Source of the DNA: Flavobacteriales bacterium
Lineage (GTDB): Bacteria > Bacteroidota > Bacteroidia > Flavobacteriales_D > Sanyastnellaceae
Assembly: GCA_022447625.1 (NCBI GenBank)
Contig: JAKVAX010000003.1
Span: forward strand, 62,001-126,000
Direction: 5' to 3'
Length of the DNA stretch: 64,000 nucleotides
Below, one piece after another: positions 1 through 64,000 of the stretch (the first letter of the stretch is position 1; every line of letters begins with the position of its first letter). The position numbers were made by a program, and so were the translations under genes. The notes under the pieces are model-generated. The model saw only the letters and a program-made list of their open reading frames with translations. It did not search any database and was not told the origin of the DNA.

Positions 1-2093
1 ATACCATCGTTCGACTCGAAACTGATGGCTTTCATATTTACGTGCATATCAGACGAAATGATGTTCGTAATTCGCTGCACAAGCCCAACGTCATCAATAC
101 CTGAGAACTGCACGGTAACCTCGAATTGATTCAGTTCTTTACTGGCCCAGCGAGCTTTGATCACTCGGTAGGCGTAGTTGCTTAGGAGTTGCGTGGCGTT
201 CGGGCAATTCACACGGTGAACCTTAATCTCACCGTTAACGGTTACGAATCCAAACACGTCATCTCCAGGGATCGGATTACAGCATCGAGCAAGGGTATAA
301 TCCATACGCTGTTGCTCATCGCCAATCAACAGAATGTCTTTCTTCCCAGGGATAGGAGCAATGACCTTATTGTCAACTTGCTTCGGAGGAATGATTGGTG
401 CTTTTTTGAAGATGATTCGTCCACCATCAACCTCGAAGCCTTTGAGCTTCTTGATGTCGATCTTTCCTTTGGCTATCTGGAAGTAGAGTTCAGTTGCTGA
501 GTCTACGTTGTAGTGCTTTTCGAGAGCGGTGATGTTAATGCTCAAGAAACCAACCCCAAGGTTCTTGAACTTTCGACGAAGCATGTCTTTTCCTTCACCT
601 GCCACTTTGCGCTTTTCTTCCTTCAGCGCATGCTTGATTTTCTGACGGGCTCTTGCTGTTACCACGTAGTTCAACCAGTCTTCTTTAGGCGTCTGCTTTT
701 TTGAAGTGATGATTTCCACCTGATCACCTGAACGCAATTCATGGCTCAACGGAACCAGTCGGTGATTCACCTTGGCGCCAATGCATTGCGATCCGATCTG
801 AGAGTGGATGTTGAAGGCGAAGTCAAGGGCGGTCGATCCTTTAGGTAGGGTCTTCAGATCTCCATTCGGGGTGAAGATGTAAATCTCCTCACTGAATAGA
901 TTGAGTTTGAAATCGTCGATGAAGGTTAGGGCGTCATCTTGTGCGCTTTCCAAGACTTCACGAATCTGTGAGAGCCAACGATCAAGGTTATTCTCCGCGT
1001 TTTCGGTTCCTCCTTTGTACTTCCAGTGTGCAGCGAATCCTTTCTCTGCAACGTCATCCATACGACGAGAACGGATCTGTACTTCCACCCATTTACCCGT
1101 AGGCGACATCACAGTAGTATGGAGTGATTCGTATCCGTTTCCTTTCGGAATGGAGATCCAATCACGCAGGCGATCAGGGTTTGGCTGGTAGAAATCAGTG
1201 ACCATCGAATAGACCTTCCAAGCGAGAGCTTTTTCTCCTTCGATCTCTGTTTCTAGAATGATTCGAATCGCAAATACGTCGTAGATGTCTTCAAATCGAA
1301 CGCGCTTCTTCTGCATCTTATTCCAGATGCTGAAAATGCTCTTTGTTCTTCCCTTGATCTCGTATTCAATGCCTGCTTCGTTGAGGGCATTGCGAATAGG
1401 AAGGGTGAATTTATTGATGAAGCGCGTACGAACTGCTTTTGTCTTTTCGAGTTTCGATGAAATCTCTTGGTACTGCTCCGGCTCTTTGTACTTCAGCGAA
1501 AGGTCTTCGAGTTCTGTCTTGATATTGTACAAACCCAGACGATGTGCTAGCGGTGCATACATGAAGAGCGTTTCGCTCGCAATCTTCAACTGCTTTTCTC
1601 GCGCCATGTGGCCCAAGGTGCGCATGTTGTGAAGACGGTCGGCAATTTTGATCAGGATCACGCGGATGTCGTCGCTCAAGGTCAACAACATTTTGCGGAA
1701 GTTCTCCGCCTGCATAGAAGAAGTCTGATCGAAAACACCAGAGATCTTTGTCAATCCATCGATAATCATTCGCTCTTTCGAGCCGAATAAGGTTTCAATA
1801 TCTTCTAAAGTGATGTAGGTGTCTTCAACTGTATCGTGAAGTAAGGCGCATACGATAGAGGTGGTGTCCAGTCCGATTTCTTCAGCGCAAATGCGTGCTA
1901 CGGCAATCGGGTGATAGATATATGGTTCACCAGACTTTCGGCGCATCTCTTTGTGCGCTTCTAGTGCAATATCGAAGGCCTTGCGAATACGTCGTTTATC
2001 TTGTGTAGACTTCGAGCGCACGGCACTTCTTAGCAACCCACGGTATCGTCGTAGGATCTCTTTCTTCTCAGCTTCCTGATCTATGTTGAGCAT
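1..2093 (-). CDS. rel: Bifunctional (p)ppGpp synthetase/hydrolase (Rel/SpoT family), C-terminus cut by window edge
   Basis: This enzyme makes and degrades the stringent-response alarmone (p)ppGpp in the cytoplasm. I translated the minus strand from the ATG at 2093. The HD hydrolase domain shows YIYHP near residue 61 and LLHDTVEDT near 84-92. The synthetase domain shows GRTKSIFSIWNKM near residue 247. A TGS domain (IYIFTPNGDLKTLPKGST) begins near residue 400, and an ACT-type regulatory region begins before the window edge. About 697 residues are visible of a family length near 735. Both catalytic domains look intact, so it is probably the single bifunctional Rel of this genome. It lies 8 bases behind fumarylacetoacetase on the same strand and may be cotranscribed with it. 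Confidence 0.95.
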   Translation of the reverse strand, partial: MLNIDQEAEKKEILRRYRGLLRSAVRSKSTQDKRRIRKAFDIALEAHKEMRRKSGEPYIYHPIAVARICAEEIGLDTTSIVCALLHDTVEDTYITLEDIETLFGSKERMIIDGLTKISGVFDQTSSMQAENFRKMLLTLSDDIRVILIKIADRLHNMRTLGHMAREKQLKIASETLFMYAPLAHRLGLYNIKTELEDLSLKYKEPEQYQEISSKLEKTKAVRTRFINKFTLPIRNALNEAGIEYEIKGRTKSIFSIWNKMQKKRVRFEDIYDVFAIRIILETEIEGEKALAWKVYSMVTDFYQPNPDRLRDWISIPKGNGYESLHTTVMSPTGKWVEVQIRSRRMDDVAEKGFAAHWKYKGGTENAENNLDRWLSQIREVLESAQDDALTFIDDFKLNLFSEEIYIFTPNGDLKTLPKGSTALDFAFNIHSQIGSQCIGAKVNHRLVPLSHELRSGDQVEIITSKKQTPKEDWLNYVVTARARQKIKHALKEEKRKVAGEGKDMLRRKFKNLGVGFLSINITALEKHYNVDSATELYFQIAKGKIDIKKLKGFEVDGGRIIFKKAPIIPPKQVDNKVIAPIPGKKDILLIGDEQQRMDYTLARCCNPIPGDDVFGFVTVNGEIKVHRVNCPNATQLLSNYAYRVIKARWASKELNQFEVTVQFSGIDDVGLVQRITNIISSDMHVNMKAISFESNDG

Positions 2094-2101
2094 AAAGGTT
2101 C

Positions 2102-3373
2102 TCAGCGGGTAGGAAGCAATTTGCTTCTCACTTCCCCAAATCCAATTCTAATATCGCCATTTGTCGCGTGTCCGCGCATAATGACTTCATCATTATCATT
2201 AATGAACTTACGTTCTTCTCCGTTCGACAGTTTCAATGGCTTTGTTCCTTTCCAAGAAAGTTCAAGCATTGAACCGTAGCTCGTCTCATCTTTCCCTGAA
2301 ATAGTACCGCTTGCCATCATGTCACCTCCTCGGATATTACATCCGTTTACGGTGTGGTGAGCCAATTGCTGCGACATGTTCCAGTACATGTATTTGAAGT
2401 TTGAACGACAGATGACAGTTTCATCGTTGCCTTCAGGCTGGATACCAACTTCGAGGTTGATGTCGTAGTTACGGTTGCCATCGTATTCAAGGTAGCTCAA
2501 TACCGGTGGGTCTTGGGCAGGACCAGCGACTTTGTATGGCTCGAGTGCATCAAGCGTTACTACCCAAGCTGAAACAGACGAAGCAAAGTTCTTCCCAAGG
2601 AATGGTCCGAGTGGCACATATTCCCATTTCTGAATGTCACGTGCACTCCAATCATTGAACAACACCATTCCGAAGATGTAATTTTCTGCTTCAGAAGTTC
2701 CAATACTATCTCCCATCGGCTTACCTGGGTAAGTGATGAATGCCATCTCCAATTCAAAATCAAGAAGCTTACAAGGTCCAAACACAGGAGCATCTGCATC
2801 TGCTGGGAGCATTTGTCCTTTCGGACGATGAATAGGTGTTCCTGAAACCACAATTGAAGATGATCTTCCGTGGTAACCTACAGGGATGTGCTTCCAGTTA
2901 GGTAGCAAAGCGTTCGCTGGGTCGCGGAACATTTTTCCCACGTTAGTGGCGTGTTCAATCGAAGAATAGAAATCAGTGTAATCACCAATCTCAACTGGCA
3001 ACAACATCTCGCAATCTCCCATAGGAAGCAACGCCTGCTTCACATGATGCTCCTTGTCACGCAAATCCGGAATATCTGACGAAAGCAACTTGCTCACACG
3101 ATTTCGAAGTTCACGTGTAGCTACTTTCCCGCGATGAATAATTGGGTTCAAGGTATTCGAGCTCAAATCATCAAGTGTAAACGGCAGGTTCTCGAGGTAA
3201 CCAAGCACGTGAAGGGCTTTCAGGTCAAGAACATGTTCTCCAATAGCTACACCTACTCGGGCGTCCATTTGCGGCGTTTTGAAGATCCCGAATGGAAGGT
3301 TCTGAATAGGGAAATCGCTGTGGTCTGGGACATTCACCCAAGACGTCAATTTAGGGTCGTTTGCACTGATCAT
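2102..3373 (-). CDS. fahA: Fumarylacetoacetase
   Basis: This enzyme hydrolyses fumarylacetoacetate to fumarate and acetoacetate, the last step of tyrosine/homogentisate degradation. The 423-residue length is typical. An SH3-like N-terminal domain precedes the FAH catalytic domain. The catalytic and metal-binding segment DFYSSIEHATNVG puts Asp134 and the catalytic His at about residue 141. VGYHGRSSS, LDFELEMAF and FNDWSARDIQ are family signatures. The ATG at 3373 is preceded by a TAnnTTTG box 20 bases upstream. No other tyrosine-catabolic gene is in the window. Confidence 0.96.
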   Translation of the reverse strand: MISANDPKLTSWVNVPDHSDFPIQNLPFGIFKTPQMDARVGVAIGEHVLDLKALHVLGYLENLPFTLDDLSSNTLNPIIHRGKVATRELRNRVSKLLSSDIPDLRDKEHHVKQALLPMGDCEMLLPVEIGDYTDFYSSIEHATNVGKMFRDPANALLPNWKHIPVGYHGRSSSIVVSGTPIHRPKGQMLPADADAPVFGPCKLLDFELEMAFITYPGKPMGDSIGTSEAENYIFGMVLFNDWSARDIQKWEYVPLGPFLGKNFASSVSAWVVTLDALEPYKVAGPAQDPPVLSYLEYDGNRNYDINLEVGIQPEGNDETVICRSNFKYMYWNMSQQLAHHTVNGCNIRGGDMMASGTISGKDETSYGSMLELSWKGTKPLKLSNGEERKFINDNDEVIMRGHATNGDIRIGFGEVRSKLLPTR

Positions 3374-3392
3374 TACAGGTAAGCTTTGACTG

Positions 3393-3400
3393 CAAATGTA
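3393..3400 (-). promoter_or_regulatory. Bacteroidota -7 promoter box for fumarylacetoacetase
   Basis: The minus strand reads TACATTTG, a perfect match to the Bacteroidota consensus TAnnTTTG. It lies 19 bases upstream of the ATG at 3373. No clear -33 TTTG element is found at the usual spacing, so the call rests on the -7 box and its position. Confidence 0.45.
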
Positions 3401-3467
3401 GCAATCAACCTCACATTTTTTACTTTCAAGTGAGGAGGAAAGGAAGGCTTTGATAACTTTCGCCAGA

Positions 3468-4046
3468 ATGGAAAAGAAGAGGCTTTCACCGTGGCTTGTT
3501 TTTTCGGCTCTCGCCGGAACGGCATTCGCCTTATTCCATTTCGTGAATACCCTTGTTTATTCAATTCCTGAGCTCAAGGTTCCAGGCACCGCTAAAGAAG
3601 TGTCGAACCAGTACATGACGCCGTTCTTTCACCAAGGTTGGAAGTTGTTTGCACCCGATGTGCCCGCCGTGCAGTATTCACTAGAATATCGTTTTCCAGA
3701 GGAGGGGAAGTGGAATGGCTGGACCAACGCAGAAGACCTGCCAGGTATTTCATCGCACCCACGTGTTGAATACATAATCCAGAAGATGGAGCTGTATTTG
3801 GCGAACGACATGCGCAGCAATTTGACCTACAACCCTGATTCAACCGTTAACTTTGATTTGATTGTGGATGACGCACCGTATCAGCGCGTCTTGTACTATG
3901 CTGTCCGCAGGCATGAGTCGATTTACTTGTCTCGACCTGATTCGGTGCAGTTGCGCTTGAATCTTCATCGCACTCCTCCGTTTGATGGGAGCGAGAAGAA
4001 AGAAGATATAAGCTTTCAATTTCCTGTATATCGATTCAAGCAATGA
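3468..4046 (+). CDS. DUF5819-like membrane-anchored protein
   Basis: I recognise this as resembling the uncharacterised DUF5819 family. One N-terminal hydrophobic segment (WLVFSALAGTAFALFHFVNTL) is followed by an extracytoplasmic domain with the motif NQYMTPFFHQGWKLFAPDVP, where the W-x-L-F-A-P core is the family hallmark. The ATG at 3468 gives a 192-residue product. A TTG 18 bases upstream, directly after a purine-rich GGAGGAAAGGAAGG stretch, would add six residues and cannot be excluded. Its stop overlaps the start of the HTTM-like gene by 4 bases, and the two families often travel together. Its function is unknown; a joint role with the HTTM-like partner is inferred. Confidence 0.72.
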   Translation: MEKKRLSPWLVFSALAGTAFALFHFVNTLVYSIPELKVPGTAKEVSNQYMTPFFHQGWKLFAPDVPAVQYSLEYRFPEEGKWNGWTNAEDLPGISSHPRVEYIIQKMELYLANDMRSNLTYNPDSTVNFDLIVDDAPYQRVLYYAVRRHESIYLSRPDSVQLRLNLHRTPPFDGSEKKEDISFQFPVYRFKQ

Positions 4047-4894
4047 AAGAGTTAGCGATTCGATATACTGAGCTACTGAGCGAAATTCGCCATCCGAATG
4101 TGATGCGTCTCTTCCGCTTTTTGGCCTATGCTTGGATGTTTTTTAATGCCTTGTACTTCTTCCCCATTCGTCATCAGATGTGGGGTGAGTATTCGATGAT
4201 CATGAGTTTTCATCCAGAGCAAAGTGTAACCATTAACTTCGCATACTTACTTGATCATCAGCGCGCCTTGGCTCTCCCCGCTTTTTATGCCTACATTATC
4301 TCGATCGCTTTGGCGGTTGTTGGAATTGGCGGAAGGCTCGTCCGAATGGTTGTGTTCTTCTTGTCGTGGCTGTTGTACTACGCTTGCGTTCCAGCCTTCA
4401 ATTCGTCTTTCTTACTCTTCAATATCTTCTCCTTCTTCTTGATGTTCTTTGGCAGAAAAGGGGGAGGGCCAATTGATGCGATCTTTTCTAACATCGCATT
4501 CTGGGCCTGTCGAGTTCAGTTTTTGCTGGTTTACTCCATAGCTGGAGGCTACAAACTAACTGGTCAAACGTGGTTGAATGGGTCTTCGCTATGGTATGCC
4601 CTGCACTTGGATCATTTCACACGTCCATGGCTGCTAGAACTTATGAAGCCGATGAAAGGAGTCTTAATGGCGTTAACTTACTTCGGTGTGATCTACCAGC
4701 TTGTTTTCCCGTTCCTGGTTTGGTTCAAGAGAATCAAGACTCCGTTATTCATTGCAGGAATCCTTTTTCACGCCTTCATAGGCATAGGAATGCGATTACC
4801 AGAATTCGGTTTGGCAATGATTGTTGGTTATAGCCTGTTCATGAGTGAAGAGACCGCTGAGAAAGTGGTGAGGAAACTTCGATTGAAAGCTTAG
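4043..4894 (+). CDS. HTTM-like multi-pass membrane protein (vitamin K-dependent carboxylase superfamily)
   Basis: The product has 283 residues and at least six hydrophobic segments. The stretch YSIAGGYKLTGQTWLNGSSL carries the Y-x(5)-KL-x(3)-W-x-G pattern of HTTM-domain proteins, which are distant relatives of vitamin K-dependent gamma-carboxylase. No enzyme activity can be assigned from sequence. It is translationally coupled (ATGA overlap) to the DUF5819-like gene and probably forms a complex with it in the inner membrane. Its TAG stop overlaps the TAA stop of the convergent moxR gene (shared TTAG at 4891-4894), leaving no room for a terminator. Confidence 0.72.
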   Translation: MKELAIRYTELLSEIRHPNVMRLFRFLAYAWMFFNALYFFPIRHQMWGEYSMIMSFHPEQSVTINFAYLLDHQRALALPAFYAYIISIALAVVGIGGRLVRMVVFFLSWLLYYACVPAFNSSFLLFNIFSFFLMFFGRKGGGPIDAIFSNIAFWACRVQFLLVYSIAGGYKLTGQTWLNGSSLWYALHLDHFTRPWLLELMKPMKGVLMALTYFGVIYQLVFPFLVWFKRIKTPLFIAGILFHAFIGIGMRLPEFGLAMIVGYSLFMSEETAEKVVRKLRLKA

Positions 4895-5862
4895 AAGAGC
4901 TCTTTAACAATGCGCTCTACAGTGTAGCCCTCAGCTTCAGCTTTATAGTTGCGAACCACACGGTGACGTAGAATCGGAAGCGCTACCGCCTGAACATCTT
5001 CGATGTCTGGAGAGTACTTTCCATTCAATGCCGCGTGACACTTAGCACCAATGATTAGGTACTGTGATGCACGAGGACCAGCTCCCCAGCTCAGAAAGTT
5101 GTTGACCATGTCAGGAGCCATGTCACGTCCAGGACGTGTCTTGCCAACAAGCTTAACCGCGTACTCAATGACGTTGTCAGCCACTGGCATCTTTCGAATC
5201 AAGTTCTGGAAGAACAGAATCTGCTCTGCATCGATCACTGAATCTACTTTGGCAACACCGCCACCTGTAGTGTTCTTAACGACGCTGAGCTCTTCTTCAT
5301 ACGTTGGATAGTCTACCCAAATGTTGAACATGAAACGGTCAAGTTGTGCTTCAGGAAGCGGGTAGGTTCCCTCTTGTTCAATTGGGTTTTGCGTTGCAAG
5401 CACGAAGAACGGAGAAGGGAGTGGGTATCGTTGTCCGGCAGCTGTTACAGCACGCTCCTGCATCGCCTCAAGCAAAGCTGCCTGAGTTTTAGGTGGTGTA
5501 CGGTTAATCTCATCTGCCAGAATGATATTCGAGAATAAAGGTCCTTTGACGAAACGGAACTGACGATTCTCATCCAAGATCTCAGAACCGACGATGTCAG
5601 ATGGCATCAGGTCAGGTGTGAACTGAATACGGTTGAATGAAAGACCGAGTGCTTCAGAAATGGTGTTGACCAAAAGTGTCTTTGCCAGTCCAGGCACACC
5701 AACAAGTAGACAGTGTCCGTTACCGAAGATCGAAATGATTACTTCCTTGATAACGTCTTCCTGACCAACGATCACTTTACCGATCTCTTTGGTCAATTTG
5801 TGGTAGTCTTCTCTTAGGTGGTCTAGCGCCTCTGCGTCAGACTTATAATTTGGTACAGCCAT
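4891..5862 (-). CDS. MoxR-family AAA+ ATPase
   Basis: This is a cytoplasmic MoxR-type AAA+ ATPase, a class that usually acts as a chaperone in maturation of envelope or von Willebrand A-domain proteins. Walker A is GVPGLAKT at residues 55-62 and Walker B is IILADE around 113-118. The sensor region ATQNPIEQEGTYPLPEAQLD follows. The length of 323 residues is typical. It is the last gene of the foldase group on the minus strand, 46 bases behind the SurA-like gene. No VWA-domain partner is adjacent inside the window. Confidence 0.93.
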   Translation of the reverse strand: MAVPNYKSDAEALDHLREDYHKLTKEIGKVIVGQEDVIKEVIISIFGNGHCLLVGVPGLAKTLLVNTISEALGLSFNRIQFTPDLMPSDIVGSEILDENRQFRFVKGPLFSNIILADEINRTPPKTQAALLEAMQERAVTAAGQRYPLPSPFFVLATQNPIEQEGTYPLPEAQLDRFMFNIWVDYPTYEEELSVVKNTTGGGVAKVDSVIDAEQILFFQNLIRKMPVADNVIEYAVKLVGKTRPGRDMAPDMVNNFLSWGAGPRASQYLIIGAKCHAALNGKYSPDIEDVQAVALPILRHRVVRNYKAEAEGYTVERIVKELF

Positions 5863-5908
5863 GTCTTCTTTTCGTTCAAGAGTGACGAAAATAAGGAAAA
5901 GTCAATCC

Positions 5909-7264
5909 TTATGAGTCACCTTTAATCCACATGAAGCGGAATTCACAATCTTTATAATCAGGATTCAGTTTAACGAAGGTTGAGCGTAAACGTTTCTCAA
6001 TCCATTTATCCACTGCAGTTTCCTGCATGTCAGCCTCTACTTGCTGCTTGAACAACAGGTAATCGTCTTTCAGGTTCGCTTGGTGAGCTGCCAGTCGTGA
6101 ATCAAGTTTGTAGATCGCGTATTGCGGGTTTCCTCCTGGTGATTGAATCAAGATAGGTTCAGATACTTCACCTACTTCGAGCTTATCAAGTACGAGGAAT
6201 ACATTTCGATCCAATTCATCCACACTGTGCTTCATACCCCCAACGCGGAAGTTGGCAACACGCCCACCTTGATTTCGCGTGTCTTCATTCGTTGAGAAGC
6301 GAATAGCCGCTTGCTCAAAGGTCAACGAGTCAGCGCGAATGGCAGTGGCGATGCTATCAATTTTCCCTTCGGTATAAACCAAAGCATCGTCACTCACCGT
6401 AGGGGAGAACAACACGTGACAACAGCTAAATACTTGTCCGCGTTTGTCTGTCGGCTTCAGGAAGTGGAATCCAAATTCAGTTTCGAAAACCGGTGAGAGC
6501 TGCTCGAGCTCTGTGGAGTACACCATTTCTTCAAAGGCCGGTACGAACGCACCTTTGCTGATGTTCTCGTAGCAACCTCCTTTGTACTTCGATCCTGGAT
6601 CATCAGAGAAACGGCTTGCCGCTAAGTTGAAACGCATTTTACCTTCGGCAACAAGAGCACGTACAGAATCCGCTTGATTTCGTTTAGCAGCAACCTCTTG
6701 TGGGGTAGGTGCCGGCTCAATAATGATCATGCTATATTCAACCTGCTCACTGATCAGTGGAATACTGTCTGTAGGCATGTTGTCGAAGTACTCTTTTACC
6801 TGTTTTGGAGTGGCGGTAACTCGGCTTTGAAGCTGGTATTGCATCTGCTGAATCAGCAGCTGCTCTTCAATTGGTTCACGGAATTCATCACGCCATTGCG
6901 CTACAGATTTCCCGTATTCAGCCTCAAAGGCCTCAACCGAACCAAAAAGCTGCATGTAGTACGCTAGACGTTTTTCGATTTCTGATTGGATCTGCTGTTC
7001 CGTAACAACCAAACTGTCTAGTCGTGATTGGTGTAACAGAAGGCGAGAGAACAATAGGCCCTCAATAGATACGCAACGAGAATCTCCATCGGGGTCAACT
7101 CCTTGGAGTCTTTGCTGAAGGAGATCATTTTCAAGATCACTCTGAAGAACGATTTCGTTCCCGACTACTCCGATAATACGATCAATGATTTCACCTTGGG
7201 GCTGCGCAAAAGCGGCAACGCTCCAAAGTAGGCTGATCGTTATAAGCAACGCTGTCTTATTCAT
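5909..7264 (-). CDS. surA: SurA-like periplasmic peptidylprolyl isomerase
   Basis: This 451-residue secreted foldase is expected to assist outer-membrane protein assembly in the periplasm. A signal peptide (LLITISLLWSVAAFAQ) is followed by a SurA-type N-terminal chaperone region (GVVGNEIVLQSDLENDLLQQR). Two parvulin-type domains follow, roughly residues 165-275 (FSDDPGSKYKGG) and 280-385 (FSTNEDTRNQGG). Each keeps the conserved FS-x(3-8)-GG loop. The gene overlaps the preceding lipoprotein gene by 8 bases, which indicates coupled translation. Confidence 0.9.
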   Translation of the reverse strand: MNKTALLITISLLWSVAAFAQPQGEIIDRIIGVVGNEIVLQSDLENDLLQQRLQGVDPDGDSRCVSIEGLLFSRLLLHQSRLDSLVVTEQQIQSEIEKRLAYYMQLFGSVEAFEAEYGKSVAQWRDEFREPIEEQLLIQQMQYQLQSRVTATPKQVKEYFDNMPTDSIPLISEQVEYSMIIIEPAPTPQEVAAKRNQADSVRALVAEGKMRFNLAASRFSDDPGSKYKGGCYENISKGAFVPAFEEMVYSTELEQLSPVFETEFGFHFLKPTDKRGQVFSCCHVLFSPTVSDDALVYTEGKIDSIATAIRADSLTFEQAAIRFSTNEDTRNQGGRVANFRVGGMKHSVDELDRNVFLVLDKLEVGEVSEPILIQSPGGNPQYAIYKLDSRLAAHQANLKDDYLLFKQQVEADMQETAVDKWIEKRLRSTFVKLNPDYKDCEFRFMWIKGDS

Positions 7265-8120
7265 TGTCTGTCATTTTTTCGACCTCGTTTCTCGCTAGGG
7301 CATCTTTGTACAACTGCTCGCGCATGTTGGTCAGTAATTCCTTCTTCCGTTTGTTGATGATCAGGTTGCGAATTTGATCTTCAACTAGGTCTATCGGAGA
7401 AACGCCATCTTTCAACTTATAGTCTAAGACGGATACGAAGTACATTTTGTCACTTTTCTCGAATTCGGTCGATGGCTTTTTCTTCAAAAAGCTCTCTACA
7501 TTATAGACTTCTAGAGGTACTTGCTGTAACAGGTCTTCAAAGTACATCCATTCTTCCACATCCACATAATAGCTGGCGCCATAATCAACGCAGAACTGCT
7601 CAAGTTTTACCAAATCTTCTGATTCATCACTCTCGAAGAGCTTGCGAAACCGTTTGAGTTTGGGGGTGTCTTTTGCCAGAATACAGAACTTAACCTTGAC
7701 GATGTAGTCATTCAGACTGAAGATCTCTTGGTTCTGTTCATAGTAGGCGTTGACCTCTGCTTCTGTGAGGTTTGTGTCTAGTCGTTGCTGAACAAAGGTG
7801 TTCTCATACGCATAGGTGAGCAGCGTGTTTCGGTAATTCTCGAGCTCTTGCTCAAACTTCTTTTCCTCTTCAGGAAGATTGGTTTCAGCCGTGTGAAGCA
7901 TGACCTGAAGCTTGAGCCAATCATTGATGTAGCGTTCAGCTAACATAATGCTGTCTTCTTCGCTCGATTGATCAGGGATAATGGCACTCAGCTCTTCCCA
8001 CGTCAATGTTTTGTCGTAGGCACGAGCAACGCCATCAACTACACCTTCAGTTGAGGCCTCCTCCTTTGGTTGGCAGGCAAGAAATAATATGGAACAGGCG
8101 ATCAGCGCGTATCTGATCAT
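7257..8120 (-). CDS. SurA/parvulin-related lipoprotein without clear isomerase domain
   Basis: The 287-residue product starts with a lipoprotein signal whose lipobox LFLAC puts the lipidated Cys at residue 16. The rest is charged and helical and resembles the N-terminal chaperone region of PpiC/SurA proteins (ELEQELENYRNTLLTYAYEN, ENQEIFSLNDYIVKVK). I cannot find the conserved parvulin catalytic loop, so it is probably a substrate-binding chaperone and not an isomerase. It overlaps both neighbours (4 bases upstream, 8 downstream), so the three foldase genes form one translational unit. Confidence 0.78.
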   Translation of the reverse strand: MIRYALIACSILFLACQPKEEASTEGVVDGVARAYDKTLTWEELSAIIPDQSSEEDSIMLAERYINDWLKLQVMLHTAETNLPEEEKKFEQELENYRNTLLTYAYENTFVQQRLDTNLTEAEVNAYYEQNQEIFSLNDYIVKVKFCILAKDTPKLKRFRKLFESDESEDLVKLEQFCVDYGASYYVDVEEWMYFEDLLQQVPLEVYNVESFLKKKPSTEFEKSDKMYFVSVLDYKLKDGVSPIDLVEDQIRNLIINKRKKELLTNMREQLYKDALARNEVEKMTDNE

Positions 8121-10081
8121 TTGATCATGTAAAGTACCTCGCGATTAACTTGGTAGCTGTACTTAGCACGAAGCTCTTCGATCCACTTTTGCTCAAGGCT
8201 ATTCTGGTACTCAGCAGTGATCATACCACGTGCTTCGTTCAGTGCTTTCGGAGTTGGAGCAATGAGTTCGTTGACTTGGATCAATACGATTTGGCCGTTC
8301 ATTTCAACTTCTGCGATTTCGCCTGAAACAAGCTCTGCTTGCGCAAAAAGTTCTTCTTTATCAGAACGCTCCCAAGTACCTTCTTCTAGGCTCAAGTTGA
8401 GTGAAGATGTCTGGTTTAGCTCGTCTTTGATTTCAACAAGTGTTCTTCCGCGCTTTAGCATCTTACGAACTGACTTTGCAATCTTCTTGTCAGCGCAAGT
8501 GAAGATGGTTCCATTCACGCGTTCTTCCCACATGAAGTTCATCTTGTTCGCTTCGTAGAATGCTTCAAGACCAGTCGTATCCTTTACTGCTTTCGACCAC
8601 ACTTTTCGATCCGTCAATTCGAACAGAAGGATACCATCGTGGTATTCGTTCATCAACAAACGGAAGTCGTTGTATTTGCGCTCAAGTTGGCTGTCTTCGT
8701 AGCTCATCAGCTCACGCTCGATGTACTTATTCAACTCGCTGTCTACGATTTCACGTCCGGTCATATCACGACGTCGAATTTTTGCGGTATTCAGGTGCTC
8801 GTAGAAGTCTTTCGCTGTATACATGTTGCCGTCAACAGAGAAGAGCTCTTTGTTGAGCTTTTTCAATTTTTTCACCTTGATCCCATTGCTTCCAACAAAA
8901 GCACTGTCATCATCAGCTGCTTTGTAGATGTCTTTTAGTGACTTCGTGATCGGGTTCACACCGTACTCAGCTTTCAACTTGTTAATGAAGCTCTGCTTTG
9001 TAAGCTCGGCGCGAGAATCGCGGCTTACACGCTTGCGAATATCTGACTCTTGTGAAGCGAAATCAGGCACCCCACGGTATTCTAGTCGCTTAATAATGTG
9101 CCATCCATAGGTAGTCTCTACTGGTTCGCTGATTTGTCCGTCTTCTTTCAATGTGAAAGCGGCATCTTCGAACTCTTCAACCATCTTACCTGTTCCGAAC
9201 CACGGAAGTTCACCGCCATTGCGTGATGTACTTGCATCTTGTGAGAAGCGCATGGCTAGTTCACCGAAATCAGATCCTTCTTGAAGCATCTTGTGAATCT
9301 CGCGTGCTTTGTTCTCTGCTTCTTGTTTTGCTTGAACGTCGTTCTTGTCTTTGTGACGAACCATGATGTGCGCTACGCGAATTTCACCGCGTGCATTACG
9401 CTTGTCGTGCACCTTTAGAATGTGGTACCCATAACGTGTACGCACAGGTCGACTTACCTTCCCGACCTCTGTAGTGTAGGCTGCATTTTCGAATGGGAAT
9501 ACCATTTGGAACGCTGTGAACCAACCAAGGTCACCTTCATTTTCACGAACACTAGGGTCTTCTGAACCACCTTTCGAAGTGGCAACTGTCGCGAAGTCTT
9601 CTCCGCCTTCAATACGCTTGCGCAATTCCATGATGCGGTTGTACGCCTTTAAGGTGTCTTCCGGAGTTGCGTTTTGGTCACACTTAATAAGAATGTGGCT
9701 TGCGTTTACTTCTTGTGATTTGCGCTCAAACGCTTCCTGAACCAATTCATCCAAAAGCTCATTGTCAATCAAGTAAGGACGAGAAAGCTGCTTGCGGTAA
9801 CCTTGAAGCTCGCGTTGGAATGCAGCATTTGTATCCAAACCTTCTTCGACTGCTTCTCTTACTTTCAGCTTGAAATTGATGAAGAGTTCCATGTACTCGT
9901 CTAGTGATGCTTGAGTAATCACAGAGTCACGGTTATTCTTCATAAAGATTGCTTCAAAGTCGGACAGCGTTACTTGTTCGTCCTCAACGGTTAGTACAAT
10001 TTGGTCGCCGTTCTGCGCTAGCGCGGAAAAGCTAAGTAGTAAACTGAATAGGAGAGAAAAAACAATTGTTGATCTAGTCAT
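8117..10081 (-). CDS. Large periplasmic parvulin-type peptidylprolyl isomerase
   Basis: The product is 654 residues with a signal peptide ending SALAQ. Two parvulin domains are recognisable. The first starts at NASHILIKCD (about residue 125) and contains GDLGWFTAFQMVFPFENAAY. The second starts at RVAHIMVRHKD (about 235) and contains GGELPWFGTGKMVEEFEDAA. A long C-terminal region (about 350-654) lacks a domain I can name but resembles PpiD/SurA chaperone segments. It is the first gene of the foldase operon and has its own TAnnTTTG box upstream. Confidence 0.9.
   Translation of the reverse strand: MTRSTIVFSLLFSLLLSFSALAQNGDQIVLTVEDEQVTLSDFEAIFMKNNRDSVITQASLDEYMELFINFKLKVREAVEEGLDTNAAFQRELQGYRKQLSRPYLIDNELLDELVQEAFERKSQEVNASHILIKCDQNATPEDTLKAYNRIMELRKRIEGGEDFATVATSKGGSEDPSVRENEGDLGWFTAFQMVFPFENAAYTTEVGKVSRPVRTRYGYHILKVHDKRNARGEIRVAHIMVRHKDKNDVQAKQEAENKAREIHKMLQEGSDFGELAMRFSQDASTSRNGGELPWFGTGKMVEEFEDAAFTLKEDGQISEPVETTYGWHIIKRLEYRGVPDFASQESDIRKRVSRDSRAELTKQSFINKLKAEYGVNPITKSLKDIYKAADDDSAFVGSNGIKVKKLKKLNKELFSVDGNMYTAKDFYEHLNTAKIRRRDMTGREIVDSELNKYIERELMSYEDSQLERKYNDFRLLMNEYHDGILLFELTDRKVWSKAVKDTTGLEAFYEANKMNFMWEERVNGTIFTCADKKIAKSVRKMLKRGRTLVEIKDELNQTSSLNLSLEEGTWERSDKEELFAQAELVSGEIAEVEMNGQIVLIQVNELIAPTPKALNEARGMITAEYQNSLEQKWIEELRAKYSYQVNREVLYMIK
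10016..10028 (-). repeat. Dispersed 13-base motif TTCCGCGNTAGCG (first of eleven copies)
   Basis: Eleven exact matches to TTCCGCGNTAGCG lie in the window. On the plus strand they are at 14112-14124, 17589-17601, 33676-33688, 35746-35758, 55492-55504 and 56713-56725. On the minus strand they are at 10016-10028, 26296-26308, 29626-29638, 50399-50411 and 56454-56466. The central base is C five times and A, G and T twice each. One-mismatch relatives lie at 27088-27100, 42926-42938 and 50262-50274. Every copy is inside a gene, and all three reading frames are used, so shared protein sequence cannot explain it. Confidence 0.85.
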
Positions 10082-10109
10082 GATCAGAAAGCATTATTTG
10101 GTTGGAGCG

Positions 10110-10117
10110 CAAAAGTA
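10110..10117 (-). promoter_or_regulatory. -7 promoter box for the foldase operon
   Basis: The minus strand reads TACTTTTG, a perfect TAnnTTTG match. It lies between the end of guaB and the ATG at 10081, giving a leader of about 20 bases. A TTAAG about 20 bases further upstream is a weak -33 candidate. Confidence 0.5.
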
Positions 10118-10134
10118 CGGATTCTAAGGTAAGC

Positions 10135-11680
<1,546 letters not shown>

Positions 11681-11684
11681 CTCG

Positions 11685-13802
11685 CTAGTCTTCGGATGCC
11701 TTAAGCAAGACCACGGTTCCTCTTCTTTCGTAGAGTCTGCCGGCACCGTCAGCTACAGTAATGTAGTAGGCGTACATGCCTTCGCGGACGAATTCTCCAC
11801 GGTAGGTACCATCCCATGCTTCATCGATTTGATCGGTTTCGAAGATGAGATTACCCCAACGGCTGTATATCTGCATGCGGTAGTTATCGAAGTCAGCAAA
11901 GGAAATCACTGGACGGAACTCTTTATTGAATCCATCTACGACAAATGCGTTCGGAATCCAGATAACGGGTTCCTGCGTTATGCAGAGCTCATTACTAATC
12001 GACCCTTCGGGTAAGAAAACTCCTCCAGGCATCTCACTAGCAAAGATTTGATAACAGAACTCTCCTTCGGTGTAAAGAAGGTCGCTTACGTCGTCTTCGA
12101 AGAAGTTTACTGAGCCTGGAACAGACCCCAAGATCTCCACCGGACCTCCATCTATCGTGCGCGTGATTTGGTATTGATCAACACCTTCTTGCCAGTCTTC
12201 ATAGTGACTCCAAATAAGCGTATTGACAAGTTGATCTGTATTGGCCAAACCATCTAAGAGAATGGTTTTTCCAATATTGGTTGAGTCAACCACATCATCA
12301 CAGTTGTTCAGTACCTTGATTTTGTATGTGTAGCTTCTTTCTCCTGTGTCAACATCAGTATCAATGAAGGTGATTTGAGGAGAAGCGACAGCGTCTTGGG
12401 AATCGATTTCTTCGAACTCGTTGAAGATTGGATTCAAGCGTTCGAGCACATAAGTGTGCGGCGTTGCAACCGTAGCATCAAGATCAGCGAGCACTTCGAT
12501 TTCATTCGGACCATTCACAGAAGCACGTCCAATTCTCGTTTGATCCGGAGAATCTGGATATGCCAAGGTAGCAGTGCGGTAATTTGAAGCTGCGTTGTTG
12601 AATGGGGCATTGGAGAAGGCGCGAACACGGTAACGGTATGAGCTTCCTAAAGTGGCTCCTTCATGGACGAATGTGTTGTCAGTTCCTGGGAGCGTAGCCA
12701 AAAGCACCGAAGGGTTGAAAACCCCGCTGCCTGGATCTGGTTCTTCGGCAGCGTAAACTTCGTAATAAGCTACGCCCGCATTCCATCCTTGGTAGGCGGT
12801 CCAAACGAGGTTGACTACGTCTGTACAACTTTCCCAAGTGTGTGTGAGGTAGATTGAGCTCACGCAATCAAGGTTCGCAGCACCTGGGTCTGGTTCTCCG
12901 AAGTTGGTCAAACAATCATCAAATGCGGCGATGTTGTACTGCTCTGGTCCGAGATTGGCGTCAGAGTTTGGGTTTACCCAGGTAGTGATATTTGGATCAA
13001 AGATGGTATCCAAAGGCATGGGGTTCAAACCAGGAATACACTCATAGAGGATATACCCACCCACATCAATCACCGGAGGAATGGTCCATGAAATGGAAGC
13101 ATCATTCGTGAGACTGTCAACTGAGACGCTCGTGATAGTTGGCGCCGGAGGGTCAATTTGATCCTGGAAAGTCCCGCCTGAAATGTTGGAGAAGTGATCG
13201 CAAGGACCACCATCGCTGTAGCGAATTTGAAAGTTCAAATCTGCAGTACAGGCAGTTACTTCGTAAGTGTAGCTGTTCGTCAAGCTAGCGGGGAATTCCG
13301 CAATGATGTTCCATTCGCCTACAGGATATTCCATGAAAACGGTAAAGTCTCCAGTAAAAAGGGTAGGATCCAGTGCTTGCGGGTAGTTCCAGTTTAATTC
13401 CACCGTTCCTGGAATAAGACCTGGAACAGCTGAGAGGAAAATGGAACAAAGTGTATCTGAACTGACCGAGGTTTGGTTAGTACCGTCGTTAGATGTAGTC
13501 TGGAGGAAGTAACATGTTTGGGCAATATTGCCATCCACTCCAGGAACAATCATGTTGGTTGTGGCGTAGTTGCCAATCGTCGAAACGAGTGTTTCCGTAT
13601 TCGTGCCTACATCGTAGCTGTAAACAGTGTATGCGGTAAACTCGTTGAGAGGATCATTCGGTTCTGTCCAAGAAAGTGTGACAGAGCCACCTATGCCAAC
13701 AGAAATACAATCAAAGCTCGGAGGGTCAAGCTGCGCTGATAACGCATTGACGCCAAAGCAAAAGATGATGAAGACTCCTATAGATTTGAATATTCTAGGC
13801 AT
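11685..13802 (-). CDS. Secreted fibronectin-III-like protein with gliding/T9SS type B C-terminal domain
   Basis: Starting from the ATG at 13802 (MPRIFKSIGVFIIFCFGVNA), the product has 705 residues and a signal peptide ending LSAQ. Several FnIII-like beta modules follow, recognisable by repeated SWT, LVWTAYQGW and LIWSHYEDW segments. The last 90 residues match the CHU_C gliding-motility-associated domain: WIPNAFVVDGFNKEFRP, YRMQIYSRWGNLIFET, WDGTYRGEFVREGMYAYYI. Proteins with this domain are exported by T9SS. Its likely role is adhesion or surface display, with no specific ligand visible. The longer start at 13853 lies upstream of the -7 box, so I prefer 13802. Confidence 0.86.
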   Translation of the reverse strand: MPRIFKSIGVFIIFCFGVNALSAQLDPPSFDCISVGIGGSVTLSWTEPNDPLNEFTAYTVYSYDVGTNTETLVSTIGNYATTNMIVPGVDGNIAQTCYFLQTTSNDGTNQTSVSSDTLCSIFLSAVPGLIPGTVELNWNYPQALDPTLFTGDFTVFMEYPVGEWNIIAEFPASLTNSYTYEVTACTADLNFQIRYSDGGPCDHFSNISGGTFQDQIDPPAPTITSVSVDSLTNDASISWTIPPVIDVGGYILYECIPGLNPMPLDTIFDPNITTWVNPNSDANLGPEQYNIAAFDDCLTNFGEPDPGAANLDCVSSIYLTHTWESCTDVVNLVWTAYQGWNAGVAYYEVYAAEEPDPGSGVFNPSVLLATLPGTDNTFVHEGATLGSSYRYRVRAFSNAPFNNAASNYRTATLAYPDSPDQTRIGRASVNGPNEIEVLADLDATVATPHTYVLERLNPIFNEFEEIDSQDAVASPQITFIDTDVDTGERSYTYKIKVLNNCDDVVDSTNIGKTILLDGLANTDQLVNTLIWSHYEDWQEGVDQYQITRTIDGGPVEILGSVPGSVNFFEDDVSDLLYTEGEFCYQIFASEMPGGVFLPEGSISNELCITQEPVIWIPNAFVVDGFNKEFRPVISFADFDNYRMQIYSRWGNLIFETDQIDEAWDGTYRGEFVREGMYAYYITVADGAGRLYERRGTVVLLKASED

Positions 13803-13806
13803 AAAC

Positions 13807-13826
13807 AAGTGCAAAATTAGGCACTT
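13807..13826 (-). promoter_or_regulatory. -7 box inside a short inverted repeat, upstream of the FnIII/CHU_C gene
   Basis: The minus strand reads TAATTTTG (13812-13819), a perfect TAnnTTTG, 9 bases from the ATG at 13802. It is framed by AAGTGC (13807-13812) and GCACTT (13821-13826), a perfect 6-base inverted repeat. The repeat could be an operator covering the -7 element or chance. Confidence 0.45.
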
Positions 13827-13838
13827 CTGTAAGCATAA

Positions 13839-13858
13839 CGCATGGAATCGCATGGAAT
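13839..13858. repeat. Tandem 10-base direct repeat upstream of the CHU_C gene
   Basis: CGCATGGAAT occurs twice back to back (13839-13848 and 13849-13858). The repeats lie about 20-40 bases upstream of the -7 box of the minus-strand gene, where a regulator could bind on one helical face. Confidence 0.4.
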
Positions 13859-13910
13859 TTTACGAACGTCCCTGCTAGTACATAGACTTAGTCCCAATGT
13901 TAATGGTTGC

Positions 13911-14864
13911 CTAGGCGAGTTGGAAGCGTGCTCCTAGGCCTTGTGGGTTCATCCGTTGGTAATCAGAAATAATCTCCTTGACGATATCTTCAACGCTCAT
14001 GATTTTATCGATTCGAGACGAAACTTGGCCAATCTCGAGTTCCCCTTCCTCAAGGTCACCTTCGAACATGCCTTTCTTTGCTCGGCCTCTTCCAAGAAGC
14101 TCTTTGAGCGTTTCCGCGCTAGCGTCATTGGCATAAGCCTCACGAACAGCATACAGAAAACCACCTTCAAGAAGGCGCACCGGAGTTAACTCTTTCAAGG
14201 TCAGCTCTGTTTGTCCTTCATTAGCCTGAACAACACTGGATTTGAAATTGTCGTGCGCGGAAGATTCTTTTGAAGCTACGAAACGACTGCCAATTTGAAC
14301 GCCGTCAGCGCCCAGAACCATGGCGGCAATCATACTGCGCGCATCGGCAATACCTCCAGCTGCGGCCAACGGAATTTCGATGGCATCAGCCACTTCGGGA
14401 ATCAAGCACATCGTTGTTGTCTCCTCTCTGCCGTTGTGCCCGCCCGCCTCAAAACCTTCGGCAACAATGAAGTCAACACCAGCATCCTGGGCCTTGAGGG
14501 CGAATTTTTTTGATGAAACGACATGTCCTACGATTACCCCTTTAGATTTGAGTTCTGAGGTCCACTTTCTGGGATTACCCGCACTGGTAATCACCACTGG
14601 AACTTCCTGCTCAAGAATGGTCTTGATGTGTTCTTCAATCTGTGGGTAAAGGAGCGGTAAATTCACCGCAAAGTTGGTTTCTCTAGCCGCCTTGCATTTG
14701 GAAATATGACTTCGTAAAACCTCTGGATACATTGATCCAGCGCCAATTGTGCCAAGAATGCCAGCTTTGGAAGATGCGGCGGCTAGTTCCCACCCACTAC
14801 ACCAAACCATTCCTGCTTGAATGATGGGGTGTTTGATGTTCAGAAGCTGACTTAGTCTATTCAT
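13911..14864 (-). CDS. Nitronate monooxygenase / FabK-like FMN-dependent oxidoreductase
   Basis: This is a 317-residue TIM-barrel flavoprotein. The motifs HPIIQAGMVWCSG, VAEGFEAGGHNG and AAAGGIADARSM, and the phosphate-binding GADGVQIGSRF, are those of the nitronate monooxygenase / 2-nitropropane dioxygenase family, which also includes enoyl-ACP reductase FabK. Sequence alone does not decide between the activities. It stands alone on the minus strand, divergent from the outer-membrane protein gene at 15041. Confidence 0.88.
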   Translation of the reverse strand: MNRLSQLLNIKHPIIQAGMVWCSGWELAAASSKAGILGTIGAGSMYPEVLRSHISKCKAARETNFAVNLPLLYPQIEEHIKTILEQEVPVVITSAGNPRKWTSELKSKGVIVGHVVSSKKFALKAQDAGVDFIVAEGFEAGGHNGREETTTMCLIPEVADAIEIPLAAAGGIADARSMIAAMVLGADGVQIGSRFVASKESSAHDNFKSSVVQANEGQTELTLKELTPVRLLEGGFLYAVREAYANDASAETLKELLGRGRAKKGMFEGDLEEGELEIGQVSSRIDKIMSVEDIVKEIISDYQRMNPQGLGARFQLA

Positions 14865-14980
14865 AAGAAGCGAATTTTGGCATGAAGAAGAGGAAACAAA
14901 TGTGGGAAACTTTCGTAACCCATGTCAGACGAATTCGGCACGAAGTAATTACTAAAGGCAAAAAGAATTCGATGAATGAT

Positions 14981-15010
14981 TTTGAAACCGATTCCAAAGG
15001 GCTATTTTTG
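14981..15010 (+). promoter_or_regulatory. Promoter of the DUF6089-like gene
   Basis: TTTG at 14981-14984 and TATTTTTG at 15003-15010 are separated by 18 bases. This matches the Bacteroidota -33/-7 layout almost perfectly. It implies a leader of about 25 bases before the ATG at 15041 and argues against upstream in-frame starts. Confidence 0.68.
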
Positions 15011-15040
15011 TTCTTTACAAAGTCTATTAATCATTTGGTA

Positions 15041-15991
15041 ATGAAGCGACTGCTATACTTATTGTTGCTAACAACCTTGACCCTCAGCGCCGACGCCCAG
15101 TACAAGTTGGAGTACGGACTCATGGTTGGTGGCGCAAATTACCTTGGAGATATCGGAGGGAAGGAGCAAACCAGACGTGATTTCGTTTGGGATATGCACT
15201 TGAACCAAACCAACATCGCTATTGGTGCTTATACACGTTACAAGATTTCGAAGCGTCTAGCGGTTTTTGGTGCTTTCAACTACTTGCAGATTAATGATGC
15301 CGATAGTGAGTCTACCAACCCAGCTCGACGCGCTCGTAACCTGAATTTCCGTAACCGCATGCTTGAGCTTCAAGCTCGTGCAGAGTTGACAATCTTCTAC
15401 GATAATGACGTTGGTGGTAAAGGATACTACAACCCTGATTTCCGTCTGTACATCTTTGGAGGTTTTGCCGGATACCGCAGTAACCCACAGGGTCAGATCC
15501 TATTTGATCCGAATGATCAATTTGACGATGTTTGGTACAACCTACGTGACTTCCAAACAGAAGGAGAGGAGTACGGTCAGTTCGGATGGGCAATCCCTGC
15601 AGGTCTAGGACTTTATTTCACGTTCGACAAGACATGGCGAATAGGTTGGGAGTTGAGCTGGAGAACAACTGGTTCAGATTACCTTGATGACATTTCAACG
15701 ACATACGTTGATCCTGCATCTTTGCCATCTGACGAGGCACGTGCCTTTGCTAGCCAGGCAAACCAGCAGTTGATTCTTGATATTGACGATCCAGACGCTG
15801 GTTCTGTAAATGACCACCAATACCAAGAAGGATTCAGCACAAAGCGTGGTGACCCGACGAACAACGATAGCTACTTGACGACGCAGTTCACTGTTGGACG
15901 CGTTATCCGCGGACGAAGCCAATTCTACCGTAAGAAGTATAGCTGGCTGCGTAACCGCACAGGTTCAAGAAAATCACGTGCGAAGTTCTAA
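15041..15991 (+). CDS. DUF6089-like outer-membrane beta-barrel protein
   Basis: The product from the ATG at 15041 has 316 residues with the signal peptide MKRLLYLLLLTTLTLSADAQ. The mature protein begins YKLEYGLMVGGANYLGDIGG, typical of the DUF6089 family of Bacteroidota outer-membrane proteins. Alternating aromatic and polar beta strands (FRLYIFGGFAGYRSNPQGQ, WRIGWELSWRTTGSDYLDD) fit a barrel. It ends in a basic tail (SRKSRAKF). A strong promoter precedes it and a hairpin terminator follows, so it is monocistronic. Its function is unknown. Confidence 0.85.
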   Translation: MKRLLYLLLLTTLTLSADAQYKLEYGLMVGGANYLGDIGGKEQTRRDFVWDMHLNQTNIAIGAYTRYKISKRLAVFGAFNYLQINDADSESTNPARRARNLNFRNRMLELQARAELTIFYDNDVGGKGYYNPDFRLYIFGGFAGYRSNPQGQILFDPNDQFDDVWYNLRDFQTEGEEYGQFGWAIPAGLGLYFTFDKTWRIGWELSWRTTGSDYLDDISTTYVDPASLPSDEARAFASQANQQLILDIDDPDAGSVNDHQYQEGFSTKRGDPTNNDSYLTTQFTVGRVIRGRSQFYRKKYSWLRNRTGSRKSRAKF

Positions 15992-16014
15992 GAACAATGC
16001 ACAATAGAATACTG

Positions 16015-16046
16015 AAAGCGCTTTCCGAATGGAAGGCGCTTTTTTA
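16015..16046 (+). terminator. Rho-independent-type terminator after the DUF6089-like gene
   Basis: AAGCGCTTTCC (16016-16026) pairs with GGAAGGCGCTT (16031-16041) around a GAAT loop, with one G-T wobble, followed by a run of T. It ends within the stop codon of the convergent glycosyltransferase gene (16044-16046), so it separates the two transcription units. Confidence 0.8.
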
Positions 16047-16799
16047 TACTCCTTTTTTAATGAATTGAGAAAGCTTAGATAGCGGCTTTCTAATCAACGT
16101 GAAGGCTCCAGGGGTTAAACCGTTCATCTTCCATGCGAGACGGTCTTCCTTGTTTGCTCTGATGCGATTTTTGAGGGTAACGTTACTTTCTCCACCTTCA
16201 CGCATGCGTGTGATGACGCGTGGTAAGTAGGTAACCGAAATCTCGTTCTTGTGAATGAAGCGCAACATCAGTTCGTAATCAGCAGCAGAGCGCAGCTCCA
16301 AAGAGTAGATTCCGAATTGATCGTAGCACGTCTTCTTCACGAAGAAGGTAGGATGCGGTGGCATCCATCCTTTACGGAATAGACCGGGCTTATATTCGCC
16401 TGCCTTCCAGTATCTGATGACCTTATCAGTTTGATCACGGTTGACATAGGTAAGGTCTGCGTAGAGGCCGTCACTTCCTGTTTCTTTGAGTTTGGCTGCA
16501 ACCTCAGAGATTACCTTTTCATCAGCATAGAAGTCATCGCTATTCAGGATGCCAATGACATCTCCTGTAGCCAAATTAACTCCTTTATTCATGGCGTCAT
16601 AGATCCCTTTGTCTGGTTCACTTATCACTTTGGTAATCCCATCGCGGTGACGTTCTACGATCTTCATGGTGTCGTCTTTCGACGCACCGTCAACTACAAT
16701 GTATTCGATGTCAGGGTAGTCTTGAGCAATGACTGATTTGATCGTATCTTCGATCGTTTCAGCGCTGTTCCATGCAATAGTGATGATCGATACTTTCAT
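16044..16799 (-). CDS. Glycosyltransferase family 2 (last gene of the polysaccharide locus)
   Basis: This 251-residue GT-A fold enzyme should transfer a sugar from a nucleotide donor to a lipid-linked intermediate at the cytoplasmic membrane face. The start VSIITIAWNSAETIEDTIKS, the donor-binding VVDGASKDDT and the metal-binding LNSDD motif are visible. GIYDAMNKG is typical of the WcaA/WcaE-like subgroup. It overlaps the acetyltransferase gene by 4 bases (ATGA). Confidence 0.9.
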   Translation of the reverse strand: MKVSIITIAWNSAETIEDTIKSVIAQDYPDIEYIVVDGASKDDTMKIVERHRDGITKVISEPDKGIYDAMNKGVNLATGDVIGILNSDDFYADEKVISEVAAKLKETGSDGLYADLTYVNRDQTDKVIRYWKAGEYKPGLFRKGWMPPHPTFFVKKTCYDQFGIYSLELRSAADYELMLRFIHKNEISVTYLPRVITRMREGGESNVTLKNRIRANKEDRLAWKMNGLTPGAFTLIRKPLSKLSQFIKKGV

Positions 16800-17356
16800 G
16801 TGTTGATCTCTCTGTTACGTACGAATTGAGCAGGGTTGCCTTGATAAATCTTATATGCTTCAAGATCATGAGTGGCTACAGAATTAACAGCTAGTATCGA
16901 GTGAGACCCACAAGTCACTCCCGGACAGACAACAGAATGTGCACCAATCCATGCACCGTCTTCTATGGTGATGTCTCCGACCATCAAGTCGAAGGCAGCC
17001 TTTTTGTAGTTGTGGTTTCCGCAAAGGAGCATTGACCCTTGTGAGAGGCATGCATTGGCGCCAATCTTTACCACACCAAGGTTGTCAATCCATACCTTTT
17101 CCCCAATCCAAGTATGGTCACCAATCGTGAGCTTCCATGGGTACTTGATGTTGACGACAGGTTTAATCACTACTCCTGCGCCCACCTTTGCTCCGAACAG
17201 CCGCAGTAAAGCGACTTTTAATCCCGAAATCGGCATTAGTGGATTGATGAAGAATAAGACATTGACGATGTACCAAAGCGCTCGCTTTATTGCTGAGCCT
17301 GGCTGGTACCAATCATTGTTGAATTGACTGAGGTCTGTTTTACCCTGCATGTTCAA
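16796..17356 (-). CDS. WcaF-like hexapeptide-repeat O-acetyltransferase
   Basis: This 186-residue left-handed beta-helix protein resembles colanic-acid acetyltransferase WcaF and should acetylate a sugar of the polymer or its precursor. Hexapeptide repeats run through VGAGVVIKPVVNIKYPWKLT, IGDHTWIGEKVWI and IEDGAWIGAHSVVCPGVTCG. The catalytic-type His is probably in LCGNHNYKKAAFD. It overlaps both neighbouring genes, indicating translational coupling. Confidence 0.85.
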   Translation of the reverse strand: MNMQGKTDLSQFNNDWYQPGSAIKRALWYIVNVLFFINPLMPISGLKVALLRLFGAKVGAGVVIKPVVNIKYPWKLTIGDHTWIGEKVWIDNLGVVKIGANACLSQGSMLLCGNHNYKKAAFDLMVGDITIEDGAWIGAHSVVCPGVTCGSHSILAVNSVATHDLEAYKIYQGNPAQFVRNREINT

Positions 17357-18515
17357 ATAGTCTCTTATTGGCTGTGATCGCTGTTTCGTCGTTCGCTACG
17401 GAACTTCCAAGTGTATATGCTCCTTCGGTCCATTGAAGGTAAGTTTCGTGATCCATGTTCAAGCACTCAGTCAATGTTGTTTTCCACGGCTCGTCCTTCA
17501 ATGGCACTGCCCAGCCTGCTTTTACATTTACCAAGTTTTGCCAAGGAGTCATATCGCTAATAATCACAGGAACTCCGGAAAGTAGCGCTTCCGCGATAGC
17601 GTGACCAAAGTTCTCGCCCAAGGTAGGGAGGTAGAAGAAATGTTGGTCGTTGAATTTTTCCGGTATTAATGAAGGTGGAATCTCACCTTTGAAATCAATG
17701 GTAATAGTCTTCAAGGTAGCGGCTGCCTTTCTACATGCCTGTAAATAAGCTTCGTCTTGCATGGTGCCATACACATCCCAGCGTATGGTTTGTCCATCAA
17801 AGCTGGCGAGGTATTCAATGCCGCCGAGAATATTCTTTTCCTCGCTTACCCTTGCTACCGTAATGAGTTTCATTTCGCCGGCAGTCTTCTGAGGTATGGA
17901 TTCTCTTTTTTGCGCTGAACGCGGAAGATTGGGAGCGACCTTGACTTCAACCTTCTTCCCAAAGTGTTGATGTACTTCAGCTGCCTCAACGTCATTCGTA
18001 GCATGCCAGCGAATGCCCTTGAACCACCCTAGCATTTTAGATGTAGCTAGGAACACTTTCTTCTTTCGAGCCTTCACCGAAAGCGCACCCGGCTTCAACA
18101 TGCCACGTGGAGCTAGAATTACCTTCGGTGCGCCTTTTATCTTTTGAATGGTTCGAACTGGTGTCAAAGCATACTTCGGACTAAACAAGCTGTTGACATA
18201 CACCGAGTCATAGTTGTCTTCGGCGATGATGGTGCGAATGTCGTCCGCTGATGGGCCTTCTGTGTCGAAATACTTCACACGAATACGGTCGTTGCGAATA
18301 ACCCAAGTATTCGTTGGAAGATCGTAAGGTGTGTCAGAGTGATGGTCGTAGATGGAAGTGATGATTGAAAAGCGATAAGGTAGTCGCTCAACGAGGTTGG
18401 CAATTGATTGAATCGGACCTCCAGCCTTATATCCGGGAAGGAACCAATCAATGAAAATCAATATGTGTTTTTGATCACTCAATTCCGTGCTCTTGTAGCC
18501 AGTTTTCAAGTACAA
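17340..18515 (-). CDS. Glycosyltransferase family 4
   Basis: This GT-B enzyme of 391 residues carries the N-terminal motif WFLPGYKAGGPIQSIANLVE and a C-terminal donor-binding region with LGENFGHAIAEALLSGVPVI (E-x7-E pattern). The annotated ATG lies 41 bases inside the upstream asnB gene. A TTG at 18482 would shorten the overlap to 8 bases and remove eleven residues that align poorly with the family start, so the true start is uncertain. It contains one copy of the TTCCGCGNTAGCG motif. Confidence 0.87.
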   Translation of the reverse strand: MYLKTGYKSTELSDQKHILIFIDWFLPGYKAGGPIQSIANLVERLPYRFSIITSIYDHHSDTPYDLPTNTWVIRNDRIRVKYFDTEGPSADDIRTIIAEDNYDSVYVNSLFSPKYALTPVRTIQKIKGAPKVILAPRGMLKPGALSVKARKKKVFLATSKMLGWFKGIRWHATNDVEAAEVHQHFGKKVEVKVAPNLPRSAQKRESIPQKTAGEMKLITVARVSEEKNILGGIEYLASFDGQTIRWDVYGTMQDEAYLQACRKAAATLKTITIDFKGEIPPSLIPEKFNDQHFFYLPTLGENFGHAIAEALLSGVPVIISDMTPWQNLVNVKAGWAVPLKDEPWKTTLTECLNMDHETYLQWTEGAYTLGSSVANDETAITANKRLFEHAG

Positions 18516-20343
18516 CGAGGTGCCAAATACGCGACCATGTGATCAACTTGCTTCCGTTCAGGAAAGATTGCCATGTTTGATCGACGCCTCGAGCGTTGAA
18601 GTATTCGCGCTCACCTAGACGTTGCAATTTTTCTTCGCAGAAAGAGCGCAGTGTTCCTTTCATCCACTGTTCCCAGGGAAGGGTGAAACCCATTTTAGGG
18701 CGATCGACGATTTCTCTTGGCAAGAGAGTACCCAGAGAATCATCTAATAATTTCTTCGGTGTATGTGGATACTTTTCAGGATCAGCGACCCCCATGACAT
18801 ACTCTACCAACTCGTGATCAAGGAATGGAACACGTACTTCAAGTGCATGTGCCATACTCATCTGATCTGAGTCACGAAGGAGTACATTCTGCATGTAGGT
18901 TCTAATCTCTGCATATGAGATCTTGCTGAGGTAGTTCAAACCAAAGGCAGGCATGTCTTGCGCCATCTCTTCGAGTAGGAACTGGTGCACCGCATTCTTA
19001 GGAAGTTTGTCTTTCACCAAGGCTCCAACTTGCTTTTCATCAAGCGCCTGTCTTGAATAAGGATAGAAGTATTCGAGATCGAGGTAATCTTCTTTAAGAA
19101 TTGATGCTGTCTTACGACTCGCAATCGACGGCTTTGCTAATTGAAGTCCACGTCCTGCGAAGGAGCGTAAGAACTTCGGAAAGCTCATCACCCAGCGTTT
19201 ATCGAGCAGGGCAGTAGCTTGGGTAAAGATGCCGTAACCAGCGAATAATTCATCACCACCCAATCCCGAGAGCGCCATGGTGATGCCTGATTCCTTGGTG
19301 ACCTTACTTACCACGTAGGTATTTGGTCCATCTCCGCTCGGGTGGTCCATTGCTTTGAGGGCATCTGGGATCATGTGCAGGAAGTCGTCGGCTTGTAATC
19401 GGATTTCAGTGTGTCGCGTATTGAATTTCTTGGCGATCATTTCTGCGTATACACCTTCAGAGAATTCCTCCTCATCGAAAGTCACACTGAAGGTACTCAC
19501 TGGGTGGTCTGTCACTCCGGCCATCAATCCAACGATCGCGCTAGAGTCGATTCCGCCTGAAAGAAAGGCGCCAAATGGTACATCAGCACGCATGCGCATT
19601 TCAACGCTACGGTGTAATGACTCATTAATATTTTTCAGAATGCGATCACGGTCATCAATGATTTGCTTTGAAGAAGCAGCCAAGTGCCAATAGTGCTCAT
19701 TGATGGTCTCACTATCAGTGATCAACATGTAGGTGCCCGGTTCGAGCATCTGCACTTCTTCGATCATTGTTCTCGGAGCGTGCACTGTTTGATAGCGCAA
19801 GTAGTCAACCAGGGCCAACGGATCGACTTTCTTTTTGACAAGGTTGCTCGATAGCAGCGCGCGCATTTCACTGGAGAATACTAATCCATTGCCTTGCCAA
19901 GCAAAGTAAAGTGGTTTGATCCCCATACGATCTCGCGCGATGAGGAGAGACCGCTGGTCTTCGTCCCAAAGGGCAAAAGCAAACATTCCATTTAAGTGGA
20001 GCAAACAGTCTTTTCCCCACTTTCGGTAGGCTGCAATGAGTACTTCAGTATCAGATCCCGTCTTGAACGGGTAGTCAGCCAAGTTGGCCTTTAATTCTAT
20101 GTAATTGTAGATCTCTCCATTGAAAACAAGGGTCTGTTTTCCATCGAAAGAATGGAAAGGTTGGTTTCCGGCGTCGCTGAGGTCAATGATGCTCAGGCGT
20201 CTGTGGCCAAGAGCTACGGTATCGTTGATAAAACTGCCTTCTGCATCTGGCCCACGATGTGCCAGTCGGTCATTCATGACCTTGATCGTTGCCGCTGGGT
20301 CTGCGACATGTTTGAGGTCTACAATCCCGTTAATTCCGCACAT
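18475..20343 (-). CDS. asnB: Asparagine synthase-type glutamine amidotransferase (first paralogue)
   Basis: The enzyme uses glutamine-derived ammonia to amidate a carboxylate after ATP activation. The 622-residue product starts MCGINGIVD with the catalytic Cys2 of the Ntn glutaminase domain. HRGPD, NGEIYNY and TGSDTE follow, and the synthetase domain carries the PP-loop SGGIDSS near residue 259. Paralogues inside exopolysaccharide operons are common and may amidate a sugar uronate rather than aspartate. A second, divergent copy lies at 35821-37650, which argues that at least one serves the polymer. Confidence 0.92.
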   Translation of the reverse strand: MCGINGIVDLKHVADPAATIKVMNDRLAHRGPDAEGSFINDTVALGHRRLSIIDLSDAGNQPFHSFDGKQTLVFNGEIYNYIELKANLADYPFKTGSDTEVLIAAYRKWGKDCLLHLNGMFAFALWDEDQRSLLIARDRMGIKPLYFAWQGNGLVFSSEMRALLSSNLVKKKVDPLALVDYLRYQTVHAPRTMIEEVQMLEPGTYMLITDSETINEHYWHLAASSKQIIDDRDRILKNINESLHRSVEMRMRADVPFGAFLSGGIDSSAIVGLMAGVTDHPVSTFSVTFDEEEFSEGVYAEMIAKKFNTRHTEIRLQADDFLHMIPDALKAMDHPSGDGPNTYVVSKVTKESGITMALSGLGGDELFAGYGIFTQATALLDKRWVMSFPKFLRSFAGRGLQLAKPSIASRKTASILKEDYLDLEYFYPYSRQALDEKQVGALVKDKLPKNAVHQFLLEEMAQDMPAFGLNYLSKISYAEIRTYMQNVLLRDSDQMSMAHALEVRVPFLDHELVEYVMGVADPEKYPHTPKKLLDDSLGTLLPREIVDRPKMGFTLPWEQWMKGTLRSFCEEKLQRLGEREYFNARGVDQTWQSFLNGSKLITWSRIWHLVVLENWLQEHGIE

Positions 20344-21298
20344 TCGTTATTGGGTTAAAAGCATCAATAACTCTTAGTAGGCCTTGATCTAATTCGGTAA
20401 GGTCATCTTTCAATATGGAACGCATCAGTGAAATATCGGGCTTCCGACGGCTCATATCTCCTTCTTTCAAGGCTGGAAGGTGAACAATCTGTGATTGACT
20501 TCCGCTCAATCGGATAATTCGTTGGGCAAGTTCAAGGATCGTGAGTTCATGATCACTTCCAATATTGACTACATCATTTCTAAAGTCGTCGCTATGCGCA
20601 ATGCGATAACACGCTTCTACGTTATCGTCGATGTAGCAGAAGGTTCTCGTTTGCATGCCATCGCCATAGATGGTGATGTCTTCGTTGGCTAAAGCAGCTT
20701 TAATGAACTTCGAGATCACGAAGTCATCGCTTTGGTGCGGCCCGTAGGTATTGAAGAATCGGAAGATGCTGTATGATAGACCGTATTCCTTTTCGTAGGC
20801 TTTGAGCCAAGCTTCCCCTGCATTCTTGACGATAGCATAAGGTAGCCTTGAGTTCAATGGAGTGGTATGCTCATTTTGAGGGATTTCAAAAGGCTCACCA
20901 TATACCTCAGAAGATGAACTATAAAGCACACGTTTTACGCGACCGTTCTTACAGAGGTTCAGGATGTTCCTAATTCCATCAATGTCGTCAAGTACTTTCA
21001 CAGGGTTGTTCAAGGTTCGTTGAACCCCAACCAAGGCGGCGTAGTGAAAGACCATGTCAAATCGCCATGAGAAAAACACTTCTGAGATGTCGCGGTAGTT
21101 GTTGACATCACATTTCACGAAGTGAATATTTCCATGTGACGAGATCGGAATATTCTCTGGCTTTCCGGTCACGAAGTTGTCTGCGATGACCACAGTATTA
21201 GCGGGGTCTTCGGCAAGCCTTGCGGCCATGGAGCTCGCGATAAAACCTGCTCCTCCAGTTACAAGAATGTTTGACATCTCGGGTGGTTTAGTCATCAA
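20330..21298 (-). CDS. NAD-dependent sugar epimerase/dehydratase (extended SDR)
   Basis: The 322-residue product has the Rossmann motif VTGGAGFIASSM, the SSSSEVYGEP segment and the active-site pair in LPYAIVKN (Y-x3-K), followed by FRFFNTYGP. This places it with UDP-sugar 4-epimerases or decarboxylases. The exact substrate cannot be read from sequence. A second ATG eight codons in (MSNILVTGG, 21277) is an equally good start and would remove the overlap with the upstream gene. It precedes asnB with a 14-base overlap. Confidence 0.87.
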   Translation of the reverse strand: MMTKPPEMSNILVTGGAGFIASSMAARLAEDPANTVVIADNFVTGKPENIPISSHGNIHFVKCDVNNYRDISEVFFSWRFDMVFHYAALVGVQRTLNNPVKVLDDIDGIRNILNLCKNGRVKRVLYSSSSEVYGEPFEIPQNEHTTPLNSRLPYAIVKNAGEAWLKAYEKEYGLSYSIFRFFNTYGPHQSDDFVISKFIKAALANEDITIYGDGMQTRTFCYIDDNVEACYRIAHSDDFRNDVVNIGSDHELTILELAQRIIRLSGSQSQIVHLPALKEGDMSRRKPDISLMRSILKDDLTELDQGLLRVIDAFNPITNVRN

Positions 21299-22334
21299 TG
21301 AAGGTAAGAAGTCTTTCCTTCCAGATGGTTGGTGTTAGTGAACTAGAGATCTCGTGGCTTCTTTTTCCCATTGCCGTTAAGGTCTTGTCGTCCATAGCGG
21401 CAATCTTCTTCATGGCTTCAAAGAGGTCTTGTTGATCAGCTCCTTTGAAGGTAAACCCATTCTCGCCTTCTTTGACAAACCATGAGGCAGCGCCCACCGC
21501 TTTTGAACAGATCATTGGGAAACCTGCTGCGGCCATTTCGTGAATCACCACCCCCCATGGTTCTTTGTGGCTTGGTAAAACAAATACACCGGCTTTTTCT
21601 AAAACAGGAGGAAAGTCAGAAGGCTGAACAAATCCTAAGTGTTCGATTCCATCTGCTTCAATTCGCTCGTCACACAGGTCACCAGTTCCTGCACAGATCA
21701 GTTCCCAATCGGCATACTCTTTCTTCAACTCAATGAAGGCATTCCACAGCTCGAATATTCCTTTGAAATCAAGATACCTACCTACGAAAATGAATCGCTT
21801 TGGTAGCTTTTCTTGACGTTTAGGATGTTCACTATAGAATTTGGAAAAGAACCCAGTATCAGCGCAGTAAAATCCGTTTTTAATGTCTTCGGTTTTAAAA
21901 CCGAGACGCAGGGCAAATTGACGTTGAGGTTCACCAGGAACCCATGCAGCATCAAAAGTCTTTTTGATCCATGATCGCGCAAGGATCATCGCTGCCCGTT
22001 GACGAGGTGTTCCTAGCCATTGATTGTCTAGCAATACTACCGTCTTTGATTGCTTTTTGACGGCACGCAATGCTTTTAAATATCCCTTATCTACCCAACC
22101 TGAAGAGAAGACTGCATCTGGTTGGAGCTTCTTGGTGAATTCGATTAATGATTCATCGGTAAAATCACTTCGATCATAGAAGTGCGTGCGTTCCAACGAG
22201 CGGAATTCAAATGGGGCTTCCTTGTTGATCGGCCAGCGAACAACGTGAACTTCCAATGATTCTTTCTCTAACTCTTGGATACATGCTAAGACATACTCGG
22301 CGAGCTCGGTATAGAGGAAGAGCACTTTTTTCAT
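21288..22334 (-). CDS. Glycosyltransferase family 4
   Basis: This 348-residue GT-B glycosyltransferase has the donor-site motif HKEPWGVVIHEMAAAGFPMI with the E-x7-E pair, and RFIFVGRYLDFKG at the start of the C-terminal domain. It is coupled by a 4-base overlap to the polymerase-like gene upstream and by 11 bases to the epimerase downstream. Acceptor and donor sugars are not predictable. Confidence 0.88.
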   Translation of the reverse strand: MKKVLFLYTELAEYVLACIQELEKESLEVHVVRWPINKEAPFEFRSLERTHFYDRSDFTDESLIEFTKKLQPDAVFSSGWVDKGYLKALRAVKKQSKTVVLLDNQWLGTPRQRAAMILARSWIKKTFDAAWVPGEPQRQFALRLGFKTEDIKNGFYCADTGFFSKFYSEHPKRQEKLPKRFIFVGRYLDFKGIFELWNAFIELKKEYADWELICAGTGDLCDERIEADGIEHLGFVQPSDFPPVLEKAGVFVLPSHKEPWGVVIHEMAAAGFPMICSKAVGAASWFVKEGENGFTFKGADQQDLFEAMKKIAAMDDKTLTAMGKRSHEISSSLTPTIWKERLLTFIDD

Positions 22335-23647
22335 GAAGCCTGAGGAATTGGTGCCAGTTGTTCATTCGGAGATGAACCTTTATCAATAGCTTGTGTCTCT
22401 TCTTCCGTTTCGGCGTTAGCCATAGCCACATTCTTCTTACGTATGTAATAGTACATCCAGAGGAAGAAAGGGAATCCATTAATGAAGTAGTGACCCTGGC
22501 GCATGAGATATACAAGGATTACCACCAGAATGGCATTTGACATCAGCCAATTGGTCTCGTTCTGTGATCGATTCTTAGGAACCAGGTTTGACAATACCAG
22601 CCAAATCATGACCGAAACTCCATACAAACCGGTTTCCGACAGCAGTCGAAGCAGCATGGAGTTAGCATCAGCTTTATTGAAGTTGATCTGAATCATTCCG
22701 GGTGCATTCGTCAACGAGTAACGGTCAAAGGCCACGGGGTGGGAGCCTAGTCCAGTGCCGAAAAGAGTGTTTCTAGAGAAGTTCTCGGTGGCGATGACAT
22801 AGTTGTTGTAGAGTACGAAACTCGATCCGTGAACATCGTTGATATCTGGCATCTCATCAGAGCTGAACACTTTGGTAGTTCCATCGACTCGTTCCCGGAA
22901 ATCTTCAATGTTGTTGTAGGCGTATTGATAGCCGAAGAATCCTAGCGGGAGGACAATGATCGCGTACCTGACAAAACCGAAGTTAAGTAGCAACAAAAAA
23001 CCGCTAACGAAAATGGAGATAATCCCAAGCGTCGAGAATGTCAGCATGTATGCCGTTATAATCACGATACACTGCCATCTCTTGATGAAGAAATTCTTCC
23101 GGAAGAATAGATTGTAAATCGATACGAAAAAGGCCGGCCCAACTACCCCTGCGAAGTAGGCGGGCTCTGAGAATATGGAGTTCAATCGAATACCTAACCC
23201 ACCGGGACTAGTACCCCATTTATTCAGAAGCCAGCTGTAGTCATACCCCGGTCCGAATCCGACAAAGAAGCTCAACATTTGGAAGAGCCCAATCATGGAG
23301 ACGACGACAGACCCCTTGAGATACATCTCAAATAAGGTGTCTACGTCATACTCAAAGGCCTGTAAAACATACCTGTAGAAGAGTACGGAGGAGAAGAATC
23401 CAATGAAGATCTTGATGAATAGTCCGGTCTCGTTATCACCTACTTGGATATAGATCAATCCAGAGATCAAGATAGGAGTGAAGAGTAGAACAGGAAGTCG
23501 TGGAATTCCGTAGCGAACTACATAGATAGGAAAAAACATCACCATCACGAGGTAGGTAATGTAACCCTCGAATGGCGAACGGAATAGAATGTACGAACTC
23601 AAGAAGATCGTCAATAGAATACAGAACCGCGCAAACTTTCCTGTCAT
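22331..23647 (-). CDS. wzy: O-antigen polymerase/ligase-like membrane protein (Wzy candidate)
   Basis: The product has 438 residues and about ten to twelve hydrophobic helices. A large extracytoplasmic loop lies around residues 250-310, and it contains LFGTGLGSHPVAF, the G-x-G-x-G-x-H type motif of Wzc/WaaL-like Wzy_C proteins. With a flippase at 43911-45371 and a Wzc-type kinase at the locus head, it is the best candidate for the periplasmic polymerase. The last 30 residues are acidic and disordered. Polymerase versus ligase is not resolved by sequence. Confidence 0.75.
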   Translation of the reverse strand: MTGKFARFCILLTIFLSSYILFRSPFEGYITYLVMVMFFPIYVVRYGIPRLPVLLFTPILISGLIYIQVGDNETGLFIKIFIGFFSSVLFYRYVLQAFEYDVDTLFEMYLKGSVVVSMIGLFQMLSFFVGFGPGYDYSWLLNKWGTSPGGLGIRLNSIFSEPAYFAGVVGPAFFVSIYNLFFRKNFFIKRWQCIVIITAYMLTFSTLGIISIFVSGFLLLLNFGFVRYAIIVLPLGFFGYQYAYNNIEDFRERVDGTTKVFSSDEMPDINDVHGSSFVLYNNYVIATENFSRNTLFGTGLGSHPVAFDRYSLTNAPGMIQINFNKADANSMLLRLLSETGLYGVSVMIWLVLSNLVPKNRSQNETNWLMSNAILVVILVYLMRQGHYFINGFPFFLWMYYYIRKKNVAMANAETEEETQAIDKGSSPNEQLAPIPQAS

Positions 23648-24939
23648 GCCTTTTTTGCTTCGTCACCACTAACCACTTTGGTGAACTTCCGTTTCATCCG
23701 GATAAAGCGATTTTCAAAGTAGTGGTACGAAAGGTACGAAACCAAGAGGGTCAGACCTATAGAAACAACATAGATCGCCACATTGATAAGGAAAGATGGT
23801 GCTTCACCTGGTGGTAAGAACATCATAAAGAGATGCAAAACGCCCACAATGATCAACATGTGGAACATGTAAATACCATAGCTGATCTTTCCGAGGGTGC
23901 TTAGCCACTTACGTTCCAAGCGCAGAATAGAATTCGGGTTGGAACTTACGTTCATGATGATGATCAAGAACAATACTGAGTAGGCTAAGTGTACCACATT
24001 CTGAACGGCAGCTGGCGTGAAATACATCAGGAAAGGAATCCCGAGGAAAGAAAGAATCTGAACAGGTTTCGAAAAAATGAAGTTCAGTAAACGGTCTTTT
24101 TCGTTGTAGAGATACCATGCTCCGACACCACCAAAGGCCATACACTCAAGCTTACTCATGGCGAAGAACTTGCGCACGTATTGCCAGCCGTTGATATCAG
24201 TTACGCTTCCAATGACAATCACCATCACCTTGATCATCAGGTACATCATGAAGAAAGTGATGATCACACGCAATGGCTTTTTCGTCTTGCGCATGAGCCA
24301 AGGCCAAATGAGGTAAAACTGCTCCTCTACACCGATCGACCAACTTTGACCAATATTCGGGAAAGCCCCGAAAATGGAGTAGGCAATGTTAGGGAAGAAG
24401 AGTCCGTAGAAAATTAAGCTCGCCCAGTATGATGTTCCTCCGTCAAAAGCAGGGCTTTGGTACGGGACAAAGAAGTGGTCATTCGGGCCGCTTTGAGGTA
24501 GTACCAAAAAACCGAGAATGAAGATCAAATAGTACAACGGCCAAATACGGAAAATACGGCGCATGTAAAAGTCCTTGATCGCCACCGTTCCGGTTGCGTC
24601 ACGTTCTGCGAAGAGGAGGTAAGTGATTAAGAAGCCACTGAGCACGAAGAAGAATACCACCCCTAATGGACCCAGTTCGGGTATGATCGGGTGATACCAT
24701 TCTACCACAGGGTCGTTGATCACCGCTTCAAGTGGAATCGATGTGACAACAGGCTCGCCTTCTTTTGGGCCACTTACCCATTTGCCCCAGATGTCAAGCC
24801 AACCATGATCGAATGGATGCAGGTTGCGCATGTACTTCTTCATGAGCTCGATATGCGTGATGACCACAGCAAAAGCTGCGAAGAATCGGAGCCCATTCAG
24901 ACCAGGGAAGTAGACGCTTTTTTTCTTTTGCTCAGCCAA
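23644..24939 (-). CDS. Acyltransferase family 3 (OafA-type) membrane O-acyltransferase
   Basis: The 431-residue membrane protein with about ten helices starts with FPGLNGLRFFAAFAVVITHI, containing the conserved His of acyltransferase 3. GVVFFFVLSGFLITYLLF and FYMRRIFRIWPLYYLI follow, all family signatures. It should O-acetylate, or otherwise acylate, sugars at the membrane. It overlaps both flanking genes by 4-8 bases. Confidence 0.93.
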   Translation of the reverse strand: MAEQKKKSVYFPGLNGLRFFAAFAVVITHIELMKKYMRNLHPFDHGWLDIWGKWVSGPKEGEPVVTSIPLEAVINDPVVEWYHPIIPELGPLGVVFFFVLSGFLITYLLFAERDATGTVAIKDFYMRRIFRIWPLYYLIFILGFLVLPQSGPNDHFFVPYQSPAFDGGTSYWASLIFYGLFFPNIAYSIFGAFPNIGQSWSIGVEEQFYLIWPWLMRKTKKPLRVIITFFMMYLMIKVMVIVIGSVTDINGWQYVRKFFAMSKLECMAFGGVGAWYLYNEKDRLLNFIFSKPVQILSFLGIPFLMYFTPAAVQNVVHLAYSVLFLIIIMNVSSNPNSILRLERKWLSTLGKISYGIYMFHMLIIVGVLHLFMMFLPPGEAPSFLINVAIYVVSIGLTLLVSYLSYHYFENRFIRMKRKFTKVVSGDEAKKA

Positions 24940-26107
24940 TTTCTTTGAAGGCTTTTTGGGTTAGCATCGAGACATGTTCCCAAGTGAAATGTTCCTTCAC
25001 CTTGGTCAATGCATTCTTTCTTTTCTGGATGAGCTCGTCGTTGCTCGAATTCACAGCTTCTTCAAAGGTAGCTTTGAGTTGCGGTACATTCGCAGGCTCA
25101 AGTAACCATCCGCATTTATTGTCGACTTGGGCTGCGACAGCGCCAACATCAGTCGCAATCACAGCCAAACCACGAGCCATACCTTCCATGATGACATTTG
25201 GCATACCTTCAGAGTGTGATGGCGTTACGAGTACCTCGCAATTCTCCATGATAGCTTGAAGCTTCTCACGTTCCATCACCTTACCGTGGTAGGTTATGCG
25301 TTCATCTTTCAATTGTTTCGACGGTGGAATTGGTCCAACGAAATCAAAATGGAACGGAAGACTTGGGTCAACAGCGTTGAGAACCTCATTTAATTCTTCA
25401 ATCCCTTTTCGTCGTTCGTATCTCCCGATAAACAGGAAACGACGTTTCTCTGATTCAATGGGAGCTATCATATCTCGACACCAGTTGGCTTCGATGCCCG
25501 TCGGAATTTCTTTGATGCGGTCTTTCGAAATACCCAGTCCTTCAACCAACGATGTGATCTTTCCTCCATAAGAAAAGATGTAGTCAGCGTTGACATTATT
25601 AAATTTCACTGGTCCTCGGAGAAGGTAGTGTTCAAGACGCACTCGGAAGCTTGGCGCTTTTTGGAACATTTCATAGCCGTGGAACTTCACCGCCACCGGT
25701 GGGGCTTTCAAGCCTTTGCGCTTCTTGTCAAGTAGCGCCCATGCGGCAAATCCTTTGGCATAGATGAGGTCAAATGACTGAAGTTCGGCTTCGAGTGATT
25801 TGAAGACTTCCATCGAGTAAGCGTAATTCTCGCGGATATAGTGACCCGGTATTGAACCCATTTGCGGAAAACGAAGAGCAATTGATTTGAAATTGGCACT
25901 TATCCCCAATTCCATGGCTTCCAACACGCCTTGATGCGTTGGTAGCTCTCCTTTCGTTACGCAATGGACCAAAGTGACATCCACCCCACGTTTGACAAGG
26001 AATTTTGCCAAATAAAAAGAGTGCTTTTGCATCCCTCCAATCACAAAGGGATAAATGCCATCTGTAATGATCGCTATCTTCAAATTAGTCAGTTCTTGAT
26101 TCATCAA
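24932..26107 (-). CDS. Glycosyltransferase family 4
   Basis: This is a 391-residue GT-B enzyme. Its N-terminus FVIGGMQKHSFYLAKFLVKR is the GG-x2-KH acceptor-domain motif. The C-terminal domain holds RRFLFIGRYERRKGIEE and SHSEGMPNVIMEGMARGLAVI with E-x7-E. A 53-base gap separates it from the upstream glycosyltransferase, one of the few intergenic spaces in this part of the locus. No promoter was recognised there. Confidence 0.9.
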   Translation of the reverse strand: MMNQELTNLKIAIITDGIYPFVIGGMQKHSFYLAKFLVKRGVDVTLVHCVTKGELPTHQGVLEAMELGISANFKSIALRFPQMGSIPGHYIRENYAYSMEVFKSLEAELQSFDLIYAKGFAAWALLDKKRKGLKAPPVAVKFHGYEMFQKAPSFRVRLEHYLLRGPVKFNNVNADYIFSYGGKITSLVEGLGISKDRIKEIPTGIEANWCRDMIAPIESEKRRFLFIGRYERRKGIEELNEVLNAVDPSLPFHFDFVGPIPPSKQLKDERITYHGKVMEREKLQAIMENCEVLVTPSHSEGMPNVIMEGMARGLAVIATDVGAVAAQVDNKCGWLLEPANVPQLKATFEEAVNSSNDELIQKRKNALTKVKEHFTWEHVSMLTQKAFKEIG

Positions 26108-26160
26108 AGGTCGAAGAATATTGGCCCCAAAAACATGCGGCTACTCCGACTTATCCATGC

Positions 26161-27363
26161 TTATACTTGAATATCGTTTCTGTTGAGGGAATTCAGAACT
26201 TTCGCAGCCATGGCTTGCCATCGGTGCTCAGTCAATACTTTCGTTTTCCATTGGCCAGCCATGCCTCTGGCTGTTGTTTGATCATTGATGCATTTCGCTA
26301 ACGCGGAAGCGATATTCGGTGTATTCGGTTGAACGAGCAGGCCATGTTTGTCATTTTCCATGACATCGGTTACCGGGCTCACGTTTGGCGCAATTACCGT
26401 CTTACCCATCGCTCCATATTCAAAAATCTTTACCGGTGATCCATACCAGTTGGATGTTGCCATGACACAGATGTCCATGGCGCCAATGTGCGCGAATACC
26501 TTGGTATGAGGGATTTTTCCGGTGAATCGCACCTGTTCGCCAATTCCAAGGCTTGCTGCCAATGCTTTGAGTTCGTCTAGAATGGCTCCGTCTCCAACAA
26601 CGAGCAAGGCCTTGTCATCCTGGTTGGCACATGTTTCTGCGAAGGCTTCAATCAACTGATCAACCCCGTGATAGGGGAAAATGGATCCCACAAAACCAAC
26701 AACCGTTTTCCCTTCAAGACCCAATTCTTGCTTTGTATTGTCAATGTGCGATTGGTTGGGCGCTTGGAAATCTGATCGAATCGCGTTGGGTGTAATGATT
26801 GTTTTGGCCTCCGTTCCGGGTACGATGTTGTTGACGTACTCTTTGAGTGCGCTTGACACCACAACCACTCGGTCGGTGTCTTTTAATTGTTGTTTTTCAG
26901 CCTCTTTGGCTTTCGAAGTGCCCATGCTTCGGCCTTCCATATCAACGCGCTCTTCAGGGTAAGGGGCGTTCATTTCAAGGACGTGTCGGATTCCAAGCTC
27001 CTTCGCTACACGCACGCCAGAAGTCATTCCGTAATAGGCGCGTTCATAGATGAGGTCTGGCTTCATTTTCTCGCAAAGAGCTTTCAATTCCACGCTAGCG
27101 TGATCATCGAAAGCGAAAAGCTGACGATCTTTCAAACTCTGCCACAGGATATTCGGAATCAAGGGTTTGATGCGCTCTTTCAGCCCTTTGGTTTGTGTAC
27201 CACCACCAGAACTTTCTTGGGCGTCCACACCCCCCATAATCAATGGAGTGACTTCGTGTCCTTCTTGCTTAAACCCACGAATCATCTCGCGAATATGTAC
27301 TCCCGGCCCAGCCGGAATGTTCAGGTAGATATTGGGGTGGGGAGAGAAGTAGACGATTTTCAT
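26161..27363 (-). CDS. Glycosyltransferase family 4
   Basis: The 400-residue GT-B protein starts KIVYFSPHPNIYLNIPAGPG and has a C-terminal donor domain with VGFVGSIFPYHGVDQLI and PVKIFEYGAMGKTVIAPN. The second Glu of the usual E-x7-E pair is kept in FEYG, while the first is replaced in this subgroup. It overlaps the next upstream gene by 4 bases and contains one copy of the TTCCGCGNTAGCG motif near its C-terminus. Confidence 0.88.
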   Translation of the reverse strand: MKIVYFSPHPNIYLNIPAGPGVHIREMIRGFKQEGHEVTPLIMGGVDAQESSGGGTQTKGLKERIKPLIPNILWQSLKDRQLFAFDDHASVELKALCEKMKPDLIYERAYYGMTSGVRVAKELGIRHVLEMNAPYPEERVDMEGRSMGTSKAKEAEKQQLKDTDRVVVVSSALKEYVNNIVPGTEAKTIITPNAIRSDFQAPNQSHIDNTKQELGLEGKTVVGFVGSIFPYHGVDQLIEAFAETCANQDDKALLVVGDGAILDELKALAASLGIGEQVRFTGKIPHTKVFAHIGAMDICVMATSNWYGSPVKIFEYGAMGKTVIAPNVSPVTDVMENDKHGLLVQPNTPNIASALAKCINDQTTARGMAGQWKTKVLTEHRWQAMAAKVLNSLNRNDIQV

Positions 27364-28610
27364 GACAATAGTGCGGCGAGTTCGCGGGCTCTGCGTTTTA
27401 GGCTAAACGCCTTGACATCAATGCTTGATTTGATCTTCAAGTTTCCTTCAGCCAATTCTTTTAAGGTAGCGCCAATGTGTTCTTCACTTCGCAAGGAAAC
27501 ACCCAGGTCGTTGTCTTCAATGAAACCAGATACATAGCCTTCTGCACCTAGATAGAGCAGAGGTTTGTTGAATGGCAAGTACTCGAAGAACTTCGTTGTC
27601 AGGAAGTTTCGGTTGTGTTCAGCCAAGAATATGAAAGCCGCATCCGCACTATTCAATTCAGAGAAGAATTCTTTGCCAATGGTTTCTTTGAACTGAACAA
27701 ACTTCTCCAGCCCTTGGAAGATTTCAGCAAATCGATGATGCGGTGTGTACAAACGAATGTCAAGCTTTGCTGCTAGCAATGGCTGATTCTTAGCGAGGTA
27801 ACGCAAGGCACGAGCTAGACGCTCCAGATGGCGCTCCATACCAAGGTAGATCGCACCACCGTAGACAATCTTGACTTTGTCGTCGGTCTTTTCATAATCC
27901 ACAAGGTACTTCTTGAGGTCATCTTTGTCGAAGAAGTGAGGCATGGCTGTGAACTCTGCCTTCGGCTTGATGACAGCCGTAGAACGAATATCTGCTAATA
28001 AGAATTCATTCGGACAGGTAATCCAATTTGCGTTTTGGAAGAGCAGTTCTTGTTTCTCTGTCTCCACCGTCATACGCTCATCTGTCAGGTCTTTCATTCC
28101 GTAATTCTCTGCAGAAAGCCAAGGGTCACGGTAATCAGCGATTAAGTTGATTTCTGGAAAGAAGTCTTTCAGCTGAGCGCAGTAATATAGAAGGTTGAAA
28201 GGGGCTCCAGTGGCGAGAATGTCAGTGATACCTTCCTTTTCAATCAAGTTCTTTGCGAAGGGAAAAAAGCGCTTATCCCATCCGATAGCGATGTCGTAAA
28301 TGGTGCCCTTTTCTTTATTCTTCAATTGGTTGACATGGTAGCGGTAACGCAGTTTGTCGACAATGTTTTTCGGTCCGTGCGAAACGACTGTTGGGTAATT
28401 ACGCTTCACGGAGTGCACAGTAATCGCATTGCGATTAATATCATCTGCCCAACCTGAAGGATTGGTTCCTGAAATTGGATCCGCTTTGATCACGTGAATA
28501 TGGTAACCCAGTTGCGTCAGCCCTTTAGCGAGCTTTGCCCAGCGTCTACCACCAATGCCTGCGTTTGGCGGGAAGTCATAACAAACGAGCAGGAGCTTCT
28601 TATCCGCCAT
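27360..28610 (-). CDS. Glycosyltransferase, GT4-like
   Basis: The 416-residue product begins KLLLVCYDFPPNAGIGGRRW, the PP-x(3)-GG-x-R signature of a GT4-like subfamily frequent in exopolysaccharide loci. The C-terminal half has KIVYGGAIYLGMERH and TTKFFEYLPFNKPLLYLG as donor-site elements. The E-x7-E motif is not classical. It is sandwiched with short overlaps between another glycosyltransferase and the aminotransferase gene. Confidence 0.83.
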   Translation of the reverse strand: MADKKLLLVCYDFPPNAGIGGRRWAKLAKGLTQLGYHIHVIKADPISGTNPSGWADDINRNAITVHSVKRNYPTVVSHGPKNIVDKLRYRYHVNQLKNKEKGTIYDIAIGWDKRFFPFAKNLIEKEGITDILATGAPFNLLYYCAQLKDFFPEINLIADYRDPWLSAENYGMKDLTDERMTVETEKQELLFQNANWITCPNEFLLADIRSTAVIKPKAEFTAMPHFFDKDDLKKYLVDYEKTDDKVKIVYGGAIYLGMERHLERLARALRYLAKNQPLLAAKLDIRLYTPHHRFAEIFQGLEKFVQFKETIGKEFFSELNSADAAFIFLAEHNRNFLTTKFFEYLPFNKPLLYLGAEGYVSGFIEDNDLGVSLRSEEHIGATLKELAEGNLKIKSSIDVKAFSLKRRARELAALLS

Positions 28611-29697
28611 AAGAATTGATGGTTTCTACAACTCGATCAATATGCTCATTTGTCATTTCCGGATACATCGGAAGCGAAACAATGCGTTTACATGCTGCTG
28701 TCGCTACAGGAAAATCGGCTTCAGTATGGCCTAGTTGCGCGTAACACGGCATAAAAGGCATGGGCGTAGGGTAGTGGATTGCATTACCGATGTCGTGATC
28801 TGCGAGATGTTGTCTCAAACCATCGCGGTCATCATGCTGCACTACATAGAGGTGGAAGACATGACGAGCGCCCTCAGGAACGATGGGCGTTTGAACGCTA
28901 CTTCCTTTCAATAACTCAGTGTAGCGAGCGGCATGAGCAATGCGCTCTTCGGTCCAAGTCTCAATGTATGGGAGCTTCACGTTTAGAATGGCCGCTTGCA
29001 TTCCGTCCATTCGGGAATTTCGGCCTTCCATGATGTGTTCGTGTTTCTTTGGTTGACCGTGGTTAGCGATCATGCGCGCTTTATTCGCGATCTCTTCGCT
29101 GTCTGTCACCATTCCACCGGCGTCTCCGTAGGCACCCAAGTTTTTTCCTGGGTAGAAGCTAAAGCTACCTGCGGTTCCAAATGTGGCAATGCGTTGACCT
29201 CCCCATTCAGCACCATGCGCCTGCGCACAGTCTTCGATGACGAAGAGGTTGTGCTTTTCCGCGATTTCCATGATGCGAGGCATGTTCGCCGGACATCCAT
29301 AAAGATGAACAGGCATGATACCTCTTGTTTGAGGAGTGATTTTTTCTTCGATCAAATCGACATTGATCGTGTAAGTTTCGTCTATGTCAACGAATACCGG
29401 TGTTGCGCCTCTTGTGCCGATGACCTCAGCAGTCGAAATCCATGATAGCGCTGGGATGATTACCTCATCGCCTGGTCCAACACCAAGAACATCCAAGAGG
29501 ATTTCAAGCGAGTCAGTTCCGTTCGCGCAACTTACTGTGTGCCCTATTTGAGCGTACTCAGAGAAGCTGGCTTCAAATGCTTTCGCGTGTTTACCGCTAA
29601 TGAATGCGGTTTCGCTGATGACATTCGCTATCGCGGAATCGAATTCATCTTTATAGCGCAAGTACTGCGCATGGAGGTCAACAAAAGGTACATTCAT
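28600..29697 (-). CDS. DegT/DnrJ/EryC1/StrS sugar aminotransferase (WbpE-like)
   Basis: This PLP enzyme transfers an amino group to a keto sugar nucleotide. The 365-residue product starts VPFVDLHAQYLRYKDEFDSA. It keeps CANGTDSLEI, the PLP-contacting IEDCAQAHGAEW and the Schiff-base Lys in FSFYPGKNLGAYGDAGG. The following genes encode a hexapeptide acetyltransferase and a Gfo/Idh/MocA dehydrogenase. That trio corresponds to WbpE, WbpD and WbpB of the diacetamido-uronate pathway, where the substrate is the 3-keto derivative of UDP-GlcNAc uronate. Confidence 0.92.
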   Translation of the reverse strand: MNVPFVDLHAQYLRYKDEFDSAIANVISETAFISGKHAKAFEASFSEYAQIGHTVSCANGTDSLEILLDVLGVGPGDEVIIPALSWISTAEVIGTRGATPVFVDIDETYTINVDLIEEKITPQTRGIMPVHLYGCPANMPRIMEIAEKHNLFVIEDCAQAHGAEWGGQRIATFGTAGSFSFYPGKNLGAYGDAGGMVTDSEEIANKARMIANHGQPKKHEHIMEGRNSRMDGMQAAILNVKLPYIETWTEERIAHAARYTELLKGSSVQTPIVPEGARHVFHLYVVQHDDRDGLRQHLADHDIGNAIHYPTPMPFMPCYAQLGHTEADFPVATAACKRIVSLPMYPEMTNEHIDRVVETINSYGG

Positions 29698-30155
29698 TAC
29701 CGAAGTTTTTTTGCTGGATTCCCAGCGTAGACGCCAGGCTCCGTAATATCTTTTGTTACTACGCTGCCCGCTCCAATTACGACTTCATCGCAAATATTGA
29801 CAGGGAGGATAGTGGCATTGCTTCCAATCGAGACTTTATTCCCGATGAAGGTTTGTTTCCATTTCGTTTGATCGCCTCCGGCCGGACCTCCATCACTGAA
29901 CAAGTCATTGATGAACATCACTCCGTGTCCGATAAAGCAATCATCACCGATCGAGACCAATTCGCAAATGAAGGTATGCGACTGCACTTTGCTTCGATCC
30001 CCTACAACGACTCCTTTTTGAATTTCAACAAAGGGTCCAACAAAGCTGTTGCTGCCAATGCTGCATTCATAGAGGTTGCAAGGCTCAACAACGATGACAT
30101 TCTCACCGAAATTGACGTCGCGAATTTGTGCTTGGTATTTTTTCGGTTCAGCCAT
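29697..30155 (-). CDS. Sugar-nucleotide N-acetyltransferase, hexapeptide type (WbpD-like)
   Basis: This left-handed beta-helix acetyltransferase, about 152 residues from the ATG at 30155 (MAEPKKYQAQ), should acetylate the 3-amino group formed by the adjacent aminotransferase. Visible repeats include VNFGENVIVVEPCNLYECSI, SIGDDCFIGHGVMFIND and VSIGSNATILPVNIC. The C-terminal GVYAGNPAKKLR closes the helix and is shared with WbpD/WlbB proteins. An earlier in-frame start 36 bases upstream would overlap the dehydrogenase gene by 44 bases and is less likely. Confidence 0.87.
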   Translation of the reverse strand: MAEPKKYQAQIRDVNFGENVIVVEPCNLYECSIGSNSFVGPFVEIQKGVVVGDRSKVQSHTFICELVSIGDDCFIGHGVMFINDLFSDGGPAGGDQTKWKQTFIGNKVSIGSNATILPVNICDEVVIGAGSVVTKDITEPGVYAGNPAKKLR

Positions 30156-31164
30156 TGGCCATTGCGTTGTAAATGTGTTCGATAGCGTCAATCGATTTCA
30201 TTCCTTCGAAACCATCGACTGTTTCATTTCCTTCACGGTTTAGGTAGGCGATCAATGCCTTCACCACCTTGTCGTGGTTTGAGCTTGTTCCTTGGTACTT
30301 TCCGTAGGCATTCGGCTTATCTGAGAATTCGATGCCTTCTGGAAGAGGGTATCCTTCTACATCCCAGAATTCAATCTTGTTGAGGTACTTGCCACCGATC
30401 TTGATGGTGCCTCGTTCTCCTACGATGGTCACTGACCCTTCGTAGTTTTTGTTGTAGACACAGGTTGTCCAAACCAATGAACCAATGGCTCCGTTAGCGA
30501 AGTTCAAGATAGCAACACCGCTATCTTCTGTTTCAATGTTGTGATTCTGTGTTTCAGCGTGACACTGAGCTTTCACTACATCACCACACCACCAGATCAA
30601 CAGATCGATGAAGTGACTTGCTTGAGTGAATAGCGCCCCGCCTTCTTCTTCTTTCTTACCTCGCCACGGAGAATCATCGTAGTACCCTTGGTAACGATTC
30701 CATAGGATGTCACACTTAATCATGAAGATTTTACCAAGCATGCCTTTGTCGATCGCGTCTTTGGCTAAACGAACAGGAACGTTGTGACGGTTTTGCTTCA
30801 CTACCCAAAGCTGCTGACCGGTTTCCTCAGATACGGCATTCATGCGCTTACAGTCTTCCGTTGTGAGGGCCATCGGCTTCTCAACTAGTACGTCAAAACC
30901 AGCACGGAGTGCTTCAATCGACATGTCAGCATGCAATGCATGAGGTGTGGCAATGTTAATCACATCTGCATCGATGTTTGCCAGCATTTCCGTGAAGTCT
31001 GTGTAGAAAGGAAGGTTGTCATAAAGATCAGATTGCTCGCGAGCAGCTTCTTCCTTGATATCACAGATCGCTACGATCTCCGCATTGGGTTCAGCGTCGA
31101 TCACCGCGATGTGGCGGCGACCAATGCTTCCGCATCCTACAATGGCAAAACGGGTCTTTTTCAT
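30148..31164 (-). CDS. Gfo/Idh/MocA-family NAD-dependent sugar dehydrogenase (WbpB-like)
   Basis: Starting at the ATG at 31164 (MKKTRFAIVGCGSIGRRH), this 338-residue oxidoreductase has an N-terminal Rossmann fold (GCGSIGRRH) and the family motif VEKPMALTTEDC. A catalytic region follows with HFIDLLIWWCGD. In the WbpB/WlbA pathway the homologue oxidises C3 of UDP-GlcNAc uronate to give the substrate for the aminotransferase. Its start lies next to the stop of the amidotransferase gene at 31166, linking the trio with the amidotransferase system. Confidence 0.9.
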   Translation of the reverse strand: MKKTRFAIVGCGSIGRRHIAVIDAEPNAEIVAICDIKEEAAREQSDLYDNLPFYTDFTEMLANIDADVINIATPHALHADMSIEALRAGFDVLVEKPMALTTEDCKRMNAVSEETGQQLWVVKQNRHNVPVRLAKDAIDKGMLGKIFMIKCDILWNRYQGYYDDSPWRGKKEEEGGALFTQASHFIDLLIWWCGDVVKAQCHAETQNHNIETEDSGVAILNFANGAIGSLVWTTCVYNKNYEGSVTIVGERGTIKIGGKYLNKIEFWDVEGYPLPEGIEFSDKPNAYGKYQGTSSNHDKVVKALIAYLNREGNETVDGFEGMKSIDAIEHIYNAMANG

Positions 31165-31165
31165 G

Positions 31166-32353
31166 TCAGTACGACTTATTTTCTCGACGGATCCCAAGTA
31201 CTTTCTTGACCAGACGTGTTGCTGGAGAGATTGACTTCATGATCTGTTCGTGGTATTTATAGTGCTTTGTGATGTAGCTAGGATAGTCTGTGTGTGCCTT
31301 CATCGGCGCGTTCATGACTGCTTCGAATTCAGCTTCGCTAAATCCGAATTTCTTCAGAACGAATTCTTTGTCTTCCTCAAGCATATCAGCGTCATAGATG
31401 GGCTGCTTGAGCTCTTCAAGCGCTTCGTCTCGAGTCATTTGTCCGGAAGCGATGAGTGTAGATAGGTGTGCTTTGCGCTTATCTACTCCAAACTTTTCCG
31501 GAAGGATATATCCTTGGTAGAAGCGAGTGATGATACTCTCGAAGTGCTTGCCTCCGTAGTCACGCCAACCGAGTTCGCGAGAAATGAGTTCTTTTGCTTC
31601 TTCCTTGTTGTAGTCAATGTAATTCAGCGGCATCACCGTCTGAATCTTCTTCACGAATTCATAGTAGGTCTTCTTACCGAAGCTTACATGAGGGAAGGTC
31701 TTCAGTTTCTTCGATCCGAACTGCCTTTGAATCGAACGGATATTCAGCCAGTCATACTTGAACCATCGCCATGCTGAAGGCAGGATGCCTTCAGTAGTGA
31801 TGTTGAATCCGTTCAGCATGTAAGTAATGCCATGCTTTTGAGCCAATCCATAGATCACCGCGAAGATCGCGTGATCTGAAGTCAGCTCCAGATCAATGAC
31901 AGAAGCTTTCAAAAATGATAACTGCAGGTCTCTGAACTCCTCCCAGTCGATGACATGGGTGTGAAGATCAAAGCCACACTTATCGATGATATTGTTGATG
32001 TTCTGATTGGCAATTTCAGAGTTCCATCCATTGTCTAGGTGAACGACTAGCGGACGTAATCCATACTTCTTGCAGAGGTAGACCATGTAGGTGCTATCAA
32101 CACCTCCACTTACTCCTGTAATGCAGTCGTATTTCTTGTTTTTCCCTTCTTCGCGGATCTTGGCGAACACCTCTTCCATCTGACGTTGCCCTTCTTCTCC
32201 TCCGACGAAGAATTTCTCGACACGATCTTGGTATTGGTAGAAGTAATTGCAGACCCCATTTTCATCAAAAGTGATGTCTGGATCAGCAATGTTATCCATT
32301 ACCGTTTTCGTACATACACGTACGTCTTGGGTGGTGTTATTGAGGGTGGTCAT
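31166..32353 (-). CDS. N-acetyl-sugar amidotransferase (WbpG/PseA-like)
   Basis: This 395-residue PP-loop enzyme should convert an acetamido group of a nucleotide sugar to an acetamidino group, using ammonia from the HisH/HisF-like pair just upstream. The PP-loop SGGVDS is at residues 82-87. The N-terminal zinc-ribbon region normally has two C-x2-C pairs. Here only Cys14 and Cys35 remain, with Thr17 and Phe38 at the partner positions, so the metal site is probably lost. WbpG-type proteins with dedicated HisH/HisF partners are known from Pseudomonas aeruginosa O antigens. Confidence 0.85.
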   Translation of the reverse strand: MTTLNNTTQDVRVCTKTVMDNIADPDITFDENGVCNYFYQYQDRVEKFFVGGEEGQRQMEEVFAKIREEGKNKKYDCITGVSGGVDSTYMVYLCKKYGLRPLVVHLDNGWNSEIANQNINNIIDKCGFDLHTHVIDWEEFRDLQLSFLKASVIDLELTSDHAIFAVIYGLAQKHGITYMLNGFNITTEGILPSAWRWFKYDWLNIRSIQRQFGSKKLKTFPHVSFGKKTYYEFVKKIQTVMPLNYIDYNKEEAKELISRELGWRDYGGKHFESIITRFYQGYILPEKFGVDKRKAHLSTLIASGQMTRDEALEELKQPIYDADMLEEDKEFVLKKFGFSEAEFEAVMNAPMKAHTDYPSYITKHYKYHEQIMKSISPATRLVKKVLGIRRENKSY

Positions 32354-32423
32354 TTCACTAGTCTTGATGCATAAAACATCCGGGGGTAAAGCTACTAATA
32401 TTGTATGTAGGAAGTGTCTTAGT

Positions 32424-33182
32424 TCAACGTGAGATTATGTCTTCTGGAGTAGGGTAGGAGATTAGTATTGATTTAGGATTTCTGTCTTTGTAAACGAAGA
32501 TGCTTCCTGCGGCTGCAGCTGAAGCTCCGGTTGCAGAAATGGTTTCATTCATGTCTTCTACGGAGTGTGCTCCGCCACAAGCAATTACCGGAATTCCGAC
32601 CGCACCAGCCACCGATTTAGTCAGCTCGCGATCTAGTCCGCTAAAAGTGCCGTCGCGGTCAGTGTTATGTATTATAAGCTCTCCTGCTCCTGCGGTTTCC
32701 ATGCGTTGAGCAAAGGCGACGATATCTTCTTTGATCACATCACTTGCCGATCGAAAACAAGGACGCATTCCGCCAAACAAGGGTTTCTTCACATCCAAGC
32801 TCACGACTACACTTTGACTTCCATAGGCATCAGCGATTTCTTGAAGAAGCGAAGCGTTCCCAGCGATAGCTGAATTAATAATCACCTTCTCAACCCCTTG
32901 GTCAAATACCTTCTTGGCTTCTTCGAAAGAAGTAATTCCTCCGCCGTAGCCTAGCGGCGAAAAACACTCGCTGGCCATTTCATAGATGAGGTCGGTGTTC
33001 GGTTTTCGTCCTTGCTTTGACGCTGTAATGTCAAAGATAACGATCTCATCGATCATCTTATCGTTGAAGATCTTGATGGCGTTAATCGGGTCTCCGATGT
33101 AGTTCGGTTTTTTGAACTTCACCGTCTTCACAAGTTTGCCGTTATCTACAGTCAGTATGGGTATGATCCGTGCTCTCTGCAT
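32424..33182 (-). CDS. HisF-like synthase/ammonia-channel subunit of the sugar amidotransferase
   Basis: This 252-residue TIM barrel is homologous to imidazole glycerol phosphate synthase HisF. It carries the segment KTVKFKKPNYIGDPINAIKI, typical of the surface-carbohydrate paralogues. Aligning with HisF, the catalytic Asp11 is replaced by Thr11 (IPILTVDN), while Asp130 is retained (VVVSLDV). It is therefore unlikely to make histidine precursor and more likely delivers ammonia to the WbpG-like enzyme. A 70-base gap separates it from that gene, and 1 base from hisH. Confidence 0.88.
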   Translation of the reverse strand: MQRARIIPILTVDNGKLVKTVKFKKPNYIGDPINAIKIFNDKMIDEIVIFDITASKQGRKPNTDLIYEMASECFSPLGYGGGITSFEEAKKVFDQGVEKVIINSAIAGNASLLQEIADAYGSQSVVVSLDVKKPLFGGMRPCFRSASDVIKEDIVAFAQRMETAGAGELIIHNTDRDGTFSGLDRELTKSVAGAVGIPVIACGGAHSVEDMNETISATGASAAAAGSIFVYKDRNPKSILISYPTPEDIISR

Positions 33183-33183
33183 A

Positions 33184-33792
33184 TTACCAGCTTAAAAAAT
33201 TTCCCATCACCTTTAGGCCAACCACATGGCTTTTTTCAGGGTGAAATTGCATACCCGCTACATGTCCTTTTGCAATTCCAGCTGAAAATGAATGTCCGTA
33301 ATCGCAGCTGCAAAGCTCATCTGCTTGGTCATCACATTTCATGTAATAGCTGTGCACGAAGTAATAGCGTGGGTTGGCTTGAATATTTTGAAGCAGTGGA
33401 TGGTCTGATTGAGAAACCTGGATATTGTTCCACCCCATATGAGGTACTTTCAAACCTTGATCTGCTACATCGAAACGAATGGTCTTGGCAGGAATCAATC
33501 CTAACCCTTCACAATCATTCTCTTCGCTGTAATCCGTTAGCAACTGTGCCCCAAGGCAAATACCTAGGATCTTCACTCCAGCCGCTGCGCGTTCCTTGAT
33601 AAGGGTGTCTAAACCGCGCTCGCGAAGATTAGCCATACCAACACCAAAGGCGCCCACCCCTGGAAGGATGAGCTTTTCCGCGCTAGCGAGAACTTCTGGG
33701 TCAGAAGAAATCTTAGCCTTACCGCCAGCTTTCTTGATCATATTCCTTACCGAGGCAAGGTTACCTACGCCGTAGTCAATAATCGCGATCAT
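33184..33792 (-). CDS. HisH-like glutaminase subunit of the sugar amidotransferase
   Basis: This class I glutamine amidotransferase of 202 residues has the catalytic triad in place: Cys79 in GICLGAQLL, and His184 and Glu186 in MQFHPEKS. PGVGAFGVGM forms the oxyanion strand. It releases ammonia for the HisF-like subunit immediately downstream. The context (no other his genes, adjacent WbpG-like enzyme) assigns it to acetamidino-sugar synthesis. It overlaps the preceding gene by 4 bases and contains one TTCCGCGNTAGCG copy. Confidence 0.9.
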   Translation of the reverse strand: MIAIIDYGVGNLASVRNMIKKAGGKAKISSDPEVLASAEKLILPGVGAFGVGMANLRERGLDTLIKERAAAGVKILGICLGAQLLTDYSEENDCEGLGLIPAKTIRFDVADQGLKVPHMGWNNIQVSQSDHPLLQNIQANPRYYFVHSYYMKCDDQADELCSCDYGHSFSAGIAKGHVAGMQFHPEKSHVVGLKVMGNFLSW

Positions 33793-35102
33793 GCTTGCAC
33801 AAAATATGGATATGCATCGAAGCGGTAAGCTTCAAGTCCGTATCGTTCGAAGAACTCGTTTCGAGTGACTGATTCGAGCTCAAGTAGTTTCGTTGAGAGT
33901 TGTTCGCCTGAGTTAAAACAGATGCCATCCAAGGTGGAGCCTTTCATAGGGAAATGCTCCATTCCGTAATTCCCGATCAGGGTCTTGTAACCACAGAATA
34001 GGCGCTCGTAGAGGATGGTGCTGAATGCCGCCGCAGCGATATCCACATGCTCAAAACTCATAGAGGTACGAACGTCAGGCCCTGCTAAAGCAAAATTTCC
34101 ATCGGGAAAAAACTGTTGATAGAACGCTCTGGTTTTCTCCACCAATTCAGGCTTCTTTTCACGAGGGTGGGGGAAGATCATCACCTTCCATCCATCATGT
34201 TCAGAAGTGAATTTGGCAAGGTCTTTCAGCAGTTGTTCTTCAGCTTCTGGAATATTCAATCCGTCATCTGTATGACCTTCGTCTCTGCGTAGCCAACCAC
34301 CATGAGAGTAGTATCCAATGGTCTTTGGCTCAGGCTCGGGTAAGGTCTCGAGGTAGCGATCAATGTAAGTGAAGGCATACTCAGGAACCCACATGTCGAC
34401 TTCGGTGTATTTCACCTCTTTCAAGACCTGGATCTCTTCCTTCTGGTAAGCGCTACTCAGCAATAGACTGTGGCAATACAGTACGCCATGATGGGTGCTT
34501 AATGGTCCCGGACTAGGTAACTTGGTGAAGTCGTCAAGTTCGTCTTCTAGTAGGAGGTAACTCCAGTTGTGGTCGATGAGGTAAGGAGCGAAATCAAAGA
34601 TTCGCTTGATCTTCTGGCTTCGGACCAAATGCAGTAAAGCCGCATTCTCCGCTACAAAAGCGATATGCATCGCCTTATTCGCTCGGTTTGTCGAAGAGAA
34701 GAAACAAGACAACACAATCGGAAGCGCAAACAGAATAAAGGGGATCAATTGCTGTCCCTTGAATGCTGCTGGTAGGTCTTCTTGACTGAAGAACACGCCC
34801 GGAGGTTGTGCTTGCTTTTTGACGTACTCGAATTCTAATTCTTCGAATACAAAGGCAGACTCTAAGATGGCCAATTGTGGCTCGCCTCTCAATGCGTGAA
34901 AGGCATCGGTGCCAGCGCGCATTTTGCGCAGCACACGAATGAGCACCCGAAGGCCAATGGTGGCTTGATTGCTTGCCGCTTGATCCAATCGGTAAGTGAC
35001 ATTCTCATTCATGCACTTCCAGGCATGCCATTCACGGCTGCCTTCTTTGGCCCTTTTCAGAGAACGGAAAGACGCTATGGCTTCTTTGAGCTCTTTACGC
35101 AT
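33789..35102 (-). CDS. Uncharacterised surface-carbohydrate protein, possible GT-B glycosyltransferase
   Basis: I cannot place this 437-residue protein in a named family with confidence. It has a basic N-terminus, one hydrophobic stretch near residues 117-135 (LIPFILFALPIVLSCFF) and a C-terminal half with GYYSHGGWLRRDEG and KVMIFPHPREKKPE. AAAFSTILYERLFCGYKTLI follows these. The H-P-x-E and late S-T-x-L-x-E elements recall CDP-glycerol or polysialyltransferase-like GT-B proteins. It overlaps hisH by 4 bases and the NeuB-like gene by 8, so it belongs to the same translational unit. Confidence 0.6.
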   Translation of the reverse strand: MRKELKEAIASFRSLKRAKEGSREWHAWKCMNENVTYRLDQAASNQATIGLRVLIRVLRKMRAGTDAFHALRGEPQLAILESAFVFEELEFEYVKKQAQPPGVFFSQEDLPAAFKGQQLIPFILFALPIVLSCFFSSTNRANKAMHIAFVAENAALLHLVRSQKIKRIFDFAPYLIDHNWSYLLLEDELDDFTKLPSPGPLSTHHGVLYCHSLLLSSAYQKEEIQVLKEVKYTEVDMWVPEYAFTYIDRYLETLPEPEPKTIGYYSHGGWLRRDEGHTDDGLNIPEAEEQLLKDLAKFTSEHDGWKVMIFPHPREKKPELVEKTRAFYQQFFPDGNFALAGPDVRTSMSFEHVDIAAAAFSTILYERLFCGYKTLIGNYGMEHFPMKGSTLDGICFNSGEQLSTKLLELESVTRNEFFERYGLEAYRFDAYPYFVQA

Positions 35103-35802
35103 CCATTCCCATTACGCGACGAAGTGTCTCAAACTCCGTTGCTGTATTCTTGATCTGCTGAAGGTCATTCATATCCATCGAACAAAGGTGAGCAAGCTCG
35201 CCTGTACGCTGGAATGATTGACGCAGTGTGAAGTGCTTTTCGAGGTATTTCGCTCCGTGTGCAGAGGCGAAGAGGGCTGCGCTATTCCCTAGCGTGTGGT
35301 CAGAAATACCGTGGAAACGACTAATTGCGAAATCAGGCATTTCGAATTCTTCAACCAATGTTGGGTATTTCACGACGCAGTAGAGGTAAGTTGCGTAATC
35401 AACCACTTCAATCTTGTCTACGTCTTCTTTCGGCATATCGGCAGGAATAGAAACGAAAGTTGGCTTCTTTAGCGACATGATATCACGCGTCAACTCAGGG
35501 AATCCAACGTGCATACGTGCAGCCACCTTCATGTATTTCAGATCTAGCTGAACACACCAATCAAGGAATTTCGACGCAAATGGAGTAGCGAATACTGGAA
35601 TTCCGTGGTGATCTCCGAAGTCGCGCAGGTGCTTCAATGTTTCGAAGTCCATAGCATGGCTCTTCGGCTTGTTGAATTGCTCCGGATCGTACAGCTGAAC
35701 TTTAACAGCTTCGGCTCCACCAAGCTTTGATTGAAGAATCATTTGTTCCGCGGTAGCGAGATCTCCGCTGAACTGAGGTGATATTTCTGAAATGATGAAC
35801 AT
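35095..35802 (-). CDS. Short NeuB-family synthase lacking the SAF domain
   Basis: The 235-residue product is a TIM barrel of the N-acetylneuraminate synthase family, which condenses phosphoenolpyruvate with an amino sugar. ISEISPQFSGDLATAEQM, GGAEAVKVQLYDP, VFATPFASKFLD and HGISDHTLGNSAALFASAHG with EKHFTL correspond to the catalytic core. The C-terminal antifreeze-like SAF domain of full-length enzymes (about 340-360 residues) is missing, with no frameshift visible. A full-length homologue lies at 46641-47693. The activity of the short form is uncertain. Confidence 0.8.
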   Translation of the reverse strand: MFIISEISPQFSGDLATAEQMILQSKLGGAEAVKVQLYDPEQFNKPKSHAMDFETLKHLRDFGDHHGIPVFATPFASKFLDWCVQLDLKYMKVAARMHVGFPELTRDIMSLKKPTFVSIPADMPKEDVDKIEVVDYATYLYCVVKYPTLVEEFEMPDFAISRFHGISDHTLGNSAALFASAHGAKYLEKHFTLRQSFQRTGELAHLCSMDMNDLQQIKNTATEFETLRRVMGMDA

Positions 35803-35820
35803 GGTTCTGGAATTTCTAGG

Positions 35821-37650
35821 TTAGTTGTGTTGCTCAAGAAAGATCTTGGCATTTATGAAGTTGAAAAGGAATTTCTTGTAACTATTTGGGTACTCTTCTT
35901 TGTTCAGCATCTCTTCCATCTTCGAACGGTCGAAGTATTGGTAGATCGCTGAATCATCAAGGAAGTAAGCACGATGCTCAGGGTTTTTGAAGTCAAAGAT
36001 CGAGTTGATCGATGCATTGAAACCTTTCTTCTCACGACTCAAGCGTACTTGATCATTGAGAATTCCCTTCATCGAAGAGCGGAGAATGTACTTGTTGTAC
36101 CCTTCATTGATCAATAGCTCACTTGGGATGCTGTAAGCCCATTCAAAAAGACCCTTGTCAAGGAACGGGCTTCTATTCTCCAAGGAGTACTTCATGCTGT
36201 TCAAATCATCTTCGTGCAAGATGACACGCACGACTTCATTGAAGAGCTCATTCATCATACGGTTGCGAAGGAGACGATCACAGTATTTTGTCTCCGAAAA
36301 CGGCTCATGGAAGTCTTTGTTCAACTGGCTTCGGAAGAGTTCGTTGTTCAGATAAATGTGGTCACGCTTATCTGGGTTATCGAAGTATAGATCAAATTTT
36401 CTGAAGTCAGGGTGGCGAACAAACTGAAGAGGGTATTTCTCCCATTCCGCTTTGAATCGCGCGAATTCCGGATGATTCCTCATCTCGTACATGTGAAGGA
36501 CGAAGTGATCGTAGTATCCGGTGAATAGCTCGTCGGCAGCAGTTCCTGAAATGGAAATCTTAAATCCATTCTTCGCAATCTGCTCTGAAAGGAAACTGTG
36601 GACGAAATATGAAATCGTAGCCACCGGCGCATCGTGGTATTGAACCAGCGACTCGAGGCGACTTATGTTATCTTCGTTTGGATCGAGGATCACCTTGGTG
36701 CTTTCACAACCGGTATCTTCAATTGTAGCTTGAATGTTCTCGTATTCATCGTAACGATGGTCGTTATCAATGATAGAGAACGTGTGTGCGGTGACATTGA
36801 ACTCTTTCGCTGCAATTGAGACCAAACTCGCAGAGTCAACTCCACCGCTTAAGCAGAAAGCAAGAGGTACATCTGAACGCATGCGTAGCTTGACACTGTT
36901 AATCAGACGTTCTCTCGTTCCTTCAATGGCTTCTTCCATTGACATCTTCTGCTCGTTCAGCTTTGGAATCCAGTATGGAGATTCTTTGACCTCGCCTGGG
37001 TTATTCACTGAGACAAATCCATTGTGCGAAAGCGGCAATTCGCGCACACCATGGAAGAAGGTTTCATTCGTTTTGTACAGCGACTTATGACCGTTCACGA
37101 TGTAGCGAAGAATGTGGTCGCTATTTACTTCAAACGGACGATTACCCAATGCTTTCAGGGCCTTTACTTCAGAAGCGAAGTACACACCATCATTGGTTTC
37201 ATGCAGGTAGAAAGGCTTTTCTGCGAATCGATCTCGAGACAACATCAAACGTCCGAGTTTGTCATCCAGCAAGGCAAAAGCCCACATTCCTTCAAAGCGT
37301 TCAGTGCAGCGATCGCCCCATTCTAGGTATGCTTTCACCAGCACTTCTGTATCTGAATCTGTCTGAAAAGCATGACCTAGGGTAATCAGTTCCTCTTTGA
37401 GCTCAACATAGTTGTAGATCTCTCCGTTGAAGGCGAGATGAATATGTTCAAAATGGAATGGCTGATTTGAACGAGGATCAAGATCAATAATGCTCAATCG
37501 ACTGTGCAGCAAGTTGACTTGGCTATCGCCGAAGACGTGGGTGCTATGTCCATTCGCATCCGGACCACGTTTCTCCATCGTTTGAAGCGCCGCGTTGATA
37601 CAAGCTTCATCAAGCTTTTCTTTACCGATATATCCAGCTATTCCGCACAT
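35821..37650 (-). CDS. asnB: Asparagine synthase-type glutamine amidotransferase (second paralogue)
   Basis: The 609-residue product starts MCGIAGYIG with catalytic Cys2, followed by KRGPD, NGEIYNYVEL and TDSDTEVL of the glutaminase domain. The PP-loop of the synthetase domain is SGGVDSAS near residue 267. It is clearly diverged from the paralogue at 18475-20343. Its position between the NeuB-like and NeuA-like genes suggests amidation of a sugar acid of the polymer rather than asparagine supply; this is inference. Confidence 0.9.
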   Translation of the reverse strand: MCGIAGYIGKEKLDEACINAALQTMEKRGPDANGHSTHVFGDSQVNLLHSRLSIIDLDPRSNQPFHFEHIHLAFNGEIYNYVELKEELITLGHAFQTDSDTEVLVKAYLEWGDRCTERFEGMWAFALLDDKLGRLMLSRDRFAEKPFYLHETNDGVYFASEVKALKALGNRPFEVNSDHILRYIVNGHKSLYKTNETFFHGVRELPLSHNGFVSVNNPGEVKESPYWIPKLNEQKMSMEEAIEGTRERLINSVKLRMRSDVPLAFCLSGGVDSASLVSIAAKEFNVTAHTFSIIDNDHRYDEYENIQATIEDTGCESTKVILDPNEDNISRLESLVQYHDAPVATISYFVHSFLSEQIAKNGFKISISGTAADELFTGYYDHFVLHMYEMRNHPEFARFKAEWEKYPLQFVRHPDFRKFDLYFDNPDKRDHIYLNNELFRSQLNKDFHEPFSETKYCDRLLRNRMMNELFNEVVRVILHEDDLNSMKYSLENRSPFLDKGLFEWAYSIPSELLINEGYNKYILRSSMKGILNDQVRLSREKKGFNASINSIFDFKNPEHRAYFLDDSAIYQYFDRSKMEEMLNKEEYPNSYKKFLFNFINAKIFLEQHN

Positions 37651-37652
37651 GG

Positions 37653-38234
37653 TCAGGCAGTATGTAGTGCTTTGAACTCGTCAGAATTCTCGAGTTCTTG
37701 AATGTCTTCAATGGTGTGCACGTCAAGGTTGTTCGCCACAACGAAACCGCAGTGTGCACTGAGGAATTCATTGAAAAGAGCGTGCTTCTTTACGATTCGG
37801 AAAGCGGCATTTTGAACGCCATTTTCATCGGCGCTCATCACCTCCCAAAGTTTGTGGTTGACCATCAAGTCATAGCCACTCTGGAAATGAGCTGCGGTCA
37901 GTTCAGGACTGTTCGCCTGAGCTACAATAACGTTCTCTACTTCTCCGTCAGCAGATACCAACGGGTCCTCCACGGCTTGGCGGATAGCTACGATTTTCGG
38001 AGTGTGGTCATCAGCAAGTTCCTGCGGACGAAGCAACGACTTCGCTCCATACTGTTCTCCAACCTTCAGAATCTCTTCGTCGTCTGAACTCACAAAGATG
38101 TCATCAACGAACGCACATTCTTTCAGGGCATCAATCGTATAAGCAATCAGTGGCTTGCCGAGAAGTGGGTAGATGTTCTTCTTCTCCAGGCGTTTCGAGC
38201 CGCCTCGTGCGGGGATGATAGCGATGGTTCTCAT
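37653..38234 (-). CDS. Short CMP-sugar-acid cytidylyltransferase (NeuA-like)
   Basis: This 193-residue enzyme has the N-terminal signature IAIIPARGGSKRLEKKNI and LGKPLIAYTI, with VSSDDEEILKVGEQYGA, of CMP-acylneuraminate/CMP-pseudaminate synthetases. It should activate a nonulosonic-type acid with CTP. It ends with the family segment VHTIEDIQELE but is 30-40 residues shorter than usual, with the middle part after QANSPELTA compressed. It overlaps the downstream end of the interrupted glycosyltransferase gene by 4 bases. Confidence 0.8.
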   Translation of the reverse strand: MRTIAIIPARGGSKRLEKKNIYPLLGKPLIAYTIDALKECAFVDDIFVSSDDEEILKVGEQYGAKSLLRPQELADDHTPKIVAIRQAVEDPLVSADGEVENVIVAQANSPELTAAHFQSGYDLMVNHKLWEVMSADENGVQNAAFRIVKKHALFNEFLSAHCGFVVANNLDVHTIEDIQELENSDEFKALHTA

Positions 38235-39319
38235 AAAATGCGGTCGAGGATATCACGTGCAATCACCTCCGCTCCATTCGTCGCCATTTCGTGATTCTGC
38301 ATGTTCTGTAGAATCGACTTATACTCATGGTCGATAAAATGCGGGAGGAAACTGTCTAAGTTATTTTCAAAAGTGTCTAACCCGATGAAGGTGGCTAGGC
38401 CTCCTTTCTTCAGGTTGATAATGTTCTCATTCATTTCAGGATTCATCGCCTCTCCAAGAAGCAACATCGGTGTGCGCAATCCAATGCACTCACTAATAGT
38501 GTTGAATCCAGCACGAGCGATAACGAGGTCCATTTCATTGATGTAGTCTACCATGAGTTCATTCTTATCAATGAACGAAAGGTTGTCTTGCTCACGCTCG
38601 AGGTTCGAAGAGACAAAGAACTGGTAGTCATCCAGCGGACGTATATGATCGAGGGCTTTCAGGATACTTGGTCGAAGTACTCCTGCGCCACTATCAATAA
38701 TCAAGATTTTAAACTTCCCTGAATCTTCCACTTTCTTATGGTTGATTTCTCCTCGAAGAATCAAGGGCACTTCTTGAGCATTGTCGCTGTAGTAGTGCAG
38801 GATTTCTTCAGGGGTGAAGGGAGGGAAATACAAGGCATCGGCCATCTTCGCCATTTCAAAGAAACGATAGACTAATTGCGTTTTTAATGGTGGCGGATAC
38901 AGCTTTGAGAAGAACCAATCCCACGTGAAATGGGCGATACCAAACGAAGGCTTGTTGTTTTCCTTGGTGATCGGGAAGGCCTCATAAACAAAGTCAGAAA
39001 TGGCGAAATCATAGTCCCATTCTTCTAACTCTTCTTTGATGTACTCCTCACTTTGTTCGAGGTATCGAGCATACTCTACATGGATCTTGTCAACGTCTGG
39101 CGAACCGTTCGCTTTCTTGTGCCAAGTGATGTTGTTGTATTTGTCGATGGTCTTGACGCCGGTGATCTATCTAGTCGCTGCTTCGAGGTGACGATGGGTC
39201 TGAACCGTGAGGTCAAAATCGCTGTGCAATGAGCGTAGGGCTTCAATGATAGCGCGTTGACGAACGATGTGTCCATATCCTTCGTCTGACAGAAAAATTT
39301 TTCCTTTTAGAGTCTTCAT
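38231..39319 (-). pseudogene. MurG/PseG-like GT-B gene interrupted by one in-frame amber codon
   Basis: The reading frame from the ATG at 39319 encodes about 362 residues. It begins MKTLKGKIFLSDEGYGHIVR, with the G-x-GH-x2-R phosphate-loop motif of MurG/PseG/MJ1255-like proteins. Codon 51 is TAG (complement of 39167-39169), and the same frame then continues open to 38231. The C-terminal half shows VIARAGFNTISECIGLRTPM, the donor-site pattern of GT28-like enzymes. No frameshift is needed, so this is one nonsense change, a read error or readthrough. Either a glycosyltransferase or a nucleotide-sugar hydrolase of the neighbouring NeuB/NeuA-like pathway is possible. The downstream part could restart at the ATG at 38854. 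Confidence 0.8.
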
Positions 39320-39332
39320 TCAAACAAGCCAA

Positions 39333-39370
39333 CTGAAGCATGACAAAAATCGTGATAATCTATGCTTCAG
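39333..39370. repeat. Perfect 9-base inverted repeat in a divergent intergenic region
   Basis: CTGAAGCAT (39333-39341) and ATGCTTCAG (39362-39370) are perfect inverted copies separated by 20 bases. They lie just upstream of the ATG at 39319, in the 268-base gap before the PKD-protein gene at 39588. The spacing fits a protein-binding site better than a terminator hairpin. Nothing else is recognisable in the gap. Confidence 0.5.
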
Positions 39371-39587
39371 CATACTAAGATGAATGAAGTTTCCCACAAT
39401 TGGAAGCGGGTTATCTCCTTTCAGAATCCGCCTACAAGTTCAGTTTTTCGAAAGACTGCCACCACGAATTCCGAATTCTAACCGAATACGACCATTCACG
39501 CTTACAATAATGCCTCATTCTAAAGGGGGAAGGATGGCATGGTTTTGTAGGGGTTCTTTGTATTACAGTAACAGAACAACTACTGAC

Positions 39588-40685
39588 ATGCGCTACATCA
39601 CCTGCTCTCTTCTCTCTCTAACTTTGCTTCTTACAGGCTATTCCTCTCAAGCTCAGGATTGTTCGGCTGAAGTTTCATTTGAATACTCAGTGTTCAATCA
39701 AAGTGTTTTCTTTGACGCTTCTCTTATTGGCCTTTCGGCCGAAGAGGTGGTTACCTACGATTGGGACCTTGGCGATGGAGAGGATTCTATTTTAGAGGAT
39801 CCGGTGCACACTTATCCAGATGCCGGAAGCTACCACGTTTGTTTGACTGTTTTCGTAGAGGGGGGTGAACAAAACTGTGTCGTAGAATACTGTGATCAAA
39901 TTGTCATTGCAGGTGGCCTTCCTTGTCAAGTAAGTGCTTCTTTTTCGGCTTCACAGCCGGAAGCGCTCAGTATCAATACCAACGCTGAAGTTAATTGTGG
40001 AACCTTCACCACAGCAGGCGCCATAACATGGACGCACAACGGAGTGGAGATCGGAAGCGCAGATCAACTTCAAGGACATCAATTTGAAACGGCAGGTGCG
40101 CATGAAGTATGTCTCACCGTTCAAGCTCATTCACCAGGAAATACTTGTAGTACAACAGTATGTGAATTGGTAGAAGTGGAGGCCCCGCAAATGAGCCTTC
40201 AGCCTGAGATCGTGACGAAAGACAATGGATGTAGTTACCGCTTCATCGATGCTACAGAATCAGAATTGGCGATTGTTGATCGATACTGGGATTTTGGAGA
40301 CGGTACAAGTAGTACAGCATCTCAACCGGAAAAGTCATATGATATTAGCGGTAGCTACGAAGTGTGTCTTTCACTAACAGCTGCTTGGTACGGAACGGAA
40401 GAAACACGCACCACATGCACATGGGTAGAGGCGTCATGTGATCAAGACATTCAGAAGCCAGTCGGTGTAAACGTCGAGATCATAGCCAATTCAAGCACGA
40501 TTCAGATGAAAGCAGTGGCAGCAGCTGCCGGAGTTCAATTTGTAGTTCATGACATGTCTGGACGTCAAGTAGCATCAGGAACAGTATCAGATATGCGTAA
40601 GGTACAGGTGGCACAAAAAGGCCTATACCTTGTTTCCATCATTGATGGTCAAGACGTAGAGACAACTAAAGTGTGGGTGCAATAA
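39588..40685 (+). CDS. Secreted PKD-domain protein with T9SS-type C-terminal domain
   Basis: The 365-residue product starts at the ATG at 39588 with the signal peptide MRYITCSLLSLTLLLTGYSS and cleavage near QAQ. Two PKD domains are visible: YDWDLGDGEDSILEDPVHTY and YWDFGDGTSSTASQPEKSY. Cys pairs lie between them. The C-terminal 70 residues (QFVVHDMSGRQVASGTV, KGLYLVSIIDGQDVETTKVW) resemble a T9SS type A sorting domain, so it is probably exported and surface-attached. It is one of two secreted-protein genes interrupting the minus-strand sugar locus and is the only plus-strand gene there. Confidence 0.82.
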   Translation: MRYITCSLLSLTLLLTGYSSQAQDCSAEVSFEYSVFNQSVFFDASLIGLSAEEVVTYDWDLGDGEDSILEDPVHTYPDAGSYHVCLTVFVEGGEQNCVVEYCDQIVIAGGLPCQVSASFSASQPEALSINTNAEVNCGTFTTAGAITWTHNGVEIGSADQLQGHQFETAGAHEVCLTVQAHSPGNTCSTTVCELVEVEAPQMSLQPEIVTKDNGCSYRFIDATESELAIVDRYWDFGDGTSSTASQPEKSYDISGSYEVCLSLTAAWYGTEETRTTCTWVEASCDQDIQKPVGVNVEIIANSSTIQMKAVAAAAGVQFVVHDMSGRQVASGTVSDMRKVQVAQKGLYLVSIIDGQDVETTKVWVQ

Positions 40686-40686
40686 C

Positions 40687-42375
40687 CTACTTGACAATCA
40701 AGCGCGTGGTATGCTTGAAGTCTCTTCCGTGAAGGATGATCGAGTACGTACCCGGTTGCAAATCAGAAGGAATGTCAAACTGCAATGCAGAAGCTTGTTC
40801 TAGCATGGCCACAGGTTGTGTGAATACAACGCGTCCGCTGAGATCATAGATGTCAACGGTTCCGCTTCCTTCTAGATTCAAGCCTCCTACAGCTAGTGTA
40901 GCTATCCCTTCGTCAATAGGGTTAGGATAGACACTGAGTGAATTTGAGAAGAAGTCAAGTTGAATCGGGCTCATCTCTTCATAGTCAGGGGCAATTCCAG
41001 AAGGGTCACCTATTTCAATCTGACAGAAGAAACCATAGTCACCTTCTTGTGGATCATTACATGCATCTTGAGTTCCGAGCATTGGCTTCACGCCAACACG
41101 GTAGAAACCGTCAGGAATACCCAATGGAAGAAGGTAAAGCGATGTCGTATTCACTGAATAAGTCACAATGGCTGGACCAATCGGAGTCATCGTAGGATCA
41201 TTCTCTTCGATGGGAGCAATCTGCCATGCATATTGATCTACCACCTCCAAGAATTCACATTGAAGTGTAGCACCAGGATACTGTGTTGTGTTGCAGTATT
41301 CTGGTCTCACATTCACGTAGGGAAGCGAGTTAATGATGATGAACTCAGGTGCACTCCAAGGGCCCCAAACTCCACAGTACTCGGCGCGTGCTTCAATCAC
41401 GTAAATCTTGTTGTAGCGAATACAATCAATAAGGTCGAAGTAGCAGAATGAAGTTGAGCTTGCTCCGATGTGTGTAAGCACAGTAGATCCACCATCTGTT
41501 GTCAAACGCCATTCGATGTTCTGTCCGTCACCTACATAACGCGCCTTCACATTTTCGGCCATGTCGTAGTTCAATCCTGCGTAGCCAGGCTCCAGCTCAG
41601 TAGTTGGAGCAGCCTCAGTGTAGATCTGTCGTACTTGGTTGTAACCACACCAGTAGCCATCAACTTGTACTTGAACATACACATCATACGTTCTGTCGAA
41701 GCAAAGGCCGCCAACTGCGTTGAGGTTAATGATACCATTTGATCCAGTTACCTCTGCAAGGAATTGGTCTCCGCTATCAACATCTATAAACAGCCAACGA
41801 GACCCTTGAATCAAGCTATTGTAAGGTGTATAGGTAACACGGTTAATTGTTTGATTAATTCGGTATCCTGGAAGACCTACATCCGGAGTAAAAGTTGGGA
41901 ACCAACCAGCGCGAACTTCAGAAGCAGGCAGGTACTCAGTACAAATGTTAAAAGAACCTGCGCCTGCGCTATTTGCAGAGTGAATTCGTAGGTAGTAGTC
42001 GTCGCCGGATACGAGAGTGTTCGCGTAAAGCGTCTCACCTGAATTAGCTCCATTGGTATTCTCACAGGCAACAGAATTGAGCCCATTATCTAGTACTTCG
42101 ATGACCATGTCGAAGTTAGCTGTTGTTCCCGTGATTTTGATGGCTTGTGTGGTTGCGGTGAACGTGTACCAAACGTCGTCATTATCTGTTCCGCTGCATG
42201 CAGCTTCTCCAGAACCTGAAGCACCAAGACTACCCGCAGTTGAGCAAGCAAGACCATCATATGTGTTCTGCATAAAATCGCTCAGGGTGATTGCCACAGC
42301 AGTGCTAGGGTCTTCTTGAGCCATCAATCCACAAGCCGCCAATAGCGACAGTGCAATAGGTATAATTCGTTTCAT
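40687..42375 (-). CDS. Secreted protein with T9SS type A sorting domain
   Basis: The 562-residue product has a signal peptide (RIIPIALSLLAACGLMAQ). Cys15 in LAAC could be read as a lipobox, but cleavage after LMAQ is more usual for T9SS cargo. An N-terminal PPC-like beta domain (DDVWYTFTATTQAIKI, GDDYYLRIHSANS) is followed by a middle region without a named domain. A classical type A sorting domain closes it: YPNPIDEGIATLAVGG, VDIYDLSGRVVFTQP and LQPGTYSIILHGRDF. It converges on the PKD-protein gene with a 1-base gap. Confidence 0.87.
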   Translation of the reverse strand: MKRIIPIALSLLAACGLMAQEDPSTAVAITLSDFMQNTYDGLACSTAGSLGASGSGEAACSGTDNDDVWYTFTATTQAIKITGTTANFDMVIEVLDNGLNSVACENTNGANSGETLYANTLVSGDDYYLRIHSANSAGAGSFNICTEYLPASEVRAGWFPTFTPDVGLPGYRINQTINRVTYTPYNSLIQGSRWLFIDVDSGDQFLAEVTGSNGIINLNAVGGLCFDRTYDVYVQVQVDGYWCGYNQVRQIYTEAAPTTELEPGYAGLNYDMAENVKARYVGDGQNIEWRLTTDGGSTVLTHIGASSTSFCYFDLIDCIRYNKIYVIEARAEYCGVWGPWSAPEFIIINSLPYVNVRPEYCNTTQYPGATLQCEFLEVVDQYAWQIAPIEENDPTMTPIGPAIVTYSVNTTSLYLLPLGIPDGFYRVGVKPMLGTQDACNDPQEGDYGFFCQIEIGDPSGIAPDYEEMSPIQLDFFSNSLSVYPNPIDEGIATLAVGGLNLEGSGTVDIYDLSGRVVFTQPVAMLEQASALQFDIPSDLQPGTYSIILHGRDFKHTTRLIVK

Positions 42376-42394
42376 TTCAGGTCAGTTCTCTCTC

Positions 42395-42419
42395 TATCGC
42401 ACCTCATGAAGGTGCGATA
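42395..42419. promoter_or_regulatory. Perfect 10-base hairpin upstream of the T9SS-protein gene
   Basis: TATCGCACCT (42395-42404) and AGGTGCGATA (42410-42419) form a perfect 10-pair stem with a CATGA loop, about 20 bases before the ATG at 42375. No T run follows on either strand, so it is not a standard terminator. It may be an operator or a 5' leader structure. A second, imperfect stem (CCCAAAGAAT/ATTCTTGGG, about 42466-42490) lies nearer the end of the upstream gene. Confidence 0.5.
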
Positions 42420-42508
42420 TACGTGCATAAGATATAAAAAATCATGCGTTCATACTATTTGGACTCCCAAAGAATCGTCTCATTCTTGGGGTTCAAATCA
42501 GTTCATTT

Positions 42509-43876
42509 CTAAGAGATTAGCTGGGCGATCGCCTGTGGGTCGTAAGGTCCGTAGACTTCTGGTCGTTGAACCTTGTTTTCTTTCGTACCCGATTGATACA
42601 AAGATATAGGATCGTCATCAAACTCGATAGGTGTGGCAATTCCTTGCCTTGCCATTGAGGCTGCGTAGTCTGCTCCGGGAGTGTACTTCTGAAGGCTCAT
42701 GTTCTCTACACCCAAGCCCATGGCGTCAAAGAAAGTAGTGCTATACACCGAAATTTGAATGAGTGACTGAGAAAGGAGATCCATCAAATTGGCTGTCTTT
42801 CCGTAAACCGTGCAATTCGGATGATCGTTGAGGTGTTCGTAGAGCTCAGGTTCCTTTTCGTAGGGGTGAAGTTTGATCCATAATTGCCATTCTGGGTGCT
42901 GTTGTTCGATGGTGCGTAACAACGATTCCGCGTAAGCGACATAATCTTTAGGCATGTTCTTCTGAGCGCCAATAAAAACAGCTTTCACCTTCTCACGGCC
43001 CTGATACTTCTCCCAGCCATCGGTCTGAAGACTGTAGTCACCGGCAATGATCAAGTTTTGAGGATCGTACTCATGACCTTGCGCAAGTACAGTCTTCCAG
43101 TATTGACCAAACAATACCAATTGGTCAGGGAAGATGGCTTGAGCGGCAAAATCTTTGACCATGTCGTGATATACATAATACAAATCTTCCGCTGCGATAA
43201 GGCCATGCTGAAATTCAATCACTTGAATATTCAACATCTTGGCGGCAGCGATAATTCCCTCACGGTGATAGTGGTTGGTCATCAGAAGAGTCTTCACCCC
43301 CTGGCCTTTGAACAGACGGTAGTAGCGGTGGAATTCTTCAAAGAACAGATGAAGAGAGGTGCCCAGATAGGCAGGACCAATTCTGTGTTTACTATTCTTG
43401 TAGACCATCACAACATCTTCAAGCACTTTGCGCTCAGTGGCATCAAGGTGTTTGTTGCCGAAAGACTCAACCTGTTGTTCCCCTACATCGAAAATTAATC
43501 CACTGCGGTGCTGGTGATCACGGATCACAGAGATCTTATCTGCACCAATGGTATCGATGATCTTCGAGAAGTAATACGATTGCTCTTTGCCTTCCTTGTC
43601 GAACCCGGTACGCCCGTCATCAAGAAGAACAATCTCTTTGAGCTTCGAGCGGCGTTCTTTCCGGCGATAAGAACGCAGGGCGAACACCACCTGCTGGAAC
43701 CAGATGGGCTTGTCTAAACGGTGAGGTATGATTTTATGCGTGGTATTGGTCACCTCGTAGGTGATCGCGTGTTGCAAGATCTTGTAGTAATGGAAGATCT
43801 TCCCGCGACCGATGTCTGGAGAGTCCAGACGTTGGTCAATAAGTTGCTGTAATTCAGTGAATGGTAACAGCTGCAT
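42509..43876 (-). CDS. Uncharacterised GT-B-like surface carbohydrate transferase
   Basis: The 455-residue product has no family I can name with certainty. The central VIEFQHGLIAAEDLYYVY and the C-terminal WQLWIKLHPYEKEPELYEH are the two landmarks shared by capsule-type GT-B enzymes (CDP-glycerol, Kdo and polysialyl transferases). LISVYSTTF-like residues (IQISVYSTTFFDAMGLGVEN) complete the nucleotide site. It lies directly downstream of the flippase gene and is probably a glycosyltransferase of the repeat unit. Donor unknown. Confidence 0.65.
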   Translation of the reverse strand: MQLLPFTELQQLIDQRLDSPDIGRGKIFHYYKILQHAITYEVTNTTHKIIPHRLDKPIWFQQVVFALRSYRRKERRSKLKEIVLLDDGRTGFDKEGKEQSYYFSKIIDTIGADKISVIRDHQHRSGLIFDVGEQQVESFGNKHLDATERKVLEDVVMVYKNSKHRIGPAYLGTSLHLFFEEFHRYYRLFKGQGVKTLLMTNHYHREGIIAAAKMLNIQVIEFQHGLIAAEDLYYVYHDMVKDFAAQAIFPDQLVLFGQYWKTVLAQGHEYDPQNLIIAGDYSLQTDGWEKYQGREKVKAVFIGAQKNMPKDYVAYAESLLRTIEQQHPEWQLWIKLHPYEKEPELYEHLNDHPNCTVYGKTANLMDLLSQSLIQISVYSTTFFDAMGLGVENMSLQKYTPGADYAASMARQGIATPIEFDDDPISLYQSGTKENKVQRPEVYGPYDPQAIAQLIS

Positions 43877-43910
43877 AATGGCTTATCTGATGGCGCAAAG
43901 CTAGTAAAGC

Positions 43911-45371
43911 TTAAGCTGTTTTTATGGATTGAACTTCGCGAATGATTCCTTTTCCTCTTTTCATGAACCAAATCAAACAGGCAGCAAGCAGGGCTGCTGT
44001 AATCCCCGCCTTGATCATCCAATTGAATTCTACCGCGAAGGTCACGAACACTCCCGTTAAGGTGATGAAGAAGAAGATCGGAATTGGATAATAGCTCAAA
44101 GGCAAGTATTGCTTTGTGTCTTTGAAAAGGTGCCCAGAAATACCCATATACATGTAGCAGAAGAAGGTAGAGAACACAGACGATTCAATTCCGAAGAATG
44201 GAACCAGCGCCAAATTCAATACGACATTCAAAATTCCAGCGGCAGTGGTGATCTTGAAGAGGGAAGTTGTCTTTTCATTGAAAATAACGAACTCTACTGA
44301 AGCCACGTATAGCGGGCGATAACAGAAGGCCATGAACAAGAAAATGGCATACTTGTACGAATCAGCCAAGCCGTCAGTATTATTCAGAAAGAAGAACTTA
44401 AACACCTCTTTTGACCAAAGACCAGCAAGAGTGGCAGCCACATAACTAAAGCCCAGCCAAAGGAAGGTGAACTTCCGAATGATCAAGTGTACATCTTGGT
44501 TCTTGTCTCTGAACAAGCTGAAATAGATCGGAGATACAACCGTGTTCACCTGACCTGAGAAGTGGTTGAAGTAACTCGCGAAACTGTAGGCCACATTGTA
44601 CATACCAATGGTAGCGGTACCCACGTTCGAAATTCCGTTGCACTGGTCAAGGACAATTCGATCGCTCGAAGTCAAGAGGTAATCAGAAAACTTGTGTGGT
44701 ACCAAAGGCAGAGAAATCTTAAGCCAACCGCGTATCCGCTTCCCCCGAAGACTGAAGCTCGGTAGAATCTTCTCGGCTCCATAAATGATGATTGCAAAGA
44801 AGATTCCTTGGAACATCACACTGACGAAATTCGAGATGAAGAAGCCCAGGTATCCCAACTTGTAGATGTAGATCGTGACGAAAGTTGTGATCACCGTTAA
44901 TACGCCTGCAATTGCGGTACTCACGTGTACCACGTTGTGCTTGTGTCGGAACTGCATGAGGCGCATTCCAATACCGCGCGTCAAATCGAAGGTCACCATT
45001 GGTGTCACCAATAGCGCGATGATGGTCCATAAATGGTCGGCCGGTACGTCATTCCGGAACACAAAATAGATCAAGGCTGTTGCCGAGACGCCGTAAAAGA
45101 TCTTGTACAAGAGCAAGAAGCCCATGTACTGTGACCAATATGATTTGAAGAAGCGCTCTTTCTTGAAAAAGGCATTCTGAAATAGTGGAGACATCCCGAG
45201 ATCTGCGATCATCGAAAGCAGCCCTAAATATCCCATTGCCGTTCCATAGACGAAGTAATCGAAGCTGGTAAGAAACTCCGAAATGATCGGATATAACAAG
45301 AGGTTCGCAAACATAGGAACCTGACTTGCGAAGGTGTAAAGTAGACTGTTCTTGAAGACGAACTTCAGCAT
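43911..45371 (-). CDS. wzx: Polysaccharide flippase (Wzx-type, MATE/MOP superfamily)
   Basis: The 486-residue protein has 12-14 predicted membrane helices. It starts LKFVFKNSLLYTFASQVPMF and contains FSDYLLTSSDRIVLDQ, where the S-D-R-x-x-L element of polysaccharide transporters is clear. It should flip the undecaprenyl-linked repeat unit across the inner membrane. The stop of the DUF4910-type gene upstream and this start share one base. Together with the Wzy candidate and the Wzc-type kinase it defines a Wzx/Wzy-dependent pathway. Confidence 0.92.
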   Translation of the reverse strand: MLKFVFKNSLLYTFASQVPMFANLLLYPIISEFLTSFDYFVYGTAMGYLGLLSMIADLGMSPLFQNAFFKKERFFKSYWSQYMGFLLLYKIFYGVSATALIYFVFRNDVPADHLWTIIALLVTPMVTFDLTRGIGMRLMQFRHKHNVVHVSTAIAGVLTVITTFVTIYIYKLGYLGFFISNFVSVMFQGIFFAIIIYGAEKILPSFSLRGKRIRGWLKISLPLVPHKFSDYLLTSSDRIVLDQCNGISNVGTATIGMYNVAYSFASYFNHFSGQVNTVVSPIYFSLFRDKNQDVHLIIRKFTFLWLGFSYVAATLAGLWSKEVFKFFFLNNTDGLADSYKYAIFLFMAFCYRPLYVASVEFVIFNEKTTSLFKITTAAGILNVVLNLALVPFFGIESSVFSTFFCYMYMGISGHLFKDTKQYLPLSYYPIPIFFFITLTGVFVTFAVEFNWMIKAGITAALLAACLIWFMKRGKGIIREVQSIKTA

Positions 45372-46654
45372 CAGATCAGCCCTTTAGCCCGACAGTTTGC
45401 AACATGTTCCTTGAACTTCAAGGCAGAGGTTTTTCGTCGTTCTGCGATTTCGATCAAGTCTGTTTTTCCATCAGCAAAGCTGAGGAAATGCAACAGGTTG
45501 TGAAGGTTTTCCCGGTCGGTATCCGGGTCTACAGAATCAGGGTACAAGCCGCGTAGACCTAACTGAGGTTCGCAGAATTGTACTTCATTTCGATACATAT
45601 CATTGAGCTCAAGCACTTCTACGAAATCAACGTAGGTGTTGATGGTGTCAACCATATGCTCAAATGAGATGAAGTCTTTATTGTCAAAGGAAGTATGATA
45701 CTCCTTGTATCGCTGGTATGGAGTGCGCATGAGACTACCTACAGGTAGGTTGAATCCTGGACTGCAGTACTGTCTTTCATCACTACCGCCCACAGCAAAA
45801 TCAATCACTTCATGCTTTTTACCGCTGTAGCGTAGCACATGTTCGGCAACTCGAGTCGCCAAACAATCAACGCGTTTGGAACGCTTGAAAGTCAAGTCTC
45901 CTCGGTCTCCTACACAGGTCAATACATATCCAGCATCGAGCTTTTCTAGTAATTGACCGCCTACTCTGTCGAGATAAGCAATGATGCCAATCGTTTCTGG
46001 AGCAAATACAAAGCGGTAGGTGTACTTGCGCTTGGGCATCGCCGCAATCTTTTGATAGAGAAATGCCTGAACCAAAGGCCCACTGAGCTCGTTGTTCGCC
46101 ATACTTGGATGGCAGACGTAAGTTGAGAAGAGAATCTCCCGGTTGGTAGATCCAGGAAGTACACATTCTCCATAATCAAGGTGACCTTGTTCTAAGTCGC
46201 TTTCAATGTAAACGCGATAGCTACCTTCCTTCGGAAGCGATTGCCATTGTTCTTCTGACATGCAGAAACCCCACGTTTCACGATAGTAACTCGTTACGTA
46301 TGGAATAGCCTTCGGCATAGAAGGAAGCGTGCGTACATGCTTTGAAAGCTCTTCGTACGAGATCTCTTGATCTACAGGAGTAGAGTAGGAGATCACATGT
46401 AAGTTGTTCTCCTTAAGATCACAAATGCGTTGTCCGTCTGGTGTAGTGATATACGCCTCGCGAATGTTCCATTCTTTCGGAACCGTCCAGTCAAATACCT
46501 TGGTGCCACTGGCCACGCGGTAACGTTCCATCGGAACGATTTCCGACAGAATATCTAATGTGTCTCGTACGCCTTCTCCCGTTAAGCTTCTGCAAATCGG
46601 CCAGAGACGATCAAAGTAGGATTCAATTTCCTTTTCAAGCTCAAGAGAGCGCAT
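45371..46654 (-). CDS. DUF4910/DUF2172-type aminopeptidase-like protein
   Basis: The 427-residue product resembles the DUF4910 (aminopeptidase-like) family that is frequent in bacterial polysaccharide clusters. YFDRLWPICRSLTGEGVRDT is the family start. HPSMANNELSGPLV and PETIGIIAYLDRVG fit an M28-peptidase-like core with possible zinc ligands (the His of CHPSMANNE, and Glu). A peptidase is out of place in a sugar operon, so a deacetylase or deamidase action on a sugar intermediate is plausible but unproven. It overlaps the NeuB gene by 14 bases. Confidence 0.78.
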   Translation of the reverse strand: MRSLELEKEIESYFDRLWPICRSLTGEGVRDTLDILSEIVPMERYRVASGTKVFDWTVPKEWNIREAYITTPDGQRICDLKENNLHVISYSTPVDQEISYEELSKHVRTLPSMPKAIPYVTSYYRETWGFCMSEEQWQSLPKEGSYRVYIESDLEQGHLDYGECVLPGSTNREILFSTYVCHPSMANNELSGPLVQAFLYQKIAAMPKRKYTYRFVFAPETIGIIAYLDRVGGQLLEKLDAGYVLTCVGDRGDLTFKRSKRVDCLATRVAEHVLRYSGKKHEVIDFAVGGSDERQYCSPGFNLPVGSLMRTPYQRYKEYHTSFDNKDFISFEHMVDTINTYVDFVEVLELNDMYRNEVQFCEPQLGLRGLYPDSVDPDTDRENLHNLLHFLSFADGKTDLIEIAERRKTSALKFKEHVANCRAKGLI

Positions 46655-47693
46655 TCCAAACGAGGATTTCGTCTTCTTCGATTGTCTTCAATGCCTGCTT
46701 GCCTAGCACTTCGTTGATATGACGTGGGCTGATTCCTTTGGCAGGACGTTTCCACGTTAGATCGTCGCGTTCGATGGTTTTTCCTTCCGGAATTGCTCGA
46801 GCTGCTACGAGGCTTCGGCGTGCATTTTGACGTGATTTTTCTTCGCTTTCGAGGGCTGTAAGTTTGAATGACCCAAGCAATTCGAAGGTTTTGTCCATCA
46901 CCTTCCAGAAGTGCTTCATGTCTTCTTTGTCCATAGCGTGGTAATGGTCATTACCTGGAAGAGTCTTGTCGTGGCTGAAGTGCTTTTCAATGACTGCAGA
47001 ACCCAACAAAGTGGCCATTTTCATCACTTCCATATCCTTAGGTAAGGTGTGGTCGCTGTACCCAGGAACATGGTCAGGGAAGTTGCGGATGAGGTCTTTG
47101 ATCATACCCAGGTTGGCATTCTGATCCTCCGTAGGGTAGTTCAATACACAGTGCATCAAACAGAGTTTGTTCCCGTGCTTTTCAATCGTTTCAACTGCTT
47201 GCTGCACCTCCCAGAGGTAGGCGGCTCCAGTCGAAAGAATCATCGGTTTCCCGAATGAACACATGTGCTCAATGAAAGGAAGGTTCGTTAAATCAGAAGA
47301 AGAAACCTTGAAGACCGGCATCAGGTCATTCAAGAAATTGGCTGATTCAACATCGAAAGGAGTACTCATGAACTCAATACCTGCTGTTTCACAGTACTTC
47401 GCGAGTTCTTCGTATTCCCCTTTCCAGAACTTGTCGTATTTCTTGAAAAGTTCAAACTGAGATTCGGTCGGCTCTTGGCTTAGGTCCCAGTAGTAAGGTG
47501 AGTCTTTTGATGCAATAGTTTCAGCTTTGTAAGTCTGAAATTTAATCGCGTGCGCACCACCTTCTGCCGCTTCATCAATCAGTCGTTTTGCTAGATCCAT
47601 TGAACCTTCGTGGTTCACTCCAGCTTCTGCGATAACGTAAGGACGAGTCAATACTCGTGGGTCGTAGTTATCGAGGAATTCTGTCAGTTTCAT
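46641..47693 (-). CDS. neuB: Sialic/nonulosonic acid synthase (NeuB family, full length)
   Basis: This enzyme condenses phosphoenolpyruvate with a free amino-sugar to make a nine-carbon (or similar) sugar acid. The 350-residue product starts at the ATG at 47693 (MKLTEFLDNYDP). The TIM-barrel core shows VIAEAGVNHEGSMDLAKRLI, HAIKFQTYKAE, FMSTPFD and PGYSDHTLP with VIEKHFSHD. The C-terminal SAF domain (SLVAARAIPEGKTIERDDL, VLGKQALKTIEEDEIL) is present, unlike the short homologue at 35095. An upstream in-frame start would overlap the SDR gene and is less likely. The substrate is not predictable. Confidence 0.93.
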   Translation of the reverse strand: MKLTEFLDNYDPRVLTRPYVIAEAGVNHEGSMDLAKRLIDEAAEGGAHAIKFQTYKAETIASKDSPYYWDLSQEPTESQFELFKKYDKFWKGEYEELAKYCETAGIEFMSTPFDVESANFLNDLMPVFKVSSSDLTNLPFIEHMCSFGKPMILSTGAAYLWEVQQAVETIEKHGNKLCLMHCVLNYPTEDQNANLGMIKDLIRNFPDHVPGYSDHTLPKDMEVMKMATLLGSAVIEKHFSHDKTLPGNDHYHAMDKEDMKHFWKVMDKTFELLGSFKLTALESEEKSRQNARRSLVAARAIPEGKTIERDDLTWKRPAKGISPRHINEVLGKQALKTIEEDEILVWNALS

Positions 47694-47706
47694 AGGGTCA
47701 GGTTTT

Positions 47707-48522
47707 TCACCAGACGGTCCAACCGCCTTCAACAAGCATATTATCTCCTGTTACATAGCTCGATGCATCTGATAGGAGATAAATCAGTGCTCCAGCAACT
47801 TCGTGATTATAGCTTAGGCGCTCCATTGGAGAGAAACGCGCAAAATTCTGTTCAAACTGTTCTTCGTGGTTGTTCCACACACCGTGGGGAGTGATCATGT
47901 TCACACGAACTTTCTTCTGTGCCCAGTATGAAGCGAGATATCTAGAAAGTGCGTCAACTCCTCCTTTCGAGGCGCTATATGCCGCCGGACAACCCAAACT
48001 TGTTCCTTTGTAGAGGTTCTGGTTTGGTGCTACCACAGAGTAAGTAGATGGAATATTGATGATGCTACCACCACCGTTGTCAGCCATCCATGCTCCGAGC
48101 ACCTGACATGTAAGGAAAGTACCTTTTAGGTTGATGTGAACTACGGTGTCCCAGTTGTCATCTGATACTTCTTCGAATGGTTCGAAAATGAGGTGAGACT
48201 TGTTTTGGTGTCCGTTCACAAGTCCGTCAATGCGACCGAATTTGTCTAGAACAGCATCTTTCAATCCGTTGACTCCTTCTCGCGAAGAAACGTCTAGCGC
48301 AACACCAAGCATCGGACGTCCATGACGTTCTTCAAGTTGAGCTGCGTAGTCAGCAGGATTGGATTGTGGGATATCAGCGGCGACCACGTGTGCACCGAAC
48401 TGAGCTGCTGCCTCGCAAAAGGCGCGGCCTACCAGTCCACAAGCACCAGTGATTACCACCACTTTGTCATTCAGTTCGAACTTCTTTCTAAAGTCAATCT
48501 GAGTAGGGTCGGTCGTTCTCAT
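47707..48522 (-). CDS. Short-chain dehydrogenase/reductase
   Basis: This is a 271-residue classical SDR with the cofactor motif TGACGLVGRAFC, the catalytic Tyr and Lys in YSASKGG, and Ser in the preceding NIPSTYS segment. The NGHQNKS stretch replaces the usual NAG motif, which is slightly unusual. It lies between the NeuB and class III aminotransferase genes with 0-13 base gaps. It probably oxidises or reduces a sugar intermediate of that module; which step is unknown. Confidence 0.9.
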   Translation of the reverse strand: MRTTDPTQIDFRKKFELNDKVVVITGACGLVGRAFCEAAAQFGAHVVAADIPQSNPADYAAQLEERHGRPMLGVALDVSSREGVNGLKDAVLDKFGRIDGLVNGHQNKSHLIFEPFEEVSDDNWDTVVHINLKGTFLTCQVLGAWMADNGGGSIINIPSTYSVVAPNQNLYKGTSLGCPAAYSASKGGVDALSRYLASYWAQKKVRVNMITPHGVWNNHEEQFEQNFARFSPMERLSYNHEVAGALIYLLSDASSYVTGDNMLVEGGWTVW

Positions 48523-49866
48523 TTAGTTGAACTTTCGGAATACAGGTTTGATTGAAGGACCTACAAGGTGCTTCTCATATCCATCTTCAAGGGCACGTTC
48601 GAATACAACACAACTGTCGTCAAATGCAGCAAGCATATAGTCGATGTCTTCGATGGTGTGGCTGTAGCAGGGAGAAAGAATTCCTTGGTAAAGCACGCCG
48701 CGCTTGATCATTTCTTGCATGAACAGTGTGCGGTAATCAAGATCAGGCTGCTTCTCTGCATTTCGGATTCCTAATCCGATGCTCCAGTTGAAGCCCATGA
48801 TATCAAAGTAGTCTTGAAGACCACGGCGATGAAGGATTTCGTTCAATCCATTGATGAAGTGATCTCCAATTTTATGGTTATGCTGAATGACGGGTTCAGA
48901 CTCGAAAACATCCATGGTAGCGAGACCTGCAGCAATGGAGTGCGTTTCTCCACCGTGTGTGGTGCTAACCAAGAATAGTTTCGGTTCACCTGGGCGGTTG
49001 ATACCTCCCAGCTGCATAATTTCTTTTTTACCGGTTAGGGCACAGAATGAGAATCCGTTCGCGATTCCTTTCCCCCAAGTGGCGAGGTCTGGTTCTGCGT
49101 TGAGGCGCTTAATTGAACCTGGATAATCTGTTTTGAATCCGGTGATCATCTCATCCATTACCCAAATCGCCCCGTGCTTGTGGGCAATGTCAATGGCTTT
49201 CTTGTAGAAATCTGGCTCGATTACTTGCCATTTTTCCGGTTCACCAAGAACACAAGCGATTTCACCTGGGTGCTCATTGAACATACGTTCCAAATCTTCC
49301 AAGTCGTTGTGTTTGAAAGTAACGGTCTTAGTCTTCACTGAATCGGGAACACCAAGGTCACAGTCAGTAGAACCGATGAACCAATCATCGTAGCTGTAGA
49401 ATGGGTGTTCTGCGGTTCGTGCTACCAGTTGGCGGCCAGTGTACGCTCGTGCAATCTTCACTGCAGCGGTAGTTGCAGTAGAGCCGTTCTTCGCAAACTT
49501 TACCATGTCGTGACCTGGAACCAAGTTCACGAAACGTTCGGCCATTTCGTGCTCAATCGTAGAAGGTCGACTGAAATTTGACCCTTTTTCCAATTCCTCA
49601 CGAACACGTGCTAATACGGGTTCATAGGCGTGTCCAAGACTCACGGATGTCAATCCCATCAGGGTGTCTAGGTATTTATTTCCGTCAAGATCCCAGCAGT
49701 AAACTCCTTTGGCGTGCGTTATCGCAGCAGGGGAGTGGATAGGGAATTGATCATCTCCTTTTGAATAGGTATGCGCGCCCCCTGGGATTAGATCATGAAT
49801 CCTTGAGCGGTATACATCACTCTTGGCAAAGTTGGTGATGTTAGGAAGGGTGGCTGAGTGTTTCAT
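48523..49866 (-). CDS. Class III PLP aminotransferase (glutamate-1-semialdehyde aminomutase-like)
   Basis: The 447-residue product resembles glutamate-1-semialdehyde 2,1-aminomutase: IHDLIPGGAHTYSKGDDQFP at the start, KNGSTATTAAVKIARAYTGR at the PLP phosphate site, and WVMDEMITGF before the Schiff-base Lys in WGKGIANGFSF. Haem synthesis is not suggested by the context. Abutting an SDR, NeuB and cytidylyltransferase, it more likely aminates a keto group of a sugar acid. It overlaps the cytidylyltransferase gene by 4 bases. Confidence 0.9.
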   Translation of the reverse strand: MKHSATLPNITNFAKSDVYRSRIHDLIPGGAHTYSKGDDQFPIHSPAAITHAKGVYCWDLDGNKYLDTLMGLTSVSLGHAYEPVLARVREELEKGSNFSRPSTIEHEMAERFVNLVPGHDMVKFAKNGSTATTAAVKIARAYTGRQLVARTAEHPFYSYDDWFIGSTDCDLGVPDSVKTKTVTFKHNDLEDLERMFNEHPGEIACVLGEPEKWQVIEPDFYKKAIDIAHKHGAIWVMDEMITGFKTDYPGSIKRLNAEPDLATWGKGIANGFSFCALTGKKEIMQLGGINRPGEPKLFLVSTTHGGETHSIAAGLATMDVFESEPVIQHNHKIGDHFINGLNEILHRRGLQDYFDIMGFNWSIGLGIRNAEKQPDLDYRTLFMQEMIKRGVLYQGILSPCYSHTIEDIDYMLAAFDDSCVVFERALEDGYEKHLVGPSIKPVFRKFN

Positions 49867-50618
49867 TTTACGATTCGGTCTTCGTTGATCGATTTAGCGA
49901 AACCGCTGTTGATCTTACTTTCTTTATTGATCTCCAGAATTTCAGGTTTTTCACGAAGCAGTTTTGTTACTTCCTGGATGCTGAAATCCGGCGTAGTTTC
50001 TAACTCTTCGAAGATACGTTTAACCATATTCAGGTCTGCTGGGGTGTCAACAGAAAGTTTGAACATGTAATCGTTATCTGCTTTCTTCCAGCCGCAGCTG
50101 AAGTGCTTTTTGATGTACGGACAAACGTGCTCTCGCTCGCTCATCAATTTGGCCTTTTCGTTGGCTTCTTTCAGCGCTTCATAAGTGAATACTTCCACGT
50201 CGAAACCGTCCTCTAAGTAGTCTGGCTCTTGGTTTGAATTCGAGAAATATACTTTTCCCGATTCCGCGTGAGCGTTCACCACAAAATCAAGCACCTTATG
50301 AGAGTGAAGCGGATTGTCGCAGCAAATTCGCACAATCGTATCAGGCGTTTCTTCTAGCATATTAACTGCGCCCCAGAATCTCTCTAGTACGTCCCAATCG
50401 CTACCGCGGAATACGTTTACTCCATTCTCGTTGCACCATGCTTCAATGGCGTCATCTTCTTCATTTGAAGTGGTAGCGATGACGAAATCGTCTACAGATT
50501 TCGCCGGTGTCAAACGCTCAATGAGATGTCCGAGAATGGTGTTGCCATGAACTTCAGTCAATACCTTTCCTGGAAGCCGCGTTGACCCCATTCTTGCTTG
50601 AAGTATCGCTACGGTCAT
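49863..50618 (-). CDS. SpsF-like cytidylyltransferase
   Basis: This 251-residue nucleotidyltransferase begins TVAILQARMGSTRLPGKVL and keeps GHLIERLTPAKSVDDFVIAT and RICCDNPLHS. That is the SpsF/acylneuraminate cytidylyltransferase layout, with the metal-binding Asp in CCDNP. It should activate the product of the adjacent NeuB module with CTP. It is the second cytidylyltransferase of the locus. It contains a TTCCGCGNTAGCG copy and overlaps the GNAT gene by 4 bases. Confidence 0.9.
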   Translation of the reverse strand: MTVAILQARMGSTRLPGKVLTEVHGNTILGHLIERLTPAKSVDDFVIATTSNEEDDAIEAWCNENGVNVFRGSDWDVLERFWGAVNMLEETPDTIVRICCDNPLHSHKVLDFVVNAHAESGKVYFSNSNQEPDYLEDGFDVEVFTYEALKEANEKAKLMSEREHVCPYIKKHFSCGWKKADNDYMFKLSVDTPADLNMVKRIFEELETTPDFSIQEVTKLLREKPEILEINKESKINSGFAKSINEDRIVK

Positions 50619-51151
50619 TTCAATTCATCTTTAAAGATTCCCATCCAGAGTTTATCGTGGTATGCTCCGTCGGCATAAATGTGCTTGCGCAATCGACCTT
50701 CCACTTGGAAACCGATCTTTTCATATAATCGCACGGCTCCTGGATTGTTGTCATATACAGTCAGCGACACTTTTCGCTGGTTCAACTGCTCGAATGCGTA
50801 GTTCAAAACCAATCGACAAACCTCGCTTCCAATGCCTTTGCCCCAAGAATCCTTGTCGCCAATCATAATGCCTAGTTCGCATGTCATGGCTGTCTTGTCA
50901 AAAGAATCAAGCTTAATGTTACCGATGTGTTGGTCAGCACTTTTTAAGCAAATGGCCAGCATAATGCTATTTCCATCTGCAGAAACAGACTCGAGGTATG
51001 ATCGAAGAGAATCAAGGTTCGAAGGGTAAGTTCCTGTCACCAATCCTCGGGTGGTTTCTGGGTCATTGATCCACGAAAGGTAGGCTGGAGTGGCATCTGC
51101 GGGAGATGCTGCTCTCAAGAAGATCTGTTCTCCAATAAGAAATCGACTCAT
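50615..51151 (-). CDS. GNAT-family N-acetyltransferase
   Basis: The 178-residue GNAT protein has ELGIMIGDKDSWGKGIGSEV, where the Q/R-x2-G-x-G/A acetyl-CoA loop is seen as WGKGIG, and VYDNNPGAVRLYEKIGFQVE near the end. It belongs to the RimJ/RimL-like branch, which includes PseH-type sugar N-acetyltransferases. Placed between the cytidylyltransferase and a glycosyltransferase, it probably acetylates an amino group set by the class III aminotransferase. It overlaps both neighbours by 4 bases. Confidence 0.9.
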   Translation of the reverse strand: MSRFLIGEQIFLRAASPADATPAYLSWINDPETTRGLVTGTYPSNLDSLRSYLESVSADGNSIMLAICLKSADQHIGNIKLDSFDKTAMTCELGIMIGDKDSWGKGIGSEVCRLVLNYAFEQLNQRKVSLTVYDNNPGAVRLYEKIGFQVEGRLRKHIYADGAYHDKLWMGIFKDELK

Positions 51152-51789
51152 TTAGAATGTTTTTTCTGAAGCATTTCTGCTCCCTTATTCATTGCTTCTA
51201 CATCTTTCGTCAAGTTGCTATCGTGCATGCGGTAGCGGTAAAGTGGAAGAATGATATTATAGACCTGATAGTTATCTAGCCAACGAATGCGAAGGTCTTC
51301 TTCTTCGCGTGCGCGGAACCCTTCGTCATACAAACCGATGTTGTACAAGAAGTCTTTGCGAAACATGATACCACATGCAATCGGTTCTTTTTCTGAAGAA
51401 ACGTGTTCCATATGACGGCCACGTTCATCAACTAACCAGTAGTCAGTAGATACTGCGTCAAGTGAGTTGTTCTCTTCTAGAAATAGCTTCTGAACCTTAA
51501 GAAGATCGCGATGGATGTAATCATCAGCGTCCAAAAACATGACAAACTGCCCTTTGGCTTTCTTGATTCCAAAGTTGCGAGCACCGGCCAATCCAACGTT
51601 CTTTTCGAGGTTGAATACACGAACTTCTTCTTCGTAGTTCTCTAGAATTTCAGCGGTGTGATCAGTACTGCAGTCATTGACTACGATCACCTCAAACTGA
51701 TTTTCAGCTAGGCTTTGCTCCAATGCCGAACGAATAGCACGTTCCACGTAATTCGCATAATTGTATGTGGTAATGATCAATGAGACCAT
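51148..51789 (-). CDS. Glycosyltransferase family 2
   Basis: This 213-residue GT-A enzyme has VSLIITTYNYANYVERAIRS, VVNDCSTDHT, NVGLAGARNFG and the metal-binding LDADD. It is short, without a C-terminal membrane region. It is the first biosynthetic gene after the Wzc-type kinase and is followed by the GNAT gene with a 4-base overlap. Acceptor and donor are unknown. Confidence 0.9.
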   Translation of the reverse strand: MVSLIITTYNYANYVERAIRSALEQSLAENQFEVIVVNDCSTDHTAEILENYEEEVRVFNLEKNVGLAGARNFGIKKAKGQFVMFLDADDYIHRDLLKVQKLFLEENNSLDAVSTDYWLVDERGRHMEHVSSEKEPIACGIMFRKDFLYNIGLYDEGFRAREEEDLRIRWLDNYQVYNIILPLYRYRMHDSNLTKDVEAMNKGAEMLQKKHSK

Positions 51790-51855
51790 GTGATGAGTTT
51801 TGAGCTAAGGTATAGAGTGTTCATGGTCAATTTGTCAGTCAATGGCCCGAAAAAG

Positions 51856-54288
51856 TTAGCGCTTTTTCCTACGCTTATGTTCTGAGCTCTCATCGCTACC
51901 ATAGCCACCATTGCCATTGCCGTCTTCACCGCCATAGCCATAACCGTATCCGTAGCCATAACCATAGCCGTAACCGTAGCCATAACCGTAACGGTAAGCG
52001 TACTTACCATAGTAGTACTTCCACTTCTTCTGCTTGATGTTGTTCAATAAAACAGAAACGTGCGTGAGGTTGTTTTGACCTAAGACGTCTTCGAGGTAGC
52101 GAATACCCTGCTTCGTCGCCTTTTCTGTATTCATTACGAAGATTCCGGTGTCTACCTTATTCATGAGGACAAGCGAATCGCTAATCAACATCAATGGAGG
52201 GGTATCCACCACAATGAAATCGTGGGTATTTTTCAAGTCATCGAGCAGCTCATCTACCTTCTTGTTCAACACAAGTTCCGAGGCATTCGGAGGGACAGGA
52301 CCTGCAGTGATAACTTCAAGGTTTTCAATCTGCGTTTGGATCGTACATGATGCTAGATCCGTCTTGCCGATAAGAATGGTTGAGACTCCAGCCACGTTCT
52401 CTAGCCCAAAGGTTTTATGGACTTTCGGTTTGTGCATATCGAAATCAAGAAGCATTACTTTCTTTCCTGCTTTGGCGATTACCGAAGCAAGGTTGGTAGA
52501 AGTAAAGGTCTTACCCTCACCTGGGTGAAGGGAAGTAACCAAAAGTACTTTTGGCCCTTCTTCCTGAAGCAGGTACTGCAAGTTTGTTCGTATGGCTCGG
52601 AAAGCCTCGGAGACGTTGGATCGAGGGGCACTCAAGATCGCGATTGGATCGCTCATGATCTCTGTGTAGTTCGGAACTCCACCAATGACCGGAAGTCGGG
52701 TCATTTGTTTGATTTCTCGAATGTTCTCGATGTGTTCGAAGAATACCAGGCGAACAAAACCAATCAATACGGCTAAACCTAGACCAACCCCGACAGCGAG
52801 ATAGATCGTTCGTTCTTTGTTTGGTCCGACGACGCCAATGACTCGCGCCTCCTCCACGAGTGATGCTTCGGGCAGGATAGCCGCACGCGCAATCACGGTA
52901 TTGGCCTTTTTCTCCAAAAGGAAGATGTAGAGGCTCTCGTTTACTTTCAGCTTACGATCGATACCGAGTACATCGCGCATCGATTTTGGAATCTCTTTTA
53001 GCTTCAGCTCGAGTCGACCTATCTGGCCATTGACATCGGATATCTTACTCAACACCGCGACTCGCGTGTCAGTTGTGTATTTGTAAATGCTGAGTTTGAC
53101 AACATTAATCAAGCTGTCTAGCGTGACAATGTTGAAGTTTTCCGGTCTATAAGTGTTCAGCTTTTCGGTTCGTTCAACTTTCAGTTGGAATAGTTGATTC
53201 ACCTGTTGCTGAAGCAACTGATCTTCTTCAAACATGTAGAAGGAAGGCGGGAGAACAGCCTCGCCAAAACCTTGGCGAATGAACTCTTCCATGGCGTTCA
53301 TTGACTCCAATCGAAGCTCTAGCTTTCGCTTGTCTCCATCGAGTTCAATGAAGCTTTTGAAGTAAGAGTTCTGCTCCTTATTCAAGTCAAGAATACGGTT
53401 GCGATCACGGAAATCCTGCAACATGTATTCCAGTGAGTCCATGATCCACTCCAACTCATCAAGCTGTTTGTCGATGTACTTTTGAGTGTTTTCGTTTACA
53501 TCGACACGTGTTTTCTGCGTGTAGTCAATGTAAACGGTAGAGAGGGTGTCGAGGAATTTCTTCGCACGATCCGGTACCTCGTCTTCCACTTGGATGTTTA
53601 GGATACTCGTGTATTCAACGTTCTCGATATTCATGGCACGCTTGTACTTGTTGACAAGCCAGTCGTGACGATGAATTTTGATCTGGAAATCACGCTCTTT
53701 TAGGCCGGCAATGGTGGCCTCATTCACAAGGTCGGTCTTATTGATAGTGAATGTGTATTCGTTCTCTTCAATACGATCGCCAAAGCGGTAGCTGCGGGTG
53801 ATTTGTTTTCCCGCCATTTCAAAGCTGACCGCGTACTCATCCAGATTTAATACTCGAATTGAAATTGGGATGTTGTACAGCGAAGGATCATTCCTCTCTA
53901 GATGAATCTGAAGATTCCTAAAGTGATCTACCGGTGCCGTTTTTACACGTCCTACGGTGTAATATGAAATCTGGTAATCAAGCTTTTTAAGCGTAGAACT
54001 GATGATATCATAAGATGAAATCACGCGTTGCTGGTTGGTTACATCAGCCAAGAGCGTGTAATAACCGACGTTGCTGTAGATTTGACTTTGATAGTCATAG
54101 GTCTCTTGGGAACGCAGAAGAATCTCTGCCTTCGCCGCGAAAATATCCGGAAGTCGGTGCGTGTAGAGGTTAGCGCCAATGTAGGCGATCACCGGAAATA
54201 ACAGCATGAGCAGCCAGTTCTTTCCAATAAACTTGAAAATCGGCCGTAGATCCTCTGGATCAATGAATGAAGCTTTGTTCTCCGCCAT
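51856..54288 (-). CDS. wzc: Wzc-type polysaccharide co-polymerase / tyrosine autokinase
   Basis: This inner-membrane protein of 810 residues (ATG at 54288, MAENKASFIDPEDL) controls chain length and export. A first helix (LLMLLFPVIAYIGANLY) precedes a Wzz-like periplasmic domain rich in coiled coil. A second helix (YLAVGVGLGLAVLIGFVRLV) lies near residue 500. The BY-kinase domain has Walker A LHPGEGKTFTS, Walker A' LLDFDMHKPK and Walker B FIVVDTPPL. The tail has KYYYGKYAYR followed by ten Tyr-Gly dipeptides and a basic end (HKRRKKR), the presumed autophosphorylation cluster. A GTG at 54303 is an alternative start but lies in the -7 box. Confidence 0.93.
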   Translation of the reverse strand: MAENKASFIDPEDLRPIFKFIGKNWLLMLLFPVIAYIGANLYTHRLPDIFAAKAEILLRSQETYDYQSQIYSNVGYYTLLADVTNQQRVISSYDIISSTLKKLDYQISYYTVGRVKTAPVDHFRNLQIHLERNDPSLYNIPISIRVLNLDEYAVSFEMAGKQITRSYRFGDRIEENEYTFTINKTDLVNEATIAGLKERDFQIKIHRHDWLVNKYKRAMNIENVEYTSILNIQVEDEVPDRAKKFLDTLSTVYIDYTQKTRVDVNENTQKYIDKQLDELEWIMDSLEYMLQDFRDRNRILDLNKEQNSYFKSFIELDGDKRKLELRLESMNAMEEFIRQGFGEAVLPPSFYMFEEDQLLQQQVNQLFQLKVERTEKLNTYRPENFNIVTLDSLINVVKLSIYKYTTDTRVAVLSKISDVNGQIGRLELKLKEIPKSMRDVLGIDRKLKVNESLYIFLLEKKANTVIARAAILPEASLVEEARVIGVVGPNKERTIYLAVGVGLGLAVLIGFVRLVFFEHIENIREIKQMTRLPVIGGVPNYTEIMSDPIAILSAPRSNVSEAFRAIRTNLQYLLQEEGPKVLLVTSLHPGEGKTFTSTNLASVIAKAGKKVMLLDFDMHKPKVHKTFGLENVAGVSTILIGKTDLASCTIQTQIENLEVITAGPVPPNASELVLNKKVDELLDDLKNTHDFIVVDTPPLMLISDSLVLMNKVDTGIFVMNTEKATKQGIRYLEDVLGQNNLTHVSVLLNNIKQKKWKYYYGKYAYRYGYGYGYGYGYGYGYGYGYGGEDGNGNGGYGSDESSEHKRRKKR
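51931..51990 (-). repeat. Sixty-base tandem Tyr-Gly codon repeat in wzc
   Basis: Ten consecutive Tyr-Gly codon pairs (TAC/TAT + GGT/GGC/GGA) form a degenerate 6-base tandem repeat near the 3' end of wzc. Codon choice alternates, so the DNA is not a perfect microsatellite, but units can still recombine or slip and change tail length in steps of two residues. Confidence 0.85.
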
Positions 54289-54302
54289 AGGTGTAACCGG
54301 CA

Positions 54303-54310
54303 CAAATATA
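54303..54310 (-). promoter_or_regulatory. -7 promoter box for wzc and the polysaccharide locus
   Basis: The minus strand reads TATATTTG, a perfect TAnnTTTG, 14 bases upstream of the ATG at 54288. On the other strand TAACTTCG (54371-54378) is a one-mismatch -7 candidate for the exosortase cassette. The two promoters would be divergent within a 128-base gap. Confidence 0.5.
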
Positions 54311-54337
54311 AGAATGCGATCCAGAGTTCTTTTCGCT

Positions 54338-54367
54338 TAGAAATGTATTTCATCTAGAAATCTATTT
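54338..54367. repeat. Direct repeat between the divergent wzc and exosortase promoters
   Basis: TAGAAATGTATTT (54338-54350) and TAGAAATCTATTT (54355-54367) are 13-base direct repeats differing at one base, with a 17-base period. They sit between the two candidate -7 boxes and could bind a shared regulator. Confidence 0.5.
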
Positions 54368-54416
54368 ATGTAACTTCGCACCAACTGAATTTTATCCAGT
54401 TCTAACACCAATATTC

Positions 54417-54635
54417 ATGAAATCTACGTGGCTAGCCGGTATTTTCTCTATTGTTCTTGTGGTTCTCCCTATGATCATGTTTGGTCAGGATGCACCATTC
54501 CCTGATAGTGGAGGTTCTCCTTGTGATGGTCCTTTTGGTCCTGTTTGTCCTATTGATGGTGGGGTAAGCCTTCTTGTAGCTGCAGGAATGGCCCTTGGAG
54601 GAAAAAAGGCTTACGATATCTACCGTAAGGGTTAA
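54417..54635 (+). CDS. PID-CTERM-like miniature exosortase substrate
   Basis: The 72-residue product has an N-terminal signal (STWLAGIFSIVLVVLPMIMF) cleaved near GQ. About 21 mature residues with two Cys (36 and 44) and many Gly/Pro follow. Then comes the sorting signal: CPIDGG at 44-49, a hydrophobic helix (VSLLVAAGMALGG) and a basic end (KKAYDIYRKG). This is the layout of exosortase-recognised C-terminal signals of the Bacteroidota PID-CTERM kind. After both cleavages only a peptide of roughly 20-25 residues would remain. Its TAA overlaps the exosortase ATG (TAATG), so substrate and enzyme are translated together. Confidence 0.8.
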   Translation: MKSTWLAGIFSIVLVVLPMIMFGQDAPFPDSGGSPCDGPFGPVCPIDGGVSLLVAAGMALGGKKAYDIYRKG

Positions 54636-55174
54636 TGATCCAGAAGCTCAGAGAAAATCCTCTGTTGCGATTTCTTGTGGTGGGCGCTCTTGTCTACCTG
54701 CTATGGTATGTCACCTACGAATTCGTACTTCGACCACATACCCACCTAGATGAGTGGGTGGTCAATCAAATTGTCTTCGGAACTGAGTTCTTCCTGGAAC
54801 TGCTCGGCTACGAATTGACGCCGTACACCCGTTTCGAATGGATGAACCATGTTGGGATTCTTGGTTCTCCAGGGGTGACCATTGGTGAACCGTGCGATGG
54901 TGTAATTCTGTTCGCGCTCTTCGCAACCTTTATTATTGCCTTTCCCGGACCAATCAAGCATAAGCTCTGGTACGCACCAGTAGGGATTTTGTCAATTCAC
55001 CTGATTAATGTCTTGCGGGTAGTGGCCCTAGCAGTGATTGTGGATGTAGATCCGGAATTGCTCGATTTCAACCACGACTATACCTTCACGATCATCGTAT
55101 ATGCTTTCGTATTCATGCTCTGGTATATCTGGATTCAGCGTTTTTCTCCTTTGGGTAATACCGCTGAAGCATGA
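54635..55174 (+). CDS. xrtF: Exosortase family protein (XrtF-type)
   Basis: This 179-residue integral membrane transpeptidase-like protein should cleave the C-terminal sorting signal of its substrate and transfer the protein to a surface acceptor. The catalytic residues are Cys87 in GEPCDGV, Arg128 in NVLRVV and His147 in DFNHDYT, each at the edge of a hydrophobic helix. The size and the following associated gene match the XrtF type of Flavobacteriia. It is coupled to the substrate gene (TAATG) and to the next gene (ATGA). Confidence 0.9.
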   Translation: MIQKLRENPLLRFLVVGALVYLLWYVTYEFVLRPHTHLDEWVVNQIVFGTEFFLELLGYELTPYTRFEWMNHVGILGSPGVTIGEPCDGVILFALFATFIIAFPGPIKHKLWYAPVGILSIHLINVLRVVALAVIVDVDPELLDFNHDYTFTIIVYAFVFMLWYIWIQRFSPLGNTAEA

Positions 55175-55737
55175 AAAGATGGCTCGCGTTCACGATCATC
55201 CCGGTCTTTATTGTTCTGGGCTTCGTTCAGGAAATGGTCAAGGTAAACGTGAACTACTACCTGGAGCAGACATCGAACGTTCCTGGCTTTTATAACGGTA
55301 CCTATGAACAGCGCAAGCAGTGGATGGAAGACCATCGCATAGATGCTCCTTTTGACTATTACTACAGCCATCGTCCCATTGACTGGCTGCACCATTTATC
55401 TCTTGGCCAGTTGTCTAAGCTGAAATGGGGTCTAGCGGTGTTTTTTATTGGGATCCATTTTACGCTTAACGTCTTATTCCTGCGATTGTATTTCCGCGCT
55501 AGCGAAGAAAAACAACGGAAACAAGCGAAGCGCTTCTTACCTATGCTATATATCGTGAGCTTCGTGCTAGCAGGTATATTCCTAGTTGGTGGGAAGTTGA
55601 TTGGAATGGATGTTCCTTCTTATAATATTTCGAGAAAGATCTTGGGCTTTATGCAAAGCCCGATGCCTGCTATTCTTCTTATTCTACTGATTCCATTGGC
55701 AGCTCGATTTGAAGAGCAGCGTAAAGTAGAATCATAA
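55171..55737 (+). CDS. Exosortase F-associated membrane protein
   Basis: The 188-residue protein has an N-terminal helix, a periplasmic stretch (DYYYSHRPIDWLHHLSLGQL) and three further helices. It resembles the small membrane protein that regularly follows XrtF-type exosortases in Flavobacteriia (flavo_near_exo type). Its role is unknown; acting as a partner for substrate or acceptor recognition is inferred. It contains one TTCCGCGNTAGCG copy. Confidence 0.82.
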   Translation: MKRWLAFTIIPVFIVLGFVQEMVKVNVNYYLEQTSNVPGFYNGTYEQRKQWMEDHRIDAPFDYYYSHRPIDWLHHLSLGQLSKLKWGLAVFFIGIHFTLNVLFLRLYFRASEEKQRKQAKRFLPMLYIVSFVLAGIFLVGGKLIGMDVPSYNISRKILGFMQSPMPAILLILLIPLAARFEEQRKVES

Positions 55738-55757
55738 TTGAGTACTACCTTTGACTT

Positions 55758-56234
55758 ATGAATTTAGATCGACTTCCAGGATATGCCCGCGTTTGGGTTT
55801 ATCAATCAAACAAGGAACTGACAGCGGAACAGACCGCAGCCATTTCGAAGGTGATGGAGCAATTTGTTTCTCAGTGGCAAGCGCATGGGAGCGATTTAGC
55901 TGCAGGATTTGAAATTCGAAACCAACGATGGTTGATTCTTGCGGTTGATGAAACAAAACAAGCGGCCACTGGCTGTTCGATTGATTCTAGTGTGCATCTC
56001 ATTCAAAAGCTCGGCAATGAGCTGGGTATTGATTTCTTTGATCGTACCCTCATAGTTTGGGGAGGCTCAGAGGGGCTACAAGAAGATCGCATGCATGATT
56101 TTTGGGCGAAGCGCAAAGCAGGAATCGTTACTGCCGAAACTCAGGTGTATAATACGCTTGCCACAGATTTGAATGAACTGCGCAGCTCATGGGAACAGTC
56201 GTTTGAAGAGAGCTGGCACCAAAGTATGTGGTAA
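55758..56234 (+). CDS. Conserved Bacteroidota protein of unknown function
   Basis: This 158-residue soluble protein belongs to a Bacteroidota family often labelled ABC transporter ATPase, although no Walker A, signature or Walker B motif is present. Conserved landmarks are LPGYARVWVYQSNKELT, FVSQWQAHGSDLAAGFEIRN and ATGCSIDSSVHLIQKLG. It follows the exosortase cassette by 20 bases and may be cotranscribed. Its function is unknown. Confidence 0.78.
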   Translation: MNLDRLPGYARVWVYQSNKELTAEQTAAISKVMEQFVSQWQAHGSDLAAGFEIRNQRWLILAVDETKQAATGCSIDSSVHLIQKLGNELGIDFFDRTLIVWGGSEGLQEDRMHDFWAKRKAGIVTAETQVYNTLATDLNELRSSWEQSFEESWHQSMW

Positions 56235-56235
56235 A

Positions 56236-58497
56236 CTAGTTCACAAAGAAATGAAAGCGAAGTTCTTTTCTGATCTTCTCTACAACCACAATGTAGTCTT
56301 TCGGGTATCCCACATTTCCCACCATCGCTATCTTCTTTGGAGCGAAAGCACAACGAGGCCCTGTTTCAGGTTCTTCTTCGAAAATGCATAAGATTCGTCG
56401 TGCTTTCACCTCGTGCATTCCCGTCCATAAGTCATCCATAGTGTAGTACTTCACGCTAACGCGGAATCGCTCAGGATTCTTGAGCAGATCTTCAGGGATG
56501 AGCAGAGGAGCAATCGTGGTATTGGCGTCTGCAGCAACCGAAATGGATGTATTCGTTGAACTCAGTTCAAGTGCTTGATTATTGAGTTGGTTGCTCCATC
56601 CTATTAATTTGAGGCTTTCATCGAGGTCTAGCTCAACGTGCACCGAGTCATTCGCTGCGGCAGCGAAGTTCATTCTTGGGGTAGCATGGCCATCATATTG
56701 AAGGCTATGCCGTTCCGCGCTAGCGAGCACAGTGAACTCAATCATTTTAGTCTGTTGATGTGAAGCAAGGTGATAAAGTAGGTGCTGATGCCGATGGTAG
56801 ATCCATGACTTCGTTCGATCTAGTTCTTCTTGATAGTCATCTGCATTGATTTCCCATTTTAAGAAATGTTCCGGGAGCTCTGACGCAATCAAGCTGTGCA
56901 GAGAATCCAACTTGGAGATGACCTCGTTGTGGTGGAGGCTAGTGTTGAGGAGAAAGACGAACCGATCAAAGAATTGTTTGCGCAGACGATCATCCATCAT
57001 CATCGCACGAAAAAAGGTGTTGCTCGGCTGATGGTTGTCCCAACCTGCGGTAGGAGAGAGGGCAAATTCGAGTGCATTCCAATGGCTCTTACCGGAAGGG
57101 AAGTTGTTGAATCGTCCAAATCCCCAATCGATATCATTCATGATCGGACGCCAGCGTTTGGTATCGGAGTCACGAACGAATCGCGTGTTATTGGTGAGCC
57201 AGTCTTGATTGCCGCAGTATACCTCTAATATGAAGTAGTCAATGATTTCATCGGTTTCGAAATGACGGGTCATTTCTTGAGACAATCGCTGACCTGAGAG
57301 AATATCATGAGCAAGCATGTCGAGTTGATGCCATGCTATAGAATCTTGCTCTCCCCCATATATATAGGTGGAGGGTGATTTGGCATCACGTTCAACATAT
57401 AGGTCAAAATTACCGTGTGCCTTCAAGAAGTCTCGGTCAAACCGTGCACGTAAGTTGTATATGCCGTAGTACTCACCATTGAGATAGGTGATTGCTGGAG
57501 TACCTGCACTTGTGATTAAATCAGGGTTAACGGACAAAGCAAGCTGTGTAGCGAGCAGGTCGCGTAGTCCGAGTCCACCTGTATTGATTCCGTCATCTCC
57601 TGCAGTGCGCAGCACAAAGCTGTTGTATACATCAATCTCTTCATTTGGGAATAGTGGGTGGTGAAAAGTAGCTGGACCATAGGCTGCTTTCGCCGTAATG
57701 CGATAAGAGCGCTGTTGGTTCTGATTTGGCGCGTGCACCATTAATTGTCCAGCAGATGAGAATTGACGATCAGGGAATTCGAAGCGACAGGCAATGCGTT
57801 GTTGGTCATGCGGCTTCTGATTGATCCCAAACCAACCAGAGAGTTCAAGTGGGTCAGCAACGATACTGACTACGTCGATCGTGTGTGTCGGCAAATGAGA
57901 TTCTATTTCAGGGTATCTGACGGGGATATTCGGAGGCGAAGCTTTTACGAAAAGAGCCAAGTCATTTTGTACGCCGATAGAGTCGATGCTGCCATGGGTA
58001 TATATATATGTAAGTCTTTCAGTGTACTCTTGTGGTGAGTTGACAAAATAGAAAGTTCCGTTGTCGTTTATCTGGAGTACTTCGTTTTGAAAGAGTGGGG
58101 GGTAAGTGAGCTCCTGAATAGTTTCAATATTTGTGGTCAGTGTAATTCGTCCACCGCTTTTTGGGAGCTTGTCTTTAACGTATGCCTGTGAGAGTTCAAC
58201 TTTTTTACCTGAGCACCATATTGTACATGATTCGTTGGGCTCAAGTTGAGGCGCATTGGCAATGAAGTTCTTTTTATCGCCAATGCCAATGGCGAAAGAG
58301 GAGAGGTCTAAAATGACCTCGCTGTGGTTGTGGAAGACGATGTAGTCATAGTACAAGCCATCTGCTGCAGGTTGGTGGTGGTTGGAAGCGCAAATAGTTG
58401 AGATGCGTAGTTGGGAGTGAGTAGGTAGGGGTGTGAGTGATAAACACAGTGTGCCTATGATGAATGTGAGGTGAACGTTAAGATTATAAAGTTTCAC
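56236..58497 (-). CDS. Secreted CotH kinase-family protein with lamin-tail domain
   Basis: The 753-residue product starts at a GTG (58497) with a signal peptide (TFIIGTLCLSLTPLPTHSQ). An N-terminal lamin-tail domain (YIVFHNHSEVILDLSSFAIG) is followed by a CotH region: NSFVLRTAGDDG, YGIYNLRARFDRDFLKAH, FILEVYCGNQDWLTNNTRF and RPIMNDIDWGFGRF. CotH proteins are atypical protein kinases; the Asp of NDIDWGFG matches their metal-binding site. No T9SS domain is seen at the C-terminus. It converges on the 158-residue gene with one base between, and holds two TTCCGCGNTAGCG copies 259 bases apart in opposite orientation. Confidence 0.87.
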   Translation of the reverse strand: MKLYNLNVHLTFIIGTLCLSLTPLPTHSQLRISTICASNHHQPAADGLYYDYIVFHNHSEVILDLSSFAIGIGDKKNFIANAPQLEPNESCTIWCSGKKVELSQAYVKDKLPKSGGRITLTTNIETIQELTYPPLFQNEVLQINDNGTFYFVNSPQEYTERLTYIYTHGSIDSIGVQNDLALFVKASPPNIPVRYPEIESHLPTHTIDVVSIVADPLELSGWFGINQKPHDQQRIACRFEFPDRQFSSAGQLMVHAPNQNQQRSYRITAKAAYGPATFHHPLFPNEEIDVYNSFVLRTAGDDGINTGGLGLRDLLATQLALSVNPDLITSAGTPAITYLNGEYYGIYNLRARFDRDFLKAHGNFDLYVERDAKSPSTYIYGGEQDSIAWHQLDMLAHDILSGQRLSQEMTRHFETDEIIDYFILEVYCGNQDWLTNNTRFVRDSDTKRWRPIMNDIDWGFGRFNNFPSGKSHWNALEFALSPTAGWDNHQPSNTFFRAMMMDDRLRKQFFDRFVFLLNTSLHHNEVISKLDSLHSLIASELPEHFLKWEINADDYQEELDRTKSWIYHRHQHLLYHLASHQQTKMIEFTVLASAERHSLQYDGHATPRMNFAAAANDSVHVELDLDESLKLIGWSNQLNNQALELSSTNTSISVAADANTTIAPLLIPEDLLKNPERFRVSVKYYTMDDLWTGMHEVKARRILCIFEEEPETGPRCAFAPKKIAMVGNVGYPKDYIVVVEKIRKELRFHFFVN

Positions 58498-58920
58498 AAT
58501 GGGACGTAGGTTTAGATGAACTCTCTATTAATCTCGTGGAATTTATTTATTTCTTCGATAAACACTTAGAATCCAGAGATAAAGCACATTTAGAGGGTCA
58601 ATTTTCCGGAATTATTTGGAGTTGTATGTGAATGTTTGATAAATTTAGAACGCTAAAAGTGAATTTTGGTGGGCAAAAGCCCCGCTAACTGTACGAAAAT
58701 CGACCCAAATCGGGAAAAAAACTCCAACATTGGGACGATTATCTGAAAGATGGGATGGATTTAAATTGTTGTATTTCAGAAAGTTAACTATTCATTGAGG
58801 GATTGGCACGGCTGTTGGCTACTGTTTAATCCCCTAGCGTTATTGTGGACTTAACCCAGAAGTGGGAGTCGAAGGGAATGAACCCTGATAGATAATGTTT
58901 ATTAACCAAAACCAAAACAG
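58498..58920. other. Intergenic region between divergent secreted-protein genes
   Basis: This 423-base stretch has no coding frame I can support. It should hold promoters for both the GTG-start CotH gene (minus) and the large repeat protein (plus). Neither strand shows a perfect TAnnTTTG with a -33 element. TTGG at 58802-58805 with TACTGTTT about 13-17 bases on is a weak candidate for the plus strand. GGGCAAAAGCCC (58671-58682) is a small perfect hairpin. The length suggests a long leader for the repeat-protein gene. Confidence 0.5.
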
Positions 58921-61900
58921 ATGAAGAAAACTTTTACGAAAGTTGCTTCAGTCCTTTTCGTAGCGATGCTCGCTATCTGGACAAGCAATGCTGTCGCTCA
59001 AGACGGCTGTGCCAATGCTCTTCCTATCGCTTGTGGGGACCAAGTATTCGGCACTACAGTTGGACTTTCCCCAAGTGATGGTCCTTTTTGTGGTACTGCA
59101 CCTGGAACTGGTGGATCTGCGTGGTACGCGTTCACAGGAACTGGTGATCTAGTAACTGCTAGCCTTTGTGGCGGTGGTACGACTTACGACAGTAAGTTGA
59201 ATGTCTACACAGGTGCTTGTGGCGCCTACGTATGTGAAACAGGTATTGATGATTTCTGTGGACTTCAGTCGGAAGTAACATGGGCGTCTGTTGCAGGTAC
59301 TGTATACTACATCAACGTAAACGGATTCGGCGCTGCCGAAGGAGCTTACCAATTAGATGTAACGTGTGCAGCTGCAGTAGCAGGTTGTACTGATGGAGCT
59401 ACTCCAGCATGTAACTTCGATCCAGCGGCAAACGTTGACGACGGTACTTGTGAGTACATTTCATGTGCAGGTTGTACTGACGGTGTAACGCCAGCATGTA
59501 ACTTCGATCCAGCGGCAACGCTTGACGATGGTACATGTGATTACTCTTGTTACGGATGTCTAGACGCTACGGCATGTAACTTCTCTGCTGTTGCGACTAT
59601 CGATGACGGATCTTGTTGTTTCGATAACTGTGTTTCTCTAGTAGTTGGAGGTGGTACTTTCGACGGAGAGATCGGTTGGACTCTTACTGACGGAACAGGT
59701 GTAGTTGTTGCCGCAGGTGGTGCAGGAACATTTGAACTATGTCTTCTCGACGGCTGTTACATCTACGGAATGACTGATTCATTCGGAGACGGATGGAACG
59801 GTGCGTCTTACACGTTCTCCGATGCTGGTGGTGTTATCTTGTCAGGTGATCTAGATACTGCTACTGATGGTGACGGAGTATCTGTAGGTTCTGAACTTCT
59901 TTCTGTAGGTACTGGATGTGCTCCAGGATGTACGGATGCAACGGCTTGTAACTTTGACGCAGCAGCTGACTTCGACTTCGGTTGTGACTTCCTATCATGT
60001 GCAGGATGTACTGATCCAACTGCAGCTAACTTCGATCCTTCTGCGACTATCGACGATGGGTCTTGTGTATTCTGTGCAGCTGGAGAGGTCCTTGCTTTCC
60101 TTGATATGACTGATTCATTCGGAGACGGATGGAACGGTGCGACTTACATTCTTACTTCTGAGGATGGATTGACTATCATCGCACAAGGTGACCTAGACAA
60201 CGCTCAGATTGGTGACGGACTAACAGCTGGAACTGACCAGTTCTGTGTTGCTCCAGGATGTTACCTATTGACTGTTGGTGGTGGTACTTTCGACGGTGAA
60301 GTAGGTTACTCTTTCTCTGATCAGCTTGGAAACAACTATGGATCAGGTGGTGCAGTTACTGCCCAAGGAATTGACTTCGGATTCACTGGTGGATGTCCTT
60401 TCGAAGGATGTACTGCCCCAGCAGCTATCAACTTCGACCCTAACGCAGGTGTTGATGATGGTACTTGTGTATTCCCTCCAGCAAACAACGACGTGTGTAA
60501 CGCGGAAGCGATCACTTGTGGTCTTTCTGTCGCTGGTACTACGATCAACTCTTCTGACAACGAAGGATTGATTGGTGGTGGTGGTTGTAGCGGTATTGAC
60601 GTTACTTCACCAGGTGTATGGTACGTATTCAACGCAGCTGCTGATGAGCAGGTGATTCTTTCTACTTGTGCTTCAGCTGGTGGTGACACTAAGATCCACG
60701 TTTATGCTGCAGCTCCTGATTGTAACAACCTCGTATGTGTTGGTGCAAACGATGACGGATGTCCGGGAGGTTCTTTCCTTTCTGAGCTGGCATTTACTGC
60801 TCAGACGGGTAACGATTACTACATCCTAGTTTCTGAGTTCGGTGTAGGAGTTGGAGTCGACTTCACACTTGACGCTACTTGCCAGCCATGTCTAGGAGTT
60901 CCTACGAACGACGACTGTGCTAATGCAATTCCACTTCCAACTGATGGTTCTTCTATCTCTGGATCAATCTGTTGTGCTAACCCATCTGACGCGCCAAACT
61001 TCGCGGCTGGATTCGGTACTGCGTACGACGTATTCTACACTGCTAACTCTGGAACATTCGATTCGTTCTTCTTCGACATAACAAACGATTCAGGTTCTGA
61101 AATCGGTTTGATGATCTACGATGGAGATTGTAACACGCTTGTAGATATCGCTGGATGTCTAGTTACAGGACAGTGTGCTGGTGACGTAGGTGCCTTCTTG
61201 ACGCTTGCTCCAAACACAGATTACATCTTCTCTGTATTTACAACTGATCCAGCTGGATGTGGTGATTACACAATTACTGTATCAGGTGTGGTATTCGGAT
61301 GTACTGATGCTTCTGCAGACAACTTCGATCCTGCAGCTACTGATGATGATGGTTCATGTGTTTACACTAACGTTCCTGCGAATGATGAGTGTGCTAACGC
61401 TGAAGTAATCATGTGTAACATGTCTTACGTAGGTTCTACAGGTAACTCTACTGCTACTGGTGCTCCAACACTTCTTCCTTGTGACGCTGCTCCAGGAGCT
61501 GGTGTATGGTACAACTTCACTGGTACTGGTGACCTTGTAACGCTATCAACTTGTGGATCTGTTATCGATTCTAAGATCACTGTATGGGAAGCTGCTGATT
61601 GTGCAGGTCCATTTACATGTGTTGCTGACGCTCAAGACCCTCTAGCATTCGCTTCTGCAGTTGACGGATTCGAAGCTTGTGGATTCTTCGATCAGGATGA
61701 CGCTCAAGTTGAGTTCATCTCTGTAGCTGGTGCAAACTACTATGTATACATCGCTCACCAAGACGTTGATGGAGATCCATTGACTCCAGATTGGGGTGCG
61801 TTTAACCTAGACGTTACTTGTGCTCCTGTAGTACTTGGATGTACTAACCCAGTTGCTTACAACTACGATCCTGCTGCAAACATTGAAGACGGTTCTTGTG

Positions 61901-62976
61901 ACTTCTTCTCTGATACGTGTGCAGGTGGACCTGGAACTCCAATTCAGTTGAACATGCAGGATTCATTCGGAGACGGATGGAACGGTGCTATCTACGACAT
62001 CACTCTAGGTGATGGTACTCCTATCGCTACTGGTGATCTAGATAACGCTCTATACTCAGAAGACAACGATAACTTCGCTGGTCCTGAATTTGGATTCGAC
62101 CTGCTATGTCTACAAGATGGATGTTACATCATCACTCTTGGTGGTGGTACGTTCGACGGAGAGATTTCTTTCGATATCGTTGACGAACTAGGTGGAGTAA
62201 TTGCTACTGGAATTGCTGGTGAAACTTCATTCCAGATCGGTGGTGCAGTATGTGGATGTACTGATCCAGGTGCTTGTAACTTCGATCCTCTTGCAACTGA
62301 CGAAGACGGTTCTTGTGAATTCCTTTCATGTGCAGGATGTACTGACGCTGCTGCTTGTAACTTCGACGCTACAGCAACTATCGAAGATGGTTCTTGTTGT
62401 TTCGATAACTGTCTGACTATCCAGATGGGAGATACATTCGGTGACGGATGGAACGGAAACGTTTACGAGATCTACTCTATCGACGGTACTCTAGTTGCTT
62501 CTGGTGACCTAGACACTGCTCAAGATGGAGACGGTACTACAACTGGTACTGACGTTCTATGTTTGACTGACGATTGTTACTACATCGTAGTAGACGGTGG
62601 CGCATTCCAAGGAGAGGTTACTTGGACGCTTCTAGGAGCGAACGAAGGACCAATCTTCGGTGGTGCTCCTGTTCTTGCTGGAGACTTCATCACATTCTCT
62701 CTTGGAGCTGGTGCTTGTGTATCAGGATGTGCTGAGCCTGTAGCTTGTAACTTCGATCCTGCGGTTAACATTCCAGTATGTGAAGCTTGTGAATACAGCT
62801 CATGTCTAGGATGTACTTACCCAGACGCAACGAACTACGACATGGCCGCTGGAATTGACGACGGTTCATGTACGTTCGACACGGCAAACCCTTGTCCTGA
62901 AGACTTGAACGAAGACTGTATCGTTAACGCGGCTGACCTTCTTCAGTTCCTAGGTGCCTTCGGTACAACTTGTTAA
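58921..62976 (+). CDS. Large secreted Cys-rich repeat protein with C-terminal dockerin-like loop
   Basis: The 1351-residue product has a signal peptide ending AVAQ. I count twelve Cys-bounded repeats of the GCTDPTACNFDPxATxDDGS type, rich in Asp and probably calcium-binding. Interleaved are four PPC/lectin-like beta domains (for example GVWYNFTGTGDLVTLSTC) and four modules starting DSFGDGWNG and ending near GGGTFDGE. The last residues (EDLNEDCIVNAADLLQFLGA) match one calcium loop of a type I dockerin, D-x-N-x-D-x3-N-x2-D, and replace a T9SS sorting domain. It is predicted extracellular, either a matrix or adhesion protein. Uniform codon choice (GGA TGT, ACT, GCT) suggests high expression. Confidence 0.86.
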   Translation: MKKTFTKVASVLFVAMLAIWTSNAVAQDGCANALPIACGDQVFGTTVGLSPSDGPFCGTAPGTGGSAWYAFTGTGDLVTASLCGGGTTYDSKLNVYTGACGAYVCETGIDDFCGLQSEVTWASVAGTVYYINVNGFGAAEGAYQLDVTCAAAVAGCTDGATPACNFDPAANVDDGTCEYISCAGCTDGVTPACNFDPAATLDDGTCDYSCYGCLDATACNFSAVATIDDGSCCFDNCVSLVVGGGTFDGEIGWTLTDGTGVVVAAGGAGTFELCLLDGCYIYGMTDSFGDGWNGASYTFSDAGGVILSGDLDTATDGDGVSVGSELLSVGTGCAPGCTDATACNFDAAADFDFGCDFLSCAGCTDPTAANFDPSATIDDGSCVFCAAGEVLAFLDMTDSFGDGWNGATYILTSEDGLTIIAQGDLDNAQIGDGLTAGTDQFCVAPGCYLLTVGGGTFDGEVGYSFSDQLGNNYGSGGAVTAQGIDFGFTGGCPFEGCTAPAAINFDPNAGVDDGTCVFPPANNDVCNAEAITCGLSVAGTTINSSDNEGLIGGGGCSGIDVTSPGVWYVFNAAADEQVILSTCASAGGDTKIHVYAAAPDCNNLVCVGANDDGCPGGSFLSELAFTAQTGNDYYILVSEFGVGVGVDFTLDATCQPCLGVPTNDDCANAIPLPTDGSSISGSICCANPSDAPNFAAGFGTAYDVFYTANSGTFDSFFFDITNDSGSEIGLMIYDGDCNTLVDIAGCLVTGQCAGDVGAFLTLAPNTDYIFSVFTTDPAGCGDYTITVSGVVFGCTDASADNFDPAATDDDGSCVYTNVPANDECANAEVIMCNMSYVGSTGNSTATGAPTLLPCDAAPGAGVWYNFTGTGDLVTLSTCGSVIDSKITVWEAADCAGPFTCVADAQDPLAFASAVDGFEACGFFDQDDAQVEFISVAGANYYVYIAHQDVDGDPLTPDWGAFNLDVTCAPVVLGCTNPVAYNYDPAANIEDGSCDFFSDTCAGGPGTPIQLNMQDSFGDGWNGAIYDITLGDGTPIATGDLDNALYSEDNDNFAGPEFGFDLLCLQDGCYIITLGGGTFDGEISFDIVDELGGVIATGIAGETSFQIGGAVCGCTDPGACNFDPLATDEDGSCEFLSCAGCTDAAACNFDATATIEDGSCCFDNCLTIQMGDTFGDGWNGNVYEIYSIDGTLVASGDLDTAQDGDGTTTGTDVLCLTDDCYYIVVDGGAFQGEVTWTLLGANEGPIFGGAPVLAGDFITFSLGAGACVSGCAEPVACNFDPAVNIPVCEACEYSSCLGCTYPDATNYDMAAGIDDGSCTFDTANPCPEDLNEDCIVNAADLLQFLGAFGTTC
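59770..60141 (+). repeat. Near-identical DNA repeats within the large repeat protein
   Basis: A 36-base segment at 59770-59805, encoding the DSFGDGWNG module core, recurs without change at 60106-60141. Twenty-nine of its bases recur at 61960-61988. Identity at silent positions points to recent duplication or gene conversion between modules, not old divergence. Confidence 0.8.
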
Positions 62977-62990
62977 GATTAACCAAAAAT

Positions 62991-63026
62991 AAATGGGAGG
63001 GCCAAGGGCCTTGTGCCCTCCCATTT
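62991..63026 (+). terminator. Strong hairpin terminator after the repeat-protein gene
   Basis: AAATGGGAGGGC (62991-63002) and GCCCTCCCATTT (63015-63026) form a perfect 12-pair stem around a 12-base loop, followed by TCCTTTATT. It lies 14 bases after the stop at 62976 and before the next ATG at 63055, so the two secreted-protein genes are probably separate transcripts or an attenuated pair. Confidence 0.75.
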
Positions 63027-63054
63027 TCCTTTATTAACTATATATTCTAGCACT

Positions 63055-64000
63055 ATGAAAAAGTTATTATTGTTCTGTGCGGCAGTATGCACCGGTCTGA
63101 TGAGCTTTGCTCAGCTAAACCAGATCGTTGTGGAAGAATACACTCCGGCTTTCGGTGGTGTAGGTGAGCCAATCTACCGCATCTACGCTGAGATGGGAGA
63201 TCCAGCTGACATCGTATCTGCGGTATTTGCGATCGATCAGTGTCACCCACTTGACGTATCTACTACTACGGATTTCTTCAATGATGCTTTGGGTGGAATT
63301 AACCCGTCAGGGATCAACCCAGCGTTCTTTGCAGTATTCCCAACGATTGAGGCTGACTCATGGGTAACAATCGGTGTTGACAACTCAACACAGCCAGGAG
63401 CTGCTGACATCGGTCAGGCTTCTACAGTGCCTGCAGATCCGTTTACAGGTTCTGTAAACACTGCTCCAGCAGGAGGAAACCTATTGATGGACGACGGTGC
63501 GTGGTTTACACTACCAACATCTGCGTCTGCACTTCCAACAGGAGTTAACAACCGAGTTCTACTTGGGCAGTTCACGACTGATGGTGACCTTTCATTCAAC
63601 ATTAACCTGCAGGTATTCGTAGGTGGTGACCAAGCTAACGGACGTGTTGATTACGTTTACGATTCTGCTTGTTCTGGAGCTGGTGCTCCGACAGGATTCG
63701 AGTCTGTAAACGCATCTTTGACTTTCCCTAGCGCGGTACCTGGATGTACTGACCCAACTGCTTGTAACTACGACCCAGCGGCAACTTCTGATGATGGTTC
63801 TTGTATCCTACCCGTTGCAAACGACAACTGTTCTGGAGCTATCGCTCTTGCTTCAGGTGTTGCTGTTCTTGGAGATAACACGAACGCTTGTGGTACTCCT
63901 GATATCTTGACTGTTCCTGCTGGTACTGCAGGTAACGGATGTCAGTCTAACGACGGATGGTGTTCATTCGAAACAAACGTTGATAACGACGTATGGTACT
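63055..64000 (+). CDS. Secreted protein with Cys-rich repeat, C-terminus beyond window
   Basis: Only the first 315 residues are visible. The signal peptide is KKLLLFCAAVCTGLMSFAQ. A roughly 200-residue N-terminal domain without a family I recognise (LNQIVVEEYTPAFGGVGEPI, VLLGQFTTDGDLSFNINLQV) is followed by a Cys-bounded GCTDPTACNYDPAAT-type repeat. A PPC-like domain (NDNCSGAIALASGV) then begins, ending at the edge at VWY. The repeat and PPC layout and codon bias match the upstream 1351-residue protein, so the two are likely relatives with related surface roles. Confidence 0.83.
   Translation, partial: MKKLLLFCAAVCTGLMSFAQLNQIVVEEYTPAFGGVGEPIYRIYAEMGDPADIVSAVFAIDQCHPLDVSTTTDFFNDALGGINPSGINPAFFAVFPTIEADSWVTIGVDNSTQPGAADIGQASTVPADPFTGSVNTAPAGGNLLMDDGAWFTLPTSASALPTGVNNRVLLGQFTTDGDLSFNINLQVFVGGDQANGRVDYVYDSACSGAGAPTGFESVNASLTFPSAVPGCTDPTACNYDPAATSDDGSCILPVANDNCSGAIALASGVAVLGDNTNACGTPDILTVPAGTAGNGCQSNDGWCSFETNVDNDVWY

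Follow-up and report, generated by a model that had tools for sequence, protein, structure and literature searches.

A single in-frame TAG codon in a conserved, predicted GT-B fold glycosyltransferase gene of a Flavobacteriales draft genome

Background

SpsE of Bacillus subtilis is a NeuB-like protein and SpsF is a cytidylyltransferase. In the proposed CMP-legionaminic acid pathway of the B. subtilis sps cluster, these two proteins catalyze the last steps, and two putative glycosyltransferases adjoin (PMC7439481). To that extent, the sps cluster is a partial parallel to the gene module analyzed here (PMC7439481), which, unlike sps, encodes short NeuB-like and cytidylyltransferase-like proteins together with an asparagine-synthase-like protein.

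The glycosyltransferase gene of this module is interrupted by a stop codon. Among the structures matched by the model of the intact protein, YojK (7vm0_B, Z 26.7), a macrolide glycosyltransferase (2iya_A, Z 26.4) and MurG (3s2u, Z 24.4) have the same two-domain fold, while the aligned regions share 7-16% sequence identity; YojK is the best match. At the sequence level, the best NCBIfam match is the MJ1255/VC2487 glycosyltransferase family (TIGR00661, E 8.6e-16), yet the score is far under the curated cut-off (58.1 vs 195.9 bits). With early bacterial pseudogenes, in which a single nonsense codon disrupts an otherwise intact gene, the locus shares the one stop, the absence of an indel, the mostly synonymous divergence and the lack of a stop in the orthologues compared; a nonsense allele of this kind is ordinary.

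The window, that is, the whole stretch of 64,000 nucleotides that was analyzed, spans positions 62001-126000 on contig C23 of assembly G000 (3.9 Mb, 76 contigs, 99.82% estimated completeness). The features discussed below are collected in Table 1.

Table 1. Coordinates of the interrupted gene, its neighbours and the other interrupted genes (window positions unless a contig is named)
Feature	Position	Strand	Details
Glycosyltransferase frame, interrupted once	38231-39319	-	362 codons + stop; PF13528 + PF04101; GT-B fold of G002 orthologue (predicted)
In-frame TAG, codon 51	39167-39169	-	Leu in G002; no stop in 31 relatives
ATGA overlap of glycosyltransferase stop and next gene's start	38231-38234	-	Also in G002
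Short cytidylyltransferase-like gene	37653-38234	-	193 aa; best NCBIfam match PseF, below cut-off
Asparagine-synthase-like amidotransferase	35821-37650	-	
Short NeuB-like protein	35095-35802	-	235 aa; no SAF domain listed
Further genes of the run	33184-33792, 32424-33182, 31166-32353	-	
Hairpin	39332-39371	-	RNA fold; 10-pair stem, 39371-39362 with 39341-39332
Mid-gene stop, Thioredox_DsbH gene			Codon 133 of 729
Mid-gene stop, gene between murC and ftsA	C23, ~147,100-147,900 (outside window)		TAA, codon 175 of 257
Mid-gene stop, PorE/OmpA-type gene	C9, from ~54,785 (outside window)		TAA, codon 544 of 683; intact in G002
Frameshift, UvrD/PcrA-type helicase	C23, from ~261,958 (outside window)		One-base deletion, frame lost near codon 142 of 792; intact in G002

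Identity and predicted fold of the glycosyltransferase

With the TAG read as Q, the translated frame passes the Pfam model Glyco_trans_1_3 (PF13528; 31.3 bits, gathering cut-off 25), and it also passes Glyco_tran_28_C (PF04101; 31.2 bits, gathering cut-off 22); the corresponding scores of the intact orthologue from a genome of the same genus (G002) are 29.4 and 29.7 bits. A sequence search of the PDB with the glycosyltransferase yielded no match at E 0.01. The structure of the intact G002 protein, modelled from an alignment of 28 sequences (mean pLDDT 92.9), matches GT-B enzymes over its full length (residues 1-362; 50 matches listed, Z 23.2-26.7), and the product is accordingly predicted to be a glycosyltransferase of the GT-B fold, with two Rossmann-like domains. 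The protein had been described from the sequence alone as MurG/PseG-like, a label that holds for the fold, given the match to MurG, but not for membership in the MurG family (TIGR01133; 20.5 bits, cut-off 250.25); no PseG model was among the NCBIfam families listed for the protein at E <= 0.001. In the model, residue 51 is the last residue of the helix formed by residues 45-51 of the N-terminal domain.

The stop codon and its counterparts in orthologous genes

The sequence-only reading reported a frame from 39319 to 38231 that is open apart from TAG at codon 51 (39169-39167), with AGA before the stop and ATC after it, and this description proved correct: the minus-strand frame runs from an ATG to a TGA and has a single stop inside it. 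The claim that no indel is involved was likewise borne out by an alignment with the G002 orthologue that is gapless across all 363 codons, and so was the coherence of the sequence on both sides of the stop, with the motif DEGYGHIVRQ (residues 12-21) upstream and a post-stop fragment that alone passes PF04101 (30.4 bits vs 22). Judged by its full-length homology to intact genes elsewhere, the interrupted frame is not a chance ORF.

The G002 genome, assembled in one contig, is about 93% identical to the window at the DNA level over positions 1-39931. The two copies of the glycosyltransferase gene differ by 68 bases in 64 codons, of which 54 are synonymous, 9 missense and 1 nonsense; codon 51 of G002 is CTG (Leu), two base changes away from TAG. 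The predominance of synonymous changes (54 of the 64 changed codons) indicates that the gene stayed under purifying selection through most of the period after G000 and G002 diverged, and because the rest of the gene is nearly unchanged, the loss would be recent relative to that divergence. The two genomes are identical over the 165 bases of 39175-39339, a region made up of codons 1-48 plus 20 upstream bases; from position 10337 on, only three longer identical runs occur in the aligned part of the window.

Sixty genomes, G000 itself and 59 relatives, were searched for the glycosyltransferase, and 12 gave a match. This number counts G000 and a weak match in G055 (E 9e-4); among the 12, an internal stop is present only in the G000 copy. 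The relatives of the gene for which names are available are mostly MAGs labelled as Flavobacteriales or its families. For the comparison of codon 51, three loci that do not reach this position were removed from the 33 found in contigs of relatives, and G002 was added to the remaining 30, giving 31 sequences (two of them partial, L045 and L047; L046 and L047 share an assembly). All 31 have a sense codon at position 51, and the matched stretch of none of them contains a stop. The residues at this position are Ile (10), Leu (7), Tyr (5), Phe (3), Asn (2), and Met, Ser, Thr and Lys (1 each), so that L, I, Y, F or M occupies it in 26 of the 31. Orthologues that naturally begin after codon 51, raised earlier as a possible counter-observation, were not found among close relatives: full-length matches start at residues 1-8, and those starting later are located at contig ends, except for the weak G055 match (residues 158-309).

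An active fragment initiated at an internal start at 38854 had also been put forward for testing and appears unlikely. The first in-frame ATG, GTG or TTG past the TAG is indeed this ATG, at codon 156; of the 30 invariant alignment columns, 6 precede residue 51, 11 lie in residues 52-155 and 13 after them, and a product starting at codon 156 would lack 17 of the 30. From the fold and the invariant residues, we infer that translation would stop after 50 residues, within the N-terminal domain, that no enzyme would be made, and that neither fragment should act as one. A second copy or replacement paralogue was not detected in the same genome at E <= 0.001; with no replacement copy and with the restart losing 17 of the 30 invariant residues, the assembled allele should be null.

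Other interrupted genes

Breaks of this kind were sought by comparing G000 with G002, with G001 as an outgroup, over about 390 kb (232,751 + 79,324 + 77,931 aligned bases). The set comprised 202 G002 frames with a G001 orthologue, of which the 180 gapless ones were scored for stops. In G000, 4 of the 180 contain a mid-gene stop, compared to 0 of 184 in the reverse direction, and a single frameshift that removes most of a gene (UvrD/PcrA) was found among the 202 frames, compared to none among 205 in the reverse direction. Ten further rows have indels in G000; apart from UvrD/PcrA and the gene at 55423-57018, these are compensated or located near gene ends. A possible fifth nonsense allele is the gene at 55423-57018, which is cut short at codon 460 of 532. 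Of the four stops, two each require a pair of changes in the same codon, and a third is directly preceded by a changed base. The gene between murC and ftsA had no Pfam or NCBIfam match; hence, it is denoted FtsQ by position only. A plasmid search gave no match.

Several candidate breaks were discarded. In the first control on G000, two of five stop rows were dropped: one stop, at codon 876 of 877, coincides with the natural gene end, and the other falls in a leader, at codon 5. A stop row in frame 217866-219566 was dropped as well, this frame being not coding-like and absent from the set that has a G001 orthologue. For the reverse comparison (205 frames, of which 184 are gapless), no mid-gene break was left in G002: one stop row and two near-start frameshifts represent frames extended beyond the real start. 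Seven cases were inspected; in four the break lies only upstream of the point where the G001 match begins, two lack a match in G001, and the seventh is 43480-44022. There, and in the stop and near-start frameshift rows at 41254-43815 and 52299-54557, the G002 frames are complete (157, 806 and 738 aa, respectively) and start after the break.

Private changes in the two genomes

In 170 gapless genes, private amino-acid changes number 295 in G000 and 167 in G002, with synonymous changes almost as numerous in one as in the other (2089 vs 1961; Fisher p 5e-7). The amino-acid replacements private to G000 are slightly more radical than those private to G002 (mean BLOSUM62 0.86 vs 1.23, p 0.014). When genes are binned by rising identity to G001, the excess in G000 per 1000 conserved codons is 5.5, 3.1, 4.3, 5.3, 2.4 and 1.0, that is, not monotonic and lowest in the most conserved class (at least 80% identity to G001). 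This pattern is closer to the one expected of a proportional, selection-like effect (relaxed selection) than to uniform error, which it fits less well, in what is a weak test because the last class rests on 56 vs 40 changes.

In the four genes with stops, the private changes in G000 and G002 number 4 vs 2, 8 vs 1, 6 vs 4 and 11 vs 3; three of these G000 counts include the stop, and leaving it out gives 3, 7, 6 and 10. The gene between murC and ftsA accounts for the 8 (stop included) vs 1 in its sister, and several of its changes crowd around the stop. In the glycosyltransferase, there are three private missense changes in G000, two of which flank the stop within three codons; at one of these two, codon 54, the state in the window is probably ancestral, judged by a wider outgroup set. 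A mutator effect of the UvrD/PcrA frameshift was considered and rejected: the single-base private changes comprise 120 transitions and 119 transversions, and this lack of transition dominance gives the mutator no support.

Origin of the stop codon

The stop most likely reflects either a recent loss-of-function mutation of an ordinary kind or an error in the sequence, with no new decoding mechanism involved. We put the probability that it is a recent, private nonsense allele of a conserved GT-B glycosyltransferase gene, representing early pseudogene formation, at about 0.52. The additional private changes in the genes with stops favour real relaxed constraint, but local patches of error would look alike, and a real allele has against it the two base changes required from the sister's codon and the presence of only three private missense changes, two of them beside the stop. 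That the TAG is a consensus or assembly error and does not exist in the organism, or that it combines alleles of different strains in a single codon, is an explanation to be taken seriously, at somewhat under even odds. It is in line with a draft in 76 contigs, with four mid-gene stops and one frameshift in one direction of the comparison and none in the other, with the double changes in two stop codons and the change just before a third, and with the more radical private changes; damage such as that in the gene at the FtsQ position is, moreover, hard to accept in a living cell. Since the breaks affect genes that are usually important (the murC-ftsA gene, UvrD/PcrA and the PorE-like gene of the T9SS), the chance that some of them are consensus errors is raised. 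On the other side, sequence error dominated by substitutions at such a level would be unusual, and uniform error would produce an equal excess in every conservation class, whereas the excess is lowest (1.0 per 1000) in the most conserved genes; at face value, uniform error explains about a third of the whole excess, although the counting error is large enough to allow half or more. The conservation-class test weighs, though weakly, against uniform sequencing error as the sole cause; local error patches may still be present.

Readthrough and phase variation, which the sequence-only reading had listed next to recent nonsense mutation and sequencing error, both gained no support, and the latter two options survive. 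Decoding of the TAG at codon 51, programmed or by suppression, would produce the full-length enzyme and would account for the well-preserved frame after the stop, but it is very improbable: RF1 is intact (521.8 bits, cut-off 423.25) and 99% identical to that of G002, TAG serves as an ordinary terminator at 37 of 163 compared frame ends, and none of the relatives compared has a stop at codon 51. Furthermore, the other three mid-gene stops are TAA, at positions where G002 has Glu, His and Glu, so that no single inserted residue fits; on RF1, TAG usage and this misfit, recoding was rejected. ARAGORN, applied to the locus of every tRNA match (33 in all, with 150 of the 238 initial candidates scored), identified no tRNA with a CTA anticodon in this list, which is incomplete, as tRNA-Asp is missing from it. 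A broader version, in which unusually high readthrough lets the lineage live with TAG and TAA inside the frames of several conserved genes, the glycosyltransferase and the gene at the FtsQ position among them, is more improbable still. Phase variation often targets surface-glycan genes, and a reversible ON/OFF switch would be in keeping with the function suggested for this locus; in a functional split gene, the fragment from codon 156 would work independently. Such a switch or split is scarcely credible here, because there is no slippage tract at 39167-39169, with nothing repeated beyond two copies of AGAT, the TAG differs from the sister codon by substitution only, without an indel, and no ATG, GTG or TTG lies between the stop and codon 156, whose product would be without the invariant positions noted above. 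With neither tract nor indel at the site, phase variation was rejected.

Nonsense alleles in surface-glycan genes are common strain variation, and a single codon matters little. The several private breaks in this draft, including those in usually important genes, imply that claims of gene loss made from it need reads. A real nonsense allele would make the strain a naturally occurring knock-out of a conserved, uncharacterized glycosyltransferase.

Gene neighbourhood and upstream hairpin

The glycosyltransferase gene is the first in a minus-strand run (Table 1). Its ATGA overlap with the cytidylyltransferase-like gene suggests that translation of the two may be coupled, and the early stop may thus also reduce translation of the second. 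Downstream of the short NeuB-like gene, the run continues with a gene for a 437-aa protein without a family match and with three further genes, two of which (32424-33182 and 31166-32353) pass the models for AglZ/HisF2 acetamidino-modification and WbuX N-acetyl sugar amidotransferase. A longer NeuB-type gene with the SAF domain is present at 46641-47735. The gene set suggests a conserved surface glycan module of the nonulosonic acid type, in which the two short forms, cytidylyltransferase-like and NeuB-like, both below curated cut-offs, may catalyze non-standard steps; from this gene cluster, the surface glycan would be expected to lack one sugar linkage in the absence of the enzyme. Of the 29 relative loci scanned, 20 have the cytidylyltransferase-like gene at most 100 bases downstream of the glycosyltransferase gene; at one locus it lies on that side at a distance of 745 bases, and at three others it is immediately upstream. 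The trio of cytidylyltransferase-like, asparagine-synthase-like and short NeuB-like genes (35095-38234) recurs, whole or in part, beside the glycosyltransferase gene in relatives.

A scan for promoters and terminators returned counts near those of shuffled sequences. Roughly twelve bases ahead of the glycosyltransferase start codon, the transcript is predicted to fold into a hairpin (-16.4 kcal/mol, z -3.1 vs shuffles) that is also found in G002 (-19.7 kcal/mol, z -3.7), where one A-U pair is replaced with U-A, both sides having changed. On the comparison of these two sequences, the hairpin is a possible leader or binding-site structure.
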